The notes: generated by a model not told the origin, from the sequence alone. A stretch of DNA of 64,000 nucleotides from a virus (IMGVR_UViG_3300032282_006037:1-64000); one strand, 5' to 3'. Shown: positions 1 to 64,000, counted from the first letter of the stretch. Numbers and translations are program-made.

Positions 1-225
1 TCTTCAGGAACAAGTGGATCATCTGGATCTTCAGGAACAAGTGGATCATCTGGATCTTCAGGAACAAGCGGTTCATCTGGATCTTCAGGAACAAGCGGTT
101 CATCTGGATCTTCAGGAACAAGTGGATCATCTGGATCTTCAGGAACAAGAGGTTCATCTGGATCTTCAGGAACAAGCGGTTCATCTGGATCTTCTGGAAC
201 AAGTGGTTCTTCTGGAACAAGCGGT
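1..225 (+). repeat. 27-bp tandem repeat encoding the collagen-like segment
   Basis: Seven full 27-bp units occupy 1-189, followed by shorter degenerate units to about 225. Units differ only at a few positions (AAGTGGATCA, AAGCGGTTCA, AAGAGGTTCA), all keeping Gly at every third residue. The array probably extends to the left of the window. Copy number is likely to vary by slippage, changing the rod length of the fibre. Confidence 0.9.
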
Positions 226-1599
226 TTATTAAATCTTACCGGTCCAAACAATGGTGTTATTACAAGAGATGGTAACACAGGTTCTGTTGGTATTGCTGAA
301 GTTGGATTTATATATGATTCTTTAGGAACAGGATATTTAAGTGGACGTTTAGGATTGAATACAGGTATTCCTTCAGGAATATTACATATTTATTCGGCAA
401 TTTCTGGAGATACGTTAATAAGAACTGATGGATCTAATGGTACTATCTTTAATGTTATTGATGATCTATCTGATTCTCTTCTTAGCGTAAATAATTCTGC
501 TGGATTACCAGTATTTGAAGTGTTTGCAAATGATAGAGTAGTTGCTGGGCAATATAATAGCGGTGATTTTATTATCACAAATAATAAAGCAGGTATTGGC
601 ACATCGAATCCGATAAACAAATTATCGGTCCTTGGTAATGTTAATATAGGATCTGCGGCTTTTAATGTAACTGCGCCAACAAGTGGACTTATAGTTGAGG
701 GTTCTGTTGGTATAGGTCTAACAAGTCCATCACAATTATTACACGTTTATAAAGGTAATAATGGTGGTTTGGGTGGGGCTATAATGATAGATAATAATGG
801 TAATGCTGTTGCTAATGAAACAGCTTTAATGTTTGGAGATGGTGGTTCAAGTAATATAAGAGCGGCGATTTCTTCAACAACGGAAGGCACTCCTTTTTAC
901 GGTGATATTAAATTTAAAAATGGTTTATCTGCATATTCTAGTTTAAATACTAGAATGATCATACTTGGTAATGGTAATGTAGGTATTGGAACAACAGGTC
1001 CATTAACAAAATTAGATGTTAGAGATGGATCAATCACAGCTGGTACTTTAATTTCAACATCAGGAGCAACTCTTCTACGTGGATATTATACAGATGGAGC
1101 TTTAACAGTTTTTGGCACTGAATACAGCAGCGGCGGTCCATTTCTTGGATATGCTGTTACTCCATCATTATCATCAAGCGCTGCCTTTTTAAGTTCTACT
1201 AGCATTGCAATTCCAAGATCAGCTTATATACAAAATGGCGGATCACATAGATGGTATATAGGCGCTTCACAAACAGTAGCTATAGGCAGTTCAGCTACAT
1301 TAAGCCAAGTTGTTGGAATTAATAGTGATGGTAATCTAGGCGTTGGAGCAACAAGTCCAGGTTATAAATTAGATGTAAATGGAGGAGCTAGATTTAGTGG
1401 TAATATCGGAGTTAATGGTGCGCCAGCAAGTAATAGAGTTTTAACTTTAAATAATGTTTCAGCAGGCACACCACCAGCAATAAAAATTGTTAATCCTAAT
1501 TTAGTAACAGCTGGAGGTTCTACTGGTAAAACTTGGGTTGGTTGGTTGCCAATCGATTTAGGAGATGTTAATCCTCATTATATAGCAGTTTATCAATAA
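1..1599 (+). CDS. Tail fibre / adhesin with collagen-like repeat (5' partial)
   Basis: The reading frame is open from the first base of the window, so the N terminus lies outside. The first ~75 residues are Gly-X-Y triplets made of Ser, Thr and Gly (SSGTSGSSG units), a collagen-like rod. After it come several copies of a GIGT/VGIG..P..KLDV-type motif (for example VGIGTTGPLTKLDV), common in phage tail fibres and tail spikes as shaft repeats. The protein ends in a short domain (KTWVGWLPIDLGD) and no C-terminal chaperone domain is recognised. It heads a run of tail genes. Role as a trimeric host-binding fibre is inferred from composition and position. A TTG at 355 is an internal codon, not a likely start. 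Confidence 0.8.
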   Translation, partial: SSGTSGSSGSSGTSGSSGSSGTSGSSGSSGTSGSSGSSGTSGSSGSSGTRGSSGSSGTSGSSGSSGTSGSSGTSGLLNLTGPNNGVITRDGNTGSVGIAEVGFIYDSLGTGYLSGRLGLNTGIPSGILHIYSAISGDTLIRTDGSNGTIFNVIDDLSDSLLSVNNSAGLPVFEVFANDRVVAGQYNSGDFIITNNKAGIGTSNPINKLSVLGNVNIGSAAFNVTAPTSGLIVEGSVGIGLTSPSQLLHVYKGNNGGLGGAIMIDNNGNAVANETALMFGDGGSSNIRAAISSTTEGTPFYGDIKFKNGLSAYSSLNTRMIILGNGNVGIGTTGPLTKLDVRDGSITAGTLISTSGATLLRGYYTDGALTVFGTEYSSGGPFLGYAVTPSLSSSAAFLSSTSIAIPRSAYIQNGGSHRWYIGASQTVAIGSSATLSQVVGINSDGNLGVGATSPGYKLDVNGGARFSGNIGVNGAPASNRVLTLNNVSAGTPPAIKIVNPNLVTAGGSTGKTWVGWLPIDLGDVNPHYIAVYQ

Positions 1600-1607
1600 A
1601 ATATTTT

Positions 1608-1868
1608 ATTAATTTAAATTATACTATAGCGCGTTATGAATTTATTGACAAAGATAGATTTCTTGTAGCTTTTAATATATCTGACGATCAGGAAAATGGA
1701 GCTTATATAGAAACAATTTTGCAAACATCAGATATATGCGAAAAAACAAAACAAGAAGTTTGCCAATTGGCATATGATAATTTAAAACCAAAAATAGAAG
1801 AATTAAAAACAAAATTTTTAGAGTCGCAATCTTCAATTGTTGGTTATCAATTTGTGCCGAATGAATGA
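1608..1868 (+). CDS. Small hypothetical protein with a non-canonical start
   Basis: An open frame of about 86 codons runs from an ATT codon at 1608 (or ATA at 1626) to TGA at 1866-1868. It contains no ATG, GTG or TTG start near its beginning. The product reads as an ordinary soluble protein (…ARYEFIDKDRFLVAFNISDD…, ending GYQFVPNE) and its stop overlaps the start of the next gene as ATGA, the arrangement used by real gene pairs in this genome. It fills an otherwise empty 265-bp gap. Either a rare ATT/ATA start is used or a sequencing or assembly slip separated it from an ATG. Function unknown. Confidence 0.5.
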   Translation: MNLNYTIARYEFIDKDRFLVAFNISDDQENGAYIETILQTSDICEKTKQEVCQLAYDNLKPKIEELKTKFLESQSSIVGYQFVPNE

Positions 1869-2929
1869 ATACTGATTTAATTTATCGCTGTAAAGAAAAT
1901 AATATTTCTGGGTATAAAAAAATCATTGATAAAACATATGAGATACTTAATAAAAATTATAATCTTATTGTTTTAACTGTTGATAGTCAAAAGCATAAAG
2001 ATTTTGTAAATAAAAATTTTCTAAATAAAAAAAATTTCAATTCTCCTGAATTTTTTATTTCTCCTCTTGAATTAAATAAAGAAAATAGTTGGGATTATGT
2101 TTTACCTGATAAAAATAATATTACTTGTTTGACAATGTGGGAGTCTACATTGTTACCTCGCGTGTCTATTAAAGAATTAAATAATAATACAGACAAAGTT
2201 TTAGTTCCTTCGAAATGGAATAAAGAGTGTTTTGAGCAATGCGGAGTGAAAAATGTTAACTTGTTAAATTTATTTGTTGATGATAATATTTTTAATTATA
2301 AGCCAAAAACTAATTTAAGAAAATTTACTTTTTTTGCTGGTGCTACTTTGAATGATTTTAGTATTAGCAATAATAGAAAAAACATAAATCTTGTTATTGA
2401 TTGCTTTTTAAAAGTTTTTAACAATATTAATGATGTAGAATTAATAATCAAATCTACATCAACGAGTAATTTAGGTGTTCCGAATTATCTTAGTGATAAT
2501 ATTAGAATAATTTCTAAAAATATTTCTTCTGTTGATCTAGCTAATTTATATGCTGAGTCAGATGTTTTTGTTAGTTCTTCTAAGTCGGAGGGTTGGGGAT
2601 TTTTTCAAATTGAAAGTTTAGCTGTTGGTCGTCCAGTCATTACAATTGATTATGGTGGTGTTAAAGAATTTTGTAATAAAAATAATTCATTTTTCATTGA
2701 TTATGAAGAAGAATTAGCAAGCGGTTATTGGGCAAAGAGTGGTGGTCTTTGGGCTAAATTGAATTTTGATTCTTTATGCGAACAAATGTATTTTTGTTAT
2801 AAAAATAAAGATATATTAAGAAACAATTGGCTAAATTATTCTAAAAGTGTGTTACCGCAATTTTCTTTAAAAAATTACGAACAAAATTTATTAAAATATT
2901 TATGGTGTAATAAATATAATCTGATATGA
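1865..2929 (+). CDS. GT4-family glycosyltransferase inside the tail module
   Basis: A 354-residue GT-B glycosyltransferase. The C-terminal half carries the family signature with a donor-binding acidic motif (SSSKSEGWGFFQIESLAVGR, then PVITIDYGG), and the N-terminal half has the matching acceptor domain. It starts within the stop of the preceding small gene (ATGA) and its end overlaps the next LamG gene, so it is co-transcribed with tail genes. Position suggests it may glycosylate the fibre or the Ser/Thr-rich collagen segment, but acceptor and donor are not known. Confidence 0.85.
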   Translation: MNTDLIYRCKENNISGYKKIIDKTYEILNKNYNLIVLTVDSQKHKDFVNKNFLNKKNFNSPEFFISPLELNKENSWDYVLPDKNNITCLTMWESTLLPRVSIKELNNNTDKVLVPSKWNKECFEQCGVKNVNLLNLFVDDNIFNYKPKTNLRKFTFFAGATLNDFSISNNRKNINLVIDCFLKVFNNINDVELIIKSTSTSNLGVPNYLSDNIRIISKNISSVDLANLYAESDVFVSSSKSEGWGFFQIESLAVGRPVITIDYGGVKEFCNKNNSFFIDYEEELASGYWAKSGGLWAKLNFDSLCEQMYFCYKNKDILRNNWLNYSKSVLPQFSLKNYEQNLLKYLWCNKYNLI

Positions 2930-4638
2930 GTATACAACATGCAAATCTTGGAATAGTTAGAAATGGTTTACAGTTGTATTATAATCGTGAATTTCAAAGC
3001 AGTTTTAAAGGTCAGTCTACAGTAAATTTATTTGCTCTTCCGAATGGAATTTTTGGTGGAGAAGGTAATCATAGCGGTTCATTTGTCACAACAACTTCAA
3101 CTGGTATACCAGATTTAATAGTATCAGGTAATAAATCAATTTATTATGTTCCTGAATATTATACATTAGTAGCATCAGGAGCATGGCAGTCTGAAGTAAA
3201 TAGATTGCTTATATATCCTAAAGGAGGTAATAATGTTGCTTTGTCTGTATCTACATCTTATAGATTATCGTTTTATGCTAGAAGTATAAGTGGAAATACA
3301 GAATTATATTATTCTTTTTATGGAGCTTCTGGTGGTCGATCAACAGCAAGTTTAACAACAAGTTGGAAAAGATTTGAAATGACCAGCACTACACAAGCAT
3401 CTTTCACCGCTGTTGAATTTGGTAATAAAAATAGCGGTTTCATGACTTGCCAAATTGCTTGTATACAAGTTGAATCTAAATCTTATTCTACTCCATTTAC
3501 TTTGCCAATGAAATGGACGCCCAATACAACAAATGTTACTGCTATAAATGGTGGTGGTTATGCTGCTTGGGCTAAAACTTCTGGTATCGATTCTTGGACT
3601 AATGCAAGAATATATAGTTCTGAAGGTATTACTGGTCCTTGTTATGTTAGTTTTAAAGCGTCACAAATCGGATCTCCTATTATGATTGCTTTAAATAGCG
3701 ATCCTACTACAGGTATTGATTATCAAAATTTAGATTATGCATGGTATATAACATGGGAATCTGGTTTTCCAGCTGTAATTTATGAATCAGGATCATACAT
3801 AAATTCATATGGAGCCTATACAACTTCTACAATTTTTCATATTATATATGATGGCGCAAATATAAATTATTATATGGATGGAGTATTGAAAAGAAGTGTT
3901 GCTAGAACATCTACTGCGCCTTTGTATTTAGATAGTAGTTTTTATTCATCAACAGCGGGCGGTGCTGTAAATTCACTGTCTTTTGGACCACTAGAACAAA
4001 TGAATAGAACCGCGAATTTTATTGTTGGTGGTGGAGGTTTAAATGATATCAGTGGAAATAATTATAATTTAGATTTAACCAGTACAGCTATTACATTTGA
4101 TAGCGGAGGTTTTAAATTTATAGATGGTGCGACAGGGCCAAGAATAACTCCGGTTGCAAATTCAATTTTAGATACTTTAAGTAATAATTCACACAGTTAT
4201 GAATGTTGGGTTATGACTTTAGGAAATCCTCCTGATACTTATTCTGGATATTTTTTTGGCAGGGTGGGTTTTCATGAGGGTTTCTGGCAAGAGAAAACTG
4301 ATGGTAAAATAATAGGGGTTCAAACTTGGTATTATGATAATAATGGAGTTACATTATCAACAACATGTCCATTGAATACTTGGAATCATATAGTTTATGT
4401 TTGTGATGTTGAAAACGGTACTAGAAAATTATATAAAAATGGTTCTTTATCAGATTCAAATACCTTAACATTACAAATCAAACAATATACTTCAACAACT
4501 GATTATATTTTTGGTGCAGCTCAGAAAAATTATTCACCAAATTTAATTTTATCATCTGCAAAAGCTTATAGTCGTGTTTTGTCTCCAGCGGAGATAAAAC
4601 AGAATTTCAATTCGCAAAGAAAAATATATGGGATATAA
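2926..4638 (+). CDS. LamG / concanavalin-like tail protein
   Basis: 570 residues, rich in Ser, Thr, Asn, Gly and Tyr. The last ~200 residues form a LamG-type jelly-roll (SHSYECWVMTLG…, NTWNHIVYVCDV, a KLYKNGSL turn, FGAAQKNYSPNL, then RVLSPAEIKQNF), the hallmark of LamG-like tail proteins in many phages. The central part looks like further beta-sandwich modules. It overlaps the upstream glycosyltransferase by 4 bp and is followed after 2 bp by a second LamG gene. Likely a tail-associated carbohydrate-binding or receptor-binding protein. Confidence 0.75.
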   Translation: MSIQHANLGIVRNGLQLYYNREFQSSFKGQSTVNLFALPNGIFGGEGNHSGSFVTTTSTGIPDLIVSGNKSIYYVPEYYTLVASGAWQSEVNRLLIYPKGGNNVALSVSTSYRLSFYARSISGNTELYYSFYGASGGRSTASLTTSWKRFEMTSTTQASFTAVEFGNKNSGFMTCQIACIQVESKSYSTPFTLPMKWTPNTTNVTAINGGGYAAWAKTSGIDSWTNARIYSSEGITGPCYVSFKASQIGSPIMIALNSDPTTGIDYQNLDYAWYITWESGFPAVIYESGSYINSYGAYTTSTIFHIIYDGANINYYMDGVLKRSVARTSTAPLYLDSSFYSSTAGGAVNSLSFGPLEQMNRTANFIVGGGGLNDISGNNYNLDLTSTAITFDSGGFKFIDGATGPRITPVANSILDTLSNNSHSYECWVMTLGNPPDTYSGYFFGRVGFHEGFWQEKTDGKIIGVQTWYYDNNGVTLSTTCPLNTWNHIVYVCDVENGTRKLYKNGSLSDSNTLTLQIKQYTSTTDYIFGAAQKNYSPNLILSSAKAYSRVLSPAEIKQNFNSQRKIYGI

Positions 4639-4640
4639 TT

Positions 4641-5834
4641 ATGGGTGCTGTTAATTTAGGTCCATCTTTAGATAAAGTTAATTTGCGATTAAATTTAGAT
4701 GCAGCACAAATGAATAGTTATAGTCCAAATGTGATTCCAAACCCTACCGATATTTTTGCATGGTGTGGAACTGCTGCTACAAATAATTGCACAATATCTA
4801 GAGATACAAGTATTACAAGGCAATATGGATCTATTCCTTTAAAAATGGTTGTAACTGGAAATGATGCTTATATTTTTAGTTATAATAGTGGACAGTGGAA
4901 TTTATCAAGTGCTGGTCCAGGTCAAACTTGGACTATAAGTGTATATGTTAAAGCTAGTCAACCAACAAATGGAGAACTTTTTATATTTGGAGCTTCGGCT
5001 GGAAATGATGTATTTACATACAATGATTATGGATCTACTTCTATAAGCATAGGAACTTCATGGACAAGAGTAAGTTTTTCATATACCTTTACAAATGTAA
5101 ATATTACTCAGATACAAGTGAGATTAGATGGTACACAATCTGGAGGTTCTGGTATAACAATTTGGTGGGATGGTTTACAAGTTGAAAAAGCTTCTAGTGC
5201 TACAACTTTTAATCCTAGGTATTTTGGAAATACTAAATGGTATGATATAAGTGGAAATAATTTAATAGGAACATTAAATGCAGCTCAAGTATTTGATCCT
5301 CAAGAAAGAGGATGTATTGATTTTAATGGAACAACTGGTTCAGTTCAAATACCGCATAGTTCTTTATTGAACTTTACTGAAATAACATATTTAACATTTG
5401 CAAAAACGCCTAGTACATATACAAGTTCATATAGAGCTATAGTTGGAAAACAAGGTGCTGATAGAGACTTTAATTTTTATTTATTTTCGAATAGTAGTAA
5501 TGGTGTTATAGATTATTATCATTTATCTACAGCTAGAGTGACAGGTTTTACTAGTATAGCTCCTATGCCGGGCGGTTCATTAGCTTTAAATACTTGGCAT
5601 CAAATGGGATTTAGTATAGGTCAAGGAAATATCAATTATATTTTAAATGGCAAGATAATTTATACAAGTACTTATACTGGCACATTTAACGCAAATAGTT
5701 CATATCCATTAACTATTGGCAGTGCTGATAATTATTTTTTAGGTAAAATAGCAACTTCTTGTATATATAATAAGATTCTTACCGCCAATCAAATTTTGAC
5801 GCATTACGAATTATTTAAAACAAGATTTTTATAG
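4641..5834 (+). CDS. LamG-like tail protein
   Basis: 397 residues with an N-terminal beta-sandwich (about 30-185, SWTRVSFSYTFTN… GLQVEKASSATTFNP) and a C-terminal LamG domain (about 200-397) including GCIDFNGTTGSVQIPHSS, NTWHQMGFSIG, a YILNGKIIYTS turn and FLGKIATSCIYNKILTANQI. The same two-part architecture occurs in the neighbouring proteins, suggesting paralogous expansion of adhesins. Predicted virion surface protein. Confidence 0.75.
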   Translation: MGAVNLGPSLDKVNLRLNLDAAQMNSYSPNVIPNPTDIFAWCGTAATNNCTISRDTSITRQYGSIPLKMVVTGNDAYIFSYNSGQWNLSSAGPGQTWTISVYVKASQPTNGELFIFGASAGNDVFTYNDYGSTSISIGTSWTRVSFSYTFTNVNITQIQVRLDGTQSGGSGITIWWDGLQVEKASSATTFNPRYFGNTKWYDISGNNLIGTLNAAQVFDPQERGCIDFNGTTGSVQIPHSSLLNFTEITYLTFAKTPSTYTSSYRAIVGKQGADRDFNFYLFSNSSNGVIDYYHLSTARVTGFTSIAPMPGGSLALNTWHQMGFSIGQGNINYILNGKIIYTSTYTGTFNANSSYPLTIGSADNYFLGKIATSCIYNKILTANQILTHYELFKTRFL

Positions 5835-5835
5835 T

Positions 5836-7902
5836 ATGATAAATTATTCACCAAAAATAGTTACTGACGGTTTGGTTTTATGTATTGATCCAAGTCAAAA
5901 CAGTTCTTTTCCTGTTTCTGATTTGCCGGTGAAAGGAAATTTAGCTCTTTGGTTAGACGCATCAGATGATAGTACTTTTAGTTATAGTTCTGGGACTTCA
6001 GTTTCGTTGTGGAAAGATAAAAGCGGAAATAATTATAGTGCAGTTCAAGCAACAGTTGCAAATCAACCAAGTCGAAGCACAACACAGAATAGCAAAAAAA
6101 CATTAAATTTTGATGGCACAAATGACACGTTAGTTGTTTCAAATTTTATTGGTAATTCAGAAATGAGCATATTTGTAGTTTCAAATTGTGGAAATACTTT
6201 ATTTATAGAGCATTCAGTTAATGTAAATACAAATAATGGTTTTTATTTATATGGAGCAGGCGGAGGAATGTTTGCTATAAATAGGAATAGCGTCATCACT
6301 TATAACGCATTAACAGATTGGTTAACTGGTGGTTATTCAATTGCAACAGGAACTAATTCAATTGGAACAGATTTATTGACTTTTAAAAATGGAACGCAGC
6401 AATCTCCATCTTCTTCAAATCTGGTTTCTATTTCTGCTAGTAATACTACAGCATCTTTATATATAGGAAGTAGAGCTGCAAGTGGCATTTGGACTTCAGG
6501 TCCAATTGCTGAAATATTAATATATAATAGAAAAGTTTCTAATGCTGAAAGAAATTCGATTCATACATATCTTGGATTAAAATGGGGTATTGTTAATACT
6601 GATAAAACTATACTTGATCTTTCAGGATTATCAAATAATGGTACATTAAGTACTGATGCTGTTTTAAATCAAAATCAACAAAAAACAATTCAGTTCAGAG
6701 ATAATTCTGGTTCTGGATCTTACATTAATTTTGGAAATATTAATTTAAATCTTACTTCTTTAACTGTCGATTATTGGTTTAAATTAACAAGCGATCCCAA
6801 TATAGATGGTAATAACACATATAGATACATGTGTATAAAAGACTCTAACTTTTTCAATTTTTTAGAAGAAAATAGAGTTATTAATTTTACTGTTTATAAA
6901 GGTGGAAGTCAATATAGACGGGTCGGAGATTATAATGGTACGGGTATTTTTGGGCATGGTGTTGTAGCTGGTCAAGATTTTGGAACAGCTTTTAGTATTG
7001 ATGTTTGGTATAATGTTGTTTTTGTTTATGATAATTCTAATGGCTATGGTTATTATTATTTAAATGGAGTTCTTTTAAATAGCGGTATAATGAGATTAGC
7101 TTCGAACCCATATACAGCAATCACTGCTGGTAATATTGATAATACAACAAGTGCGGGTACTTTCAGTGGTTTAGACTCTGGAGCTACACCATTCTTTTTT
7201 CCGGGTCGATTAGGACCTTTAAAAATATATAATAGAAATTTATCATCCGCAGAAATCGCTTCTAATTATTCAGCTTTTAAATCTAAATATTTAAGTACAA
7301 TTATTGAAAGCGGATTAGTATTAAATTTAGATGCTGATGATCCAAGTAGTTATGCTGGATCAGGTACAACTTGGATTGATACAAGCGGCAGTAATGCTAA
7401 TTTTACTTTAGATTCATCAGGAATCACTTGGAACAGTAATGGCTATTTTACGTTAAATGATGGTGGCGCTACTAGATCTTCTTCGATTACTAGTAGTACA
7501 ACATGTACTGTGGTTTTATTTATTAAAACTAATGATGCTCAAGCTTTAACATTTAAAGGTAATAATAATAACAATTATTATATTGCTGCATATTATTCAG
7601 GTCAAGGATTTTATAGTGGAACTGCTGGTACGCCAACTTATTGGATTGATCTAAATTCAGTATCTAATCCATGGCCTACTTATTTAGATAACAAGTGGCA
7701 TATGTGGGAAATAAAAAATGTCGATTTAAGCACTTGGACCGTTTTTGAATTTAATAAATATGCAGGTTTTACTTTTGCTAATAGTGCAGTAGCAAAAATT
7801 ATGATATATAATAAAAATTTATCTGCTGATGAAAGTCAGACAAATTATAATTCCTTTTTAGAAAGAGTTAGTCGATTAAATAATCCTGTGAATCAAGATT
7901 AA
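5836..7902 (+). CDS. Multi-LamG tail protein
   Basis: 688 residues containing three consecutive LamG-like repeats. Each has a recognisable entry motif (LALWLDASDDSTF, then a second domain at about 260-475, then LVLNLDADDPSSY at about 490) and the typical closing helix motif (YNRKVSNAERNSI, YNRNLSSAEIASNY, YNKNLSADESQTNY). The internal repetition and position after two related genes suggest a receptor-binding or decoration protein. No enzymatic motif seen. Confidence 0.75.
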   Translation: MINYSPKIVTDGLVLCIDPSQNSSFPVSDLPVKGNLALWLDASDDSTFSYSSGTSVSLWKDKSGNNYSAVQATVANQPSRSTTQNSKKTLNFDGTNDTLVVSNFIGNSEMSIFVVSNCGNTLFIEHSVNVNTNNGFYLYGAGGGMFAINRNSVITYNALTDWLTGGYSIATGTNSIGTDLLTFKNGTQQSPSSSNLVSISASNTTASLYIGSRAASGIWTSGPIAEILIYNRKVSNAERNSIHTYLGLKWGIVNTDKTILDLSGLSNNGTLSTDAVLNQNQQKTIQFRDNSGSGSYINFGNINLNLTSLTVDYWFKLTSDPNIDGNNTYRYMCIKDSNFFNFLEENRVINFTVYKGGSQYRRVGDYNGTGIFGHGVVAGQDFGTAFSIDVWYNVVFVYDNSNGYGYYYLNGVLLNSGIMRLASNPYTAITAGNIDNTTSAGTFSGLDSGATPFFFPGRLGPLKIYNRNLSSAEIASNYSAFKSKYLSTIIESGLVLNLDADDPSSYAGSGTTWIDTSGSNANFTLDSSGITWNSNGYFTLNDGGATRSSSITSSTTCTVVLFIKTNDAQALTFKGNNNNNYYIAAYYSGQGFYSGTAGTPTYWIDLNSVSNPWPTYLDNKWHMWEIKNVDLSTWTVFEFNKYAGFTFANSAVAKIMIYNKNLSADESQTNYNSFLERVSRLNNPVNQD

Positions 7903-7923
7903 ATTTACTTTTTAATTTTTTTA

Positions 7924-7937
7924 GTGTATTAAATATT
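7924..7937 (+). promoter_or_regulatory. Putative late promoter (GTGTA motif)
   Basis: GTGTATTAAATATT lies immediately before the ATG at 7938. It shares the GTGTA(A/T) core and the 12-19 nt spacing to the start codon seen before many other genes here. The TATTAA segment could act as a -10 element, putting the transcription start at about the ATG. Confidence 0.5.
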
Positions 7938-8756
7938 ATGGACACAATTTATATAGAAACTCAGCCATCGCCTGAAAAAAACGTATCTTCTGTTACAGCG
8001 CGACTTGGCAATTTTGATTTAATGGGTCCATTACGCGGTCCAAATCTATATGTTGAATTATTGAATCCAAACGGAGCGATTTTTGATTCAACTTATGTGG
8101 CAATTCAAGGTGATGATTGGCAAAACTGGCCTTGCAATTTAACTCCACAAGAAGATTATGAGTATTTAAGTTCTGTTATTTTACGTATATTAGGTCTTTC
8201 GAAAAGATTAAAATCTCCATTTTTTGTTAAGTATCCTATTTCGCAATATGCTATTGAAGGTTCAAGTTTTGCTATAAGTTGTGAAGTAGATGGTAATCCA
8301 AAAGAGTTTAATTATCAATGGACTAAAAATTCTGGAATTATTCCTTCAGCGACAGGTTCAAGTTTAGATTTTTCAAATGTCGTGACAGGAGATGCAGGTA
8401 ATTATGCTGTTATCGTAAATAATACTCAAGGAGAAATAACGGGTTATGCATTTGTTGAGGTTATTCCATTAAGCGCTCCAACAATTATTGTACAACCTGT
8501 TAATACAGTTCTAGTGTCTGGATCTTTTGGTCAAGTATATGTCACAGCTAATGGTGTTCCTGCTCCAAGTTATCAATGGAATAAAGATAGTGAAGCGGTT
8601 TCGGGCGCTACAGGAGCAAGTTTATATATAAATAACATGCAACCTGAATATACTGGTTTATATAATGTAACTATTTATAATACATTAGGAACTGTTACTA
8701 GCGATAGTGTAGAGTTATCAATGTCTCAAGCGTTAACTACAGGTGAAATGATTTGA
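7938..8756 (+). CDS. Ig-like domain virion protein
   Basis: 272 residues. After an N-terminal segment of ~95 residues come two I-set immunoglobulin-like domains at about 96-180 and 182-265. Both show the diagnostic pattern of a Trp in strand C (YQWTKNSG, YQWNKDSE) and the D-x-G-x-Y motif of strand F (DAGNYAVIV, YTGLYNVTI). Ig-like domains decorate many tailed-phage capsids and tails and are thought to give weak carbohydrate adhesion. Preceded by a GTGTA late-promoter motif. Probable virion decoration or tail protein. Confidence 0.75.
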   Translation: MDTIYIETQPSPEKNVSSVTARLGNFDLMGPLRGPNLYVELLNPNGAIFDSTYVAIQGDDWQNWPCNLTPQEDYEYLSSVILRILGLSKRLKSPFFVKYPISQYAIEGSSFAISCEVDGNPKEFNYQWTKNSGIIPSATGSSLDFSNVVTGDAGNYAVIVNNTQGEITGYAFVEVIPLSAPTIIVQPVNTVLVSGSFGQVYVTANGVPAPSYQWNKDSEAVSGATGASLYINNMQPEYTGLYNVTIYNTLGTVTSDSVELSMSQALTTGEMI

Positions 8757-8785
8757 ATTTTTATATAGTCATAATATAATTTTAT

Positions 8786-8989
8786 ATGACTGATAGTTTA
8801 AACTTACCTGCAAATAATCAACAATCTGATTTGACAGAAATATTAACAGTAAATTTTACCAGAGAAGAATTAATTGTTTTAAACAATATTTTGGATTTAG
8901 CGACAAAATATGAAGGTTTAAAAATAGCTGAAACGACCATTTTTTTATCAAAAAAAATTAGAGAATTTTTAAACACTAAAACAATTTAA
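8786..8989 (+). CDS. Small hypothetical protein
   Basis: 67 residues with a low-complexity N terminus and a helical C-terminal half (REELIVLNNILDLATKYEGL). A TATAAT at 8775-8780 lies 5 nt before the ATG, which would give an almost leaderless transcript. It sits between a tail gene and a strong terminator, so it is the last gene of that transcription unit. Function unknown; a small tail accessory is possible. Confidence 0.6.
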   Translation: MTDSLNLPANNQQSDLTEILTVNFTREELIVLNNILDLATKYEGLKIAETTIFLSKKIREFLNTKTI

Positions 8990-9005
8990 TAAAATTTTAA
9001 CACAG

Positions 9006-9038
9006 AGAGTTGTCGATTTATCGGCAACTCTTTTTTTA
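9006..9038 (+). terminator. Rho-independent terminator
   Basis: An 11-bp stem (AGAGTTGTCGA / TCGGCAACTCT, one G-T pair) with a TTTA loop is followed by a run of seven T. It separates the fibre/LamG/Ig unit from the next late gene. Confidence 0.9.
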
Positions 9039-9053
9039 TTTTTTGTTTTGTTG

Positions 9054-9068
9054 GTGTAATAATATGTA
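9054..9068 (+). promoter_or_regulatory. Putative late promoter (GTGTA motif)
   Basis: GTGTAATAATATGTA runs straight into the ATG at 9069, just after a terminator, so a new promoter is required here. Core and spacing match the other GTGTA motifs. Confidence 0.55.
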
Positions 9069-10211
9069 ATGGCTTCGTCGCGAAATAGAGTTATTTATGC
9101 AGGTGATACGATTTTAATGTCAGAATCGCCTTCTTGGTATTCGCAAACAGGAGTTGCGTCTTTAAAATCTATAAGACGTGTTCAATCAAGTAATATAGAA
9201 ATATCGACCCCGCTTTCAACAGCTAAACAAATAGGTTCGTCAGATTTTGCATTTCAAAGATATTTGCAATATCCTAAAATAACAACATCTTTTAGTTATT
9301 ATTTAACTGATAATTCAAATGAATTAATAATGGGTTTTGTCACTGATGGAGTGACTGGTTGTTTTAAAAATTTAGTTGCTTTTGGTAAGGATCAAAATAT
9401 TTTTTATGTTTTAACAAATACTAATGCTGAAGATTTTTCAGATGTTGGTAGTTTGTCTGGATACGATGTAATGAGTATAGGCAATTGTTTTCTAACTAAT
9501 TATTCTATTAATGCTGCTGTTGGAACTATACCGACAGCAAGCGCATCCTACGATTGTTTAAATATATTTTTTCAAAATTATACAGGAGTTCAAACACAAT
9601 TACCATCAATAGATTTGACTGGAGCTAGTCGATCTACTGGGACGTATGCATTAACAGCTTTCAATTTAAATCCTCAAAATTATTTTTCTAATCAAGAAAA
9701 TAGACCTGCTGCATTAAGACCTGGAGATATTGTTTTACAAATGCAGCAACCTTTAATTGGTGGAATTAGATATAGCGGTGTTGTTCAAGCTAGCATAACA
9801 TCTTTAAATGTTGAACTTCAATTAGAAAGAAAAGATTTAGTTGGTTTCGGTAGCAACTATCCATATGATAAACGCTTATTGTTTCCTATAATTGGAAATT
9901 TATCTTTTGAGGGAATTTTCGATCAAGCAGTGACTGGTGATTTTAGTCAAATATTTGATGATGAAAATACTTATGATTTCACATTTTTATTCAAAAATTG
10001 TAATGGTGATATAAATTATAGATTGGGAATCTTTGGTGCCGCTGTAGAATCTCAGAGTTTATCTATGTCTATTGGAGAAAATATGTCATTTAGCTCTCAA
10101 TTTTCTATTACAGTTACTGAAGGTGATGGTTTTACTATTTCAGGGGCAGCAGAATTAATTACTGGAGAGCTAATTGATTCTATTAACAATCAAACATTAG
10201 CTTTGTTATAA
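9069..10211 (+). CDS. Putative tail tube / major tail structural protein
   Basis: 380 residues, no signal peptide, predominantly beta. The N-terminal region (SIRRVQSSNIEISTPLSTAK, QIGSSDFAFQRYLQYPKI) resembles the entry segment of phage tail tube proteins, where a similar pattern of beta strands precedes a variable insert. It is the first gene after a terminator and has its own GTGTA motif, as expected for a highly expressed virion protein. The family assignment is by pattern only; another virion structural role is possible. Confidence 0.5.
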   Translation: MASSRNRVIYAGDTILMSESPSWYSQTGVASLKSIRRVQSSNIEISTPLSTAKQIGSSDFAFQRYLQYPKITTSFSYYLTDNSNELIMGFVTDGVTGCFKNLVAFGKDQNIFYVLTNTNAEDFSDVGSLSGYDVMSIGNCFLTNYSINAAVGTIPTASASYDCLNIFFQNYTGVQTQLPSIDLTGASRSTGTYALTAFNLNPQNYFSNQENRPAALRPGDIVLQMQQPLIGGIRYSGVVQASITSLNVELQLERKDLVGFGSNYPYDKRLLFPIIGNLSFEGIFDQAVTGDFSQIFDDENTYDFTFLFKNCNGDINYRLGIFGAAVESQSLSMSIGENMSFSSQFSITVTEGDGFTISGAAELITGELIDSINNQTLALL

Positions 10212-10212
10212 T

Positions 10213-11649
10213 ATGAAAGATAGAAATATATTTTCATCTAAAAATCCGCCAAGTAGTTGGACTAGAAATCCAAATAATTTTTTAAAAAATTTTGATTTAT
10301 CTGGTTTTGCTGTTTATGTTGATATAGGAGTTTCTTCTGAGAAAACAAAAAAAAGTGCTGCTTTAATAAGCAATAAACACGTTTTATTAGCAAAACATGT
10401 AACCGGTGATAATCCGCCTTCTTTCAACATTAAATTTGTAAATAATAATAATGAAGTTTTTACTTATTCTGTAGATGTTTGTATTCATTTGGATTTTTCA
10501 GATATGATGATAGGAGTTTTGGATAGAGTTATTGATCCTTCTTTGTGTTTTTATAAGGTATTGCGTTCTAATTTTGATAGTTATTATAATTTAATTATTG
10601 ATTCAATTGGTTCTGGATCTAAATTGCCAGTTGTTTTTGTTGATCAAGATAAAAATTTATCTGTTGGAGATGCAATTTTTACAAAAGCAGCGTTGCCAGT
10701 TAATGCGGGTAATCCAACAAGTTATCCTTTAGGTTATGTTTGGCAAATAAATATAAGTAATAATGATTTGAAATATACATATGGTGAATATGTTATTTCT
10801 GGAGACTCTGGTAATCCTATTTTTTGTATATTGAATAACGAATTAATTTTACTTGGTTTATGGCATGTAGCGCAGTTATATCCAGAAGGTAGAGGTCCAA
10901 TAATTAAAAATAATACAGTAGGTAAATTCGCAGCAAGTCATAAATATATATCGGATATTAATTCTGCAATGACTACTCTTGCTGGATCATCTTATTCTGT
11001 AACTCAAATTGCATCAGATTTTAATACTTATTCATCTTTAAAGATTCCAAGCATTGCTATTGGTTCTAATACATATTCTGAGTCTGTTTCTAGTTACAGT
11101 CGATCTCCGAATGTAAGAGGGTATGGGCAAGAAAATAAAACTATTTCTTTAGATGATGATAGTTATATATATGGTCCGTTTTCTTTGTCTTCAGATTTAA
11201 GTTACCTTATAAATCCTTCTTCTCCTTATTTAGGTTTAACAAGTAATAATTTAAAATCAAAAACAAATGAGGGTGGCACTTCTAGCGATCTTTCTTCTAA
11301 CATAGCGTATAAAGCTTTAGCGGTTCCTGCTCCTATTGTTAATAGTATTAGTAACACAAATAATAAAAGACCGATTATTTCTGGAACCTGGATACAAACT
11401 GAATTGCCTACTTATTCAGAAGATATTTATATTGATATATATGATAATAATGTTATTATTTCTTCTTTTACAGACATTACTCTTTCAAATGTGAAAAGCA
11501 ATAATACGTTTACTTTTTCTTTTACTCCGTCTTCTGATTTAAGTATTGGAACGCATACGATAAAAGCAAAAGCGTATTATTTTGATAATAATTATAGTTC
11601 TTTTAGTAATTCAGTTACTTTTGATATATTAGATACTGGTGGCTCTTAA
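10213..11649 (+). CDS. Trypsin-like serine protease with C-terminal Ig-like domain
   Basis: 478 residues. The N-terminal ~230 residues have the chymotrypsin-fold signature with a full candidate triad: His62 in LLAKHVTG (following AALISNKHVL), Asp97 in DFSDMMIGVL, and Ser199 in ISGDSGNPIF, the GDSGGP-type nucleophile motif. A linker (230-370) leads to a beta-sandwich at about 375-475 resembling bacterial Ig-like modules. No signal peptide. It follows the tail-tube-like gene by 1 bp, so it is probably a virion-associated or maturation protease. Phage virion proteases are usually of other folds, so this is unusual. Cleavage target unknown. Confidence 0.75.
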   Translation: MKDRNIFSSKNPPSSWTRNPNNFLKNFDLSGFAVYVDIGVSSEKTKKSAALISNKHVLLAKHVTGDNPPSFNIKFVNNNNEVFTYSVDVCIHLDFSDMMIGVLDRVIDPSLCFYKVLRSNFDSYYNLIIDSIGSGSKLPVVFVDQDKNLSVGDAIFTKAALPVNAGNPTSYPLGYVWQINISNNDLKYTYGEYVISGDSGNPIFCILNNELILLGLWHVAQLYPEGRGPIIKNNTVGKFAASHKYISDINSAMTTLAGSSYSVTQIASDFNTYSSLKIPSIAIGSNTYSESVSSYSRSPNVRGYGQENKTISLDDDSYIYGPFSLSSDLSYLINPSSPYLGLTSNNLKSKTNEGGTSSDLSSNIAYKALAVPAPIVNSISNTNNKRPIISGTWIQTELPTYSEDIYIDIYDNNVIISSFTDITLSNVKSNNTFTFSFTPSSDLSIGTHTIKAKAYYFDNNYSSFSNSVTFDILDTGGS

Positions 11650-12042
11650 TTAAAATTCAATTTTTGCATTTTTTGTTTCTATAGTTTTTGGTCTGTCTTT
11701 AACATGTTTTTTGCCGTTTGTTTTCTTTTTATAGTCGTCGAAATACTTGCGCTTAATAGGATCTTCGCCGCCATTCAAAGCCGCTCTACGATCTGATAAT
11801 TCAGAAGAATAATCTAACAAATCACCATATCGGCCTTTCATATTTGCTGTTTTATTAACAAATCCTTTATTATCGAATGGATCAACTACTTTTGCGTTTC
11901 CAATATTCACTTGTGGCAGATCATAAACTCGCTCCCAAAAATCTTCATCTCCGTTTTCACCGCAATAATGTTTATATTCTTTCATAGGCATTACAACGTC
12001 AATGATTTTGCCTGTTTTTTTATTTTTGAATTGATAGACCAT
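11650..12042 (-). CDS. Small hypothetical phage protein
   Basis: 130 residues, basic C terminus (lysine-rich from about 95). The N terminus (MVYQFKNKKTGKIIDVVMPM) resembles short proteins often found in T4-like and marine phages, some related to the FmdB zinc-ribbon group, but the cysteine pairs expected for a zinc ribbon are absent (only one Cys). Its stop codon abuts that of the protease gene in a tail-to-tail arrangement. On the minus strand a TATAAT lies 4 nt before the ATG. Function unknown. Confidence 0.6.
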   Translation of the reverse strand: MVYQFKNKKTGKIIDVVMPMKEYKHYCGENGDEDFWERVYDLPQVNIGNAKVVDPFDNKGFVNKTANMKGRYGDLLDYSSELSDRRAALNGGEDPIKRKYFDDYKKKTNGKKHVKDRPKTIETKNAKIEF

Positions 12043-12071
12043 AACTATTATATGAAATATATAAAAAATTA

Positions 12072-12100
12072 AAGCGCGGTTTTTTAGGCCGCGCTTGTTT
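12072..12100 (-). terminator. Terminator downstream of hsp20 (bidirectional)
   Basis: An 8-bp GC-rich stem AAGCGCGG / CCGCGCTT with a ~9-nt loop is flanked by T runs on both strands. It lies just after the Hsp20 stop and should end that leftward transcript; the next leftward gene then needs its own promoter. Confidence 0.85.
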
Positions 12101-12388
12101 TTATTCTATTTCTATTGTTCTCAGTCTTTCTTTCTTCTTAGGAAGTTTAACTGATAACAAACCATTATTCATTTTCGCTGTTACGCTTTCGAAGTCATAG
12201 TCATTAACGTCATATAGATAATCTTCAAAGTCTACAGCAAACGTTTGCTTGTCGTCTACTTTAATATTAAGAGCTTTATTTGATGTAAAGATCTTAACGT
12301 TTTCTTTAGATTTTCCAGCTAGTTCAAAATTCAAAACTAGCTCGTTATCAGTGTCGCTGTATGTATATTTAAGTGTTTTGTAGTACAT
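12101..12388 (-). CDS. Small heat-shock protein, Hsp20/alpha-crystallin family
   Basis: 95 residues from the ATG at 12388 (an in-frame ATG at 12400 would add four residues). The protein has the alpha-crystallin fold pattern: LVLNFELAGKSKENVKIF early, and the conserved G-x-L strand in AKMNNGLLSVKLPKKK, ending with an I-E-I-type strand (RTIEIE). It lacks a long N-terminal arm. Small heat-shock proteins bind unfolded proteins and are known in cyanophages and other T4-like phages, where they may assist particle assembly. A TG-C-TATATG extended -10 predicts transcription starting next to 12388, which favours the shorter start. Confidence 0.8.
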   Translation of the reverse strand: MYYKTLKYTYSDTDNELVLNFELAGKSKENVKIFTSNKALNIKVDDKQTFAVDFEDYLYDVNDYDFESVTAKMNNGLLSVKLPKKKERLRTIEIE

Positions 12389-12464
12389 AGTAAAATACAT
12401 ATAGCAAGAATCATGCCAACTTTTTTAAGCTGAAAAATCATTTAATGAAGTCATTTTGACACTT

Positions 12465-13547
12465 TTAATTCTTTATTGAGCCAAGAAGTGTGTCAGCTGT
12501 TGTCTCATATGTAAACTTTTCTTGTAGCTTTAGTCCATTTGGATTAGGTTTCTTGGCATATTCAATAGATTTTAAGATTGCAGCATCCATTTCTTCATCG
12601 GAAATATCAAAAAACTGACCTTGATTAAAAGCTGAATTAGGAGTAAAAAAGATTCCATCATAACAGTCTTTTAGCTTCGTTGGTTCAACTAGAATGCAGT
12701 TATCTGCTGTTGCCCAATCTTTGTGAGCTGTTGCGTTCATTACAACGCTCCATTTGCCTAACGTGGTAGAATTGAATGCTGGCAAGTTCCATCCTTCTGC
12801 TCCGCTTAATCCACTGAGATCAATGTCTATACTATTGAGGTAATCATTGACCTCACTATTTGTCTGCATGTAAGGAACAAAATTAATATTATTATATTGC
12901 TTGCCTTCAAATATCTTAATTATTTCTTCTTGAAATTTTGATTTATCTAGGAATGGATTTGTCACAGCGCAAGAAAGCTGATATTTAGAATTATTACCAA
13001 AAAGCTTTAGCCAAGATTTAATTATTCTAGCTGTATTTTTTCTCTTCTCAAATTTACCTAGTATTCCGAAATGAATTTTTTCTTCTAAATAAGTCTTTCC
13101 AGTTAAACAGAAATCTTTATCAAAACCGAGAGGAACAAATTTTACATTAGCAATATCATTCATTTCAAATATTCGCTTTGTATAATTAGAAGTTACGAAT
13201 ACTTGATCTTGGCATTTAAGAATATTTTTTTCAATAGAAGTTACTTGAGATACTTCATGAAAAGTTAAAAGAGATTGGTTTTTTGTATATCGAGATTCGC
13301 TAGAGTTGATGTGCCATAGCTTTAAAGAAGGCAAATCCTTATCTATCTTTTCGTATCTAGACGATGCAGCTTTCTTTATATATTCGACAAAATCGTTATC
13401 GATCTTATCATAAGCGCCAAAATCCAGCTTATCGCCAATTGGAAAGAATACCAAATCTATATTTTTCTTGTAAAATTCTCTTAAAATGTTTACTGAAACA
13501 TTTCCAAAAGATAAAGAATTAATCGGCGCTGAAACTAGTAATCTCAT
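12465..13547 (-). CDS. GT4-family glycosyltransferase
   Basis: 360 residues, GT-B fold. The C-terminal half shows the GT4 donor-binding region (GILGKFEKRKNTARIIKSW, then DIDLSGLSGAEGWNLPAFN) and a helical tail. It is the last gene of a leftward operon with the sigma factor and dNMP kinase; its start overlaps the end of the sigma-factor gene by 29 bp. Such proteins are frequent in large marine phages. Substrate unknown; modification of DNA bases or of virion or cell-surface glycans are all possible. Confidence 0.8.
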   Translation of the reverse strand: MRLLVSAPINSLSFGNVSVNILREFYKKNIDLVFFPIGDKLDFGAYDKIDNDFVEYIKKAASSRYEKIDKDLPSLKLWHINSSESRYTKNQSLLTFHEVSQVTSIEKNILKCQDQVFVTSNYTKRIFEMNDIANVKFVPLGFDKDFCLTGKTYLEEKIHFGILGKFEKRKNTARIIKSWLKLFGNNSKYQLSCAVTNPFLDKSKFQEEIIKIFEGKQYNNINFVPYMQTNSEVNDYLNSIDIDLSGLSGAEGWNLPAFNSTTLGKWSVVMNATAHKDWATADNCILVEPTKLKDCYDGIFFTPNSAFNQGQFFDISDEEMDAAILKSIEYAKKPNPNGLKLQEKFTYETTADTLLGSIKN

Positions 13548-14124
13548 ATTTAGATCTTATGTTTTTAGATATAGAATTCAATGCAGCATTATGAATATTA
13601 ATACATCCTTGTATGCTTAATTTCATTTCTTTGCTTATTTTTCTCCAAGGTGTAAGTTTTTTATTACCTGAGTACCTCATCGAGAATATCTTGTGCAATC
13701 TTTTATCAGGATGATTTTGCAGCTGTACTTTGAAATCTTTTAATACTGAATCTTTAAAGTCTTGTTGAGCTTTGTTACATTCATATTTTATTTTTTCAAA
13801 ATCATAAGAATGATCGTTTAGTTCAATATATTTTCTATTTTTATTAGAAGCATTTAGACACATCCACTTAGCTTCGTTGCCTAAAAATGTAGAAAACTTA
13901 GTTCCTTTGTCTTCATCGTATTTCAAGGCAGAATTATATATTGCTAATTCTTTATCGTTTATGATTTCTTCTCTTAAAGTATCGTTATTACAGTTCTTTA
14001 AAAAAGAATTAACGATATCTAGATAAATTCCAGAATGCCTATCGATTAACTCTGATAAAGATTGATCTACATGTTTATTTCTTTTTATGTTTTTGATTAA
14101 TTGTATATCACTTAAATTCTCCAT
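13519..14124 (-). CDS. RNA polymerase sigma factor, T4 gp55-like late sigma
   Basis: 201 residues. Residues ~60-95 match sigma-70 region 2 (ALKYDEDKGTKFSTFLGNEA, then KWMCLN), the part that binds core polymerase and melts the -10 element. Residues ~145-190 (RYSGNKKLTPWRKISKEM, then KLSIQGCINIHNAAL) resemble the region 4 helix-turn-helix. Length matches T4 gp55 (185 aa), a minimal late sigma. It overlaps the dNMP kinase gene upstream and the glycosyltransferase downstream. It is the obvious candidate to read the GTGTA motif found before late genes in this window. Confidence 0.75.
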   Translation of the reverse strand: MENLSDIQLIKNIKRNKHVDQSLSELIDRHSGIYLDIVNSFLKNCNNDTLREEIINDKELAIYNSALKYDEDKGTKFSTFLGNEAKWMCLNASNKNRKYIELNDHSYDFEKIKYECNKAQQDFKDSVLKDFKVQLQNHPDKRLHKIFSMRYSGNKKLTPWRKISKEMKLSIQGCINIHNAALNSISKNIRSKYEITSFSAD

Positions 14125-14737
14125 ATAATGACCATTTATTTTTAAAGAATAAACGATTTATATGCCAATTGCAAGTTTCTTTTTCTTCAGTAAATGTTTT
14201 CCATTTTATCTTATAATCTGCCGCTCGTTTTAATATAGGATCGTTTAGTTTCTCTTGAAAATTAGCGGGTTTTTGACCCATTCTGTTTAAATGTATAACA
14301 AAACCGCCGTTTTGTTTAATCCATTTAGCTTCGTTTTCATATCTTACATCAGTAATAATGACTATTATTTTATTATTTATAGAAGATTTAACCTTTTTAT
14401 CTATTTTTTTTATCCAATAATCTTGATCTAGTTTTCTGCAAACATCTGTGCCGTAAGAAACTAGAATAGGTCTTATAACATCTTTTTCAGCATTGTTTTC
14501 GGTGAAAGCTGAAATATTCAGTTTATCTTTTAAAAAGTCATCTAGATCATGTTTTAATGCAGAAGCAAACGATATCGTTAAACAAGGAAATCCATTCTTT
14601 TGAAGTTTTTGCATTAAATATTTACCTAATGTATCTTTACCGCATCTAGCAACGCCAGCTATTCCAAAAATAAGGGGAAGTTCTTTTTGCACGATTTTTT
14701 TTCTACGTTTAATGATAAAATTATGAGTGTTTTGCAT
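14108..14737 (-). CDS. Deoxynucleoside monophosphate kinase-like P-loop kinase
   Basis: 209 residues. A P-loop GVARCGKDTL (residues 28-37) is followed by NMP-kinase elements including DVRYENEAKWIKQNGGFVI, a motif characteristic of the phage dNMP kinase group (T4 gp1-like). It phosphorylates dNMPs to dNDPs for DNA synthesis. It is first in the leftward operon kinase-sigma-glycosyltransferase. The N-terminal ~20 residues before the P-loop strand are basic and could include a slightly late true start. Confidence 0.8.
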   Translation of the reverse strand: MQNTHNFIIKRRKKIVQKELPLIFGIAGVARCGKDTLGKYLMQKLQKNGFPCLTISFASALKHDLDDFLKDKLNISAFTENNAEKDVIRPILVSYGTDVCRKLDQDYWIKKIDKKVKSSINNKIIVIITDVRYENEAKWIKQNGGFVIHLNRMGQKPANFQEKLNDPILKRAADYKIKWKTFTEEKETCNWHINRLFFKNKWSLYGEFK

Positions 14738-14830
14738 CTAAGGTATACCTAGGGAAATTATTAAGGTTATTCAGAGGAATTTTTTAACGTGACACTATGG
14801 AAATTTATTGTGGTTGCGCTTTGATTAATT

Positions 14831-14858
14831 AAACTTTCTTCGAAGACTTCGAAAGTTT
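14831..14858 (-). terminator. Terminator-like hairpin
   Basis: An 8-bp inverted repeat AAACTTTC / GAAAGTTT with a 12-nt spacer overlaps the stop codon of the leftward gene ending at 14857. The spacer can itself pair partly (CTTCGAAG). Only a short T-poor tail follows on either strand, so termination strength is doubtful. The rest of the 14738-14856 gap holds no gene. Confidence 0.4.
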
Positions 14859-15162
14859 AATGCAAAGTTTCTCCTTTGTCAAGAAAAAAAGAGGAAAGAG
14901 AAGATAAATCTTTAGCTAATTTATAATATCCTAAATCTGTTAATAATTCTGGAACATGCAAAAATTCAATTTTATCATCACTATCATTAACTTTTTTGAT
15001 ATTCATTAATAGTGATAATTTAGTATTTTTACCTAGCTTTTCTATTATCTCCTTCAAAGCTGAAGTAGCAGCTTCAGTATAACTACAACTTAAAATAATA
15101 CTTTGCCAATCAGCACATTCAACTAGATAAAAATCTTCTTGACTTTCTTCTGTCTTAAACAT
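14857..15162 (-). CDS. Hypothetical protein
   Basis: 101 residues from ATG 15162; an upstream in-frame ATG at 15189 would overlap the divergent gene on the other strand, so the shorter start is preferred. Acidic, mostly helical, with a C-terminal LAKDLSSLSSFFLDKGE segment. No recognised motif. It shares a ~20-bp divergent promoter region with the glycosyltransferase at 15184. Confidence 0.6.
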   Translation of the reverse strand: MFKTEESQEDFYLVECADWQSIILSCSYTEAATSALKEIIEKLGKNTKLSLLMNIKKVNDSDDKIEFLHVPELLTDLGYYKLAKDLSSLSSFFLDKGETLH

Positions 15163-15167
15163 AAGAT
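15139..15167 (+). promoter_or_regulatory. Sigma-70-like promoter for the glycan island
   Basis: TTGACT, a 17-bp spacer and TAAGAT precede the first gene of the rightward glycan island; predicted transcription start about 10 nt before the ATG at 15184. It lies inside the start of the divergent gene. Weaker match than the TTGACA promoters elsewhere. Confidence 0.4.
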
Positions 15168-15183
15168 TAGAGTATATTAATAA

Positions 15184-16047
15184 ATGCAAGATGTCAATAA
15201 AAAAATACTTTGGCTTGCAGATTTTGATTTAGATCAAGCAGCTGGTGGAGCACAAAGAAGTGACAAGATTCTAATAGAACATGGAAAGAAAATAGGTTTT
15301 AATATACTAAAAGTAAATAAAACTAACTTTGGCGCTCATATTAACATTCATGATTATGATATTCTAATTACATCTAATATCTGTTCACTTCATTTTGAAA
15401 ATAATTGGTTATTGGATGAAATAGCTAAACATAAACACCATGTTAGAATAGAACATGATTCTAATATGTATTTGACAAATGAGCAAAGGAAGAAACTTTT
15501 TTCTAATTGTAAAAAGACATTTTTTTTAACTGAATATCACCATCAATACTTTATTGAAGATTATGGCGATATATTTCATAACGTAGAAATAGTTCCTGAT
15601 CCTATTGATACTGATTTCTTTTGTGATCTAAAAAATGAAAGGGAAAATAAAATTTTATATGCTGGCTATATGCATCCTTTAAAAGGTAGCTATGAATTTT
15701 TTGATTTTGTATTACAGAATACAGATTTAAAGTTTGTTGTATCAGGATGGACCAACTATCCATCTTTAGAATTTTTATGCAAAAGCGTTCCAAACGTTGA
15801 ATATATTAGCTTAACAGATTATGAAAAAATGCCAGAAATATACAATAAGTATTCTCATTTTTACTATAACCCAAATTTAAAAGAACCATTTTGTCGTTCT
15901 TTCGCAGAAGCTTTTTTATGTGGTTGTAAAATAATAAGCAATAAAGTCAATCAAATTGGCAGCTATCAATATTTTATGAAACACGGTAAAGAAAAGTTTG
16001 TAAATGATTGTAAAAACGCTCATATAAAGTTCTGGGAAAAACTGTGA
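15184..16047 (+). CDS. GT4-like glycosyltransferase
   Basis: 287 residues. N-terminal AGGAQRSDKILIEHGKKIGF resembles the glycine-rich entry of GT4 enzymes, and the C-terminal half contains ILYAGYMHPLKGSYEFFDFV, then the donor-site stretch EPFCRSFAEAFLCGCKII. It is first in a long rightward run of sugar genes; its TGA overlaps the GTG start of the next gene. Donor and acceptor unknown. Confidence 0.8.
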   Translation: MQDVNKKILWLADFDLDQAAGGAQRSDKILIEHGKKIGFNILKVNKTNFGAHINIHDYDILITSNICSLHFENNWLLDEIAKHKHHVRIEHDSNMYLTNEQRKKLFSNCKKTFFLTEYHHQYFIEDYGDIFHNVEIVPDPIDTDFFCDLKNERENKILYAGYMHPLKGSYEFFDFVLQNTDLKFVVSGWTNYPSLEFLCKSVPNVEYISLTDYEKMPEIYNKYSHFYYNPNLKEPFCRSFAEAFLCGCKIISNKVNQIGSYQYFMKHGKEKFVNDCKNAHIKFWEKL

Positions 16048-16949
16048 AAATACTTTTAGTTTTTAATAAAAATTTGCCGCGTGAAAATCTTAATAGAATG
16101 GATTCTGGATATTATAATACTTATATTCCATTGTTAGAACTTGGACATGAAGTATACTTGTATGATACCATAAACCCAAAAGAAAAAAATTTTTCTAAAG
16201 TTGTCGAGCAATTTAAACCTGATTTGATTTTTTGCTGTTTAACAGGTAATTCTCAAATCACTCCTTATGAACCAATTGAAGAAATTAAACAAATAACCAA
16301 TTCTGGTAAAATCAAAACATTTAATTGGTTTTGCGATGATACTTGGAGGTTCGAAAGTTTTTCTCAATATTTTTGTCATTATTTCAATGTTTGCTCTACT
16401 CCAGAATATTCTTATATTGAGAAATTTAAACAATCTGGTTATAACAATATAATTTTAGGACAATGGCATTGCAACGAAGATTTATATTTACTAAATCAAA
16501 AAAAATATAATATTGGTTTTTGTGGAGGATTGAATCAAACAAGATTAAACTTTTTAAAACAATTAAATCAACAGGTTTCATATTTTTCAGGATGTTCTTA
16601 TGAAGATATGATCTCACTATATGCATCTTGCAAAATAGTTTTGAATCTTACCATCAATGACAACGATACCGAAAAAAAACGCCAAATGAAATTGCGCATT
16701 TTTGAAGCGACCTGTGTCAATAGTATGTTACTGACTGAAAGCGTTCAAAACATAGAGATGTATTATAAACCAAATGATGAAATAATTTGTTTCGAAAATG
16801 TAGAAGAATGTATAGATAAAATTCAATTCTTTTTAAGAAACGAAAGCGAAATGCAAAAAATTGCTCAAAAAGGAAACGAAAGATTTTTGAAAGAACACAC
16901 TTCAAAAATTAGATTAAATAATCTTATTAAAGAAATAAATAAAATATGA
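16044..16949 (+). CDS. CgeB-like glycosyltransferase
   Basis: 301 residues with a GTG start that overlaps the previous stop (GTGA). The C-terminal part matches the CgeB/Glycos_transf_1_2 type: IGFCGGLNQTRLNFLKQL, SCKIVLNLTINDND, RIFEATCVNSMLLTESVQN, and the ending EMQKIAQKGNERFLKEHTS. These enzymes belong to the GT-B fold and are frequent in O-antigen and flagellin glycosylation loci. Overlaps the next gene by 4 bp. Confidence 0.8.
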   Translation: MKILLVFNKNLPRENLNRMDSGYYNTYIPLLELGHEVYLYDTINPKEKNFSKVVEQFKPDLIFCCLTGNSQITPYEPIEEIKQITNSGKIKTFNWFCDDTWRFESFSQYFCHYFNVCSTPEYSYIEKFKQSGYNNIILGQWHCNEDLYLLNQKKYNIGFCGGLNQTRLNFLKQLNQQVSYFSGCSYEDMISLYASCKIVLNLTINDNDTEKKRQMKLRIFEATCVNSMLLTESVQNIEMYYKPNDEIICFENVEECIDKIQFFLRNESEMQKIAQKGNERFLKEHTSKIRLNNLIKEINKI

Positions 16950-17845
16950 AAATTTATATTCAAAGACATTCTGAATTTGCTGGCAAATGGATTTATTCTG
17001 GCTATGCCCATGCATGGGCTTATTTAGATTATCAAGTAAAATTTATTTCTCAATTGGAAGAAATAAAAGACGATTCTGATTATTGGTTATTTATTACAGA
17101 CGGAATAATAAATGAACAAAATTTAAAATATTTAAAAAATAGCGGAAAAACTTTTTTGTATGTGCAGCCTAATTATTTTCCACATCATTGGGGTAAACAT
17201 CCGAATTTTGTATGTTCCTTATCGCCCGAGCTTATCGATAAGATAAATAATTTAAAAAACATAAAAAAATGGACTTTTGGATATGATACAGAAACTTATT
17301 ATCCATTATGGAAAAATGTTATATCGATGCCGCTAGCTTACGATAATATAAATTATATTACTGAAGACACTTTTGATTATAAATATGACATTTGCTTTGT
17401 TGGGGGCTTTGCAAATAATGGATTTAATGAAAAAGTAGTAATAATACAAAACACTCTAAACGCTTTTTTGAAAGCTGGATTCAAGTGTGGTTTTTCAGTC
17501 GGTCAAAATATTTCTCATGAATTAGAAAATTATGTTTTAAATAAGTCTAAAGTTGCTCTTAACATACATGATTTATATCAGAGAACATTAGGATTAGATA
17601 CTAACGAAAGAACTTTTAAATCATTAGGATGCAATGGCACTTTAATATCTGATTCAATTAAACAAATAGATTTTTTATTCCATAACTGTTTTCAATCAAA
17701 TGATATCGATAAGTTAATTGAAAAAACTAAAGAATTTTGTCAATTAGATATTGAAGAATTAAATTCATATAAAAAGCAAAATAAAAAAATAATTGACAAT
17801 GAACATACATATATAAAAAGAGTAGAAAAGTTTATTCAAGCATAA
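16946..17845 (+). CDS. CgeB-like glycosyltransferase
   Basis: 299 residues, same general family as its neighbour but divergent in sequence. Motifs: YDICFVGGFANNGFNEKV, SKVALNIHDLYQRT, NERTFKSLGCNGTLISD, and the closing IIDNEHTYIKRVEKF. Probably adds a different sugar in the same glycan. Starts and ends in overlaps of 1-4 bp with flanking genes. Confidence 0.75.
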   Translation: MKIYIQRHSEFAGKWIYSGYAHAWAYLDYQVKFISQLEEIKDDSDYWLFITDGIINEQNLKYLKNSGKTFLYVQPNYFPHHWGKHPNFVCSLSPELIDKINNLKNIKKWTFGYDTETYYPLWKNVISMPLAYDNINYITEDTFDYKYDICFVGGFANNGFNEKVVIIQNTLNAFLKAGFKCGFSVGQNISHELENYVLNKSKVALNIHDLYQRTLGLDTNERTFKSLGCNGTLISDSIKQIDFLFHNCFQSNDIDKLIEKTKEFCQLDIEELNSYKKQNKKIIDNEHTYIKRVEKFIQA

Positions 17846-18567
17846 TGAAAATATCAATTTTAATTCCTAATTACAACAAGTCAAAATATATTTCAGAATG
17901 CTTGACTTCTTGTTTAAATCAAACATATGAAAATTTAGAAATCATAGTTGTAGACAATGAAAGCACAGATGAAAGCGTAAAAATAATTAAAGAATTTCAA
18001 AATAAATATCCAAATAAATTTATATTTGATACAGCTAAAAATATTTATCCTCGCTGTTGGGACGAGTGTTTAGAAAAAGCTTTTGAATATTTCACTGGCG
18101 AATACTATACAATCATTGCTTCTGATGATTTCATACATAATAAATATATTGAAAACTGTGTGAAATTTATTAAAGAAAAAAATTGTAATTTTTTTCAATC
18201 TCCTTTACATTGGATCGACGATAATAAAAATCTAATCAGATATTCAAAGCATGAATATAATAATTTACTTGACTTAAAAAATAAATTAATTATAGGATGC
18301 GTCATTAACACACCAACTGTATTTTTTAAAACAGAAACGATTAAAAAATATAATTTATTTGCTAATCCAATAAAATATTCTGGAGCTGCTGATTATGATT
18401 TATATTGTAATATTGCAGATAAAGGTTTATATATTGAAAATTGTTCAGAATGGTTAGGTTATTACTATAGAATTAATGAAACACAAGCGACCTGGGAAAT
18501 GCATAAAGACGAAATGAAATACGATAAACTTATTCAAAAAAAATGGAGAGACAAATGGACGAATTAA
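17845..18567 (+). CDS. GT2-family glycosyltransferase
   Basis: 240 residues, GT-A fold. Classic N terminus ISILIPNYNKSKYISECL, SCLNQTYENLEIIVVDNEST, and the metal-binding DxD-type motif in ASDDF. A C-terminal conserved acidic site (GAADYDLYCNIADKG) is present. The enzyme should transfer a sugar from a nucleotide-sugar with inversion. The 3' end overlaps the dehydratase gene. Confidence 0.85.
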   Translation: MKISILIPNYNKSKYISECLTSCLNQTYENLEIIVVDNESTDESVKIIKEFQNKYPNKFIFDTAKNIYPRCWDECLEKAFEYFTGEYYTIIASDDFIHNKYIENCVKFIKEKNCNFFQSPLHWIDDNKNLIRYSKHEYNNLLDLKNKLIIGCVINTPTVFFKTETIKKYNLFANPIKYSGAADYDLYCNIADKGLYIENCSEWLGYYYRINETQATWEMHKDEMKYDKLIQKKWRDKWTN

Positions 18568-19871
18568 ACAATATTTTAGAATTAGTAAAAAATTATATTG
18601 ATAGCAAACAAAAAACTTGGACTCCTGGTAAAGACTGGGTTCAATATGCTGGTCCATATTTTACTTCAGAAGAATACATTGCTTCAATAAAGTCTTTATT
18701 AAATGGTTGGCTTGTACTTGGTCAAGATACTATCGCCTTTGAAAGCAAATTTCCTAAACATCTTGGCAAAGAATATGGCATACTAACTAACAGTGGCAGC
18801 AGTTCTAATTTAATAATGATGTCAGCAATGACATCAAAAAGATTATACAATTTTCAAAAAGGCACAAAAGTAATTACCCCAATTGCTGGATTTCCAACTA
18901 CAATCAATCCTATATTTCAAGTTGGATTTGAGCCTCTTTTTGTTGATATAGATTTAGATACTTTAAATCTTAATTTAGATCAAGTTGAAGAAGCAGCTAA
19001 AAAAGGAGCTAAAATAATTACTTTTGCTCATGTTTTAGGAAATCCTCCAAACATGAATCGATTAATGGAAATCGTAAAGCAGCATAATCTTATCTTACTT
19101 GAAGATTGTTGTGATGCTTTGGGTTCTACTTATGATGGAAAACCTCTTGGTAGTTTTGGAGAACTAGCTAGTTGTAGTTTTTATCCTGCACATCACATGA
19201 CTATGGGTGAAGGAGGTTTTGTGGCTTGCAAGACTCAATTACAAGAAATAGTTACTAGAAGTTTTAGAGAATGGGGCCGTGGATGTTATTGCGTTGGGAA
19301 AAAAGCTAACTTATTAAAGAATGGTTCATGCGGCAAACGTTTTTCTAACTGGTTGCCAGAACTTCCAGATGAAGAATTCGATCACAAATATGTCTATGAT
19401 GAAATCGGATATAATTTAAAACCAATGGAACTTCAAGCTTCAATGGGGCTAGCACAAATTAATAAGCTTCAAGAAATTCATTCTTTAAGAAAGCGTAATC
19501 ATGCTTTATTATGTGAGATTTTCAATCGATATCAACGTTATTTTATAGTTCCAAAAGCTACCAATTTATCTGATCCAAGCTGGTTTGCTTTTGCTGTTAC
19601 AATTAAAGATGGCGCACCTTTTAAACGTAAACAAATTGTTCAACATTTTGAAAATGCTAAAATTCAAACTCGTCCTTATTTTGCTGGTAATATTATGCTT
19701 CAACCAGCTTATTCAGGAATAATGAATTCAAAAGATATTATTGAAAAATATCCTGTTGCTCGTAAAATTACAACAGATACATTTTTTCTTGGAGTAAGCC
19801 CAGTTATATCTGAGGAACAAATATATTATATAGAATATATTTTAGATTCTTATATAAAACAACTTAAATAA
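18555..19871 (+). CDS. NDP-4-keto-6-deoxyhexose 3-dehydratase (E1, RfbH/AscC/DdhC type)
   Basis: About 438 residues. Start chosen at ATG 18555, which has a GGAGAG Shine-Dalgarno 4 nt upstream; an ATG at 18543 is also in frame. It belongs to the DegT/DnrJ aminotransferase fold, but the PLP-anchoring lysine is replaced by His (FYPAHHMTMGEGG; His217 counted from 18543), diagnostic of the E1 dehydratase. It also has the E1 [2Fe-2S] pattern: Cys190-X57-Cys248-X-Cys250-X12-Cys263, where the published E1 has X7 at the last gap. E1 removes the C3 hydroxyl, the key step to 3,6-dideoxyhexoses. Its usual partner E3 reductase is not in the window. Confidence 0.88.
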   Translation: MDELNNILELVKNYIDSKQKTWTPGKDWVQYAGPYFTSEEYIASIKSLLNGWLVLGQDTIAFESKFPKHLGKEYGILTNSGSSSNLIMMSAMTSKRLYNFQKGTKVITPIAGFPTTINPIFQVGFEPLFVDIDLDTLNLNLDQVEEAAKKGAKIITFAHVLGNPPNMNRLMEIVKQHNLILLEDCCDALGSTYDGKPLGSFGELASCSFYPAHHMTMGEGGFVACKTQLQEIVTRSFREWGRGCYCVGKKANLLKNGSCGKRFSNWLPELPDEEFDHKYVYDEIGYNLKPMELQASMGLAQINKLQEIHSLRKRNHALLCEIFNRYQRYFIVPKATNLSDPSWFAFAVTIKDGAPFKRKQIVQHFENAKIQTRPYFAGNIMLQPAYSGIMNSKDIIEKYPVARKITTDTFFLGVSPVISEEQIYYIEYILDSYIKQLK

Positions 19872-20831
19872 ATGAAAAAGATAGTTTATATCACAGGATG
19901 CTTAGGTTTAATTGGCTCTTATTTAACAAGAAACTGTTTAGAAAAAGGGTGGTATGTTAGAGGTGTTGATAAAATAACATATGCAGCAAGACCAGAATTA
20001 CTTAAAGAATTTGAAAAATATAATAATTTCAGCTTTGAAAAAATAGATATTTGCGACATCAAAACGTTAATTGATTGTGATTATATTATTAATACAGCCG
20101 CAGAAACACATGTAGATAATTCAATTAGAGAAAGTGAAGCTTTTTTGCATTCCAATATAGATGGAGTATATAATATATTAGAAGTATTAAGAAAATATAA
20201 AAAAGAAGGATTAGTATTTCCAACATTTATTCACTTTAGTACAGATGAAGTATATGGAGATATTTTACAAGGCGAACACGCTGAAAATGATATTTTAAAA
20301 CCAAGTAATCCATACTCAGCAACAAAAGCTGCCGCAGATCAATTGATACTAGCTTGGGCTAGAACTTATAAAATTAATTACGTTATCATTAGACCTACCA
20401 ATAATTATGGCGTTGGGCAATATGTTGAAAAATTAATTCCAAAATCTTGTAAATGTTTAACTCTTGGTAAAAAAATACCCCTTCATAATCAAGGTACGCC
20501 TTTTAGAAATTGGTTACATGCTAAAGATACAGCGCTTGGAGTAATTAAAATAATAGAAAGCGATATTAAAAATGAAATATTTAATATTGCTGGAGGTTTT
20601 GAGCAATCAAATATAGAAACTGTTAAAAAAATCATAAATATTTATTTTGATAATAAACCACAAAAATCTTTAGAAGATTATTTAGATTTTTCTGTTCAAA
20701 GGATTGGTCAGGATGTTAGATATTCATTAAACGACAATAAATTAAGAAAACTTGGCTGGGAGCCTAAATGTATTTTTAATAATGAAATAAAAAGGATTGT
20801 AGATTTTTATAAAAATAATTTCATATGGTAA
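19872..20831 (+). CDS. dTDP-glucose 4,6-dehydratase-like enzyme
   Basis: 319 residues, extended short-chain dehydrogenase. NAD-binding glycine motif ITGCLGLIGSYL, the AETHVDNSI stretch, the catalytic-site FIHFSTDEVYGD and Y-x-x-x-K in PYSATKAAADQLI, and RPTNNYGVGQYVEKLIPK all match RfbB-type dTDP-glucose 4,6-dehydratase rather than the CDP-glucose enzyme. It makes the 4-keto-6-deoxy sugar that E1 would act on. The gene begins one base after the stop of E1. Nucleotide specificity (dTDP versus CDP) is not certain. Confidence 0.85.
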   Translation: MKKIVYITGCLGLIGSYLTRNCLEKGWYVRGVDKITYAARPELLKEFEKYNNFSFEKIDICDIKTLIDCDYIINTAAETHVDNSIRESEAFLHSNIDGVYNILEVLRKYKKEGLVFPTFIHFSTDEVYGDILQGEHAENDILKPSNPYSATKAAADQLILAWARTYKINYVIIRPTNNYGVGQYVEKLIPKSCKCLTLGKKIPLHNQGTPFRNWLHAKDTALGVIKIIESDIKNEIFNIAGGFEQSNIETVKKIINIYFDNKPQKSLEDYLDFSVQRIGQDVRYSLNDNKLRKLGWEPKCIFNNEIKRIVDFYKNNFIW

Positions 20832-21859
20832 ACAAAATACGTGTTTCAGATTATATTGCACAAAAACTGGTTGAAAAAAACATAAAATATGTATATGGAT
20901 TAATGGGAGGAGGTGCTGCTGGATTGAATGATGCTTTTATAAAAAATGAACAAATAAAATATATATGTTTTCATCATGAGCAAGGAGCCGGAAACGCAGC
21001 AATTGGACAAAGCAAAGTTACTAATTATTTATCAGTTGTTAATCCAACAACTGGTTGTGGTGGAACAAATTGTATAACTTCTGTTTTAGATGCTTGGCAA
21101 GACAGTCACCCTATTTTGTTCATATCTGGAAATGTTAAAAAATCTCAAACAAGTTTATTTATAAATAAAGAAAAACAAATAAAGTTAAGAAAATATGGTA
21201 TTCAAGAACATAATATAATTTCAACTGTAAATTCAATTACTAAATATTCTAAAATGATTGAAAATGCACTAGATGTCCCATATGAACTTGATTATGCAAT
21301 AGATCAAGCATTATCTCCAAGAATGGGTCCTGTTTGGCTTGACATTCCAAGTGATATTCAACATGCTCAAATTGATATTGAACAATGTAAAAAATTTATA
21401 CCAAACAACAATTTATCGGTTGATAAAAATAAAAATTTTTCAAAATTACTCCCCTTATTAAATAAATATAATAAACCTTTATTTTTAATCGGTCACGGAA
21501 TTAAATTAAGCAAAAGCGACTTATTATTTAAAAAAATTATTGAAAAATATCAAATTCCATTTGTTACTTCTTATTTAGCAATCGATATTGTAAATCATAA
21601 TCATCCATTAAATATAGGCACTATAGGAATCAAAGGTAGCCGATCAGGAAATTTTGCTATACAAAATGCAGATTTATTAATAATTTTAGGGTGTTCTCTG
21701 AATTGCTCTCACACAGGATATGACGAAAAAATATTTTCTCCAAATTCTTATAAAGTTATGGTAGATATTGATTCAAATGAATATGCAAAAGGAATTGTTA
21801 AAATAGATGAATATATTCAAGCGGAGTTATTTAATTTTTTAAATTATGATGAATCATAA
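20825..21859 (+). CDS. Thiamine-diphosphate enzyme, N-terminal half (YerE/acetolactate-synthase-like)
   Basis: 344 residues covering the pyrimidine-binding and central domains of the acetolactate synthase family. Catalytic glutamate Glu52 in FHHEQGAGNAAIG, TGCGGTNCITSVLDAWQDS, and PVWLDIPSDIQHAQI are clear. The PP domain is missing here and is encoded by the next gene, which overlaps by 14 bp in another frame. Together (344 + 252 residues) they equal a full-length enzyme of this family. In a dideoxysugar cluster the best functional model is YerE, which joins a two-carbon unit from pyruvate to C4 of a 4-keto-3,6-dideoxy sugar. Confidence 0.8.
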   Translation: MVNKIRVSDYIAQKLVEKNIKYVYGLMGGGAAGLNDAFIKNEQIKYICFHHEQGAGNAAIGQSKVTNYLSVVNPTTGCGGTNCITSVLDAWQDSHPILFISGNVKKSQTSLFINKEKQIKLRKYGIQEHNIISTVNSITKYSKMIENALDVPYELDYAIDQALSPRMGPVWLDIPSDIQHAQIDIEQCKKFIPNNNLSVDKNKNFSKLLPLLNKYNKPLFLIGHGIKLSKSDLLFKKIIEKYQIPFVTSYLAIDIVNHNHPLNIGTIGIKGSRSGNFAIQNADLLIILGCSLNCSHTGYDEKIFSPNSYKVMVDIDSNEYAKGIVKIDEYIQAELFNFLNYDES

Positions 21860-22604
21860 AAAATGGCTTGACAAATGTCAACACTGGAAACAAAAGTGGC
21901 CAACTTATGACATAAAACAAAATATTGATAACGAAAATGAAAAAATTAATTGTTATACTTTTATTGAAACTTTGAATGAAGAAATGACCAATAACGAAAC
22001 TATTGTTTATGACGCTGGAATTCCATATTATATAATAAGTCATAACTTAAAAACAAAACAAAATCAAAAAATTATTTTATCTGGCGCTCAAGCAGATATG
22101 GGATTTTCTTTGCCTGCTTCTATAGGTGTTTATTTAGCCGATACTACAAAAAACGTGGTAGTTATAACTGGAGATGGTAGCTTTAACACTAATATTCAAG
22201 AATTAGCTACTATTAGAAATTTAAACATACCACTCAAAATATTTGTATTAAATAATAATGGATACTTAAGCATAAGAAATACCCAAAAGAAATTTTATGA
22301 AAATAGAGTCTATGGAACAAGCGTAAATAATGGTTTATGGTTTCCAGATTTAAATAAAATTGCAAACGCTTATGAAATTGAATACTTTAAAATAAAAAAT
22401 AATAAAGAACTTTACAATAACATAAAAAATGTTTTAAATAAAAAAAATACTATTATATGTGAAATAATTTGCAAAGAAGATCAAGAAGTTATTCCTACTT
22501 TAATGCTTAAAAAAGACGAAAACGGAAATACTATACAATGTGGATTAGATGACATGTATCCATTTTTATCACAGAAAGAAATAGAGGAAGAAAAAATAAT
22601 ATGA
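21846..22604 (+). CDS. Thiamine-diphosphate enzyme, C-terminal PP half (YerE-like)
   Basis: 252 residues. It contains the thiamine-diphosphate/Mg motif GDGSF (109-113) followed at the expected distance by NNNGY (136-140), and the preceding SGAQADMGFSLPASIG. It continues exactly where the N-terminal half stops, starting at ATGATG inside the end of that gene. Either this is a genuine two-subunit enzyme with translational coupling or a frameshift splits one gene. Ends in ATGA overlap with the next gene. Confidence 0.8.
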   Translation: MMNHKKWLDKCQHWKQKWPTYDIKQNIDNENEKINCYTFIETLNEEMTNNETIVYDAGIPYYIISHNLKTKQNQKIILSGAQADMGFSLPASIGVYLADTTKNVVVITGDGSFNTNIQELATIRNLNIPLKIFVLNNNGYLSIRNTQKKFYENRVYGTSVNNGLWFPDLNKIANAYEIEYFKIKNNKELYNNIKNVLNKKNTIICEIICKEDQEVIPTLMLKKDENGNTIQCGLDDMYPFLSQKEIEEEKII

Positions 22605-23347
22605 AATCTAAAGTTCTCATTACAGGTGGAAACGGAAGAATAGGAAAGCTTTTAATTCCTTTGTTACAAGATAAATATCAAATAACTATTTTTGAATCTA
22701 ATAAAAAACGCAAAAACGAAAATAAAAATTTTTTCTATGGCGATATTAGAAATATAGAAGATTTGGAATCTGCTTTAGCTGATGTTGATATATTAATTCA
22801 TTTAGCTGGTATTCCAGATGAAGATAGTTTTTTAGAAAAATTGATGCCCATTAATATTGAAGGGACATATAAAGTTTTTGAAGCTGCAAAAAATTGCGGT
22901 GTTAAAAAAATAATTTTTGCCAGCACAATTCAAACTGTTTGGAATTATCCTAATTCAATTAAAATAACAACCAATATGCCACCAAGACCTTTTAATTTGT
23001 ATGCTTGCACTAAAATTTTTGGTGAAACTTTAGGTAGATATTATTCAGACAAATTTGGTATTTCTGTAATATGTTTACGAATAGGTTATTTTTTAAATTA
23101 TGATCACGAACTGCTTTCTGATTCTGAAAAATCAAAAATGTGGTGCAGCCCAAATGATTTATGTCAAATAATAGAGAAATCAATTAAAACTGAATGTAAA
23201 TATGAAATATTTTTTGCGCTATCAAATAATAAAAATTCAAACTACGATATTTCTAATGTAATTGAAAAAATTGATTATAAACCAATAGATGGAACCGAAA
23301 ATAAAAAAAAAATTCAAACAGCCATTCATGAAGACTGCATATTATGA
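22601..23347 (+). CDS. NAD-dependent epimerase/dehydratase (SDR)
   Basis: 248 residues. Rossmann motif GGNGRIGKLLIPLL, DILIHLAGIPDED, and active-site YACTK (Y-x-x-x-K) followed by FGETLGRYYSDKFGIS and LRIGYF. The layout is close to uronate dehydrogenase-type extended SDRs. It follows the YerE-like enzyme directly, so it is a candidate for the reductase that finishes the branched sugar (the YerF step), but sequence alone does not show this. Confidence 0.75.
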   Translation: MKSKVLITGGNGRIGKLLIPLLQDKYQITIFESNKKRKNENKNFFYGDIRNIEDLESALADVDILIHLAGIPDEDSFLEKLMPINIEGTYKVFEAAKNCGVKKIIFASTIQTVWNYPNSIKITTNMPPRPFNLYACTKIFGETLGRYYSDKFGISVICLRIGYFLNYDHELLSDSEKSKMWCSPNDLCQIIEKSIKTECKYEIFFALSNNKNSNYDISNVIEKIDYKPIDGTENKKKIQTAIHEDCIL

Positions 23348-23410
23348 AAATATTAATAAGATCAATAAAGAATTTTACTATTTATCATTTTAATATATAT
23401 TCGAAAAATA

Positions 23411-24166
23411 ATGAAATTATTTAAAACAAAAAATAAAAATAAACTATATAATAAAAATAAAAGTTTATCAGAGATTGCAAATTTTTATGAAATGGATAAA
23501 GGAAATTGTGATAAAAATAAATTATCTTGGGGAAAAGATTGGCCAGATCACGTATGCATGGGATATACTGAAACATATGAAAAATATATGTTCCAATATA
23601 GAGAGAAAAAAATTAAACTTTTTGAAATAGGAATTTGTGATAAAAGATTTCCATTCGCTTCTCCTAAAATGTGGTTGACATATTTTAAAAATATTAATTT
23701 ATATTGCATAGATAATTTTTGGGGAAATTATCTTGATGAAAGAAAAAAAGATATTGAAATGTTAAATAAACTAGGTGTTAATTTTATTTATGCTGATCAA
23801 GGGAGTTTTTGCGATTGGAATGAAATTAAAAAACATTGTCCAAACGATTTTGATTTTTTTATTGAAGATGGAAGTCACTGGCCTAATCATATGGCCATAA
23901 GTCTTTGGCAAGCGAAAGATATTTTAAAATCTAAAGCTTATTATTTTATGGAAGACTTACAAAATCCTTTAACAAGTAGAGGTAAATTTAGAATCGATAA
24001 CTCTTTATTAACAGAAGATTTATTAAACACTTTAAAAAATAAAAAATTTAATTCTCATTTTTTAAATGATATTCAAAACAAAGAAGTAAATGAAAATTTT
24101 GAATTAATAGATATGATTTTAGATAAACATTCTGTAATTTATTTAGCTGTATTTCAAAAAAAATAA
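23411..24166 (+). CDS. SAM-dependent sugar O-methyltransferase-like protein
   Basis: 251 residues. The start of the fold is recognisable: LSEIANFYEMDKG, then KLFEIGICDKRFPFASPKMW followed by YCIDNFWG (the SAM-binding strands), and FDFFIEDGSHWPNHMAI. This matches a class I methyltransferase group that includes sugar 2'-O-methyltransferases of antibiotic pathways. Probably O-methylates a sugar in the phage glycan. A 26-codon open frame occupies the 63-bp gap upstream but is not convincing as a gene. Confidence 0.7.
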   Translation: MKLFKTKNKNKLYNKNKSLSEIANFYEMDKGNCDKNKLSWGKDWPDHVCMGYTETYEKYMFQYREKKIKLFEIGICDKRFPFASPKMWLTYFKNINLYCIDNFWGNYLDERKKDIEMLNKLGVNFIYADQGSFCDWNEIKKHCPNDFDFFIEDGSHWPNHMAISLWQAKDILKSKAYYFMEDLQNPLTSRGKFRIDNSLLTEDLLNTLKNKKFNSHFLNDIQNKEVNENFELIDMILDKHSVIYLAVFQKK

Positions 24167-24939
24167 TGACAAATAAAAAAATTTTAATAACAGGCGGAAA
24201 TGGGTATATAGCCTCATCATTAAACAATAGTTTAAAATCAAAGTATAATATAATAGCACCAAACAAACATGATTTAAACTTATTGAATGAAGATTCAATA
24301 AAATATTTTTTTGATAAAAATCAAATTTTTGATTGTGTTGTACATTGCGCAATAACTGGCGGAAGCCGATTAAAAAAAGATGATTGGAATGTACTAGATT
24401 CTAATTTACAAATGTATTATAATTTATGCAAAAAAGAAAAATTTTTTAAAAAATTTATTAATTTTGGATCTGGTGCTGAAATCTATGATTCAGAATCTCC
24501 ATATGGATTAAGTAAAAAAGTAATATCTAAATCAATATCAGAAAAACAAAACTATTACAATATAAGAATATTTAATGTTTTTGGATATAACGAATTGCCT
24601 ACAAGGTTCATTAAAAAAAATATAATTAATTATATAAACAAGAAAAATATCGAAGTGTACGAAAATAAAAAAATGGATTTTTTTTATATAGATGATTTGA
24701 TTAATACGGTAGAATTTTATATAAATAACAACAATCTCGCAAAAGAAATTAATTGCTCATACAAAGAAAAATATTGTCTTTTTGAAGTAGCAAATTTAAT
24801 AAATAATCTTAATGATCATAAAGTTCAAATCCATTATGAAAATATAATCAAGCCAGATTATGTTGGCGAATTCAATTTGCCTATTTCATATATAGGATTA
24901 CAAAATGGAATTAAAAATACTTACGATAAATTAAAATAA
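24166..24939 (+). CDS. NAD-dependent epimerase/dehydratase (SDR)
   Basis: 257 residues. Rossmann motif ITGGNGYIASSLNNSL, VVHCAITGGSRLKKD, INFGSGAEIYDSESPYGLSK with Y-x-x-x-K, and RIFNVFGYNELPTRFI. Typical of nucleotide-sugar epimerases or reductases. It begins 1 bp before the methyltransferase stop and is followed after 2 bp by a glycosyltransferase. The substrate cannot be told from motifs. Confidence 0.75.
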   Translation: MTNKKILITGGNGYIASSLNNSLKSKYNIIAPNKHDLNLLNEDSIKYFFDKNQIFDCVVHCAITGGSRLKKDDWNVLDSNLQMYYNLCKKEKFFKKFINFGSGAEIYDSESPYGLSKKVISKSISEKQNYYNIRIFNVFGYNELPTRFIKKNIINYINKKNIEVYENKKMDFFYIDDLINTVEFYINNNNLAKEINCSYKEKYCLFEVANLINNLNDHKVQIHYENIIKPDYVGEFNLPISYIGLQNGIKNTYDKLK

Positions 24940-24941
24940 TT

Positions 24942-25823
24942 ATGAAAACAGCATGTTTTATATATTCAGATAATAAAAAGTATGATAAATTACAACAATG
25001 CGCCATTAAAAGTTTTAAAAAATATCATCCAGACATTCCAATATTTGTATACAGTTCGAAAAATACAGAACTAGCTCATTTAAAAGATTTTTCATATGCT
25101 AGATATTTGTTTGCTTATGAAGTATCAAAAAAATATAATATACAAAAAATTATTATATTAGGCTCAGATACCATTACTTGTGATAGGCTTGATGAATTTG
25201 TCGATAACTATAATTTTGATATATTAACTTCGCTTGATTATCCATATCCCCTTGAAATAGTTGCTGTGCCAGCACAACAAATTATTGAACAAGTTAATCA
25301 GTATACTATTTGTCATTTTAAATTTGCTTCTTCAAATGATAAACATGTTAATGCAGATGTAGTTTGTTTTAATAATATAAACGCTCTTGAAGAAGTATTA
25401 AATTGTCATAAATGGATGAAAACAGAATACGGAGAACAAGCAGCATTAAATTATATCTGTAACATTCAAAATAAATACACAAATTTCATTGTAGATGGTG
25501 ATTATGAAAACTCAGAAGTTGTTTATAATGCTAGAGCTAAAGGAAACACTTGCGAACGAGATACTGAAAACCCTTGGTTTAAATATACAAATTTATTTGA
25601 AGTAAAAAATAATAAATTATATACTGGAACTCATAAAAATTGTATAAAAGCTAAACAAATAAAAGTTTGGCACTACATAGAAGGATTCGGTTGTAAAAAA
25701 GACGATGAATTTGAAGACTCAATAAACACATGGATCGAAAAAGGATTTAATGAAGAAACAAAAAATTTCTTTTCTGATCAATGTGATTGCGGAGATTTTT
25801 TTAAACAAAAATTTATAATATGA
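24942..25823 (+). CDS. GT8-like glycosyltransferase
   Basis: 293 residues. The N terminus (TACFIYSDNKKYDKLQQCAI) and an acidic motif in IIILGSDTITCDRLDEF look like a GT-A fold enzyme with a DxD-type metal site; NADVVCFNNINALEEVL and YGEQAALNYIC fit the GT8 pattern. Co-linear with the flanking nucleotide-sugar genes and overlapping the next by 4 bp. Confidence 0.65.
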   Translation: MKTACFIYSDNKKYDKLQQCAIKSFKKYHPDIPIFVYSSKNTELAHLKDFSYARYLFAYEVSKKYNIQKIIILGSDTITCDRLDEFVDNYNFDILTSLDYPYPLEIVAVPAQQIIEQVNQYTICHFKFASSNDKHVNADVVCFNNINALEEVLNCHKWMKTEYGEQAALNYICNIQNKYTNFIVDGDYENSEVVYNARAKGNTCERDTENPWFKYTNLFEVKNNKLYTGTHKNCIKAKQIKVWHYIEGFGCKKDDEFEDSINTWIEKGFNEETKNFFSDQCDCGDFFKQKFII

Positions 25824-26740
25824 GCATTTTAGTAACTGGCGGATCTAGCATGGTCGGAAAACATTTGCAAAAAATATTTCCAAAAGCTATTTATTTAACT
25901 AGTAAAGATTGCGATTTAACAAATTACAATGAAACTTATAATGTAATTAAAAACATAAAACCAAATACTGTTATTCATCTTGCTGCAAAAGTTGGCGGAA
26001 TTATGGATAATATAAATAAACCCGTTGATTTTTTTGAGCAAAATATATTAATAAATACAAATACATTAAAAGCTAGTTATGCAAATGGTGTTAATAAATT
26101 TATTGGAATCTTAAGCACATGCATTTATCCCGATAAACTAGAAAATAATCAATACCCAATAGAAGAAAAATTATTACATTCAGGACCGCCAACACCAACT
26201 AATTTTGCTTATGGATATGCCAAAAGATGTCTCGCAGTACAAATAAATGCGTACAATAAACAATACGGAACAAAATATTCTTCATTAATTCCTTGCAATT
26301 TATATTCAGAAAATGATCATTTTACTGGTGACAAATCGCATTTCTTATCCAGTTTAATATATAAAATACTAAAAGCAAAACGAGAAAATCAAAATGCAAT
26401 AGAGTTATTTGGAACTGGTTCTCCATTAAGACAATTTATGTATGCTGAAGATCTTGCAAAAGCGATTATTCAAACGATTGAACTGAATGAAGCTTTTAAC
26501 TTTAATATTTGTACTGATGAAAACAAAAGCATTAAAGAAATAGCAGAAATCGCGCTTTCAGCGTGTGAAGCTGATCAGCTTGAAATAAAATGGAATAAAA
26601 ATAAACCAGATGGCCAATTCAGAAAAGACGCTTCGTCAAAATTGTTTTTACAAAAGTTTCCACAATTTAAGTTCACTTCTTTATTTGAAGGAATACAAAA
26701 AACTTATAATATCATAAAGAATGAAAAGCTGGAAGCTTAA
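25820..26740 (+). CDS. GDP-L-fucose / GDP-L-colitose synthase
   Basis: 306 residues of the WcaG/Fcl family. Features: TGGSSMVGKHLQKIF, VIHLAAKVGGIMDNI, the serine in LSTCIYPDKLE, the Y-x-x-x-K in FAYGYAKRCLA, NAYNKQYGTKYSSLIPCNLY, and PLRQFMYAEDLAKAI. These enzymes epimerise and reduce GDP-4-keto-6-deoxy sugars. Because the next gene is a ColD-type dehydratase and the one after it is Gmd, the product here is more likely GDP-L-colitose (ColC role) than GDP-L-fucose. Confidence 0.85.
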   Translation: MSILVTGGSSMVGKHLQKIFPKAIYLTSKDCDLTNYNETYNVIKNIKPNTVIHLAAKVGGIMDNINKPVDFFEQNILINTNTLKASYANGVNKFIGILSTCIYPDKLENNQYPIEEKLLHSGPPTPTNFAYGYAKRCLAVQINAYNKQYGTKYSSLIPCNLYSENDHFTGDKSHFLSSLIYKILKAKRENQNAIELFGTGSPLRQFMYAEDLAKAIIQTIELNEAFNFNICTDENKSIKEIAEIALSACEADQLEIKWNKNKPDGQFRKDASSKLFLQKFPQFKFTSLFEGIQKTYNIIKNEKLEA

Positions 26741-27872
26741 CGATTCAAATTTCACTTTAATAGACAGACTTAAAATATCTGCGTTTTTTCTCAATAGTAA
26801 AAATTTTTGGACAATGACAGATAAAGTTGCTCGTTTTGAAGAAAAAATGTCTGACTTTACAAACAGTAAGTACTCTATTTTTGTTTCAAGCGGATCAACT
26901 GCGAATACAATTTTAGCTTATTACCTAAAAGATAATTTCTATACAGATAAAAGAAACACAATCGTTTTTCCTTCAACAACATGGATCACTTCTGTTTCTC
27001 CTTTTATAAGAGAAGGATTCAAGCCAAAATTTATTGATATTACGCTTGATGATTTAGCTATCGACCTGAATAAACTAGAATCTTTTTTAGATAAAAATCA
27101 CGAAGAAGTTTCATGTATTTTTGTGACCAGTTTATTAGGTATCGTTCCTAATATCGATAAACTGATAGAAATTAAAAAGAAATACAACATCAACATAATG
27201 ATGGATAATTGCGAAAACACTTTCGGTAAATTTAATAATAAAAATATCAGCAGTTATTTTACATCTACAACAAGTACATATTTCGGCCACCAACTACAAA
27301 GTGTTGAAGGTGGATTCATATTTACGAATGACGAAAAGGAAAGAGATTTATTTTTAATGTATCGAAATCATGGAATGACACGAAGCATCAAAAACAATTC
27401 TCAAATAAAAAACAATGATGTTGACAGCAGATTTGATTTTTATTTACAAGGTAATAATTTTAGAAATTCAAACATACATGCTTTAATAGGACTTTTAGAT
27501 CTTAATAGAGTTGATAAATATATAAATGATAGAAAAACACTATATAATTATTTCTGCAATAAAGTTAACGATTCTGTTTTAAAATATAAAAACAACAATA
27601 AGAATGAAAATTCTTTATTTTGCATACCTTTAATTTTTAATGATAAAATTAAAAAAGAAAAGACAGAACAATTTTGTCAACAAAACAATATCGAATCTAG
27701 ACCTATTATATCTGGCAACTTATTAAGACAAACATGTTTAAAAAAATATGATGACTATTATAATTTTTCAAATAGCGAATACATTCATCAAAATGGTTTC
27801 TATGTAGGTTTAAATTCAAAAGTATCAATCAAACAGCTAGATATATTAATTAATTTTATCAATAATCTTTAA
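26721..27872 (+). CDS. GDP-4-keto-6-deoxy-D-mannose 3-dehydratase, ColD-like
   Basis: 383 residues, DegT fold. At the PLP-lysine position (six residues before E-G-G) it has His190 in TYFGHQLQSVEGGF, as in ColD, whereas ordinary sugar aminotransferases keep Lys. MMDNCENTFGKF supplies the PLP-ring aspartate (Asp162). No E1-type cysteine cluster. ColD uses glutamate to regenerate PMP and removes the C3 hydroxyl of GDP-4-keto-6-deoxymannose. It overlaps the ColC-like gene by 20 bp and precedes Gmd by 1 bp. Confidence 0.85.
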   Translation: MKSWKLNDSNFTLIDRLKISAFFLNSKNFWTMTDKVARFEEKMSDFTNSKYSIFVSSGSTANTILAYYLKDNFYTDKRNTIVFPSTTWITSVSPFIREGFKPKFIDITLDDLAIDLNKLESFLDKNHEEVSCIFVTSLLGIVPNIDKLIEIKKKYNINIMMDNCENTFGKFNNKNISSYFTSTTSTYFGHQLQSVEGGFIFTNDEKERDLFLMYRNHGMTRSIKNNSQIKNNDVDSRFDFYLQGNNFRNSNIHALIGLLDLNRVDKYINDRKTLYNYFCNKVNDSVLKYKNNNKNENSLFCIPLIFNDKIKKEKTEQFCQQNNIESRPIISGNLLRQTCLKKYDDYYNFSNSEYIHQNGFYVGLNSKVSIKQLDILINFINNL

Positions 27873-27873
27873 A

Positions 27874-28929
27874 ATGAGCAAAAATATTTTAATTACAGGC
27901 GTTACTGGACAAGACGGCGCAAACATGGTTGAGTATCTTTTAAAAAATACCAACCACAAAATTTTTGGAATGATACGCAGATCTTCCAATATTAATTTAT
28001 CTAACTGTCAAGCATTTAAAAATGAACCACGATTTCAGTTTGAATATGGTGATTTATCTGATTCGCAAAGCATTAATAATATTATAAGAAAAGTAGATCC
28101 TGATTATTTTATTAATTTTGCTGCTAATAGTTTTGTTGGTTGTAGTTGGCAAATGCCAGAACAAATGTTTGATATAAACAGTTTAGGAGTATTAAGATGC
28201 TTAGAAGCTATTAAAAATCTTAAACCTTCTTGCAGATTTTATTCTGCTGGATCTAGCGAAGAGTGGGGAAATGTAGAATATAGCCCTCAAGATATGAAGC
28301 ACCCCTTGAAGCCTAGAAGTCCATACGGAGCAAGCAAAGCGTCAGCAAGACACATAGTTAAAGTATATAGAGAATCATATAATTTATATGCTGTACATGG
28401 TATTTTATTTAATCATGAAGGAACTAAAAGAGGAGAAGAGTTTGTTACTCGAAAAATCACAAAAGGAGTTGCAAGAATTTATCATGCAATTAAGAATTTA
28501 CAAATCTTTCAACCTATTGAATTAGGTAATTTAGACGCTAGAAGAGATTGGAGTGACAGTGAAGATTTTGTTGATGGTGTTTGGAAAATGTTAAATCAAG
28601 AATCGCCAAAAGATTATATATTAGCTAGTGATGAAACCCATTCAATACGAGAGTTTGTTGAGAAAGCTTTTAATCATGCTAATGTTGAAGGGTATTGGCA
28701 CGGCAATGGAGTTGATGAAAAATATTATATTCATGATAGATATATAGAAGACAAACAAGTGGAATCATCTTGTTTAGTAAAAATCAATCCAAAATTTTAT
28801 AGACCTGCTGAAGTTGAATTGTTATTGGGAGATTCAAAAATAGCTAGAAAAGAATTAGATTGGGAACCAAAAATTTCATTTGACAAACTAGTTGAAAAAA
28901 TGATACGCTTTGACATAGATAATTTTTAA
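27874..28929 (+). CDS. gmd: GDP-mannose 4,6-dehydratase
   Basis: 351 residues, full length. GVTGQDGANMVEYLL (the GxxGQDG signature), SSEEWGNVEYSPQD at the catalytic site, Y-x-x-x-K in SPYGASKASARHIV, VHGILFNHEGTKRGEEFVTR, and LGNLDARRDWSDSEDFVDG are all strongly diagnostic. Makes GDP-4-keto-6-deoxy-D-mannose from GDP-mannose, feeding ColD and ColC-type enzymes encoded just upstream. Last gene of the glycan island. Confidence 0.92.
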   Translation: MSKNILITGVTGQDGANMVEYLLKNTNHKIFGMIRRSSNINLSNCQAFKNEPRFQFEYGDLSDSQSINNIIRKVDPDYFINFAANSFVGCSWQMPEQMFDINSLGVLRCLEAIKNLKPSCRFYSAGSSEEWGNVEYSPQDMKHPLKPRSPYGASKASARHIVKVYRESYNLYAVHGILFNHEGTKRGEEFVTRKITKGVARIYHAIKNLQIFQPIELGNLDARRDWSDSEDFVDGVWKMLNQESPKDYILASDETHSIREFVEKAFNHANVEGYWHGNGVDEKYYIHDRYIEDKQVESSCLVKINPKFYRPAEVELLLGDSKIARKELDWEPKISFDKLVEKMIRFDIDNF

Positions 28930-28934
28930 AATTA

Positions 28935-28953
28935 GTGTATAATTGTTTTTATC
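28935..28953 (+). promoter_or_regulatory. Putative late promoter (GTGTATAAT)
   Basis: GTGTATAATTGTTTTTATC lies directly before the ATG of the reductase gene. The TATAAT at 28938-28943 has no -35 at normal spacing (a TTGACA at 28910 is 22 bp away). Predicted transcription start is about 3-4 nt before the ATG. Confidence 0.55.
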
Positions 28954-30933
28954 ATGAGCGACTTAAATATTCTTTCTGAATCCTTTCTTTCCAAATACAA
29001 GAATAAACAGCCCAACTGGGGTTTTAATGGTCTCGGTTATATAGTATATAAGAGAACCTATGCTCGATTAAAAGACGACGGCAATACTGAAGAGTGGTGG
29101 GAAACAGTCGCTCGCTGTATTAATGGCGCTCAAAAAATCGGCGCTCAATATTCTCAAGAAGAAGCTGAAAGAATTTATGATTATGTTTTTAATCTAAAGT
29201 GTAATTTTGCGGGTAGAATGCTTTGGCAGCTTGGGACTTCAACCGTTGATCGATTTGGAGCTAATTCTCTTCTCAACTGCTGGGCAACAGCAATGCGTGA
29301 GCCAAAAGCGTTTCTTTTCCTTTTTGAAAATCTAATGCTTGGTGGTGGTGTAGGTTATAGTATTCGTCGCGAAGACGTTCATGAGCTTCCCAAGATTAAG
29401 AAGGGAGTTGTTGTTTCTCATGAAGCTACTAAAGATGCAGATTTTATTGTTCCTGATTCGCGAGAAGGTTGGGTTAAGTTGCTAGCTAATGTTCTTGATG
29501 CTTTTTATGTAAATGGAAAGTCTTTTACATATTCTACTATTTTAATTCGCGGTTATGGAGAACTCATCAGAGGATTCGGTGGAAAAGCAAGCGGACCACA
29601 AATTCTTATTGATGGAATTGAAAAGATCACAAAGATTTTCCAGAGTAGAGAAGGTAAAAAACTTCGTTCTATTGATGTACTTGATATTTGCAATATTATT
29701 GGAAGTGTTGTGGTTGCTGGTAATGTAAGACGTTCAGCAGAAATCGCTCTCGGAGATCCCGATGATATTCTATATCTCCGCGCTAAAAACTGGAGTTCTG
29801 GTAACGTTCCAAATTGGCGAGCGATGAGTAATAATACTATTTATGCTGATAACTTTGATCACATCATGGAAGAGGTATGGAAGAATGGTTATGAAATAAA
29901 CAAGCAAACAGGATATGCCAATGGTGAGCCTTATGGTTTATTTAATCTTCCTCTTTCTCAAAAGTATGGTCGTATTGTTGATGGCCCTATTAGCGAATCA
30001 AAACTATACCCAACAGATGTAGATAACTGCGAAATGACTAATCCATGCGCTGAAATTAGTCTTTCCAATTATGAATGCTGCAATCTTTGTGAATTATATT
30101 TAAATAATATTCAATCAAAAGAAGAATTAATCGACTGCGCAAAACTACTTTATAAGACACAAAAAGCTATCGCTGCACTTCCATTTATTCATGAAGAAAC
30201 AAATCGTATCGTTCATAAAAACATGCGTCTCGGTCTTGGCGTTACTGGTGTTTGCCAGTCTCTTGATAAGCTCGATTGGCTTGATGATTGTTATGTTGCT
30301 TTGCGTAAGTTTGATAAGCAGTGGAGTAAAGAAATAGGATGGCCCGAAAGCATTAAGCTTACCACGGTTAAGCCTAGCGGAACATTAAGTTTGCTTGGTG
30401 GAGCTACTCCGGGTGTTCATCCTGCATACAGTCAGTATTATATGCGCACTGTTCGCATGTCTAGCTCTGATGCTCTTGTTCAGATCTGCAAAGATATGGG
30501 ATATCATGTTGAGTATCTAATTAATTTCGATGGTACAGAAAATCATGACACTGTTGTTGTTTATTTTCCATGTGAAACTCCATCAGGATCAATTCTTGCG
30601 AAAGATATGGATGTAATTAAACAGCTTGATATGGTTAAGAAGCTTCAAACTGTTTGGTCTGATAATGCTGTATCAGTTACTGCATATTATAAGGAAGAAG
30701 AACTTGCCGCTCTACAAAACTGGCTAAAAGATAATTATGAAAAGAATATAAAGAGCGTTAGCTTCTTGCTGTTTAAGAATCACGGCTTCAAGCAAGCTCC
30801 ATATCAAGAAATTGACGAAAAGTCGTATTTAGCCGCCAAGGCTAAAGTTAAGCCATTGAGTGCTTTATCTATCAATTCTAACGAAATGTTAGATATGGCA
30901 GAATGCGCAGCTGGAATATGTCCAATTAGATAA
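28954..30933 (+). CDS. nrdJ: Adenosylcobalamin-dependent ribonucleoside-triphosphate reductase (class II)
   Basis: 659 residues, monomeric class II type. Cys109 (SLLNCWATA) and the catalytic NPCAEIS at 363-369 (Cys365 as thiyl radical, Glu367) match Lactobacillus leichmannii RTPR, as does the C-terminal redox pair Cys651/Cys656 (CAAGICPIR). Converts NTPs to dNTPs using coenzyme B12, so it works without oxygen and without a separate radical subunit. Codon use here is visibly richer in C/G-ending codons than in the preceding sugar genes. It is a single-gene unit between a GTGTA promoter and a strong terminator. Confidence 0.93.
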   Translation: MSDLNILSESFLSKYKNKQPNWGFNGLGYIVYKRTYARLKDDGNTEEWWETVARCINGAQKIGAQYSQEEAERIYDYVFNLKCNFAGRMLWQLGTSTVDRFGANSLLNCWATAMREPKAFLFLFENLMLGGGVGYSIRREDVHELPKIKKGVVVSHEATKDADFIVPDSREGWVKLLANVLDAFYVNGKSFTYSTILIRGYGELIRGFGGKASGPQILIDGIEKITKIFQSREGKKLRSIDVLDICNIIGSVVVAGNVRRSAEIALGDPDDILYLRAKNWSSGNVPNWRAMSNNTIYADNFDHIMEEVWKNGYEINKQTGYANGEPYGLFNLPLSQKYGRIVDGPISESKLYPTDVDNCEMTNPCAEISLSNYECCNLCELYLNNIQSKEELIDCAKLLYKTQKAIAALPFIHEETNRIVHKNMRLGLGVTGVCQSLDKLDWLDDCYVALRKFDKQWSKEIGWPESIKLTTVKPSGTLSLLGGATPGVHPAYSQYYMRTVRMSSSDALVQICKDMGYHVEYLINFDGTENHDTVVVYFPCETPSGSILAKDMDVIKQLDMVKKLQTVWSDNAVSVTAYYKEEELAALQNWLKDNYEKNIKSVSFLLFKNHGFKQAPYQEIDEKSYLAAKAKVKPLSALSINSNEMLDMAECAAGICPIR

Positions 30934-30938
30934 TCAAA

Positions 30939-30968
30939 GAGCCGCCGAAAGGCGGCTTTAATTTTTTC
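30939..30968 (+). terminator. Rho-independent terminator
   Basis: Stem AGCCGCC / GGCGGCT with a GAAA tetraloop and a downstream T-rich run ends the reductase transcript. Confidence 0.92.
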
Positions 30969-30985
30969 TAGGTGTTGCTATTATA

Positions 30986-31001
30986 GTGTATAAATCTTTA
31001 T
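30986..31001 (+). promoter_or_regulatory. Putative late promoter (GTGTATAAAT)
   Basis: GTGTATAAATCTTTAT lies directly upstream of the ATG at 31002, right after a terminator. The TATAAA at 30989-30994 places the predicted start within about 1 nt of the ATG. Confidence 0.55.
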
Positions 31002-31292
31002 ATGGATCTCATTTTAGATTTTTCTGATAAAATTGTCGCTTATCAATCAAAATATGGAGGCAAGAAACGCAGTCAATTAAAAGATAGTGATTTTTTATTT
31101 CCTGCTACTCGCAGCTTTCCTATTGTAAGTCCTCAAGATGTTCGTGATGCAATTAGTAATTTTGGTAGAATGAAAAACCCAATGAATTATGATCAATTCA
31201 TAAAGAAACTTTATCAAAAAGCAAAAAGCAAAGGTAAAGATTTTGTTGATGCTATTCCTGAATCTACAAAAAAAGAACATAAATTATCCTAA
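31002..31292 (+). CDS. Conserved phage hypothetical protein (DUF6582-like)
   Basis: 96 residues. RSFPIVSPQDVRDAISNFG followed by a basic A-K-x-K-G-K segment resembles a motif widespread in phage capsid-associated and prohead proteins (R-x-F-P-I…VR-A-I). Preceded by a late promoter and followed by other virion-type small genes, so a capsid or packaging-related role is plausible. The family match is by memory of the pattern. Confidence 0.55.
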   Translation: MDLILDFSDKIVAYQSKYGGKKRSQLKDSDFLFPATRSFPIVSPQDVRDAISNFGRMKNPMNYDQFIKKLYQKAKSKGKDFVDAIPESTKKEHKLS

Positions 31293-31765
31293 TGAATATT
31301 TTAATAGATTTATCGAATCTAATTGCAAAAAAAAGACAAGGGCCTAAAAGCTCCGCTCAAACTCCAGCAAAACCAGAAGAAAAGAAAAAAGGTTCTAAAA
31401 TAAACGAACCGGGTTCTGCTGGAACTACTCCTGATGCTAAAGAAAGAGCTAAAGAAGTGCTGAAAAGAAAAGATGAAAAACGATTAGTCAGTAAAGCTGA
31501 AATTACATTTAGTGAAAAAGTGACTAATGCATTAAAAGAAAAAGTAAAAAATCATAACGCCAAATACTCTAAAAAAGTAACATTATCACAGTTAAAAAAA
31601 GTTTACAGAAGAGGATTAGGAGCATTTAGTTCTAGTCATCGCCCCGATCAATCAAGATCTTCTTGGGCTTTCGCGAGGGTGAATATGTTTTTAAAAATGC
31701 AAAGTGGAGGAAAAGTAAAAGATGCTTATCGTCGCGCAGATCAAGATATCGCAAATAGTAAATAA
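31292..31765 (+). CDS. Conserved phage protein (DUF5824-like)
   Basis: 157 residues. A Lys/Pro-rich N-terminal linker (1-60) leads to a C-terminal module with YRRGLGAFSSSHRPDQSRSS, WAFARVNMFLK and KVKDAYRRADQDIA, a conserved phage motif often appended to virion-associated proteins. Overlaps the previous stop by one base. Exact role unknown. Confidence 0.55.
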   Translation: MNILIDLSNLIAKKRQGPKSSAQTPAKPEEKKKGSKINEPGSAGTTPDAKERAKEVLKRKDEKRLVSKAEITFSEKVTNALKEKVKNHNAKYSKKVTLSQLKKVYRRGLGAFSSSHRPDQSRSSWAFARVNMFLKMQSGGKVKDAYRRADQDIANSK

Positions 31766-31768
31766 TTT

Positions 31769-31909
31769 ATGAAATACACAACAACAGCAGTATCTGGACC
31801 CGGATCAGGACCAACAACCGGCCCAGCTAAACCTAAAACAAAAAAGAAACCTAGCACAACAACAGGTCCAGCAACCGGACCAAATGCTCCAACAGGTCCC
31901 CAAAAATAA
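31769..31909 (+). CDS. Gly-Pro-Thr-rich small protein
   Basis: 46 residues. Sequence is mostly Thr, Pro, Gly, Lys and Ala, with repeats of the PTTGP/PATGPN type, giving a short collagen-like or decoration-type peptide. The ATG follows the preceding gene closely. An opposite-strand frame covering the same region is a shadow of this composition. Possibly a virion surface peptide. Confidence 0.5.
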   Translation: MKYTTTAVSGPGSGPTTGPAKPKTKKKPSTTTGPATGPNAPTGPQK

Positions 31910-31914
31910 CAATC

Positions 31915-32052
31915 ATGAATGATAAAGTTGTAGATATTTATCATTTTGATGATTTTGATGAAGAAGATTTTGCGGCAGCTTTTTCTGATTTAAAAGAATT
32001 TGGTGTAAATGATGATGAATTAAATTTAAATTATATAGAAGTAGAGGAATAA
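31915..32052 (+). CDS. Small acidic hypothetical protein
   Basis: 45 residues, strongly acidic (about 40% Asp/Glu; HFDDFDEEDF). Its stop is immediately followed by the ATG of the next gene at 32053, which supports it as a real gene in the operon. No recognised motif. Confidence 0.5.
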   Translation: MNDKVVDIYHFDDFDEEDFAAAFSDLKEFGVNDDELNLNYIEVEE

Positions 32053-32418
32053 ATGAATATCGTAACTAAGCTTCTAACATATCAAAATCAAGTTAAAATT
32101 TTGCATTGGCAAACAACGTCATACTCTGAACATAAATCATTAGGTGATTTATATGATGGTCTTTCTGGACATATCGATCAATTTGTTGAAGTATTTATGG
32201 GTAAATATGGCAGAATTGTAAGCCCATCAACATTTAATTTAATTCTTGAAAATTATAAAAATTTAGGTCCAATGTCTCTCATGAATGAGATGGAAACATA
32301 TTTGGTAAACGATGTGCCAACAATGTTAGACGCTAAGAAAGATACTGACTTGTTAAATATTAGAGATGAAATGTTAGCTGATGTAAATAAAACCAAGTAT
32401 CTATTAACTTTAAAGTAA
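32053..32418 (+). CDS. Conserved phage protein, ferritin/Dps-like helices (DUF5856-like)
   Basis: 121 residues, all-helical. The opening LLTYQNQVKILHWQTTSYSE and HKSLGDLYDGLSGHID resemble Dps-like ferritin-fold proteins, where similar His/Asp residues bind metal, and conserved short phage proteins of unknown function. Whether it binds metal is not established. 3' end overlaps the antisense endonuclease by 9 bp. Confidence 0.55.
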   Translation: MNIVTKLLTYQNQVKILHWQTTSYSEHKSLGDLYDGLSGHIDQFVEVFMGKYGRIVSPSTFNLILENYKNLGPMSLMNEMETYLVNDVPTMLDAKKDTDLLNIRDEMLADVNKTKYLLTLK

Positions 32419-33003
32419 TTTATAATTGGGATATTTCTTAGATAAAGCTTTTGCTAAAATAGCATGATGATTAGAGTTATGTTGTAAAGCTGCATGTCTG
32501 AGTGAGTTATAAACAACTCCATCTATTTCAATTTTTGTACCTCTTGTTTGACTCATCTTAAGTTTGGTTTCATTTGAATGAGTTAAACCAAACATTGGAC
32601 CATTTGGATATTTTGTTTTGGCATTTTTTCTTCTTTTGTCTTTTAAATTTTTACAACAAGCAGCTTTTCTTGTGTTTTCGAGTTGCTTTTTTCTTATTTG
32701 TTCCTTAAAAGGATGATTAGAAATCATATCTCCACCAGAAGCGTTTTTATTAATATTAAAAGCAGGTTTAAGCGTGTCTAAATAATATTGTTCTTTTTTC
32801 TTAACGTCGTCACATAATTCTATTATTTCTAACCATAAAGTTTCTTCACCATATTTATTGAAATGTTGCTGCAACCAATAGTTTGAATGATTATTGTTTT
32901 TTAATTGAGACAAATGCCTATTCCATCTTTTTTTAATATTGATAGAACTTCCTATATAAAAATCATTATTGATTTTGTTTTTTATTTTATAAACGCCTTT
33001 CAT
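32410..33003 (-). CDS. GIY-YIG homing endonuclease
   Basis: 197 residues. GVYKIKNKINNDFYIGSS is the GIY-YIG nuclease signature with R26/R29-type basic residues and a following Glu in the ETLWLEIIE strand. A NUMOD3-like motif (GPMFGLTHSNETKLKMSQTR) and a NUMOD1-like helix region (YNSLRHAALQHNSNH) follow, as in Seg-type phage homing nucleases. Free-standing and antisense to the surrounding late genes; it carries its own GTGTA promoter-like motif. Confidence 0.88.
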   Translation of the reverse strand: MKGVYKIKNKINNDFYIGSSINIKKRWNRHLSQLKNNNHSNYWLQQHFNKYGEETLWLEIIELCDDVKKKEQYYLDTLKPAFNINKNASGGDMISNHPFKEQIRKKQLENTRKAACCKNLKDKRRKNAKTKYPNGPMFGLTHSNETKLKMSQTRGTKIEIDGVVYNSLRHAALQHNSNHHAILAKALSKKYPNYKLL

Positions 33004-33018
33004 ATTTTATTTTTACAC
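33004..33018 (-). promoter_or_regulatory. Putative late promoter (GTGTA motif) for the homing endonuclease
   Basis: On the minus strand GTGTAAAAATAAAAT runs into the ATG ending at 33003. It is the only minus-strand example found and has the same spacing as the plus-strand motifs. Confidence 0.5.
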
Positions 33019-33056
33019 GAAGATGCAAAATATGGGATTTCACTTTTTCAAAAAAA

Positions 33057-33068
33057 GTGTAATAATAT
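33057..33068 (+). promoter_or_regulatory. Putative late promoter (GTGTAATAAT)
   Basis: GTGTAATAATAT lies just before ATGTTAATG at 33069-33077. A transcript starting about 7 nt after the TAATAA would begin near 33072, which favours the second ATG at 33075 as the start. Confidence 0.55.
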
Positions 33069-33074
33069 ATGTTA

Positions 33075-33938
33075 ATGAATGTATATATTAATTTAAGCTC
33101 TGAAATACAAGGAGCAAAATTAAAAAAAGTATTAAATAAACCTTTTCGTACTCCCAAAGGACCGAAAAAATTTTCTGTTTATGTCAAAAATGACAAAGGA
33201 AATGTTGTTAAAGTAAATTTTGGTGATCCTAATATGGAAATCAAACGCGACGATCCGGCTCGTCGTAAGAGTTTTCGCGCTCGTCATCAATGCGACACAA
33301 ATCCTGGACCTCGATGGAAAGCAAAATACTGGAGCTGTAAATTTTGGCAAAGCAAAAAATCTGTTTCTGATTATCTTTCAAACGGTTGCATCAATGATAT
33401 TATTCATCAATGGGATGGCGAAACATTATGGGATCAAGAAGATTTATTGAAGTTGATGCCATCTTTGGCTCAAGCTCCTGAAATAACAGAAGAAATAGAA
33501 GAAAATAATTCTGAATTGATTGAAGAAAGTTATGAAATGGCTTTAGGTCAATTAGCTTATATTTCAGATTATTCAAAAGATTTACTCGAAAAACTCAGAG
33601 CAAATCCATCATATGCTTCTAAATTAGAACCTTGGGTGCAAAGCAAAATTACATTGATGGAAGATTATTTATTTGCCGTACATAACTATATTATATATTC
33701 TCAAGAAGGCGGCGCACACGAAAACAAAAACATGCAAGAAGGTATGCGTGTTTTAAATGTTAATGCTAGCTGCAAACATTTTGGTAGTGAAGGCATTATT
33801 AAACAAATTAAAAACTTAGACAACGACATGGGTCAAGTAATTGCATACGAAGTCACTAACAATGGATCTAATTTTAAAGAAGGTGATATTTTAACAAAAA
33901 CCATCGATCAATTAAATTTATTAGAAGGTACAAAATAA
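33075..33938 (+). CDS. Conserved phage protein with DUF6321-like N-terminal module
   Basis: 287 residues from ATG 33075 (ATG 33069 is in frame but sits at the predicted transcription start). The N-terminal region, LNKPFRTPKGPKKFSVYVKN, VNFGDPNMEIKRDDPARRKS, FRARHQCDTN, KYWSCKFW, is a conserved motif in large phage proteins, often near head-assembly genes. A helical C-terminal part (150-215) and a small beta domain follow. Role probably in head assembly or maturation; not proven. Confidence 0.6.
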   Translation: MNVYINLSSEIQGAKLKKVLNKPFRTPKGPKKFSVYVKNDKGNVVKVNFGDPNMEIKRDDPARRKSFRARHQCDTNPGPRWKAKYWSCKFWQSKKSVSDYLSNGCINDIIHQWDGETLWDQEDLLKLMPSLAQAPEITEEIEENNSELIEESYEMALGQLAYISDYSKDLLEKLRANPSYASKLEPWVQSKITLMEDYLFAVHNYIIYSQEGGAHENKNMQEGMRVLNVNASCKHFGSEGIIKQIKNLDNDMGQVIAYEVTNNGSNFKEGDILTKTIDQLNLLEGTK

Positions 33939-34550
33939 ATGAAAGCAAATTTAAAATTTAACAATAAACAATTTATCGCAGAAGTTTCACTTTCAAATGT
34001 TTTAGAAACAGATGAAAATGAAATTCATGATGCATACATGAATGAATGTATGTCTAATGATGCTATGTTTGTAAATACTGCTGGTATGTGTACTAGCGAT
34101 GCTAAATATATGTGCGGTATGTCATATATGAAAAATCGCCCAATGCTTATGGAAGGCGCTGGCGAACTTACCGAAAAACAAATGGCTTTACCCGCTCCTA
34201 TTAAAAAAGGCATTTTAAAGCGTTATGAAAAAGCCGGAACCCTTTCGGAAGAAGGCAAAAAACAATTAATGAGTTTTAGTTCAACCGTTGAAATCGAAGT
34301 TAAAGATGAAGAAGAAAATGAAAATGAATCTGGTGATGAAAGCGAAAATGGCGAAAATGAAAACATGGAGGAAATGCAAGCCGAACCAACCGCAGTTTTC
34401 GTTCAAGAACCTGCTCCACCAAGCGGTAATATTACTCCAAAAGCTGCTGAAGAAGGTCTTAAGATAGACGAAAAGCTACAAAAACAACAAGAAGCAGCCG
34501 CTCCTAAAAATCCTCAGTTGCAGAGCCCCACATTCAATCCAAAAGTTTAA
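33939..34550 (+). CDS. Hypothetical acidic protein, possible head or scaffold component
   Basis: 203 residues. N-terminal half is compact with methionine- and cysteine-rich stretches; residues ~120-145 are strongly acidic (EENENESGDESENGENENME) and the rest is Pro/Ala/Gln-rich. It starts right after the previous stop and ends at a terminator. An acidic, disordered tail is typical of scaffolding or internal head proteins, but no homology is recognised. Confidence 0.5.
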   Translation: MKANLKFNNKQFIAEVSLSNVLETDENEIHDAYMNECMSNDAMFVNTAGMCTSDAKYMCGMSYMKNRPMLMEGAGELTEKQMALPAPIKKGILKRYEKAGTLSEEGKKQLMSFSSTVEIEVKDEEENENESGDESENGENENMEEMQAEPTAVFVQEPAPPSGNITPKAAEEGLKIDEKLQKQQEAAAPKNPQLQSPTFNPKV

Positions 34551-34568
34551 TTATAACAGTTAATATAT

Positions 34569-34596
34569 AACCGCTGGGAAACCAGCGGTTTTTTTG
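34569..34596 (+). terminator. Rho-independent terminator
   Basis: Stem AACCGCTGG / CCAGCGGTT with a GAAA tetraloop and a run of T. Ends the late unit and separates it from the replication region. Confidence 0.93.
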
Positions 34597-34600
34597 TATC

Positions 34601-34629
34601 TTGACATCTCAATCGTTCTCTGTTATCGT
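34601..34629 (+). promoter_or_regulatory. Host sigma-70-type promoter, leaderless
   Basis: TTGACA, 17-bp spacer, TATCGT with an upstream TG (extended -10). The predicted start (7 nt after the -10) coincides with the A of the ATG at 34636. Confidence 0.7.
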
Positions 34630-34635
34630 TGTTGT

Positions 34636-34956
34636 ATGAATAAAAGACAGTTGTTACAAAAACTGTTGTTTGCGCCTAATAAAAAGAATCCAAAATTTTG
34701 GCAGAAACAATATTCTTTATTAAATAAATTACTTAAAGATTTTCCCGATATGAAATTCTGGGAAACTCATGAGTTTGATAAAGTAAATTGTTTAACATTA
34801 TTTCTAGCTGAAAGAAAGTATGAGATAGCAGATAAATATAAATGGTTTCTTTTTCAACCTGAATTTAAGAATCCAGAAATAAACATAGGCGATAAAACAG
34901 GTGATGATTATAATATAGAAAGCAAACCAAAAACAATTAAGCAATTTTTAAAATGA
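34636..34956 (+). CDS. Hypothetical protein preceding RecA
   Basis: 106 residues from ATG 34636; the frame is open upstream but the promoter lies there, so that part is not translated. Basic N terminus (MNKRQLLQKLLFAPNKKNPK) and several aromatic residues. It overlaps the RecA-like gene by 4 bp and so is probably co-expressed with recombination genes. Function unknown. Confidence 0.6.
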   Translation: MNKRQLLQKLLFAPNKKNPKFWQKQYSLLNKLLKDFPDMKFWETHEFDKVNCLTLFLAERKYEIADKYKWFLFQPEFKNPEINIGDKTGDDYNIESKPKTIKQFLK

Positions 34957-36128
34957 GTAGAAAATCAAAAGACGAATCAACTGAAGCAGCAAGCATTTTA
35001 ACTTCTCAAGAACAGCTTAAAAGCTTTCTTAAGCAGAATAAAGAGTCTCATTATAATTTTGAAGAGACGATAGATTATCGCGTATCTAGCGGTAGTTTAA
35101 TTTTTGATTATAAACTAGGTGGAGGTTTAGGCACTGGTTTGCATCGTTTTGTAGGTATGAATGAAGGCGGTAAAACTAGTTGCGCTTTGCAATTCATGAA
35201 GAATTTTCTAGATACTCAAAAAGACGGTAAAGGTTTTTATATTAAAGCTGAAGGACGATTGAGTAAGGAAATGATTGAAAGATCGGGCGTTAAGTTTGTT
35301 TTCTCAGAAGATGAATGGGTAAAAGGTACATGTTTTGTATTTGAATCTAATATTTATGAAACTGTATTTGATGCGCTCAGACTTCTAGTTGGAAAAAATG
35401 ATGAAAAGAATAGATATTTCTTTTTACTAGATTCCGTAGATGGTCTTATCAGAAAAGGTGATTTAGATAAAACTTTTGAAGAATCTCAAAAGGTCGCTGG
35501 CGGAGCCGTTATTGCTGCTGATTTAATGAAGCGCATGTCTATTTCGCTTCAAAAGCGTGGACATATGTGCATATTTATTTCGCAGGTTCGTGCAGATATA
35601 AAGCTAGATCCATACAGCAAAGCTCCAATTCGTCAAACTAGCGCAACTGGCGGTAATGCATTATTGCATTTTGCAAATTGGATTATTGAATTTGAACCTC
35701 GTTTTAAAGGCGATCTGATTCTACAAGATGAAAAAGCTAACTATGATGAATATAAGAATCCTTATATTGGTCATGTTGTAAAAATAACAGTTAAAAAGTC
35801 AACTAACGAAAAGACAAATTCTGTTATTAAATATCCAATTAGATACGGTCGCAAAAATGGAACATCAAATTGGATAGAGAAGGAGATATTTGATTTTCTA
35901 TTAATGTGGAATTTTGCTGAACAAAAAGGAGCTTGGATCAATTTTGAAGAAGATTTTTTAAATATTCTTAAGGATGCGGGTTTTACAGATTTTCCTGAAA
36001 AGATTCAAGGATCTGCAAAATTTGAAAACCTCATGAATGATAATGAAGCTTTGAAGAAGTTTTTGTTTAAATATATCAGTGAAAATCTACTAAGTTTTGG
36101 CGATGGAATTTCTGACACTGACCAATAA
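34953..36128 (+). CDS. RecA/UvsX-family recombinase
   Basis: 391 residues. Walker A GMNEGGKTS at 68-76 and Walker B strand FFLLDSVDG, plus the RecA core SISLQKRGHMCIFISQVRAD with DNA-binding loop features (SATGGNALLHFANWIIEF). The N terminus has VSSGSLIFDYKLGGG. As a RecA/UvsX homologue it forms filaments on ssDNA and drives strand exchange for recombination-dependent replication. Its 3' end overlaps the next nuclease gene. Confidence 0.88.
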   Translation: MSRKSKDESTEAASILTSQEQLKSFLKQNKESHYNFEETIDYRVSSGSLIFDYKLGGGLGTGLHRFVGMNEGGKTSCALQFMKNFLDTQKDGKGFYIKAEGRLSKEMIERSGVKFVFSEDEWVKGTCFVFESNIYETVFDALRLLVGKNDEKNRYFFLLDSVDGLIRKGDLDKTFEESQKVAGGAVIAADLMKRMSISLQKRGHMCIFISQVRADIKLDPYSKAPIRQTSATGGNALLHFANWIIEFEPRFKGDLILQDEKANYDEYKNPYIGHVVKITVKKSTNEKTNSVIKYPIRYGRKNGTSNWIEKEIFDFLLMWNFAEQKGAWINFEEDFLNILKDAGFTDFPEKIQGSAKFENLMNDNEALKKFLFKYISENLLSFGDGISDTDQ

Positions 36129-36510
36129 AAAGAAACGATGTAAAAATCTTAAACAATATATCATAGATTGGGATATAGATAGCAGAAGCAAGTTCCAAAC
36201 CAGTGTTAAAAAGTTTGTTAAAAAATACTGGTTTGGAAATATTGTTTTTGAAGAGTTTCCAATTGTTGGTACACGTTTAACGTTAGATTTTTACAACGCT
36301 AATAAAAAAATTGCAATAGAAGTACAAGGAAGACAACATACACAATATGTTGAGTTCTTTCATCAAGATCGTATTAATTATTTGCACCAATTGAAGAGAG
36401 ATCAAGCTAAAGAGAAGTTTTGTGAACTAAATAATATAAAACTTGTAACTATTTACGAAAACGATATAATAAATACATATCTATTTGAGTCTCAGGGTGT
36501 AATACTATAA
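36103..36510 (+). CDS. PD-(D/E)XK-like endonuclease
   Basis: 135 residues from ATG 36103 (a TTG at 36097 is in frame). The sequence VGTRLTLDFYNANKKIAIEV followed by QGRQHTQYVEFFH, and RDQAKEKFCELNNIKLVTIY, has the D…E-x-Q-G-x-Q-H layout of a Vsr-like/DUF559-type nuclease. Possibly a recombination or repair nuclease acting with RecA, whose gene it overlaps by 26 bp. Confidence 0.65.
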   Translation: MEFLTLTNKKKRCKNLKQYIIDWDIDSRSKFQTSVKKFVKKYWFGNIVFEEFPIVGTRLTLDFYNANKKIAIEVQGRQHTQYVEFFHQDRINYLHQLKRDQAKEKFCELNNIKLVTIYENDIINTYLFESQGVIL

Positions 36511-36515
36511 TATAA
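36497..36515 (+). promoter_or_regulatory. Putative late promoter (GTGTAAT motif)
   Basis: GTGTAATACTATAATATAA directly precedes the ATG at 36516, with an additional TATAAT inside. It lies at the 3' end of the nuclease gene. Confidence 0.45.
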
Positions 36516-36773
36516 ATGAAAAAACAATCGTCAGGTGAAGATTTTAAGAACTTTAAAATTCCAGATAATTATTTTAATAAATTATATGAGTTCACTGGAT
36601 CTGATGAATCTTCTAAAGGGTTTATTGTTGCATACGTGTCACAAGACGGTTGTCCTATGATTTATACAAAAGTTGCGAGTCCTCTTGTAGAAATGGGTTT
36701 AATTAAGGCTATAGAAAAATATTTAAACGAAATCGATAACGCTGAAGAATCTATTGACATGTCTGGAGATTGA
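36516..36773 (+). CDS. Hypothetical protein
   Basis: 85 residues, acidic at both ends, with GFIVAYVSQDGCPMIYTKVA in the middle and an amphipathic helix after it. No match recognised. The DnaB promoter sits inside its last codons. Confidence 0.6.
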   Translation: MKKQSSGEDFKNFKIPDNYFNKLYEFTGSDESSKGFIVAYVSQDGCPMIYTKVASPLVEMGLIKAIEKYLNEIDNAEESIDMSGD

Positions 36774-36782
36774 GGCTATACT
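36754..36782 (+). promoter_or_regulatory. Sigma-70-type promoter upstream of the helicase
   Basis: TTGACA, exactly 17 bp, TATACT. The predicted transcription start is about 36789, 2 nt from the ATG at 36791, so the mRNA is essentially leaderless. Confidence 0.75.
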
Positions 36783-36790
36783 GCTTCAAA

Positions 36791-38305
36791 ATGATATACT
36801 CTTACGATTTAGAGACGCAGTTGTTAGCTGGTTTGATTAAATACCCAGATAGATACAGTGAGATAGCTTCATTTATAACAGAAAAAGATTTTTGGAGTGA
36901 AAGTTCTAAAATTAATAGAACTATATTTTTAGTTTTACGTCAAGCGATTGAGAATGGAGAAAAAATAGATGAAGTTGTAATTTCTCAACGTGTTAAAAAC
37001 TATGGTATTAGTTTCGAGGATAATATAAATCCTTCTGACTATATTGAGTCTCTATCGCTTAAAAAGCTTTCTGCTGATTCTATTATTTCAGTAGCTAAAG
37101 AATTAAAGAAATATACTATTCGTCGAGAAATAGCTTTATGTGGTGCTGAAATAAATAAGAAGATGCGAGCTATATCAACTTCTGCTGATTATAGCTCGAT
37201 CATTGAAGAAGCTGATAAACTATACAATCAACAAATTAATCTCTACGAAACTGGCACAGATCAGCCAGAAAATATTTTCGATGAGATGGAACAGTTGGTT
37301 GAAGAACGAGGAAACAATCCTGTTACAGAGTTTGGTTTTGCTGGTCCACATCCTAAGCTTCAGGATATGTATGGATCTTTGTTGAGGCCCGGAAATATAA
37401 CTGTCATAGTTGCTCGTTCTGGTGTTGGTAAAACTCAATTCTGTTTGGATTTTACCACTAAGGTTTCTGAACAATATTCTGTGCCTGTTCTTCATTTTGA
37501 TAATGGAGAAATGAGCAAAGAAGAATTAATCTTTAGACAGTGCGCCGCAATGTCTAAGGTTCCAATGTATTTGCTTGAAAGCGGAAACTGGAGAAAAGCT
37601 GGAACCGAAGTAGTAGAGAATGTTCGATCTGTCTGGAAAACTCTTAAGAACAGATATAAACATTTATATTATTACAATGTTGGTGGCATGACTGTTGATG
37701 CTCAAATAAGCGTGTTGAAGAGATTTTATTATTCTAAAATTGGTCGTGGTAATCCCATGATTTTTAGCTTCGATTATATTAAAACCACAACAGAAGCTAA
37801 CAGTAATAAAACTGAATGGCAGTTGGTTGGTGAAATGGTTGATAAATATAAACGAACTATTCAAAGAGATATTAAATCTGATAAAGGTCCATGTATCTCA
37901 ATGATGACTTCTGTTCAATCTAATCGTGCTGGTATTGTTACAAATAAACAAGCAGCAAATATTACAGATGATGAAAGCATTGTTTCACTTTCTGATCGAA
38001 TCACCCAGTTTTCATCGCACATGTTTATTCTTAGAAATAAAACATTTGATGAGCTGCAAAGTGAGCCGGGATTTGGAACTCATAAGCTAATTAATGTAAA
38101 AGCTCGCCATCTAGGAAAAGATATTGCTGGCGCTATCAATCCAATAAAAATGGCAGACAACACATTAAAGAAGAACTTCGTAAATCTTGAAATTGCTAAT
38201 TTCTGCGTTAACGAAAAAGGTGATTTGCGTGATATCGTTGATTCTTTGACTGCAACAGCAACCGTAGCTAAAGATGGAGGCGATGATGTACCAGAACTTG
38301 ACTGA
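36791..38305 (+). CDS. DnaB-like replicative helicase
   Basis: 504 residues from ATG 36791; a longer frame from a TTG at 36770 would run through the promoter. N-terminal helical domain (LETQLLAGLIKYPDRYSEIA, FWSESSKINRTIF) and C-terminal RecA-fold ATPase with Walker A ARSGVGKTQF and FDNGEMSKEELIFRQCA. The protein unwinds duplex DNA 5'-3' and works with the primase encoded just downstream, whose gene overlaps by 20 bp if it starts at 38286. Confidence 0.9.
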   Translation: MIYSYDLETQLLAGLIKYPDRYSEIASFITEKDFWSESSKINRTIFLVLRQAIENGEKIDEVVISQRVKNYGISFEDNINPSDYIESLSLKKLSADSIISVAKELKKYTIRREIALCGAEINKKMRAISTSADYSSIIEEADKLYNQQINLYETGTDQPENIFDEMEQLVEERGNNPVTEFGFAGPHPKLQDMYGSLLRPGNITVIVARSGVGKTQFCLDFTTKVSEQYSVPVLHFDNGEMSKEELIFRQCAAMSKVPMYLLESGNWRKAGTEVVENVRSVWKTLKNRYKHLYYYNVGGMTVDAQISVLKRFYYSKIGRGNPMIFSFDYIKTTTEANSNKTEWQLVGEMVDKYKRTIQRDIKSDKGPCISMMTSVQSNRAGIVTNKQAANITDDESIVSLSDRITQFSSHMFILRNKTFDELQSEPGFGTHKLINVKARHLGKDIAGAINPIKMADNTLKKNFVNLEIANFCVNEKGDLRDIVDSLTATATVAKDGGDDVPELD

Positions 38306-39386
38306 AAATCCCGCAGAAAGAATCGAAAAGATTCTTTTAGAACTTGGTTATAATTTAAATGATCGCGGTAAATATTGGCAAACAAATGCTGTTTATCGCA
38401 ATGGAGATAATAGAACTGCTTTACAAATTTGGAAGGATACTGGAATCTGGAAAGATTTTGTAGCTAACACAACTTATCAACCATTTAAAAAGCTTATTGA
38501 ATTAAGTTGTCAAGATGACATAAGGCTAAAAGAATTTTTTGAAGTAATTGAAGATAAAAATCATTGTTTTATAGATGTAGTAAAGACTCCTAAAATGGAA
38601 GCTGATCAATTTTTCAGTCATGATGAGGTTAAAACCTTACTTCCTCATTATCAATTCTATAACAATAAAAAAATATCTGATGATATATTAAAAACATATC
38701 GATCAGGATTTGCAATGTCAGGTAAAATGAATGGCAGATTTGTTTTTCCTGTTTTTGATGAAAATCAAAAAGTTGTTGGATTGAGTGGCAGACACATGTT
38801 ATGGAAAGAAAATTCAGCGTTTCCGAAATGGAAACATCTTGGCCGAAAAGCTAATTGGATATATCCAATAAATTTGCCTTCTGATATTTTCAGTAAAACA
38901 ATTGAAGAAAAGAAAGAAATAATACTTATTGAAGGTATTGGAGATAGTTTAGCGTTATCACAACAAGGCTTATATAATCACCTTGTTGTTTTTGGTCTTG
39001 AAATCAGTTCAAAGCAATTATCTTACTTGATGTCTTTATCATTGAATAAGATATATATATCAACAAATAACGATCAAGATAAAACAGATAATCGCGGACT
39101 TCTTGCCGCTATTAAGATATATTTAAAACTTATTAAGTACTTTGATATAAATAAAGTTGAGATTAGACTTCCTGTTGTTAAAGACTTTGGCGAAATGCTT
39201 GAAAAAGACATTAGTATCGATAAGTGGATCAACAAGAAAGTAAATAAAATCAGCCAAGTAGAATATATTCTTAAAGAATTGTATAATAATAAATCTGACA
39301 AGAAAATTATTTCGTTACTTGAAGATTATCTGGAACAATTAAATGTTGAAAGAAACACTATCCGCCAGCAAGATCAAGACGCTTAA
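38286..39386 (+). CDS. DNA primase, DnaG/Toprim-type
   Basis: 366 residues from ATG 38286; ATG codons at 38274 and 38283 are also in frame. A GGAGG at 38277-38281 favours the later start. The Toprim domain shows the acidic Glu in IILIEGIGDSLALS and an N-D-Q-D acidic pair in YISTNNDQDKTDNRG, the metal site used for RNA primer synthesis. The N-terminal part has no zinc-finger cysteines. Genes for helicase, primase and RecB-like nuclease run in overlapping order. Confidence 0.8.
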   Translation: MYQNLTENPAERIEKILLELGYNLNDRGKYWQTNAVYRNGDNRTALQIWKDTGIWKDFVANTTYQPFKKLIELSCQDDIRLKEFFEVIEDKNHCFIDVVKTPKMEADQFFSHDEVKTLLPHYQFYNNKKISDDILKTYRSGFAMSGKMNGRFVFPVFDENQKVVGLSGRHMLWKENSAFPKWKHLGRKANWIYPINLPSDIFSKTIEEKKEIILIEGIGDSLALSQQGLYNHLVVFGLEISSKQLSYLMSLSLNKIYISTNNDQDKTDNRGLLAAIKIYLKLIKYFDINKVEIRLPVVKDFGEMLEKDISIDKWINKKVNKISQVEYILKELYNNKSDKKIISLLEDYLEQLNVERNTIRQQDQDA

Positions 39387-40380
39387 ATCTTGTTCTTGGT
39401 TATATTGGTGCAAGTATCCTTTAAAGCTTCCAGATAAAACAAATAGCGGAGCTTTAAAAGGAGAAATTGTGCATTTAGTTTTTGAATGTCTTGGCATCGA
39501 TAGACATAAAAAGCATTATGATCTTATTCTAAAAAAGAAAAATCCTTTTGCATCAAAAGCTGTCAAACGTCTTGTTTTAAAACATGTTAAGAATAAAAAT
39601 ATTTATGAAGACGAGCATGTAGACGATATCAAAGAAATGATATATAAAGGTTTGCTTTATGATTTTTTTGGAAATAAGTTTGGTAAGCCTACAGAAGTCA
39701 TTTCTGAAAAAGATTTTGAAATCGAAGTAAATGAAAATGACATAAAATACAAGATAAAAGGTTTCATAGATAAACTTTTTATCTACGGTAATAACAGTGT
39801 TGTTTTAATACGCGATTTTAAAACTAATAAGAAAAAATACGAAGGCAAAGAAGTATCAGATAATTTACAAGATTATATGTATACTCTGGCTATTCGAAAG
39901 CTTTATCCCCATCTTGAAAATATAAAAATGGAGTTTTTGTTTTTAAAACAAGATTTAGATGTTGATGGTGTTATGGAAATGATACCAAAATCTAAATACG
40001 AACTACTTGGATTTGAACATGAATTAACAGCTTATCAAAAATATGCTGATGGTTTTACTGAAAAAACTGCTGTTTCAAATCTTGCATACAACCAAGGTAT
40101 GCCAAAAGATGGCAGCTTTAGCGGTAAATTAATGTGTGGTTTTGCATCTAAGCCTAATGAATTAAAAAAAGATGGCAATCCTAAATGGTATTGTACATAT
40201 AAGTTTCCTTTTCATTACTATAGTATTATTAATTCTGAGAATAAAATTATAAAAAGCGCTTTTCAAAAAGAAGATTTGCTACAATATAAATTAAAAAACG
40301 ATGAAAAGATTGTTAAAAAATACTATCAAGGATGCCCAGCATTTAACAAGAAAGACGAATTTGATCTTGACAATTTTTGA
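39343..40380 (+). CDS. PD-(D/E)XK nuclease, RecB/Cas4-like
   Basis: 345 residues. The opening LSASKIKTLKSCSWLYWCKY is the entry motif of RecB/AddB-type nucleases, and the catalytic core appears as KGFIDKLF…LIRDFKTNKKK (G-x-x-D then D-x-K). Cys17 near the start and three later Cys (MCGFAS, WYCTYK, GCPAF) could form an iron-sulphur staple as in AddB/Cas4, but the spacing is unverified. Probably a processing exonuclease for recombination. Overlaps the primase by 44 bp. Confidence 0.75.
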   Translation: MLKETLSASKIKTLKSCSWLYWCKYPLKLPDKTNSGALKGEIVHLVFECLGIDRHKKHYDLILKKKNPFASKAVKRLVLKHVKNKNIYEDEHVDDIKEMIYKGLLYDFFGNKFGKPTEVISEKDFEIEVNENDIKYKIKGFIDKLFIYGNNSVVLIRDFKTNKKKYEGKEVSDNLQDYMYTLAIRKLYPHLENIKMEFLFLKQDLDVDGVMEMIPKSKYELLGFEHELTAYQKYADGFTEKTAVSNLAYNQGMPKDGSFSGKLMCGFASKPNELKKDGNPKWYCTYKFPFHYYSIINSENKIIKSAFQKEDLLQYKLKNDEKIVKKYYQGCPAFNKKDEFDLDNF

Positions 40381-40395
40381 TCGATAACATATATT
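40367..40395 (+). promoter_or_regulatory. Sigma-70-type promoter for the polymerase operon
   Basis: TTGACA, 17-bp spacer, TATATT, followed 9 nt later by ATG at 40405. Predicted start around 40402, giving a leader of about 3 nt. Confidence 0.72.
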
Positions 40396-40404
40396 CACTT
40401 GTAT

Positions 40405-41169
40405 ATGTTAGCTTTATTTAAGAGTTGCTATTCTATTGGTAAATCTATACTGACATTAGATGATCCAAAGAAAACTTCACCAGAAGGTTCTGATAGTATA
40501 TTTAAAATTGCATTAGAAAATAATTTAAAAGAGATTGTTCTGGTTGAGGATTCGCTGATTGGTTTCTTTGAAGCTTTTAAGAGATCAAAAGAGCTTAAGC
40601 TCAAATTAATATTTGGATTAAGACTTTCGATGCGTAATTCTTCTTTGCCTGAAGATTCGGATAGTCAGCACAAAGTTATTATCTTTGCAAAAAATAGTGA
40701 AGGTTGTAAACTGCTAAATAAAATATATTCTAAAGCTTTTTGTGATTTTAGCAGTTTTTTGAATTATGAATCGCTCAAGGACTTGTGGAATGACGATGAT
40801 GTAAAACTTGTTATTCCTTTTTACGATTCATTTATACATGTTAATTCTTTGTCTTTTGCAAATGCGATACCTGATTTGTCATTTACAAAGCCAACATTCT
40901 TTTTAGAAGATAACGGTTTAGCGTTAGACATACTTCTTCAAGAAAAGGTTTTAGAGTTTACAAAAAATAATAATTTTAAAACTCAAACAGCTAAAAGCAT
41001 TTATTATAAAAATAACGAAGATGTTGACGCTTTCATGACTTACAAGATTATTTGTAACAGGAGTCATGGAAAAGATCGGTCGTTAGAAAAGCCCGAACTC
41101 GCTCATTTTTGTAGCGATCAATTTAGTTTTCAATCTTGGAAAAATAAAATTAACTATGGTCACTCTTAA
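40405..41169 (+). CDS. DNA polymerase III alpha PHP-domain protein, split off and degenerate
   Basis: 254 residues. Aligns by eye with the N-terminal PHP domain of DnaE: VEDSLIGFFEAFKRSKELKL followed by KLIFGLRLSM, HKVIIFAKNSEGCKLLNKIY, and AKSIYYKNNEDVDAFMTYKI with LEKPELAHF before a helix. The HxH metal motif is lost (LFKSCYSIGKSI in place of LHVHS…), so phosphoesterase activity is unlikely. It probably acts as a structural partner of the separate polymerase core encoded downstream. The preceding TTG at 40399 is an alternative start. Confidence 0.72.
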   Translation: MLALFKSCYSIGKSILTLDDPKKTSPEGSDSIFKIALENNLKEIVLVEDSLIGFFEAFKRSKELKLKLIFGLRLSMRNSSLPEDSDSQHKVIIFAKNSEGCKLLNKIYSKAFCDFSSFLNYESLKDLWNDDDVKLVIPFYDSFIHVNSLSFANAIPDLSFTKPTFFLEDNGLALDILLQEKVLEFTKNNNFKTQTAKSIYYKNNEDVDAFMTYKIICNRSHGKDRSLEKPELAHFCSDQFSFQSWKNKINYGHS

Positions 41170-41521
41170 AATTAATAATCAAAAAGAACAACTTATCGCT
41201 TCTGAAGATATTAGTTCTGGAACAACTGTATTTGTTTCTAATTGGTTTGATCAGGAAAGTAAAAATCCTTTTTATCTTCCTAAGTCAGAAATTAAGATGC
41301 AAGATAAACCTTGTATCAGTACTGATGATTTATTTACTCCTGTATCGTTAACTAGCTTTGGTGAATACATCAAACCAGATGCTCAAAATTATAACACAAC
41401 AGCTTTAATTGATTATCAGAATAAACAAGTTTCTTTTGTTGCAGTTAAAAACATCAAGAAAAATGATGAATTGATTTATACCTTAAATATTAATTTTTTT
41501 CCTAATGTTACGATTCAATAA
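41156..41521 (+). CDS. SET-domain-like small protein
   Basis: 121 residues. The order IASEDISSGTTVFVSNWF near the N terminus, then YNTTALIDYQNKQVSFVAVK and NIKKNDELIYTLN near the end, recalls the strands of SET-type domains and their N-H…G-E-E-L segment in degenerate form. It lies between the PHP and exonuclease genes, overlapping both (14 and 17 bp). Only a weak structural guess; any function is unknown. Confidence 0.4.
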   Translation: MVTLKINNQKEQLIASEDISSGTTVFVSNWFDQESKNPFYLPKSEIKMQDKPCISTDDLFTPVSLTSFGEYIKPDAQNYNTTALIDYQNKQVSFVAVKNIKKNDELIYTLNINFFPNVTIQ

Positions 41522-42134
41522 AGATCAAAAATATATTTGCTTTGATTTTGAAACTTGCCATCTCAATTTAGTCAATACAGACAATAAGCCTTGGCAATTA
41601 AGTTATCTTATTGCAAAAGGTAATCAGATTATTAAAGAAGTGGATAATTATATTTACTGGCCTGATCTGAAATTGTCAGAAGGAGCTAAAGAAGTTACTC
41701 GTTTTGATGAAAGGCGTTATCATTCATTAGCTGCCGATCCAAAAGATATACTCTCTTCTTTTGAAGATTATATTTATGATAGCGACTATCTAATAGTAGG
41801 ACAAAATCTTCTTGGTTTTGATGTATACATACATAATATATATCGAAAACTTCTAGGCAAATCGCCTGATTTTTCTTATGTTAAACGTATTCTCGATACA
41901 AATTGCATCGCTAAAGCAATTAAAAAGAATATTAAACCACAAAAGGATTTAGACTTTACTTGTTGGCAGTATAGATTAAATGATTTCCGCGAAAAAGGAT
42001 TAAAAACAAGCATAAAAGCTCAATTAAAAGATTATAAGATTGATTTTGATGAGAACATGTTGCATAATTCTATGTACGACGTTCAGATGAACTTCAAAAT
42101 CTTTCAGAAGCAGCTTTGGCAAATCGAAATATGA
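41505..42134 (+). CDS. DnaQ-like 3'-5' proofreading exonuclease (DEDDh)
   Basis: 209 residues. All catalytic acidic positions are visible: Asp14/Glu16 in CFDFETCHL, Asp106 in GQNLLGFDVYIHN, His187/Asp192 in HNSMYDVQMNF. It acts as the epsilon-like editing subunit for the polymerase core gene it overlaps by 4 bp. The gene order PHP - exonuclease - core follows the domain order of PolC. Confidence 0.88.
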   Translation: MLRFNKDQKYICFDFETCHLNLVNTDNKPWQLSYLIAKGNQIIKEVDNYIYWPDLKLSEGAKEVTRFDERRYHSLAADPKDILSSFEDYIYDSDYLIVGQNLLGFDVYIHNIYRKLLGKSPDFSYVKRILDTNCIAKAIKKNIKPQKDLDFTCWQYRLNDFREKGLKTSIKAQLKDYKIDFDENMLHNSMYDVQMNFKIFQKQLWQIEI

Positions 42135-44683
42135 ATTTTTTACAAGACATTCAGAGTTATGATGACGCAATGTTGCCGGGTGTAAGATTGCCTCAAATAT
42201 CAATCGATAGTAAATATTATGATTTACTGAAGATTCCAACGTCTTCAGATAATTTTACTTTTCTTAAAACTTTATGCTATCGCAGTTTAGAGAATAAGAA
42301 TCTAAATAAGAAAGAGTATGTAGATAGATTAGAGATGGAGTTGCAGATTTTTCATGAACTTGATTTCGTTGATTATGTGTTACTGAATTGGGACATTCTT
42401 AATTTCTGTCACGAAAATAATATTCCAACTGGTCCCGGTCGAGGTAGTGCTGCGGGTTCATTGGTTTTGTTTTTGGTTGATGTCACTAAAGTAGATCCAA
42501 TTCGATATGGACTTTTCTTTGAGCGATTTGTAAGTAAGTCTCGCGCAAAGAAGATTATCAAAAACGATATTACATATCTTGACGGTTCGCTATTGCCAGA
42601 CGTAGATAACGACATTAGTTATGATCGCAGAAATGAGGTTATTAAATATATTGAAAACAAGCATTTTGGTAAAACTTCAAAAATCTTAACTCTTAATACT
42701 TTATCTAGTAAACTTTGTATCAAAGAGTGCGGTAAAATTGTTGGCGGTTATTCTGAAACGGAAGTAAACGAAATTAGCGATCTAATTCCAAAACAATTCG
42801 GTCGCGTTTTTGGCTTAGAAGAAGCTGCTAAGGAAAACGATAAGTTTAAAAAGTGGTGCGACGATAATCCTAAGCTATTTAAAATAGCTAAGAAAATTGA
42901 AGGCTTAAACAAGAATACTGGTGTTCATCCTTCTGGTATTGCTATTTCTTACTATAAGATAGATGAAGTTTGCCCTGTTCAGAAAACTTCAGATGGAGAT
43001 TTAGTTAGCGGATATGATATGAATTATGTCGCTGAACTAATGGTAAAATTTGATGTTCTTGGATTAAGAACTTTAACTGTTGTTAATGAAGTATGCAAAA
43101 TGTTGAACATGGATATGACAAGTATCGATCCAGAAGATCCATTTATATATGAAAATTTGCAAAATCTAAAAACTCCTCAAGGTTTATTCCAAATTGAAGC
43201 TGATACTAACTTTAAAGTATGTAAAAAAGTCAGACCAAAATCGCTTGAACAATTAAGCGCGGTAGTTGCAATTGCTCGTCCGGGTGCATTAGATTTCGTA
43301 GATCAATATGCAACGTATTCAGCTTCAGGAGTATTCCAGCTCGTTCACGACTTCTTTAAAGAAGAATTGTCTTATACTGGAGGTATTCCATTGTATCAAG
43401 AGCAGTTGATGAAGATGGCGGTTCGTTTAGGTTTTACTTTAGATGAATCAGAGCAGTTGCGTAGAATTGTCGGTAAAAAGAAAGTGGATCAGATGCCAGC
43501 ATGGCAAGGCAAGATTCGACAAAAGGTTACTGAACAAAATCTAGACCCAGCTATTGGTGATGTATTGTGGAAAGTTGCAGAGGATTCTGCAAACTATTCA
43601 TTTAATAAATCTCACTCAATTAGTTATGCTATTCTTGCGGCTTGGACAACTTACTTGAAGTTCAAACATCCAAAAGAATTTTTTCTAGCTTTATTGAAGC
43701 TTTCTAAGTTTGAGCCTGATTCTCATAAAGAAATCAATAAAATATCAAAAGAGTTAATGTTTTTTGATATTGAATTGCTTCCTCCTGACTTAGCTAAATC
43801 TGCAATCGATTTTAACATTGAAGATAAGAATATTCGATTTGGATTAAATTCTATCAAAGGTGTTTCAGAAAAGACACTTGAATCACTTCAGCAATTTAGA
43901 GAAACCAATACTCCTAATAAATTTGATATCTTTATTACAGCTAAACAAGCTGGAATCAATATTGGTTTATTGTCTTCTTTGATTCAAGCTGGAACATTAA
44001 GTTCTTATACTCATCGCAGATCAAGATTAGTCCTTGAAGCTCAAACCTTCAATCTGCTTACAGACAAAGAAAAGAAGTACGCTTATTCTATTGGAGATAA
44101 ATATAATTACGATATTCTAACAATTGTTAGTGAATGTGCTTTTAAGAATAAAAATATAAATCAAGACGGCAAGCCATTCATGTCAGATAAAAGAAAGGCA
44201 ACCTTCAAGAAAAAGTACGATGAATATAAGAAAATATATGATCAAAACAAGAATCATGAAAAATTTGCTAATTGGGTATTTGAAAACAAACTGCTTGGTT
44301 ATACTCCATCTATCAAATTGAAAACCGTTTTTGAACAACCTGAAGCCACTTTTACTGATACTTTAGAATTTCAATCTACTTTAAAGAATGATTTAGTTAA
44401 AATTGTTGGAGTTGTAGATGATGTTTATAAAGGAAAGAGCAAAAAGAGTAATAATCAATTCTTTAGAATTGCTTTGAAAGATGAAGTTGGAACTGTGATG
44501 GGTTTATTTATGGATGGTGGAAAAAAAGCTCGTTTATCAGAGTATTTAGAAGATGGCTTAAAGATTCCAGAAAAAGAAAACATTGTAGTTTTTACTGGAC
44601 GAAAAGGTGATGATGTGTTATGGATAGAGAACATTGCAATACTTGATGATAAAATTTACATGAAGCTATCTGACGTAGAATGA
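42131..44683 (+). CDS. DNA polymerase III alpha catalytic core (DnaE-like, no PHP)
   Basis: 850 residues from ATG 42131. GPGRGSAAGSLV is the C-family signature. Catalytic aspartates Asp157 and Asp159 in LPDVDNDIS (DxD) and Asp308 in VKFDVLGLRTLT align with E. coli DnaE Asp401, Asp403 and Asp555. HPSGIAIS, ARPGALDFVDQY, PLYQEQLMKMA and SFNKSHSISYAILA confirm thumb and finger regions; a tandem HhH segment and a C-terminal OB domain follow. The N-terminal PHP domain is encoded separately upstream. A TTG at 42116 is a possible but less likely start. Confidence 0.9.
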   Translation: MNFLQDIQSYDDAMLPGVRLPQISIDSKYYDLLKIPTSSDNFTFLKTLCYRSLENKNLNKKEYVDRLEMELQIFHELDFVDYVLLNWDILNFCHENNIPTGPGRGSAAGSLVLFLVDVTKVDPIRYGLFFERFVSKSRAKKIIKNDITYLDGSLLPDVDNDISYDRRNEVIKYIENKHFGKTSKILTLNTLSSKLCIKECGKIVGGYSETEVNEISDLIPKQFGRVFGLEEAAKENDKFKKWCDDNPKLFKIAKKIEGLNKNTGVHPSGIAISYYKIDEVCPVQKTSDGDLVSGYDMNYVAELMVKFDVLGLRTLTVVNEVCKMLNMDMTSIDPEDPFIYENLQNLKTPQGLFQIEADTNFKVCKKVRPKSLEQLSAVVAIARPGALDFVDQYATYSASGVFQLVHDFFKEELSYTGGIPLYQEQLMKMAVRLGFTLDESEQLRRIVGKKKVDQMPAWQGKIRQKVTEQNLDPAIGDVLWKVAEDSANYSFNKSHSISYAILAAWTTYLKFKHPKEFFLALLKLSKFEPDSHKEINKISKELMFFDIELLPPDLAKSAIDFNIEDKNIRFGLNSIKGVSEKTLESLQQFRETNTPNKFDIFITAKQAGINIGLLSSLIQAGTLSSYTHRRSRLVLEAQTFNLLTDKEKKYAYSIGDKYNYDILTIVSECAFKNKNINQDGKPFMSDKRKATFKKKYDEYKKIYDQNKNHEKFANWVFENKLLGYTPSIKLKTVFEQPEATFTDTLEFQSTLKNDLVKIVGVVDDVYKGKSKKSNNQFFRIALKDEVGTVMGLFMDGGKKARLSEYLEDGLKIPEKENIVVFTGRKGDDVLWIENIAILDDKIYMKLSDVE

Positions 44684-47088
44684 AAAATTTAAATCTTACA
44701 CCAAGAGCGCAAAAGCTTATCAAAGAAGCTTTAAAAGTAGCTTTAGCGCATAGAAACATCAGAATTACACATCTTCATTTATTTGATGCATTTTTAAATC
44801 TTAATAATAATCAAATAGAAGAAGCTTTTTTACAATTTGAATTAGATGTAGTTAAAATAAAAGAAAAATGCTCAAAGTTTATAGATGATAATTATTCAGT
44901 AACAAATAAAAAGAATAATAAACCTTCTTTATCTGATTCAGCTAAATCTATTTTTACTTGCGCTAAAGAAATATCAGCTAAATTTGATCATAAATATATT
45001 GGACTTGAACATATCTTTTTAGCTATGTTTGAGGTTCAGTATGATTTATTTCAATTATTTTTATCTAGCATAGATTTTAATTTTGAAAATATTGTAGACT
45101 ATATAGAAAGTAAATTAGAAGAAGATGATTTGATGTCTATTAAAGAAGACATCTCAAAGCCAGAACAAAAGATGTCAGAATCTTTTGATGCTAGAAAATA
45201 TAAAATGCTTAATACATATGCTTCTAGTCTTAATGCGCAAGTAATTTCTGGTAAAATAAATAATCTTCATATTAATGAAGAATTAATTAAAAAGATATCT
45301 GAGGTTCTTTGTAGAAAGACAAAGAATAATCCTTTGATTGTGGGTGAAGCTGGTGTCGGAAAAACGGCTTTAGTCGAATCGTTAGCTCAAGCTATTGTAA
45401 ATAATCAATGCTCTGATTTATTAGGATTGAAGCAGATTTATACATTGGATATACCAATGATGATTGCAGGTTGTAAATATAGAGGAGAGTTTGAAGAAAA
45501 GATCAAGAATCTGTTAAAAGAAATAGTAAACGATCCTTATATTATATTATTTATTGATGAAATTCATACAATCATTGGCGCTGGAAATCCAGAAAATGGG
45601 CATGATGTCGCTAATATATTAAAGCCTTATTTAGCTAGAGGAGAAATCAGTTGTATTGGCGCGACTACTTTCGATGAATATCGCAAAACAATTGCTGATG
45701 ACCCTGCGTTAAGTCGGCGTTTTCAAATGATCAAGATCGAAGAACCGACAAAAGAGCAGACTTTCGATTTGATTAAAAACATCAAGAAAGATTATGAAAC
45801 TTATCACATTATTGAGTTTACCGATGATGTATTAAGATTTATTATTAATACTGCTGAAAAATATATTGAAGGTAGATTTCCAGATAAGGCTTTAGATATT
45901 ATTGATCAAGTAGGATCTAAAGCTAAGTTAAAGAATTTTACTAAAACGCCAGAAATGATTAAGATTGAAAGTAAAATCATGAAGGCTGCTAAAAAAGATA
46001 AAATTGCAAGTGAAAATCAATTTACTCCAAATATCCAATCTCTCTTATCAAAATACCAAGGAGTTGTTGAAAAATTAGTAAATAAATTAAAGAGTAAAAA
46101 ATACAAGATTACCGAGGATGATGTTTTACAAGTCGTATCTGATAAAACTAATATTCCTTTTAGCGATTTAAAAAAGCAAGATTTTGAAAAAGTTCAGCAA
46201 GTCAAAAAAGAACTTCAAGATAACGTTGTAGGTCAAAATGAACAAATAGATCAAATCTATAAATGTTTGATACGCGCTAAAGCTGGTTTTCGTAATCAGA
46301 ATAAGCCTATTTGTTCAATGTTGTTCGCAGGATCAACTGGAATCGGCAAAACGATGACAGCTAAACTTCTGGCAACTAATCTTTTCGTCAATAAAAATAA
46401 TTTCATCTTTATTGACATGTCGGAGTATGCTGATAAAACAGCTGTAAATAAACTAATTGGTTCTAATCCAGGTTATATTGGTTACGATAAAGGCGGTGTT
46501 CTAACAGAAAAAGTTAGAAAGAATCCATATTCTTTAATTTTATTTGATGAAATTCAAAAAGCAGATGAAGAAGTTTTATTCTTGTTGTTACAGATATTAG
46601 AAGAAGGCAAATTATCTGACTCTTCTGGAAAAACAATTGATTTTTCTAATAGCATTATTGTGATGACTACTAATGTTGGCGCTCAAGCAGTAAATAACAA
46701 TTCTATTGGATTTGTTACTGCTAAAAACTCTATAAAGACTGATGTTTTAAGTTCAGTAAAAAAATATTTTCCTCCTGATTTATTAAATAGGTTAGATGAA
46801 ATAGTTGTCTTTAATCCATTACAAGAATCTCAAATCAAAGTTATTATCGAAAAAGAAATGAATCAGTTCAAGAAAGAACTGAGCGCTAAAAATATTAATA
46901 TTGATTATTCAGAAGAAGTTATAATGTATGTATTTAAGAAAATTCAGTTTGATAATTTTGGTGCTCGTCAAGTAATTAAAACTATTCAGCGCGAAATTCA
47001 AACCTTGATTGCAGAAAAGATATTAGAGAATAAAGAAATTTGTAATATAAAAATTTCTGTAAAAGATAATAATATTTGTGTAACATAA
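44680..47088 (+). CDS. ClpA/ClpC-type AAA+ unfoldase with ClpP-docking loop
   Basis: 802 residues. Two Clp-N repeats (1-150), AAA1 with Walker [11 protein letters not shown] and Walker [11 protein letters not shown], a short middle region, and AAA2 with Walker [10 protein letters not shown] and [16 protein letters not shown] tripeptide loop (Ile676-Gly677-Phe678 at nt 46705-46713) sits between the AAA2 sensor strand and the [15 protein letters not shown] helix, the place and sequence of ClpP-binding loops in ClpA, ClpC and ClpX. ClpB-type disaggregases lack it. No ClpP is encoded here, so the phage protein may dock on the host peptidase. Overlaps the polymerase stop by 4 bp. Confidence 0.88.
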
Positions 47089-47092
47089 ATAT
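47078..47092 (+). promoter_or_regulatory. Putative late promoter (GTGTAAC motif)
   Basis: GTGTAACATAAATAT spans the end of the Clp gene and runs into ATG 47093. Confidence 0.45.
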
Positions 47093-47296
47093 ATGCCACT
47101 TCCTAAACCTCGTAAGAAAGAAACAGAACAAGAATTCGTAAGTCGCTGCATGGGCGACAATATGATGAATAAAGACTTTAAAGATCAAAAGCAACGAGCT
47201 GCTGTTTGTTACTCGCAATTTAGAATTAGAGAACGTATGAAAGGCGAAGCCAGTTGGGACGACGTGCGCATCGGTGATAGTTTAAATCTTCTATAA
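47093..47296 (+). CDS. Conserved small phage protein
   Basis: 67 residues. [20 protein letters not shown], then [20 protein letters not shown], matches a short module found alone or at the start of prohead and portal-associated proteins in many phages. Followed 1 bp later by the FtsZ-like gene, preceded by a GTGTA motif. Probably a head-related accessory. Confidence 0.6.
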
Positions 47297-47297
47297 T

Positions 47298-48446
47298 ATG
47301 AACGAATATAATCCTCTTTACAATGTCAACGCAAACAATGATGGCAAAAACGATACATTCGATTTTGCTATGCCTGACATTCCTGATCCAGTAGAACCAG
47401 TACAAGTCGAATTGAAAGATAAAGATGCTGTAGGTTTTAAGTTTGGTTTTATTGGTGCTGGTCAAGGAGGAAGTAAACTAGCAGAAACCTTTTCTCAAAT
47501 TGGTTATGCTAGAGTTGGCGTCATTAATACTGCTGATCAAGATTTAGCAACTATCAATGTTAAAAATAAGTTGAAGTTTGGCGAGCAGCAAGGCGCTGGC
47601 AAAAATAGAGAGTTCGCTAAACAAGCATTTATTAATCACAAAGAAGATGTAGTTGATTTTATTAAACAGTCTGTTGGAACTGATATAGATCGTGTGTTTG
47701 CTGTCGTTGGCGCTGGTGGTGGTACTGGAGCAGGCGTTTGTTCAGAATTAGTTAAAACTCTTAAAGAATATCAAACAACAGTTAAAGCTACATCTCCATA
47801 TGTTGGATTAATATTGGCGCTACCTAAACTATCTGAAGGCAAAAAAGTAAGTGAAAACGCTTATGCTACATTAAAAGAAGCTTGTAAATTAGTTGAAGAT
47901 AAAGTTGTTTCTCCATTAATTATTTTAGATAATGAAAAGATCAACGCTTTATATCCTAAGTTGTCTGTAAATAAGTTCTGGCAAGTAGCAAATGCTAATA
48001 TTTGTGCGTTATTTCATTTATTTAATAATATTATAACCAAGAATAGTCAATATAGTACATTTGATACAAATGATTTTCGTACTGTTTTAGATTCTGGTAT
48101 TATGGTGTTTGGCGCAGCTAATATCACTGAGTTTAAAAATGAAGCTGAAATTTCTAAAGCTGTTAGAGAAAATCTAAAGCGTAACGTTCTTTGTGGTGAG
48201 CTAGATTTAGCTACCGGCAGTGTCGCTGCTGCTGTGGCAATTTGTGATGAAAAAACTTTAGATAGCATCCCTCAAGAATATTTAGATAATGCTTTCAATC
48301 AACTAAACAGAACATTAAAAACTAATAGCACAGTTCATCAAGGTATTTATAAAGGCGTTAAAGATGGATTATCCATTTTTACAGCTATTGGTGGCATATC
48401 AACTCCAAATGGTAAGCTAGAAGCTCTTCTAAAAGCTAGTCAATAA
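47298..48446 (+). CDS. FtsZ/tubulin-like GTPase
   Basis: 382 residues. An N-terminal ~45-residue tail precedes the tubulin fold: GAGQGGS at 53-59, the GTP-binding signature GAGGGTGAG at 138-146, and a T7-loop-like FDTNDFRTVLDSG at 255-267 matching the NVDFADVRTVM region of FtsZ. C-terminal domain typical of FtsZ/TubZ. It should polymerise with GTP. Phage tubulins (PhuZ) position the replicating phage genome in jumbo phages; this one is closer in motif style to FtsZ, so it may instead interfere with host division. Confidence 0.85.
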   Translation: MNEYNPLYNVNANNDGKNDTFDFAMPDIPDPVEPVQVELKDKDAVGFKFGFIGAGQGGSKLAETFSQIGYARVGVINTADQDLATINVKNKLKFGEQQGAGKNREFAKQAFINHKEDVVDFIKQSVGTDIDRVFAVVGAGGGTGAGVCSELVKTLKEYQTTVKATSPYVGLILALPKLSEGKKVSENAYATLKEACKLVEDKVVSPLIILDNEKINALYPKLSVNKFWQVANANICALFHLFNNIITKNSQYSTFDTNDFRTVLDSGIMVFGAANITEFKNEAEISKAVRENLKRNVLCGELDLATGSVAAAVAICDEKTLDSIPQEYLDNAFNQLNRTLKTNSTVHQGIYKGVKDGLSIFTAIGGISTPNGKLEALLKASQ

Positions 48447-48448
48447 GT

Positions 48449-48463
48449 GTAACATTTAATATA
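48449..48463 (+). promoter_or_regulatory. Putative late promoter (GTGTAAC motif)
   Basis: GTGTAACATTTAATATA precedes ATG 48464, directly after the FtsZ-like gene. Confidence 0.5.
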
Positions 48464-48688
48464 ATGAATAATAATTTCGTCCCATTTTGTACTTTTAATA
48501 CTGGAACTACTATTAGTTGCCCAAGCGAAAGAAGCATATATGTCACTGCTGCTTTAGGTAGTATTAGCGGTAGTGCTGGTGTTGTTTCAGTCGGTGCTAA
48601 TCAAGTTCTTCAGCCTTCTGTGCCTGTTAAATTTGATTCAAACATCAGCGGCGCTGCTCGTACAATTTTCTATTATATTGCTGATTAA
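48464..48688 (+). CDS. Small structural-type protein
   Basis: 74 residues, rich in Ser, Gly, Val and small residues (AALGSISGSAGVVSVGANQV), likely all-beta and soluble. A late-promoter motif lies just upstream. Perhaps a small virion decoration protein; no homology recognised. Confidence 0.5.
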   Translation: MNNNFVPFCTFNTGTTISCPSERSIYVTAALGSISGSAGVVSVGANQVLQPSVPVKFDSNISGAARTIFYYIAD

Positions 48689-48706
48689 TTGGTAGAAATT
48701 TTGCTT

Positions 48707-48727
48707 CGCAAGACTTATCATCTTGCG
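48707..48727 (+). promoter_or_regulatory. Start-codon-proximal hairpin
   Basis: A perfect 7-bp inverted repeat CGCAAGA / TCTTGCG with a CTTATCA loop ends at the base before the ATG at 48728. In RNA it would fold over the ribosome-binding region and could make translation of the SSB-like gene controllable. Confidence 0.5.
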
Positions 48728-49303
48728 ATGAATCTACAAATTTATAAGCCTAATTCGAAGAATACCGGCTGCGCTATTAGTTTTCAAATTTCCCAAAAGA
48801 ACGATCAAGAGCCTCAGTTTTACGTAAATTGTATTGCACAACATTCTTGGGACGAACAAAAGAAAACAGGTTCTTTTGCAGAGAGCAGGAATAACCCCGC
48901 AAAGACTATCGCTATCAAGTTCAATGAATTTGAGCTTGGTGAAATAATTAACGCTTTTCAAACGAAAGCTAATTATTCTGCTTTTCATTCAAGCGAGTCA
49001 AATAAAACTCAAATCAAGTTTGGCCCATATGAAAAGAAGAAGGGTACTGGTGAATATGCTGTGACTTATACAGCTTATGGTTTATCTTTTATTAGAAACG
49101 GAGCTGATACATTTAAGGTTCCACTTGAGCCTGGAGAAATGGTTCGTTTAGTAGCTTTCATCAATAAGTTTTATTCATTGCTAGACGATACTCGAAAGAT
49201 AGCTCCAAAGGGGGATTATAAGAATCAAGCTTCAAAAGCTCAAGCTCCAGCTTCAGCGCCAGCGAAGATCAATAAAGTTGAAACTGAAGATTCTGAATTC
49301 TAA
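48728..49303 (+). CDS. Putative ssDNA-binding protein (SSB-like)
   Basis: 191 residues from ATG 48728 (an in-frame TTG at 48689 would add a segment that fits an RNA hairpin better than protein). A single beta-rich domain (about 5-155; AISFQISQKNDQEPQFYVN, IAIKFNEFELGEIINAF, AYGLSFIRNGADTFKV) is followed by a Pro/Ala/Lys-rich linker and an acidic end KVETEDSEF, the tail layout of SSBs, which recruits replication partners. Assignment rests on architecture and location, not on a known signature. Confidence 0.5.
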   Translation: MNLQIYKPNSKNTGCAISFQISQKNDQEPQFYVNCIAQHSWDEQKKTGSFAESRNNPAKTIAIKFNEFELGEIINAFQTKANYSAFHSSESNKTQIKFGPYEKKKGTGEYAVTYTAYGLSFIRNGADTFKVPLEPGEMVRLVAFINKFYSLLDDTRKIAPKGDYKNQASKAQAPASAPAKINKVETEDSEF

Positions 49304-51189
49304 TGCGTAAAAAGAGAATTCTTATTCATAGTAATCATTGCAAAATGTTTACCGGATTCGGTAAGCATAAGAAAAATTTGTTAAAATATTTGTATAACAC
49401 AGGTAAATACGAAATCATTGAATTCAGTAATGGTTATCCGTGGTCTTCTGATGAGTTGCAGTATACTCCTTGGAAAAGCTATGGATCTTTGCCTGATGAT
49501 CCTGAACATCAAAAAGAAATAGCTAACGACGAAAGAAAAAAATCAACTGCTGGTTATGGCGGTGAAATGATTGATCGAGCTATTTATGAATTAAAACCTG
49601 ATATTTATTTAGGCATAGAAGATATTTGGGGATTTAATGGATTTTTTGAAAAGCCTTGGTGGAATAAGATTCATTGTATTATACATACAACACTAGATAG
49701 TTTACCTATTTTGCCAGATGCTGTAAATGCCGCGTCTAAAATAAAAAATTATTTCGTATGGGCAAGTTTTGCAGAAAAAGCTTTACACAAATTAGGTCAT
49801 ACACATGTTAAAACAGTACATGGAACGCTAGATGTTAATAATTTCTATAGACTTCCAGACGATGCTCGTTCAAGACTTAGAAAACATTTTAATCTAGAAA
49901 AAAGTTTCATTATTGGATTTGTATTTAGAAATCAACTAAGAAAATCAGTCCCTAATTTGCTTGATGGATTCAAAATGTTTGATGAAGCAAATCCTTCAGC
50001 AAACGCTAAATTATTATTACATACATTTTGGAATGAAGGTTGGGATATTCATAGACTATTAAAAGAAAAAGATATTCCTCTTAATAAAGTACTTACAACT
50101 TATTATTGCAAAAACTGTTACAATTATCATATCAAGCCATTTCAAGGGCAGATTTTGAAATGCGATTATTGTCAACATCCTAATTCATGTGAAACAACAA
50201 ATATTAAAAGTGGCGTAAATGAACAACAGTTGAATGAGATTTATAACTTAATGGATGTTTATTGCCATCCTTTTACAAGCGGTGGACAAGAAATACCTAT
50301 TCAAGAAGCAAAACTTACTGAACTCATAACGTTAGTAACTAATTATAGTTGTGGTGAAGATTCTTGTAGCTCTGAAAGCGGCGGCTTTGCTTTAGACTGG
50401 GCTGAATACCGAGAACCCGGTACTCAATTTATTAAAGCTTCAACATTACCTACAAGCATTAATGAAAAATTAAAAATGGTATACGAAATGGCTTTTGATG
50501 AAAAAGTATTACTTGGTAAAAAATCACGTAACTATGTAATCAATAAATATAGTATTGAAATCGTAGGAAAATATTTTGAAGATTTATTTGATTCATTTCC
50601 TGAAGTCGAATTTGATTATGAGAAAGCGGATATGACTCCAAATGCATATTTTGAACCTGACAACTCTTTAAATGATAAAGAATGGATTGAGTCATTGTAT
50701 GAAAATCTTTTAAAACGAAAAGATTCGTCTGGTGTTATTCATTGGTTGCAACGCTTGAAGACAGATTTAAAACGGCAAGATGTATTAACTTATTTTAGAA
50801 AAGTCGCATTATCAGAAATACAAAAAGCTGAATTTGAGAAAATGCTCAAAATTGTAAATGAAGACAAAAGTCTTAAGAAAATTGCTTATATTCAACCTGA
50901 TGGAGCTGAAGAAGTCTTGATCGCTACATCAATTCTTCCTTCTATTCAAAAAGTTTATCCTGACCATAAAATTTATTTCTTTACAAAAAGCGAGAATTTT
51001 GATTTAATAAATTCACATCCAAATGTTTATAAAACACTATCATATTTTAATAAATTAGATGATCCTCTTTATCTAGAAGGAAAAGGCAATTTAAATAAAT
51101 ATTTCGATATTGTATTTGCTCCATATTTATCAATTAGAAACAATTATTTTAGAAACGCTCAAGATATTTTAGAGTATCAAACAACATGA
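49303..51189 (+). CDS. GT4 glycosyltransferase with zinc ribbon, DUF4214-like and GT9-like segments
   Basis: 628 residues. N-terminal GT-B part with IIGFVFRNQLRKSVPNLLDG and PIQEAKLTELITLV donor-site motifs. An inserted CxxC…CxxC ribbon (YYCKNCYNYH, LKCDYCQHP, about residues 269-290) interrupts the C-terminal half. Near 455-515 is a DUF4214-type helical unit (NDKEWIESLYENLLKRKDSS). The C terminus (KKIAYIQPDGAEEVLIATSI) resembles the N-terminal domain of ADP-heptose-type GT9 transferases and is continued in the next gene. Starts in a TAATG overlap with the SSB-like gene. Confidence 0.75.
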   Translation: MRKKRILIHSNHCKMFTGFGKHKKNLLKYLYNTGKYEIIEFSNGYPWSSDELQYTPWKSYGSLPDDPEHQKEIANDERKKSTAGYGGEMIDRAIYELKPDIYLGIEDIWGFNGFFEKPWWNKIHCIIHTTLDSLPILPDAVNAASKIKNYFVWASFAEKALHKLGHTHVKTVHGTLDVNNFYRLPDDARSRLRKHFNLEKSFIIGFVFRNQLRKSVPNLLDGFKMFDEANPSANAKLLLHTFWNEGWDIHRLLKEKDIPLNKVLTTYYCKNCYNYHIKPFQGQILKCDYCQHPNSCETTNIKSGVNEQQLNEIYNLMDVYCHPFTSGGQEIPIQEAKLTELITLVTNYSCGEDSCSSESGGFALDWAEYREPGTQFIKASTLPTSINEKLKMVYEMAFDEKVLLGKKSRNYVINKYSIEIVGKYFEDLFDSFPEVEFDYEKADMTPNAYFEPDNSLNDKEWIESLYENLLKRKDSSGVIHWLQRLKTDLKRQDVLTYFRKVALSEIQKAEFEKMLKIVNEDKSLKKIAYIQPDGAEEVLIATSILPSIQKVYPDHKIYFFTKSENFDLINSHPNVYKTLSYFNKLDDPLYLEGKGNLNKYFDIVFAPYLSIRNNYFRNAQDILEYQTT

Positions 51190-52379
51190 ATTTAGTAGAT
51201 AAAATAGCTTTAGATTGTGGAGTTAAAGTTGGAAAACCTTATATAGACAGGCTATTCATGCCTTTGAAAAATCATGACTTTATAATTTTTGATACAAGAA
51301 GTAAATATTCTCATGGCACATATGATTATTTTGGCGATGTATATGATATTATTCGCGCATATTTAAAACAAAATAATATTGAAACATTTCAAATAGCAAA
51401 TGAAAACTCTCCTCGTTTGCCTTGCGATAAATGTTTTGTAACAATAAATAAGAAGCAAGAAGCTTATCTAATATCAAAAGCTAAGTTAATTATTTCTAAC
51501 GAAAATTATAGTTTATATTTTGCTTCAATACTAAATACTAAATCAATAGGATTATATTCTATTAATAATCCTAAAAATACTCAACCCATCTGGAACAGAG
51601 ATTCGCAAATCGTTTTAGAATCTTCAAGAGATGATAATTTACCTAGTTATGGTCAATTAGCAGAAAGCCCCAAAACAGTTAATCTAATAGATCCATATCA
51701 AATTGCTAGAAATATTTTAAATACCTTAAACATAAAAAATGATTTAGATAAATTTGAATTAGTTCATCTTGGAAAAAATTTCAATCAAAGAATTATTGAA
51801 GTGATACCGGATTTTACAGCTTCCGCAGAAGTATTAAAAGGCGCTTCAATCAATTTAAGATTAGATTACATAGACGATTTAAATCAAAATGTATTTTATT
51901 ATTGGTTAAGCAATAGAAAAGTAAATATTTTAACAAATAAAAATTTAAATATCAAATCATTGTTGCCATTTAAAAATAATATTATTATGATAACAGTTAT
52001 TATGTCAGATAATATTGATGAGACATTTTTAAAACAGTGCAAACAAAATGGTTTTCGCGTCAGGCTTCATTGTCGAGAACCTGAAAAGATCAAAAATTAT
52101 CAATATAAATTTTTTGATTGGAATATCGAAAAAGATTTTAAAACAGAATTAAAACTTAAAGACTTTTCAAATATAAATGAAAAATCTTTTTTTATTAGTT
52201 CAAAAGTATTAATTTCAAAAGGTAAACAATTTTCTTGTCGAGCTAATCAATTGCAAAACAAATTTCTTGACAAAACTCAAGAAACTGTTATCTTCTCTGA
52301 AACGTTTGAAGAAGAGTTAGATTTTTTTAAAATATACAATGAAAGAGAAGAATCAAGTTCCAATTCCTCAACAGCGTAA
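51186..52379 (+). CDS. GT9-like (heptosyltransferase-type) C-terminal protein
   Basis: 397 residues. The first half looks like the C-terminal domain of GT9 heptosyltransferases (KLIISNENYSLYFASILNTK, SIGLYSINNPKN) and so may complete the GT9-like segment at the end of the preceding protein, whose stop it overlaps by 4 bp. The second half is unlike known glycosyltransferases and ends in a Ser-rich tail. Possibly one enzyme split over two genes. Confidence 0.6.
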   Translation: MNLVDKIALDCGVKVGKPYIDRLFMPLKNHDFIIFDTRSKYSHGTYDYFGDVYDIIRAYLKQNNIETFQIANENSPRLPCDKCFVTINKKQEAYLISKAKLIISNENYSLYFASILNTKSIGLYSINNPKNTQPIWNRDSQIVLESSRDDNLPSYGQLAESPKTVNLIDPYQIARNILNTLNIKNDLDKFELVHLGKNFNQRIIEVIPDFTASAEVLKGASINLRLDYIDDLNQNVFYYWLSNRKVNILTNKNLNIKSLLPFKNNIIMITVIMSDNIDETFLKQCKQNGFRVRLHCREPEKIKNYQYKFFDWNIEKDFKTELKLKDFSNINEKSFFISSKVLISKGKQFSCRANQLQNKFLDKTQETVIFSETFEEELDFFKIYNEREESSSNSSTA

Positions 52380-53088
52380 TGCTTGGGGATTAATTGAAGG
52401 CATTAATTATATTAATAATGAAGATGGCTCTATTAATTGGAGAGCTATGGTTAAGCCTGATCATTTATTTCCTAATAAAGGATGGTTTGAAACAAGAAAG
52501 CAAGTAGTACCAAATAATATTGAAGGATTAGGCGATCATCAACTGTTAATTAAGTTGGCCGGAATTAAAGAAGTAGCAAAGCTTCGTGGTTACAAATCAG
52601 TTAAGTATGATATTATTAAGTGTGAATCTAGTTATGTTGCAGTCAAATGTGGTATAACTTGGATTCCAAATTATGAAAGCCAATATGAAAGCTATTATGA
52701 AGATGTGGCAAATGCTACGGTCAATAACACTACGGATTTTGCTGTCAAATTTCTGGAGACGATTGCAGCTAATCGCGCATTCATTAGGGCTGTAAGAAAC
52801 TTTCTTAACATTCATATTGTTGGTAGCGACGAAATTGATTCGTCTAAAAAAGGAACTCCAGCACTATTCGAAGAAGAAAGTGAAACAGCTTTACCTTCGT
52901 CTCAGAACATGCTAGAAAAAACAGCAAAAGCTCATGGTCTATCTAGCTTTGAAGAGTTTCAAGATTATTTGAGAAAAGCTTGGAAGCTGAATGTTTATCG
53001 TAACGAAGAAACAAAAGTTTGGACTTCATACAGCGATATTCCTGCAAAAGAAGCTAGAATTTTAATGTCTATTATTAAAGATAAATAA
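52339..53088 (+). CDS. Candidate single-strand annealing protein (Rad52/Mgm101-like)
   Basis: 249 residues. GLGDHQLLIKLAGIKEVAKL, RGYKSVKYDIIKCESSYVAVKC (broken here at 22), and the block TTDFAVKFLETIAANRAF, IRAVRNFLNIHIVGSDEI resemble phage proteins annotated as Rad52- or Mgm101-type annealing recombinases. A helical C-terminal domain (190-249) follows. It overlaps the previous gene by 41 bp and precedes dUTPase. Would pair with the RecA-like protein in replication-coupled recombination. Assignment is tentative. Confidence 0.5.
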   Translation: MKEKNQVPIPQQRNAWGLIEGINYINNEDGSINWRAMVKPDHLFPNKGWFETRKQVVPNNIEGLGDHQLLIKLAGIKEVAKLRGYKSVKYDIIKCESSYVAVKCGITWIPNYESQYESYYEDVANATVNNTTDFAVKFLETIAANRAFIRAVRNFLNIHIVGSDEIDSSKKGTPALFEEESETALPSSQNMLEKTAKAHGLSSFEEFQDYLRKAWKLNVYRNEETKVWTSYSDIPAKEARILMSIIKDK

Positions 53089-53094
53089 TATAAA

Positions 53095-53535
53095 ATGTAT
53101 AAGCAATATATTTCAATTCCTATTAAGAAGCTTTCTGATAAAGCCACTATTCCTAGTCAAGGCAGTACTGAAGCTGCTGGATATGATCTTTATGCAGCTG
53201 AAAATGCAGTTGTTTATAGCTTGAGCCGAGCATTAATTAAGACAAATATATCAATTGCGATTCCTGAAGGTTATTATGGACGAATTGCTCCACGATCAGG
53301 ATTAGCTTATAAAAATGGAATTGATGTTTTGGCTGGTGTTATTGATTCAGATTATCGCGGTGATATAGGTGTTATTTTATTTAACACAAGCACAACAAAT
53401 GAGTTTCAAGTAAAAGCTGGTGATAGAATAGCTCAAATCATTATAGAAAAATGTCATAATGTTCATTGGGATTCGGAAGAAAATCTAGATCAGACTAAAA
53501 GAGAACAGAAAGGATTCGGCAGCACCGGAGTATGA
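53095..53535 (+). CDS. dut: dUTP diphosphatase
   Basis: 146 residues, trimeric dUTPase type. All five motifs are present: AAGYDLYA (27-34), APRSGLAY (65-72), GVIDSDYRGDIG (81-92), GDRIAQIII (109-117) and the C-terminal GFGSTGV (140-146). It hydrolyses dUTP to dUMP and keeps uracil out of DNA. Fits with dCMP deaminase and ribonucleotide reductase elsewhere in the window. Confidence 0.95.
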   Translation: MYKQYISIPIKKLSDKATIPSQGSTEAAGYDLYAAENAVVYSLSRALIKTNISIAIPEGYYGRIAPRSGLAYKNGIDVLAGVIDSDYRGDIGVILFNTSTTNEFQVKAGDRIAQIIIEKCHNVHWDSEENLDQTKREQKGFGSTGV

Positions 53536-53810
53536 ACGCAAAACATATTAAAAAAATTATAGATAAGCAATTTAAGATTGCTGGTATTGATTTAAAATAT
53601 GAAGATGTTTGTAATAATCAGATGCCTGAATGGTATAGAAAATTGACTTGCACTCCAGAACAAAACGAAAAATGGAAGAATTGGACTCTTAAGTATATGA
53701 AAGACAAGCTTAAACTTACAAAAGATAAAGCTTATATTGAAACTTCATGGTTAAATTTAAATTACGGACTAAAAGTAAAAAACAAAAAAAATGAAAATTC
53801 TAAAAAGTAA
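53532..53810 (+). CDS. Conserved phage hypothetical protein
   Basis: 92 residues, basic, with MPEWYRKLTCTPEQNEKWKN and a helical middle, ending in a Lys/Asn-rich tail. Proteins of this type occur in many large phages without a known role. Overlaps dut by 4 bp and the next gene by 20 bp. Confidence 0.6.
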   Translation: MNAKHIKKIIDKQFKIAGIDLKYEDVCNNQMPEWYRKLTCTPEQNEKWKNWTLKYMKDKLKLTKDKAYIETSWLNLNYGLKVKNKKNENSKK

Positions 53811-54753
53811 ATCTATTTATTATGATGACGTAAATTTAATTGCCCAACCTTCAGAAATAATATCTAGATCACATATTGAACGTGAACTTCACAGAATTAT
53901 TGTTTCGCCAATGCAGGCTGTTGTTGGAAAAACATTTGCTAGAACTGCTTATAATTATGGCGTTTCTGTTGCGCTTCATAGATTCTGCAAAATTGATGAA
54001 TTAATTGAAACATTTAAATATGTAAATGAAAGCAACGATCCTAGTAAGGGAAATAAAATTTGGTGTTCTATTGCATTAAACGACTATTTTACTTTTGTAG
54101 CTTTATATCAAAATGGTGCAAGAAACTTTATTATTGATATTGCTAATGGATACTTGAGTTCTGTCGATTCAATGATTAAATGTTTAAATGATGATTATAA
54201 AGGTTCTGAAACTTCAATAATGGTTGGAAATGTACATACTGAACAAGGTCTTAATTTATATAAAAAATATGATAATGTTTGGGTAAGAGTTGGAATTGGT
54301 CAAGGATCAGGCTGTACAACTAAAGATCAAACGGGATACACAAGAGGTCAAATTACTGAAATTAGTGAGTGTTATAATGATAGAATAACTTTCAATAATA
54401 TAATTGCAGATGGGGGAATTAGAAATGGTGGCGACGCAGCTAAAGCTTTTGGTGCTGGTGCTGACTATGTTATGATGGGTGGATATTTTGCTAAAACAAA
54501 TGAAGCACAAAATGTAATTGATGGTGTTTATCAATTCTGGGGTTCGGCAAGTAAAAAACAATTAGAGTTAAGCGGTAAGAAGAGAGACCATGCTGAAGGT
54601 AGAACTTACAACATTGATCAAACACAGATCGAACCTCTTAAAAACAAAATTGATGAATTATGGAGCGCTATTTCTTCTGCTGTTTCTTATTCAGGTTATA
54701 GCAGCTTGAGTGAATTTATAGGAAGAGGAGTTTATGAAATCAAAGAAAGATAA
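53791..54753 (+). CDS. GMP reductase / IMP dehydrogenase-like enzyme
   Basis: 320 residues, TIM barrel. The catalytic loop VGIGQGSGCTTKDQTGY contains the nucleophilic Cys175 and fits GMP reductase (GSVCTT-type), and IADGGIRNGGDAAKAFGAGA is the phosphate-binding site, followed by YVMMGGYFA and a late SGKKRDHAEGRTYNI flap. Lacks the CBS domains of IMP dehydrogenase. It may deplete GMP to refill the IMP and adenylate pool in an AT-rich phage. Overlaps the next gene by 20 bp. Confidence 0.82.
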   Translation: MKILKSKSIYYDDVNLIAQPSEIISRSHIERELHRIIVSPMQAVVGKTFARTAYNYGVSVALHRFCKIDELIETFKYVNESNDPSKGNKIWCSIALNDYFTFVALYQNGARNFIIDIANGYLSSVDSMIKCLNDDYKGSETSIMVGNVHTEQGLNLYKKYDNVWVRVGIGQGSGCTTKDQTGYTRGQITEISECYNDRITFNNIIADGGIRNGGDAAKAFGAGADYVMMGGYFAKTNEAQNVIDGVYQFWGSASKKQLELSGKKRDHAEGRTYNIDQTQIEPLKNKIDELWSAISSAVSYSGYSSLSEFIGRGVYEIKER

Positions 54754-55015
54754 TCTCCTTTTAGATGCGTGTAAAACGCTAGATACTGATTATGTGGATT
54801 ATGGCGGTAAAATAACTCGTTGGGCCGATCCAGATAATAACTATTTAGATTGCAGTTGTGGTTGTAAATTTTTCAATCCATTATATAATAATAAGTATGA
54901 TGGAGCTGATATGGATTTTGGCGTTTGTTTAAATCCAAGAAGTAAAAGATATGGCTTGTTGACATTTGAGCATCAAGCAGGTTTTGGATGCTTTGAAATA
55001 GAAAAAATTAAATAA
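54734..55015 (+). CDS. Cysteine-rich hypothetical protein
   Basis: 93 residues. DCSCGCKFFNPL and FGVCLNPRSKRYGLLTFEHQ with a late GCFEIEK suggest a small metal-binding (zinc or Fe-S) fold built on four or five Cys. Similar short proteins occur in bacteria and phages without known function. Precedes the tRNA gene. Confidence 0.6.
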   Translation: MKSKKDNLLLDACKTLDTDYVDYGGKITRWADPDNNYLDCSCGCKFFNPLYNNKYDGADMDFGVCLNPRSKRYGLLTFEHQAGFGCFEIEKIK

Positions 55016-55022
55016 TTTTAAC

Positions 55023-55096
55023 TGCCCGATGGTGTAACGGTAGCACAGAGCACTTTGGATGCTTTTGTATTGGTTCAAATCCAGTTCGGGCAGCCA
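55023..55096 (+). tRNA. tRNA-Gln (anticodon TTG), CCA encoded
   Basis: A complete cloverleaf folds: acceptor TGCCCGA / TCGGGCA, D-arm GTGT…GCAC, anticodon stem GAGCA / TGCTT with loop CTTTGGA (anticodon TTG reads CAA, and CAG by wobble), T-arm ATTGG / CCAGT with loop TTCAAAT. The 3' CCA is encoded. The U1-A72 first pair is typical of bacterial tRNA-Gln. CAA is a common Gln codon in the surrounding genes. Confidence 0.93.
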
Positions 55097-55103
55097 CTTT
55101 TAA

Positions 55104-55307
55104 ATGCAAAATAAATTAGAAGAAATCAAAAAAATCGTTCAAGAACTATCTGATGATGTATATAACGTCAATACAGACCAAAAAACTGCATTATTAATTA
55201 AAGAAATCGATCAGCTTGTACAAAAATGTTATACTAAATTATATAATGTTACAGATACAAAATATCAATTAAATCGTGTAACCGATAAACATGGACACTG
55301 CTGTTAA
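55104..55307 (+). CDS. Small hypothetical protein
   Basis: 67 residues, helical, ending in HGHCC (a possible metal-binding Cys/His end). It begins 7 nt after the tRNA gene, so the tRNA is probably co-transcribed with it. Function unknown. Confidence 0.55.
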   Translation: MQNKLEEIKKIVQELSDDVYNVNTDQKTALLIKEIDQLVQKCYTKLYNVTDTKYQLNRVTDKHGHCC

Positions 55308-55315
55308 AAAAAGAA

Positions 55316-56242
55316 ATGAATAAAATAGCATTCATAATTCTAGCAGTCAATCAAAAATATATAGACATTGCTGAGATAACTTGTAAAAAATTATTAGAAT
55401 ATACCGAAGCTGATGTAATTTTATATTATGCCAATGGTAATGTAGAACCATATTGTTCTCATAGACTGCAAAAAATTGATTTGGCTAGTTTTGATTTTGA
55501 TTTTGATTATATTTCATTTTTATCTCCTCTAAAACCTTTCATTGCTAAAGAAACTTTAAAAAAATACGATACTGTAATTAATTTAGATGCCGATATTCAA
55601 GCTTCTCCAAATATAAATCAATATAAAAAATATCTTGATCATCAAGATCCTATATTTACTTCTTATTCAGGAGGAGGCATGTATTTGATTTGGTATAATA
55701 TAGATGGAACTCAAACTATAATAGATTGGGTTCCAGAAATAATAAGAAAACATATACCATACGAAGATGAATATAAAAAAATGCCTGTTTTATTCACAGG
55801 GTTTTACATAGTTAATAAAAGACATGAGTTTTTAATGAATGAGTGGTATGAAAAGACAACAAAAATTTTAAATTTAAAAAATATTGATGAATACAATAGA
55901 CAAAGCCAAGCATGTATACATGAAGAGTCTATATTAAATTCTTTAATCAGAAAATATAAAATAAAAACGCATCTTAATCCGAAATTTATCGTTGTTTGTT
56001 TAATTGAAGGAGTTATGGAGGTTTTTGATATGATAAATAAAAAAATTCCTTGGATTCATTCTGAGTTGATACATGAATATGGAGAAATAAAATTTATATA
56101 TGCGAAACAAAAAATAAATAATAATCAAACCATTGTTCCGCCAAATATAGAAGATCTATGGGGATTTCATACCCTTAAACAAAAACAAGACGTTTACGAA
56201 ACATATCGAATGATAGAAGAGCATTTCAATAAAATTAAATAA
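55316..56242 (+). CDS. GT-A-type glycosyltransferase
   Basis: 308 residues. KKYDTVINLDADIQASPNI contains a DxD metal motif, and YSGGGMYLIWYN with FTGFYIVNKRHEFLMNEW suggests a GT8-like or related GT-A fold. Lies outside the glycan island, after the tRNA. Substrate unknown. Confidence 0.6.
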   Translation: MNKIAFIILAVNQKYIDIAEITCKKLLEYTEADVILYYANGNVEPYCSHRLQKIDLASFDFDFDYISFLSPLKPFIAKETLKKYDTVINLDADIQASPNINQYKKYLDHQDPIFTSYSGGGMYLIWYNIDGTQTIIDWVPEIIRKHIPYEDEYKKMPVLFTGFYIVNKRHEFLMNEWYEKTTKILNLKNIDEYNRQSQACIHEESILNSLIRKYKIKTHLNPKFIVVCLIEGVMEVFDMINKKIPWIHSELIHEYGEIKFIYAKQKINNNQTIVPPNIEDLWGFHTLKQKQDVYETYRMIEEHFNKIK

Positions 56243-56410
56243 ATGACATTTAAAATTTCAACTCCATGTGTTAGAGTTTGTAAATTATTAAATGATGTTT
56301 GTTATGCTTGTCAAAGAACAAGACAAGAAATAACGAACTGGTCTTTCTATTCTGAAGATAAAAGAAAAGAAATAATGAAGGATATATATGAGCGCAGGAA
56401 AAGGAAGTAA
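56243..56410 (+). CDS. DUF1289-family small protein
   Basis: 55 residues: STPCVRVCKLLNDVCYACQR followed by TRQEITNWSF and a basic helix. The C-x3-C and C-x2-C pairs with R-T-R-x-E-I-x-x-W match DUF1289 (PF06945), an Fe-S or zinc small protein of bacteria. It starts right after the previous stop. Confidence 0.8.
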   Translation: MTFKISTPCVRVCKLLNDVCYACQRTRQEITNWSFYSEDKRKEIMKDIYERRKRK

Positions 56411-56519
56411 ACCAAGAAACTGTTTCAGTAAAGATTTTAAAAATAACTACGATTCAATTAACTGGAAAAAGAAGGATAAAGTATGCCCTACGAATATAAA
56501 GCCAGACTTAAAAAAGTAA
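56388..56519 (+). CDS. Small conserved phage protein
   Basis: 43 residues (MSAGKGSKPRNCFSKDFKNN…INWKKKD). The start resembles a short GKGSxPRNC-type protein seen in many phages. It overlaps DUF1289 by 23 bp and the nuclease gene by 37 bp. Function unknown. Confidence 0.55.
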   Translation: MSAGKGSKPRNCFSKDFKNNYDSINWKKKDKVCPTNIKPDLKK

Positions 56520-56941
56520 TAGATGGTGACACGATAATCGTAGATATAGATCTAGGATTTAGCATTGTGCTTAGAGATCAAAATATCAGGTTATCTGGAC
56601 TTGATACTCCAGAAAGCAAATCAAAAGATAAAATAGAAAAAACTTTTGCAAATTTAAGTCGAAAAGCTGTTGAAGATTTTATGAAAAACAGCGATAAAGA
56701 AAATTTAATTATTCAGACTTTATATGACAAAGATAACGGAGATAAATTTGGCAGAATTCTAGGTCGTGTTTATAATTCTAATAAAACATGTTTGAATGAT
56801 TGGTTAATCGATAATAGTTTTGCAGTTGCGTATAATGGAGAAAATAAAGAATTAGTTAAGCCTCAACATCTGAAAAATAGAAAAATTTTGATAGACAATA
56901 AAATCGCGCAAATTTCATATGCTGAAGCTGGAATAATTTAG
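56483..56941 (+). CDS. Thermonuclease-like (SNase) protein
   Basis: 152 residues. VIDGDTIIVDIDLG and IRLSGLDTPESKS are the two catalytic motifs of the staphylococcal nuclease family; KFGRILGRVYNS completes the active site arginine region. No signal peptide, so it acts inside the cell, probably degrading host DNA or RNA. Confidence 0.88.
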   Translation: MPYEYKARLKKVIDGDTIIVDIDLGFSIVLRDQNIRLSGLDTPESKSKDKIEKTFANLSRKAVEDFMKNSDKENLIIQTLYDKDNGDKFGRILGRVYNSNKTCLNDWLIDNSFAVAYNGENKELVKPQHLKNRKILIDNKIAQISYAEAGII

Positions 56942-56970
56942 TTATAATAATATAATAAACGTGAAGAATT

Positions 56971-57000
56971 AAAGACAAGATTAATTTCTTGTCTTTTTTT
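56971..57000 (+). terminator. Rho-independent terminator
   Basis: Stem AAAGACAAGA with TCTTGTCTTT, short loop, and a T run. Ends the nuclease unit upstream of the next late gene. Confidence 0.88.
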
Positions 57001-57008
57001 ATTTTAAA

Positions 57009-57022
57009 GTGTAAATAAATTT
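57009..57022 (+). promoter_or_regulatory. Putative late promoter (GTGTAAATAAAT)
   Basis: GTGTAAATAAATTT directly precedes ATG 57023, just after a terminator. TAAATAAAT resembles the T4-type late element (TATAAATA). Confidence 0.6.
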
Positions 57023-58312
57023 ATGGCTGAATTATTCGCAACTCAAGCGCCTCAAAACGTAAATTGTACTCTTATTTACGATAAAACAAGAGAGTTTTAT
57101 CGGCCTTTTACAAATTTTGATTTTATTGGTGGACAGGCTGGTGTTGACGCTTTTGGAAGACAAAGAGTATCAAATCCAGAAATGATATTTAACAGCAAAC
57201 AAATATTTGACAATCAATCGATTTATTGGGATGATATACAAGAAAGTGGATCACAAACTGCGAGTACATACGATATAAATAGAGCTTCTTCAACTTTATC
57301 CGTTAGTGCTAATACAGCAGGTAAAAGAACTCGTCAAACATTTATGCGTTTTAATTATCAAGCTGGTAAAGCACAGCTTGTAATGATGACTGGTATTTTG
57401 AAAAGAACTGGCGGTGGAACAGGAATAACAACAAGAATGGGATATTTTGATGATCAAAATGGTATATTTTTACAAAGATCTGGTTCAACTATTAGTTTTG
57501 TATTACGATCATATGTTACAGGTTCAGCTATTGATACAACAGTGACTCAAGCTAATTGGAATATTGATCAAATGCAAGGTAATGGACCTAGCGGAGTTGA
57601 TTTAGATTTTTCTAAAACTCAAATATTAGTTATAGATTTTGAATGGCTAGGTGTTGGCAGAGTAAGATTAGGATTTAATGTAGATGGAGTAACTTATTAT
57701 TGTCATGAATTTTTAAATGCAAATAATAAAGATTCTGTATACATGTCAACTCCTAATTTGCCTTTAAGATATCAGATAGAAAATAATGGAAATGGTGTTG
57801 CTTCATCTATTGAATGTATTTGTTCAAGTGTAATTACTGAAGGAGGAAGAGAAGAAGTTGCTGCAAATGGGTATGTTTCAACCGGTGGTATTTCTGTTAC
57901 TGCAACCAAAAATTTTGTAAATGCCGTTTTAGCAACTCGATTAAAAACAGGATGGATTGGAACAACAATTGATATACTTGATGTTTCTTTAATTACAACA
58001 AGTAATGATAATTATGAGTGGAAATTAATATTAAACCCATCTGGCATAAATGGTCTAACATATACCACAGTCAATAATTCATCGTTAGAATTTGCTATTG
58101 GTCCTAACGCTACTCATGTTTCAGGTGGTTATGTTATAGCAGGAGGTTATGCTCAAGCAAAAACAGACATACAAGCAGAATCATTAAAATCTTTATTAAA
58201 ATTAGGCTCCTCTATTACTGGTTTAAGAGATGTATTAGTATTAGCTTGTGTTCCATTGGGTGCATCTAATTCAGTAGTATATGGTGGTCTAAATTATCGA
58301 GAATTTATTTAA
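57023..58312 (+). CDS. Virion structural protein
   Basis: 429 residues, mostly beta, no signal peptide. The N terminus contains REFYRPFTNFDFIGG and VDAFGRQRVSNPEMIF, a pattern seen in tail-fibre-associated structural proteins of marine phages, and a late-promoter motif precedes it. Exact place in the particle is unknown. It stands alone between a terminator and the lysis-type genes. Confidence 0.65.
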   Translation: MAELFATQAPQNVNCTLIYDKTREFYRPFTNFDFIGGQAGVDAFGRQRVSNPEMIFNSKQIFDNQSIYWDDIQESGSQTASTYDINRASSTLSVSANTAGKRTRQTFMRFNYQAGKAQLVMMTGILKRTGGGTGITTRMGYFDDQNGIFLQRSGSTISFVLRSYVTGSAIDTTVTQANWNIDQMQGNGPSGVDLDFSKTQILVIDFEWLGVGRVRLGFNVDGVTYYCHEFLNANNKDSVYMSTPNLPLRYQIENNGNGVASSIECICSSVITEGGREEVAANGYVSTGGISVTATKNFVNAVLATRLKTGWIGTTIDILDVSLITTSNDNYEWKLILNPSGINGLTYTTVNNSSLEFAIGPNATHVSGGYVIAGGYAQAKTDIQAESLKSLLKLGSSITGLRDVLVLACVPLGASNSVVYGGLNYREFI

Positions 58313-58331
58313 TCTATTTTATTATTTTTTT

Positions 58332-58345
58332 GTGTAAAAGTTTGT
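58332..58345 (+). promoter_or_regulatory. Putative late promoter (GTGTAAAA)
   Basis: GTGTAAAAGTTTGT lies immediately before the GTG start at 58346. Confidence 0.45.
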
Positions 58346-59302
58346 GTGCATAGGTATCTTTATATAGCTTTAAGCTGTATTATTTTAAGCGGATGTGCCG
58401 TACTTCGTGGCACTAAAGCTAATACAGTCAGTCAAACAGCTATTATAAAAGAAGAGAAAAAGGCTTTAGATATCGATAAAGCTATTCAAAATAATTCCAA
58501 TGAACAGTTAAAACAAACTGCTGCTTATGCATATGGAGTAGGATACTCATTGAATCAAGTTCAGAATCCTTCTGTTGAAGTAATAACAGCAGGCAGAATG
58601 AACGATAGAGTAGTAGCAATTGTGGGTGCTCCAAATTTAAAAGAAAGTGAAAGAATCCGCAAATTAGTTGATTATTTAAATTCAGAAATAGAAAATGAAC
58701 GATCTAAAGGAGAAAAGATATTAATAGAAAAAGATAATGAAATAACCACGCTTCAAACACAAAAAAATGAATTAGAAAAGAAATATGATGCTCAAATAGA
58801 AAAATTAATACAACAATCTAAAGAAGTAGCTAAAAAATCCGATGAAAAACAAACTACTCTAGATTCAATGAGTGGTCTTATGGGTTTAAATGCTGTATTT
58901 TGGGGACTTAAAAAATTCTTTTTTACAACATTAACTTGGATAGTTATATTTGCAATTATATTTTTAATTTTAAGAATCGCTTCAGCAACTAATCCGATAG
59001 CTGCTGCTGCATTTTCCATTTTTAATATCATAGGTTCATTTATAATTAGTTTATTTAAAACACTCACGCCTCAAGCTTTTAGTTTATGCAGTCTCGTTAA
59101 AACTAACGATATGGTTAAATATAAAACAACATTAACTAAAATAGTTGATGTCATTCAAGAATTCAAAGTAAAAGAAGATCTAAAAGACGGCGATGAATTT
59201 AGTTTAAATGACTTTTTAACAAAATTATCAATTGATATGGATCAATCTGATAAAAATACTGTAAATGAAATACTAGTAGAACAAAAATGGAAAAATAATT
59301 AA
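58346..59302 (+). CDS. Lipoprotein with coiled coil and membrane segments
   Basis: 318 residues, GTG start. A lipoprotein signal peptide is evident (LYIALSCIILSGC, lipobox L-S-G-C with Cys17). A long coiled coil spans about 100-170; hydrophobic segments at 191-212 and 216-238 cross the membrane. The combination of lipid anchor and inner-membrane segment could span the envelope as in spanins, or form a channel accessory. It precedes the membrane PAS protein by 1 bp, suggesting they act together. Confidence 0.65.
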   Translation: MHRYLYIALSCIILSGCAVLRGTKANTVSQTAIIKEEKKALDIDKAIQNNSNEQLKQTAAYAYGVGYSLNQVQNPSVEVITAGRMNDRVVAIVGAPNLKESERIRKLVDYLNSEIENERSKGEKILIEKDNEITTLQTQKNELEKKYDAQIEKLIQQSKEVAKKSDEKQTTLDSMSGLMGLNAVFWGLKKFFFTTLTWIVIFAIIFLILRIASATNPIAAAAFSIFNIIGSFIISLFKTLTPQAFSLCSLVKTNDMVKYKTTLTKIVDVIQEFKVKEDLKDGDEFSLNDFLTKLSIDMDQSDKNTVNEILVEQKWKNN

Positions 59303-59303
59303 T

Positions 59304-59906
59304 ATGTTTATTTTAAATTTTCTTTTAAATCATATTGGTGATATATTAAGCTTTTTAACATCAACAGGTTTAATTTATGCTTTTATATGTAAAGCAATGA
59401 AGAAATTACAGCCTTATACAAATTTAACTGATCATGTAGAAAGTATCGGAACAGAAATAAAAGAAATTAAAAAAGAGTTAACTTATAACTCAGGAACATC
59501 TTTAAAAGATTTAGTAAGCAATATAAAATCTGATGTCAAATCTAATACAGAATTAACCACAACTATTTTAAATAGGCAAAGATGGATGCTTGATAATAGA
59601 AGCGAACCTATTTTTGAAACAAATAAACAAGGCAAATTCACTTGGGTAAATGATTCTTTTATTAGATTAACTGATCGAGGTTTCAAAGATTTAAAAGATA
59701 ATAATTGGATTAATATTTTAGATGAAGATACAAGAAATGATATAGCAAACGATTGGTATTTAGCAGTATCAAGCAAACGAAATTTTGAACATACTGTTAA
59801 AATTATAGATGGTAAAAACAATGTTTTTCAAGCGAAAATAGTAGCTCACAGACAGGAAGACGGTAATTATATAGGAACATTAAATAATATAATTAAACAT
59901 AATTAA
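59304..59906 (+). CDS. Membrane-anchored PAS-domain protein
   Basis: 200 residues. One N-terminal hydrophobic segment (about 2-32) anchors the protein, followed by a helical linker (40-92) and a single PAS domain (95-198: SEPIFETNKQGKFTWVNDSF, IRLTDRGFKDLKDNNWINIL, QAKIVAHRQEDGNYIGTL). No kinase or output domain. The holin-like size and lysis-gene neighbourhood raise the idea of a signal-sensing lysis regulator; this is inference. Confidence 0.7.
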   Translation: MFILNFLLNHIGDILSFLTSTGLIYAFICKAMKKLQPYTNLTDHVESIGTEIKEIKKELTYNSGTSLKDLVSNIKSDVKSNTELTTTILNRQRWMLDNRSEPIFETNKQGKFTWVNDSFIRLTDRGFKDLKDNNWINILDEDTRNDIANDWYLAVSSKRNFEHTVKIIDGKNNVFQAKIVAHRQEDGNYIGTLNNIIKHN

Positions 59907-59914
59907 CAAAAAGC

Positions 59915-59942
59915 TTGTATTTTTCATTAGGCATGATATATT
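59915..59942 (+). promoter_or_regulatory. Sigma-70-type promoter, leaderless
   Basis: TTGTAT, 16-bp spacer, TATATT with TG extension. The predicted start is at 59949, the first base of the HNH gene. Confidence 0.62.
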
Positions 59943-59948
59943 GCGCCT

Positions 59949-60542
59949 ATGTCAGGTTATGCTAATCAGATAACCACATTATTATTAGATAATTCTTTTT
60001 TACCCTATTCGTTTTTAACAGGGCGAGCCGCATTCATTCATTTAATTAAAAATAATATTAAATGTTTTGATGCATCAGAAAATATAATAGATAATAATTT
60101 TGAATGGTTTAGAAACGAAGGGCTTTCATTCTATGAAGATCAGCCTTTTTTAACTTCAAAAGATAAGATTTGGTTTATTCCGACCATTGCAGTTATCAAG
60201 AAAAGTTTTTTCTATAATAGAAAAAGAACGCCACGCACTCTAAATATTCAAAAATTATGTTTAATTTTTGATTATACTTGTCAAATTTGCTATGAGAGAT
60301 TTGATAAAAGCCAGCTAACAATCGAACATCTATTTCCTAAAAGCAAAGGCGGAACAAAAGAATTAGAAAACATTACTTTAACTTGTCATAAATGTAATCA
60401 GATTAAAAAAGATATATATCCTTTCTTGAATGTTAAGAATGAAGCTATATCATCTGTACCAATGCCAATACCAGTTCTTCCTACTAAACCCACCAAGATA
60501 AGAGAAGAATGGCGTAAATACTTTCTATATAAGAAATTATAG
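59949..60542 (+). CDS. HNH endonuclease
   Basis: 197 residues. The HNH motif is in the second half: Cys111-x2-Cys114 (CQIC), His127 in LTIEHLFPKSKGG, Asn141 in LENITLTC, Cys146-x2-Cys149 (CHKC), the zinc-finger HNH type. The first ~100 residues are an unassigned domain. It may be a homing, packaging-related or restriction-like nuclease. No intron sequence is apparent around it. Confidence 0.82.
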   Translation: MSGYANQITTLLLDNSFLPYSFLTGRAAFIHLIKNNIKCFDASENIIDNNFEWFRNEGLSFYEDQPFLTSKDKIWFIPTIAVIKKSFFYNRKRTPRTLNIQKLCLIFDYTCQICYERFDKSQLTIEHLFPKSKGGTKELENITLTCHKCNQIKKDIYPFLNVKNEAISSVPMPIPVLPTKPTKIREEWRKYFLYKKL

Positions 60543-60543
60543 T

Positions 60544-60729
60544 ATGAATATTTCAGAATTCGAAAGAACAAAACCCACAATCACATTAAAGAAAATTAAT
60601 AATTTAATTTCTTTGATTGATGATGAAAGAGAAAAAACAGAAAATCTCTATAAAGATAGAGTTAAAAGCTTAGAAAAAATTAACGATATGCTTAAAGACT
60701 TGAAGAATAGTTTCAAAAAGGGCGAATAG
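60544..60729 (+). CDS. Small coiled-coil protein
   Basis: 61 residues, charged and helical with heptad-like spacing (LKKINNLISLIDDEREKTEN, KSLEKINDMLKDLKN). Co-expressed with the HNH gene and the next gene (1-bp overlap). Function unknown. Confidence 0.55.
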   Translation: MNISEFERTKPTITLKKINNLISLIDDEREKTENLYKDRVKSLEKINDMLKDLKNSFKKGE

Positions 60730-61382
60730 TGAGCTATCTTCAAGCAAATATACCAATACAATCTGCTTATCTTGATAAATCATTTTTGAAAAATGAAGAG
60801 GCTGGTACGATTGATGAATATTTGCCTGTTGAGATATTTTCTGTAACATCGATTCCAAGAAGATGTTTATTATTTAATGTAATGAGTGAATACGGTGCTC
60901 AATTTACAAGAGTGCCAATTCAATATTTAAAAAATAAATTAAATTGCGCAACTGTTTATCCATTAGATTGGATACAATTGTGGGATAGCTTCAGTTATTA
61001 TTTCAACATAACAAGATTTGAATATCTAAAAAATAGTAATGCTTATATAATTCTAAAGAATAAAGAAAAAATTGTATGCAAATATGCTTTTACTATTGAT
61101 TGGTGCAATAGTGAAGAATACAATTTAGGTTATTCAGAAGTTCAAGGCGGTCATAAATTAGCTCATGTATTTTGGGGCGAAAATGGACAAATGTTCGCTC
61201 AACCTAGTAATAGATGTTTATTCAGAGATTCTGGCGCTTGGATTTCTAAAAAGTTACCTGATGATTTTAAAACGTGGAAAGTTTTCTCAAAAGAATTTAC
61301 TTGTGAAGGAAACGCATATAAATGGACTGCTGGTGATGATGAACTAATGTTTTATGAATTTGACAGAGACAAGATTAACTAA
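60729..61382 (+). CDS. Hypothetical protein
   Basis: 217 residues, GTG start overlapping the previous stop. Contains YLPVEIFSVTSIPRRCLLFN and many aromatic residues, no recognised domain; C-terminal part has TWKVFSKEFTCEGNAYKW. Ends inside the dCMP deaminase gene (29-bp overlap). Function unknown. Confidence 0.6.
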   Translation: MSYLQANIPIQSAYLDKSFLKNEEAGTIDEYLPVEIFSVTSIPRRCLLFNVMSEYGAQFTRVPIQYLKNKLNCATVYPLDWIQLWDSFSYYFNITRFEYLKNSNAYIILKNKEKIVCKYAFTIDWCNSEEYNLGYSEVQGGHKLAHVFWGENGQMFAQPSNRCLFRDSGAWISKKLPDDFKTWKVFSKEFTCEGNAYKWTAGDDELMFYEFDRDKIN

Positions 61383-61857
61383 ATCAGAATATGGTTGTTA
61401 TCTAGCCTTAGCTGCTAGATCAAGATCAGAAGATCCACATACTCAAGTTGGAACAGTGCTTTTTGATGAAGATTGGCGAACTGTTTCAACTGGTTTCAAT
61501 GGTTTTGCTCCTCAATTAATACCACATGATGATATAATTCAAAATAGACCATTAAAGTCTGATTTGATTAATCATGCTGAAATAAATGCTATTTTATATT
61601 CTTCTCGTCAACCGTATTATGCTTGCATGGTTTATAGCCCATGCATTCATTGCGCCAAAACAATCGCGGCTTCTAAAATAAAAGAAATTTATTTTCTCAA
61701 GCAATATAGAAAGTCCAATAGTGAAACGCTTGATGTCAAATATATAGATATTTTTAATTTTTCAGGAATAAAATATAATCAACTATCTATTGATAGTTTA
61801 AATAAGATTTTATTTTGGATAGATAAGGATAAAGAATTTATCAAATCTTTAATATGA
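61354..61857 (+). CDS. Deoxycytidylate deaminase
   Basis: 167 residues. Zinc-binding and catalytic motif HAEINAI (His74, Glu76) and PCIHC (Cys97, Cys100), with N-terminal ARSRSEDPHTQVGTVLF, define the dCMP/CMP deaminase family. It converts dCMP to dUMP to feed dTMP synthesis and matches the dUTPase found upstream. Confidence 0.9.
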   Translation: MNLTETRLTKSEYGCYLALAARSRSEDPHTQVGTVLFDEDWRTVSTGFNGFAPQLIPHDDIIQNRPLKSDLINHAEINAILYSSRQPYYACMVYSPCIHCAKTIAASKIKEIYFLKQYRKSNSETLDVKYIDIFNFSGIKYNQLSIDSLNKILFWIDKDKEFIKSLI

Positions 61858-62045
61858 CGGCCAAAAATTTATATTTAAAAACAGGAAAATTTTTAAAGGA
61901 TGAATCAAATAAAATAATGCGTAAACTTATTCATTCAAAAGATAAAAAAACTTTAAATCAAGCTAGAAAAGAATTAGCCGCAATACGACGACGAATAGCT
62001 ATCGAAATCGAACTGCTAGAGAAGTTTAGTGAAGAAAATGATTGA
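61854..62045 (+). CDS. Small basic hypothetical protein
   Basis: 63 residues, lysine/arginine-rich and fully helical (LNQARKELAAIRRRIAIEIE). Overlaps the deaminase by 4 bp. Its last codons contain the TTGACA of the next promoter. Function unknown. Confidence 0.5.
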   Translation: MTAKNLYLKTGKFLKDESNKIMRKLIHSKDKKTLNQARKELAAIRRRIAIEIELLEKFSEEND

Positions 62046-62069
62046 CACGACATAGGTTTCTGATATTAT
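62042..62069 (+). promoter_or_regulatory. Sigma-70-type promoter
   Basis: TTGACA, 16-bp spacer, TATTAT with a TG extension. Predicted start about 62076, giving a leader of ~18 nt to ATG 62094, longer than at the other promoters. Confidence 0.75.
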
Positions 62070-62093
62070 TGGCCTCGTTAGCGTTACAACTAT

Positions 62094-62435
62094 ATGAATA
62101 CTATGAATACTATGAATAATAATGAAAAGCAGAGTGACTGGAAGAAAAGAGAAAAAGGCGCTTTTTGGAAAAAAACAAAAGGAAGCACCACTTATTTGAC
62201 AGGTTATCTTACAATAATCGATCCTTTTGGAAATGTAATTAAAGAGCGTGTGATTATGTTTTCAAACAAAACAAAGACTAACGAAAACGCTCCTGATTTT
62301 ATTCTATATAAATCTGAAGATCAAAATACAGAAAATGAGCCAAAGGCTGTCGCTGCAAAGCCAAAGCCTGTAAAGAAGGAAGTTAAGCAGCCGGAACCAT
62401 CAAATGATGATGAGATTCCTGAAATCACAGATTAA
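62094..62435 (+). CDS. Conserved hypothetical protein (DUF736-like)
   Basis: 113 residues. The start is ATGAATACTATGAATACT…, a triple ATG repeat, so the true initiation codon is ambiguous. EKGAFWKKTKGSTTYLTGYL and NAPDFILYKSEDQ resemble the DUF736-type beta fold, and the rest is a Lys/Pro/Glu-rich tail. It ends just before a strong terminator. Confidence 0.55.
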   Translation: MNTMNTMNNNEKQSDWKKREKGAFWKKTKGSTTYLTGYLTIIDPFGNVIKERVIMFSNKTKTNENAPDFILYKSEDQNTENEPKAVAAKPKPVKKEVKQPEPSNDDEIPEITD

Positions 62436-62441
62436 GTAGTT

Positions 62442-62465
62442 AACCCCCAGAAATGGGGGTTTTTT
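62442..62465 (+). terminator. Rho-independent terminator abutting the next start codon
   Basis: Stem AACCCCCA / TGGGGGTT with a GAAA tetraloop and a T run. The ATG of the next gene begins one base after the T run, at 62466. Confidence 0.9.
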
Positions 62466-62936
62466 ATGATCAAAATCGAAAACTATAAATTGTTTGTTAA
62501 CTCAAAAGATTTTGAATATCTAATAAAAAAAGCTGAAATAGAATTAGCAGGTAGTAAATTACCATATTCAGAATCTTTAAAAAAATATCTTAAAAAATGT
62601 ATAAATGATGAATCAATATTAATATTATATGAAAATGATTTGCCTATTGGTTTTTATATTATATATATTAACAATAGAAGAGTTGAGTTAAGTTTTACTT
62701 ATATAATATCTCAATATCGGAATAAAGGTTACAGCCATGAATTACGAATAGCTGCAATCGAAAAGTTCAAAGACAAATACGATAAAATTGAAACTTACAT
62801 ATTAAAAAACAATATAGCATCGCTAAAAGGACTCGAAAAACTTTTAGAAATATATAAACCTCAATATGAAAAAAAACAAATTGTTGATCAATTCGGGAAC
62901 CAATCATATCACTTTATCATACAAGGATTTAAATAA
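62466..62936 (+). CDS. GNAT-like acetyltransferase
   Basis: 156 residues. Fold pattern ILILYENDLPIGFYIIYINN and the acetyl-CoA-binding motif SQYRNKGYSHELRIAAIEKF (Q/R-x-x-G-x-A-like). No promoter lies between the terminator and its ATG, so its expression may need terminator read-through. It overlaps the next gene by 71 bp. Acetyl acceptor unknown. Confidence 0.7.
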   Translation: MIKIENYKLFVNSKDFEYLIKKAEIELAGSKLPYSESLKKYLKKCINDESILILYENDLPIGFYIIYINNRRVELSFTYIISQYRNKGYSHELRIAAIEKFKDKYDKIETYILKNNIASLKGLEKLLEIYKPQYEKKQIVDQFGNQSYHFIIQGFK

Positions 62937-63558
62937 ATCGTTTAATGATTTTGCAATAGATAAATTAAGCAGTAAAAAGTTAACAAAAAACGAGAAAAAA
63001 CTATTGAATTTTATTTTAAATATTTTGCATACATATGATATAAACGAATTGATGCCAGCTAGTTCAATGATCGCTTTTATGATGGGAGGTTGCGGTTTAG
63101 ATTATCCACAGGTATTATCTTCAGCCATAAATTCTTTTGGCGGCAATCATTTTTGTTTTACAAAGATGGCCGAATTCATGATTAATAATTTTACCACTCA
63201 TGAGGATTATTATCCCGGTTTTGGACATCCAATATTTAAAGATAAAGATCCAAGAGTTGAAGCTATTTTGCAGAAAATGAAATCATTAAACATTAAAAGT
63301 TCAACAGTTGATAAATGTTTAAATTTTTCAAAACAAAAAAAATTAATTTTAAATATAGGTGGTATTTCTGTTGCTGTATTATTAGATCTAGGTTTTGATA
63401 AATATACGGTTAATTATTTTCCTATTATTTCTAGAATGCTTGGAATAACTCTTATTTATAAAAAAATAAAACAAAACAAATTAAGATTTGCTACATCTTT
63501 AGATAATATAGATAAATATAAAAATTTATTTCAGCATTCAAGCCTTGACAACACTTAA
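62866..63558 (+). CDS. Citrate-synthase / citryl-CoA-lyase-fold protein, catalytic residues changed
   Basis: 230 residues. GFGHPIFKDKDPRVEAILQK (118-137) and NIGGISVAVLLDLGFDKYTV with ISRMLG match the small domain of citryl-CoA lyase/citrate synthase, where the equivalents are GFGHP…DPR and NVDG…AALLLDLGF. His121 is kept, but the usual His of H-G-G-A is Phe91 (FGGN), and the Asp of N-V-D-G is Gly165. Thus at least two catalytic residues differ and the protein is probably not a normal synthase. The 71-bp overlap with the GNAT gene suggests joint expression. Confidence 0.6.
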   Translation: MKKNKLLINSGTNHITLSYKDLNKSFNDFAIDKLSSKKLTKNEKKLLNFILNILHTYDINELMPASSMIAFMMGGCGLDYPQVLSSAINSFGGNHFCFTKMAEFMINNFTTHEDYYPGFGHPIFKDKDPRVEAILQKMKSLNIKSSTVDKCLNFSKQKKLILNIGGISVAVLLDLGFDKYTVNYFPIISRMLGITLIYKKIKQNKLRFATSLDNIDKYKNLFQHSSLDNT

Positions 63559-63573
63559 CTTCCTTGATAAGGT
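63545..63573 (+). promoter_or_regulatory. Sigma-70-type promoter, near-leaderless
   Basis: TTGACA, 17-bp spacer, TAAGGT with a TGA extension; predicted start 2 nt before ATG 63582. It lies at the end of the preceding gene. Confidence 0.6.
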
Positions 63574-63581
63574 TCACACCT

Positions 63582-64000
63582 ATGAAGCTTGGACTAGTTT
63601 GTATCTCTGAACTTTTGCGCGAAAAATCTCCTGAGTTGAAGTTCAAAACCATGACTCGCACTCAATTCCTTAAAAAGGATAGAGAAGAGTCTATACAAGA
63701 ACTTTCGCGTCGAATTTCACACAATCTAACTGTTACAATTGAAACAATTAAACACTGCAAAGAGATAGGAATCAAACACTATCGTATTTCTTGCAAATTG
63801 TTTCCTCTTATAACTGATCCAACTCTCAAACTCGATCTAAGTCTTTTCCCTTATTTCAATGTAATTGAGCAAAAGCTAATTGAAATTGGCAGAACTGCCA
63901 AGGAATTGAACATATCTGTTTCAGTACATCCTGATCAGTTTGTTGTGCTTGGTTCTGAATCAGATGATATTTGTGCTAATTCTATACGCGAATTAAATTT
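63582..64000 (+). CDS. UV-damage endonuclease UvdE/UvsE (3' partial)
   Basis: 139 residues are visible and the frame runs off the window. MKLGLVCISELL, HYRISCKLFPLITDP, and VSVHPDQFVVLGSESDDICA match the TIM-barrel UV endonuclease family (PF03851), including the H-P-x-Q-F metal-site motif. It nicks 5' to pyrimidine dimers and other lesions. Preceded by its own promoter. Confidence 0.82.
   Translation, partial: MKLGLVCISELLREKSPELKFKTMTRTQFLKKDREESIQELSRRISHNLTVTIETIKHCKEIGIKHYRISCKLFPLITDPTLKLDLSLFPYFNVIEQKLIEIGRTAKELNISVSVHPDQFVVLGSESDDICANSIRELN

Follow-up and report, generated by a model that had tools for sequence, protein, structure and literature searches.

Can a virus build a branched 3,6-dideoxysugar and, if so, which one? 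A sequence-only reading of the DNA considered here had proposed a yersiniose-like cassette in a phage: one tight operon of four enzyme types, namely an E1-type 3-dehydratase, a 4,6-dehydratase, a YerE-like thiamine-diphosphate (ThDP) enzyme and an SDR reductase, next to glycosyltransferases and a methyltransferase. No phage-encoded YerE-like or branched-sugar pathway was found in the open-access literature searched. The stretch that was analysed, 64,000 nucleotides in length and called the window below, spans positions 1-64000 in a virus record of 73,608 bases; the record's remaining 9.6 kb (L125) was covered by the cassette query set only. The DNA polymerase of this phage, used as a probe for the host, gave distant and mixed matches.

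A contiguous run of sugar-nucleotide genes

Positions 18543-23347 of the plus strand hold an uninterrupted run of genes, the ends of which mostly overlap or else abut directly. The run encodes E1/RfbH, an NDP-glucose 4,6-dehydratase, a ThDP enzyme and an SDR, and we conclude that these genes are real and belong together. All four enzyme types proposed for the operon are present on one strand, with two amendments: the run starts at 18543, and the ThDP enzyme is encoded by two open reading frames. The adjoining glycosyltransferases were recovered as well. Four such genes (15184-18567, plus strand, with starts at 15184, 16044, 16946 and 17845), assigned to Pfam GT1 and GT2 families, lie upstream and occur in identical order in three related loci (L015, L020 and L022). 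Several NCBIfam matches in the window, that of the 4,6-dehydratase included, score under the family cut-offs.

An E1 3-dehydratase and a predicted dTDP-type 4,6-dehydratase

The gene at 18543-19871 (plus strand) is assigned to E1/RfbH, the 4-keto-6-deoxy-sugar 3-dehydratase. Its product scored 459.6 bits against NF011936, passing that curated family's cut-off of 423, and its best PDB match was the Yersinia E1 structure 3bcx (E 4e-99). In the alignment with 3bcx the PLP lysine is replaced by His, as in the Yersinia enzyme, and the C...C-x-C...C cysteines of the iron-sulfur cluster are retained; this catalytic His and the cluster cysteines are invariant across 15 phage E1s. The reading frame has a possible start at 18543, and the ATG at 18555 is the second one in it. 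Judged by family score and catalytic residues, the predicted protein is a true RfbH/E1 3-dehydratase, in agreement with the original proposal.

The adjacent gene (19872-20831, plus strand) is predicted to encode a dTDP-glucose 4,6-dehydratase of the RmlB type, which also provides its PDB matches. The protein scored 299 bits against the dTDP model TIGR01181, under the cut-off of 365, and 68 bits against the CDP model TIGR02622; the dTDP model is far ahead of any other. All 18 phage homologues tested fit the dTDP model as well. Eight cellular dehydratases were used for comparison, seven from ThDP-linked cassettes and one from a yersiniose operon; in all eight the CDP model scores best, and five exceed its cut-off. 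By these model scores the window enzyme is dTDP-type, not CDP-type, and the scores give no support to a CDP carrier.

A search for a nucleotidylyltransferase and an E3 reductase elsewhere in the genome, which the sequence-only reading had recommended, found neither in the record, a virus contig that may be incomplete. There was no PF00483 match (glucose-1-phosphate cytidylyltransferase or other nucleotidylyltransferase) and no ddhA match in it, and for E3 (ddhD) there was no PF00175 match and none with the Pseudomonas E3 as query; Pseudomonas YerF as query likewise recovered no homologue. Many bacteria make dTDP-glucose for rhamnose. Since the record holds no PF00483 nucleotidylyltransferase, host dTDP-glucose is the likely entry substrate.

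The ThDP enzyme is encoded by two overlapping genes

Two genes in different frames, overlapping by 14 nt, encode the ThDP enzyme, an arrangement that the sequence-only reading had overlooked. The first (20825-21859, plus strand, 344 aa) specifies the N-terminal (PYR) and middle domains of a ThDP carboligase (PF02776, PF00205) and carries the HHEQ motif of the catalytic Glu; the second (21846-22604, plus strand, 252 aa) specifies the C-terminal (PP) domain (PF02775) and carries the GDG...NN motif for ThDP. The same split is present in seven other contigs (L001 and L014-L019), six of them distinct, L019 being a near-copy of L014. The overlap in these relatives is 11-29 nt, the C subunit always starts in the +1 frame, and C-subunit identity among the seven split copies is 49-66%. 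In L001, L016, L017 and L018 the C start has an SD-like sequence ahead of it; no clear one was seen at this site in the window, L014 or L015. No description of a two-chain YerE-like enzyme was found in the literature searched.

The two frames in the window, together with the commonness of fused homologues, might be read as a decaying gene or as a sequencing error in a single gene, so that the enzyme would not work. We give this explanation almost no credence, since the same +1-frame overlap recurs in six more distinct loci with a clade support of 100, the catalytic motifs are intact in both halves, four of the split loci have an SD-like sequence at the C start, and dN is far below dS for both halves in the comparison with L014, in which dS is near saturation. 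The split is thus real. A programmed frameshift that fuses the halves is a less simple account of it than two polypeptides, because of the SD-like motifs in the four relatives and because translation from the C subunit's own start codon gives a whole chain. A split ThDP gene in L012 was considered as a further instance and set aside as independent: its halves are parted by a DUF6745 gene, and it has another position in the tree.

The split enzyme groups with sugar-branching carboligases

The ThDP tree comprised 71 rows, with SH-aLRT supports from a quick search. YerE references were taken from Pseudomonas ddhD-A-B-C-yerE-yerF operons, picked by operon order rather than by name, and the gene set of strain WCS417 was used to recognise that order (PMC4509608). 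Phylogeny was a test that the sequence-only reading had set for its own proposal, and the outcome did not refute it: every RfbH-linked ThDP enzyme in the tree, whether from a phage or from a cell, clusters with YerE, 5ahk and JanthE (support 100), apart from the acetolactate synthases (ALS), and a forced grouping of the split enzymes with ALS was rejected (p-AU 6e-53). The split enzymes form a single clade (100), the sister of which is a group of seven fused phage enzymes, on the JanthE side (99); YerE and 5ahk occupy the other part of the sugar-branching clade (91). The 5ahk structure, deposited as a P. protegens acetohydroxyacid synthase, falls in the yersiniose-operon branch of this tree. 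The window enzyme shares 28-30% of its residues with each of YerE, 5ahk and JanthE and 26-27% with ALS, so the argument rests on subclade placement and not on raw identity. The closest match of a ThDP half in the phage record collection was about 34% identical, and the matches listed from that collection are either unannotated records or bacterial contigs with what seems to be a normal ALS.

An AlphaFold model of the joined halves, for which an artificial frame step was introduced purely as a modelling aid, had a mean pLDDT of 88.5 and was weakest over residues 337-341, at the junction. Its best solved match was JanthE (Z 49.8, 2.1 A over 575 residues); yeast AHAS gave Z 45.0. At eight JanthE pocket positions (taken from PMC12188165) the window enzyme has I K S Y N K V T and Pseudomonas YerE has F Y R A G M C R; the window residues are nearly the same as in L014-L017, which are linked to PanB. 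Position 121 in JanthE numbering is Ile in the window, Phe in YerE and ALS, and Val in JanthE, which takes pyruvate (PMC12188165). A donor code at this position (Asp with NeuB, Phe in YerE) was tried and rejected: four independent pairs gave it no support and it is confounded by lineage, as ancestry confounds the count of 13 Asp residues among 20 NeuB-linked enzymes.

From tree and residues together, we conclude that the predicted ThDP enzyme belongs with the sugar-branching YerE/JanthE enzymes, on the JanthE side, and is without the YerE pocket residues. The description YerE-like holds for the clade shared with YerE and JanthE; it does not extend to the subclade or to the pocket. The gene also adjoins genes of a 3,6-dideoxy-4-keto sugar pathway, a feature of YerE-like lyases in the broad sense.

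Donor-making genes and downstream genes

In nearly all phage loci with a decarboxylase-type enzyme, the ThDP gene is adjacent to, or a few genes from, a member of a family that makes 4-hydroxy-2-oxo acids. These families, of which such acids are common products, are PanB (L010, L013-L017, L028, L040, L041), HpcH/HpaI (L002-L004, L018, L023, L032, L038), NeuB (L005-L009, L011, L012, L021, L026, L027, L043) and DmpF with DmpG (L036); cellular loci with ThDP and NeuB or HpcH also occur. PanB is present in the four closest split relatives of the window. A nearby donor-making gene is absent only from the window and L001, and queries with PanB, HpcH, NeuB and DmpG found none in the window or the remaining 9.6 kb. 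ErwE prefers 4-hydroxy-2-oxo acid donors (PMC12247030), and JanthE accepts both 4-hydroxy-2-oxovalerate and pyruvate (PMC12188165). Because the window holds no recognisable donor-making gene, we infer its donor from the relatives: by analogy, ketopantoate or a similar 4-hydroxy-2-oxo acid, or else some other 2-oxo acid of the host, is more probable than pyruvate.

The slot where relatives hold donor-making genes is taken in the window by the SDR gene (22601-23347, plus strand) and a putative methyltransferase gene (23411-24166, plus strand). The SDR resembles uronate dehydrogenase/Azf (NF041293, 153 bits, under cut-off; uronate dehydrogenases in the PDB) and not YerF; no relatives of it were found in viral contigs at the sensitivity used. 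The neighbouring methyltransferase is recognisable by a PHROG match that is weak (28 bits), with no Pfam match. Next come NDH2 (24166-24939, plus strand; PF01370), a short extended-SDR and conserved partner, and a gene in an exchanged segment (24942-25823, plus strand) with no Pfam match and 49% identity to its copy in L020.

Three further plus-strand genes at 25820-28929 were likewise overlooked in the sequence-only reading. They encode a GDP-fucose-synthase-like reductase/epimerase (25820-26740; NF047922, 197 bits, under cut-off), a ColD-like 3-dehydratase (26721-27872; PDB ColD 2gms, E 1.6e-47), in whose alignment His replaces the PLP lysine, and a GDP-mannose 4,6-dehydratase (27874-28929; TIGR01472, 356 bits, under the cut-off of 415). 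Together they constitute a GDP-colitose-type set, with scores under the equivalog cut-offs. This part has a precedent, since in the isolated Synechococcus phage S-CAM7 a similar trio, GMD, GDP-fucose synthetase and a ColD homologue, is annotated side by side.

Conserved association and exchange of modules

Loci L020-L044 were found with E1 alone as the query. Among 15 distinct phage E1 loci with at least 7 kb downstream, all except L025, which has E1 without a carboligase, hold a dTDP-type dehydratase and a ThDP- or transketolase-type carboligase, and 13 of these 14 (the exception being L041) also hold an NDH2 homologue. Given 14 of 15 loci, the association of E1, dehydratase and carboligase is not due to chance. 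The carboligases beside E1 are of two unrelated kinds, a decarboxylase-type ThDP enzyme or a split transketolase pair. A phage E1 need not mean branching, because L025 lacks a carboligase and isolated cyanophages with a more distant RfbH have no ThDP gene nearby: S-H68 encodes a dTDP-glucose 4,6-dehydratase and RfbH within 6 kb, and no ThDP gene was recognised in the stretch examined.

Two pairs of loci record the exchange of modules. The window and its nearest relative, L020, have a DNA identity of 85% over 14002-20837 and 94% over 25810-31007. L020 keeps E1 and the dehydratase, the ThDP pair, SDR and methyltransferase are replaced by an unrelated split transketolase, and NDH2 and the gene after it are only about 50% identical. 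In the second pair, L037 has a transketolase and L038 has HpcH, an SDR, a DHQ synthase and a ThDP enzyme between flanks that are 87% and 91% identical. No other evidence speaks as strongly for an action of the ThDP pair on the E1 product and for a reductase matched to the branch.

Discussion

Gene content, homology, phylogeny and module exchange make it fairly probable, in our judgement, that the product of the cassette is a 3,6-dideoxyhexose branched at C4 and carried on dTDP, with a ThDP donor that is probably not pyruvate and with NDH2 reducing the branch. As the enzyme families suggest, the dehydratase (19872-20831) would turn host dTDP-glucose into the 4-keto-6-deoxy sugar, from which E1 (18543-19871) would remove the 3-hydroxyl; no E3 being encoded, E1 would depend on electron carriers of the host. 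Phylogeny and context point to a third step in which the two-subunit ThDP enzyme (20825-22604) would decarboxylate a 2-oxo acid and attach the resulting acyl group to the 4-keto sugar at C4; NDH2 (24166-24939) would then reduce the branch ketone, and the SDR and methyltransferase may tailor the donor or the branch. The glycosyltransferases nearby would place the branched sugar and the colitose-type sugar (25820-28929) on a host or virion glycan. The class of chemistry first proposed, in which enzymes that make a 3,6-dideoxy-4-keto sugar are paired with a ThDP carboligase of the sugar-branching kind, is therefore retained.

Yersiniose itself as the product is not, in view of the dTDP-type dehydratase, the JanthE-side enzyme with its differing pocket, and the failure to find a cytidylyltransferase, E3 or YerF homologue in the record. 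A yersiniose-type pathway proper, in which pyruvate is the donor and the reduced branch is 1-hydroxyethyl, with dTDP in place of the CDP carrier, is a distinct possibility that we regard as unlikely. The order of enzymes and their superfamily are alike, ubiquitous pyruvate would suffice for a window without a donor-making gene, and JanthE accepts pyruvate (PMC12188165). However, the ThDP enzyme lies outside the YerE clade, has Ile at position 121 where YerE and ALS have Phe, and differs from YerE at the remaining pocket positions too; moreover, its four closest split relatives carry PanB, and no YerF homologue accompanies it. It is more improbable still that the ThDP pair serves outside the sugar pathway, making acetolactate or another small metabolite, and that E1 and the dehydratase lead to a plain 3,6-dideoxyhexose (abequose, paratose) on dTDP. 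The domain architecture is ALS-like and the top NCBIfam scores of both halves are to ALS models, but these scores are far below cut-off, the ALS placement was rejected, a transketolase takes the same slot in near relatives, and the linkage to E1 is constant.

The preferred reading, a C4-branched sugar on dTDP, can be extended to a general scheme, to which we assign about an even chance: a fixed module for a dTDP-3,6-dideoxy-4-keto sugar would be joined to a swappable slot, filled either by a decarboxylase-type ThDP ligase accompanied by an aldolase that supplies its 2-oxo acid or by a split transketolase; in the window the enzyme of the slot would be YerE-like and made of two subunits, its donor a compound other than pyruvate and its product an undescribed sugar. 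If so, phages keep rare-sugar chemistry in exchangeable pieces, and one recombination event would alter the branch of a glycan and leave the rest of the pathway in place, allowing stepwise change of a surface epitope on the virion or the infected cell. The adjacent aldolases would hint at the donors of new carboligases that can be tested and that are relevant to making chiral tertiary alcohols. A dTDP-linked version would also make a phage-encoded nucleotidylyltransferase unnecessary where the host makes dTDP-glucose.

Among known systems, the GDP-colitose cassette (Gmd-ColD-ColC) shares its three enzyme types with 25820-28929, which in the window is a second pathway that adjoins the branched-sugar genes and is separate from them. 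The yersiniose pathway of Yersinia pseudotuberculosis and Pseudomonas (ddhABCD-yerE-yerF) resembles the window in that a 4,6-dehydratase, E1 and a ThDP carboligase of the same superclade are encoded together, and both probably branch a 3,6-dideoxy-4-keto sugar at its C4. The window differs in its dTDP-type dehydratase and in having no ddhA, ddhD or YerF homologue, and its ThDP enzyme differs from YerE in being split, in belonging to another subclade and in its pocket residues. JanthE of Janthinobacterium sp. HH01 (8rph) is the closest solved structure by both sequence and predicted fold and shares the large YerE-like subclade; it is a single chain with a CDG motif, whereas the phage enzyme, about 29% identical to it, consists of two chains and has GDG. 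ErwE, of the erwiniose pathway of Pectobacterium atrosepticum, is CDP-linked, unlike the dTDP-type phage cassette with its putative donor; its donors are described as 4-hydroxy-2-oxo acids, which are longer than pyruvate, and its acceptor as a 3,6-dideoxy-4-keto sugar, and we propose the same for the phage enzyme.

A GDP-colitose-type gene set (GDP-fucose-synthase-like, ColD-like and GMD; 25820-28929) adjoins the proposed branched-sugar cassette of the window on its 3' side and shares 94% DNA identity with L020, the window's nearest relative. In the phage loci L020 (11273-12384), L022, L037 and L042, a small split transketolase pair occupies the slot downstream of the RfbH-type 3-dehydratase (E1) and dehydratase that is held elsewhere by the split thiamine-diphosphate (ThDP) carboligase pair. 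The ThDP gene of the phage locus L012 (9001-12166) is in N and C parts, separated by approximately 1.4 kb with a DUF6745 gene; no Rfam intron was found in this gene, and its breakage is an independent case.

In L002, L004, L018 and L023 the ThDP gene lies next to an HpcH aldolase, and after the aldolase comes a protein of 379-387 aa (L002, 11589-12725) that carries 4Fe-4S domains and could serve E1 as an electron donor. In L026 (14109-15763), L027, L032, L038 and L043, a DHQ-synthase-like gene, accompanied in those checked by a short-chain dehydrogenase, neighbours the ThDP gene together with either NeuB or HpcH; the product of this set might be a cyclic branch. Finally, L036 (15478-17338) bears phage-borne acetaldehyde dehydrogenase and 4-hydroxy-2-oxovalerate aldolase genes of the DmpF/DmpG type, adjoining a ThDP enzyme of the JanthE clade.
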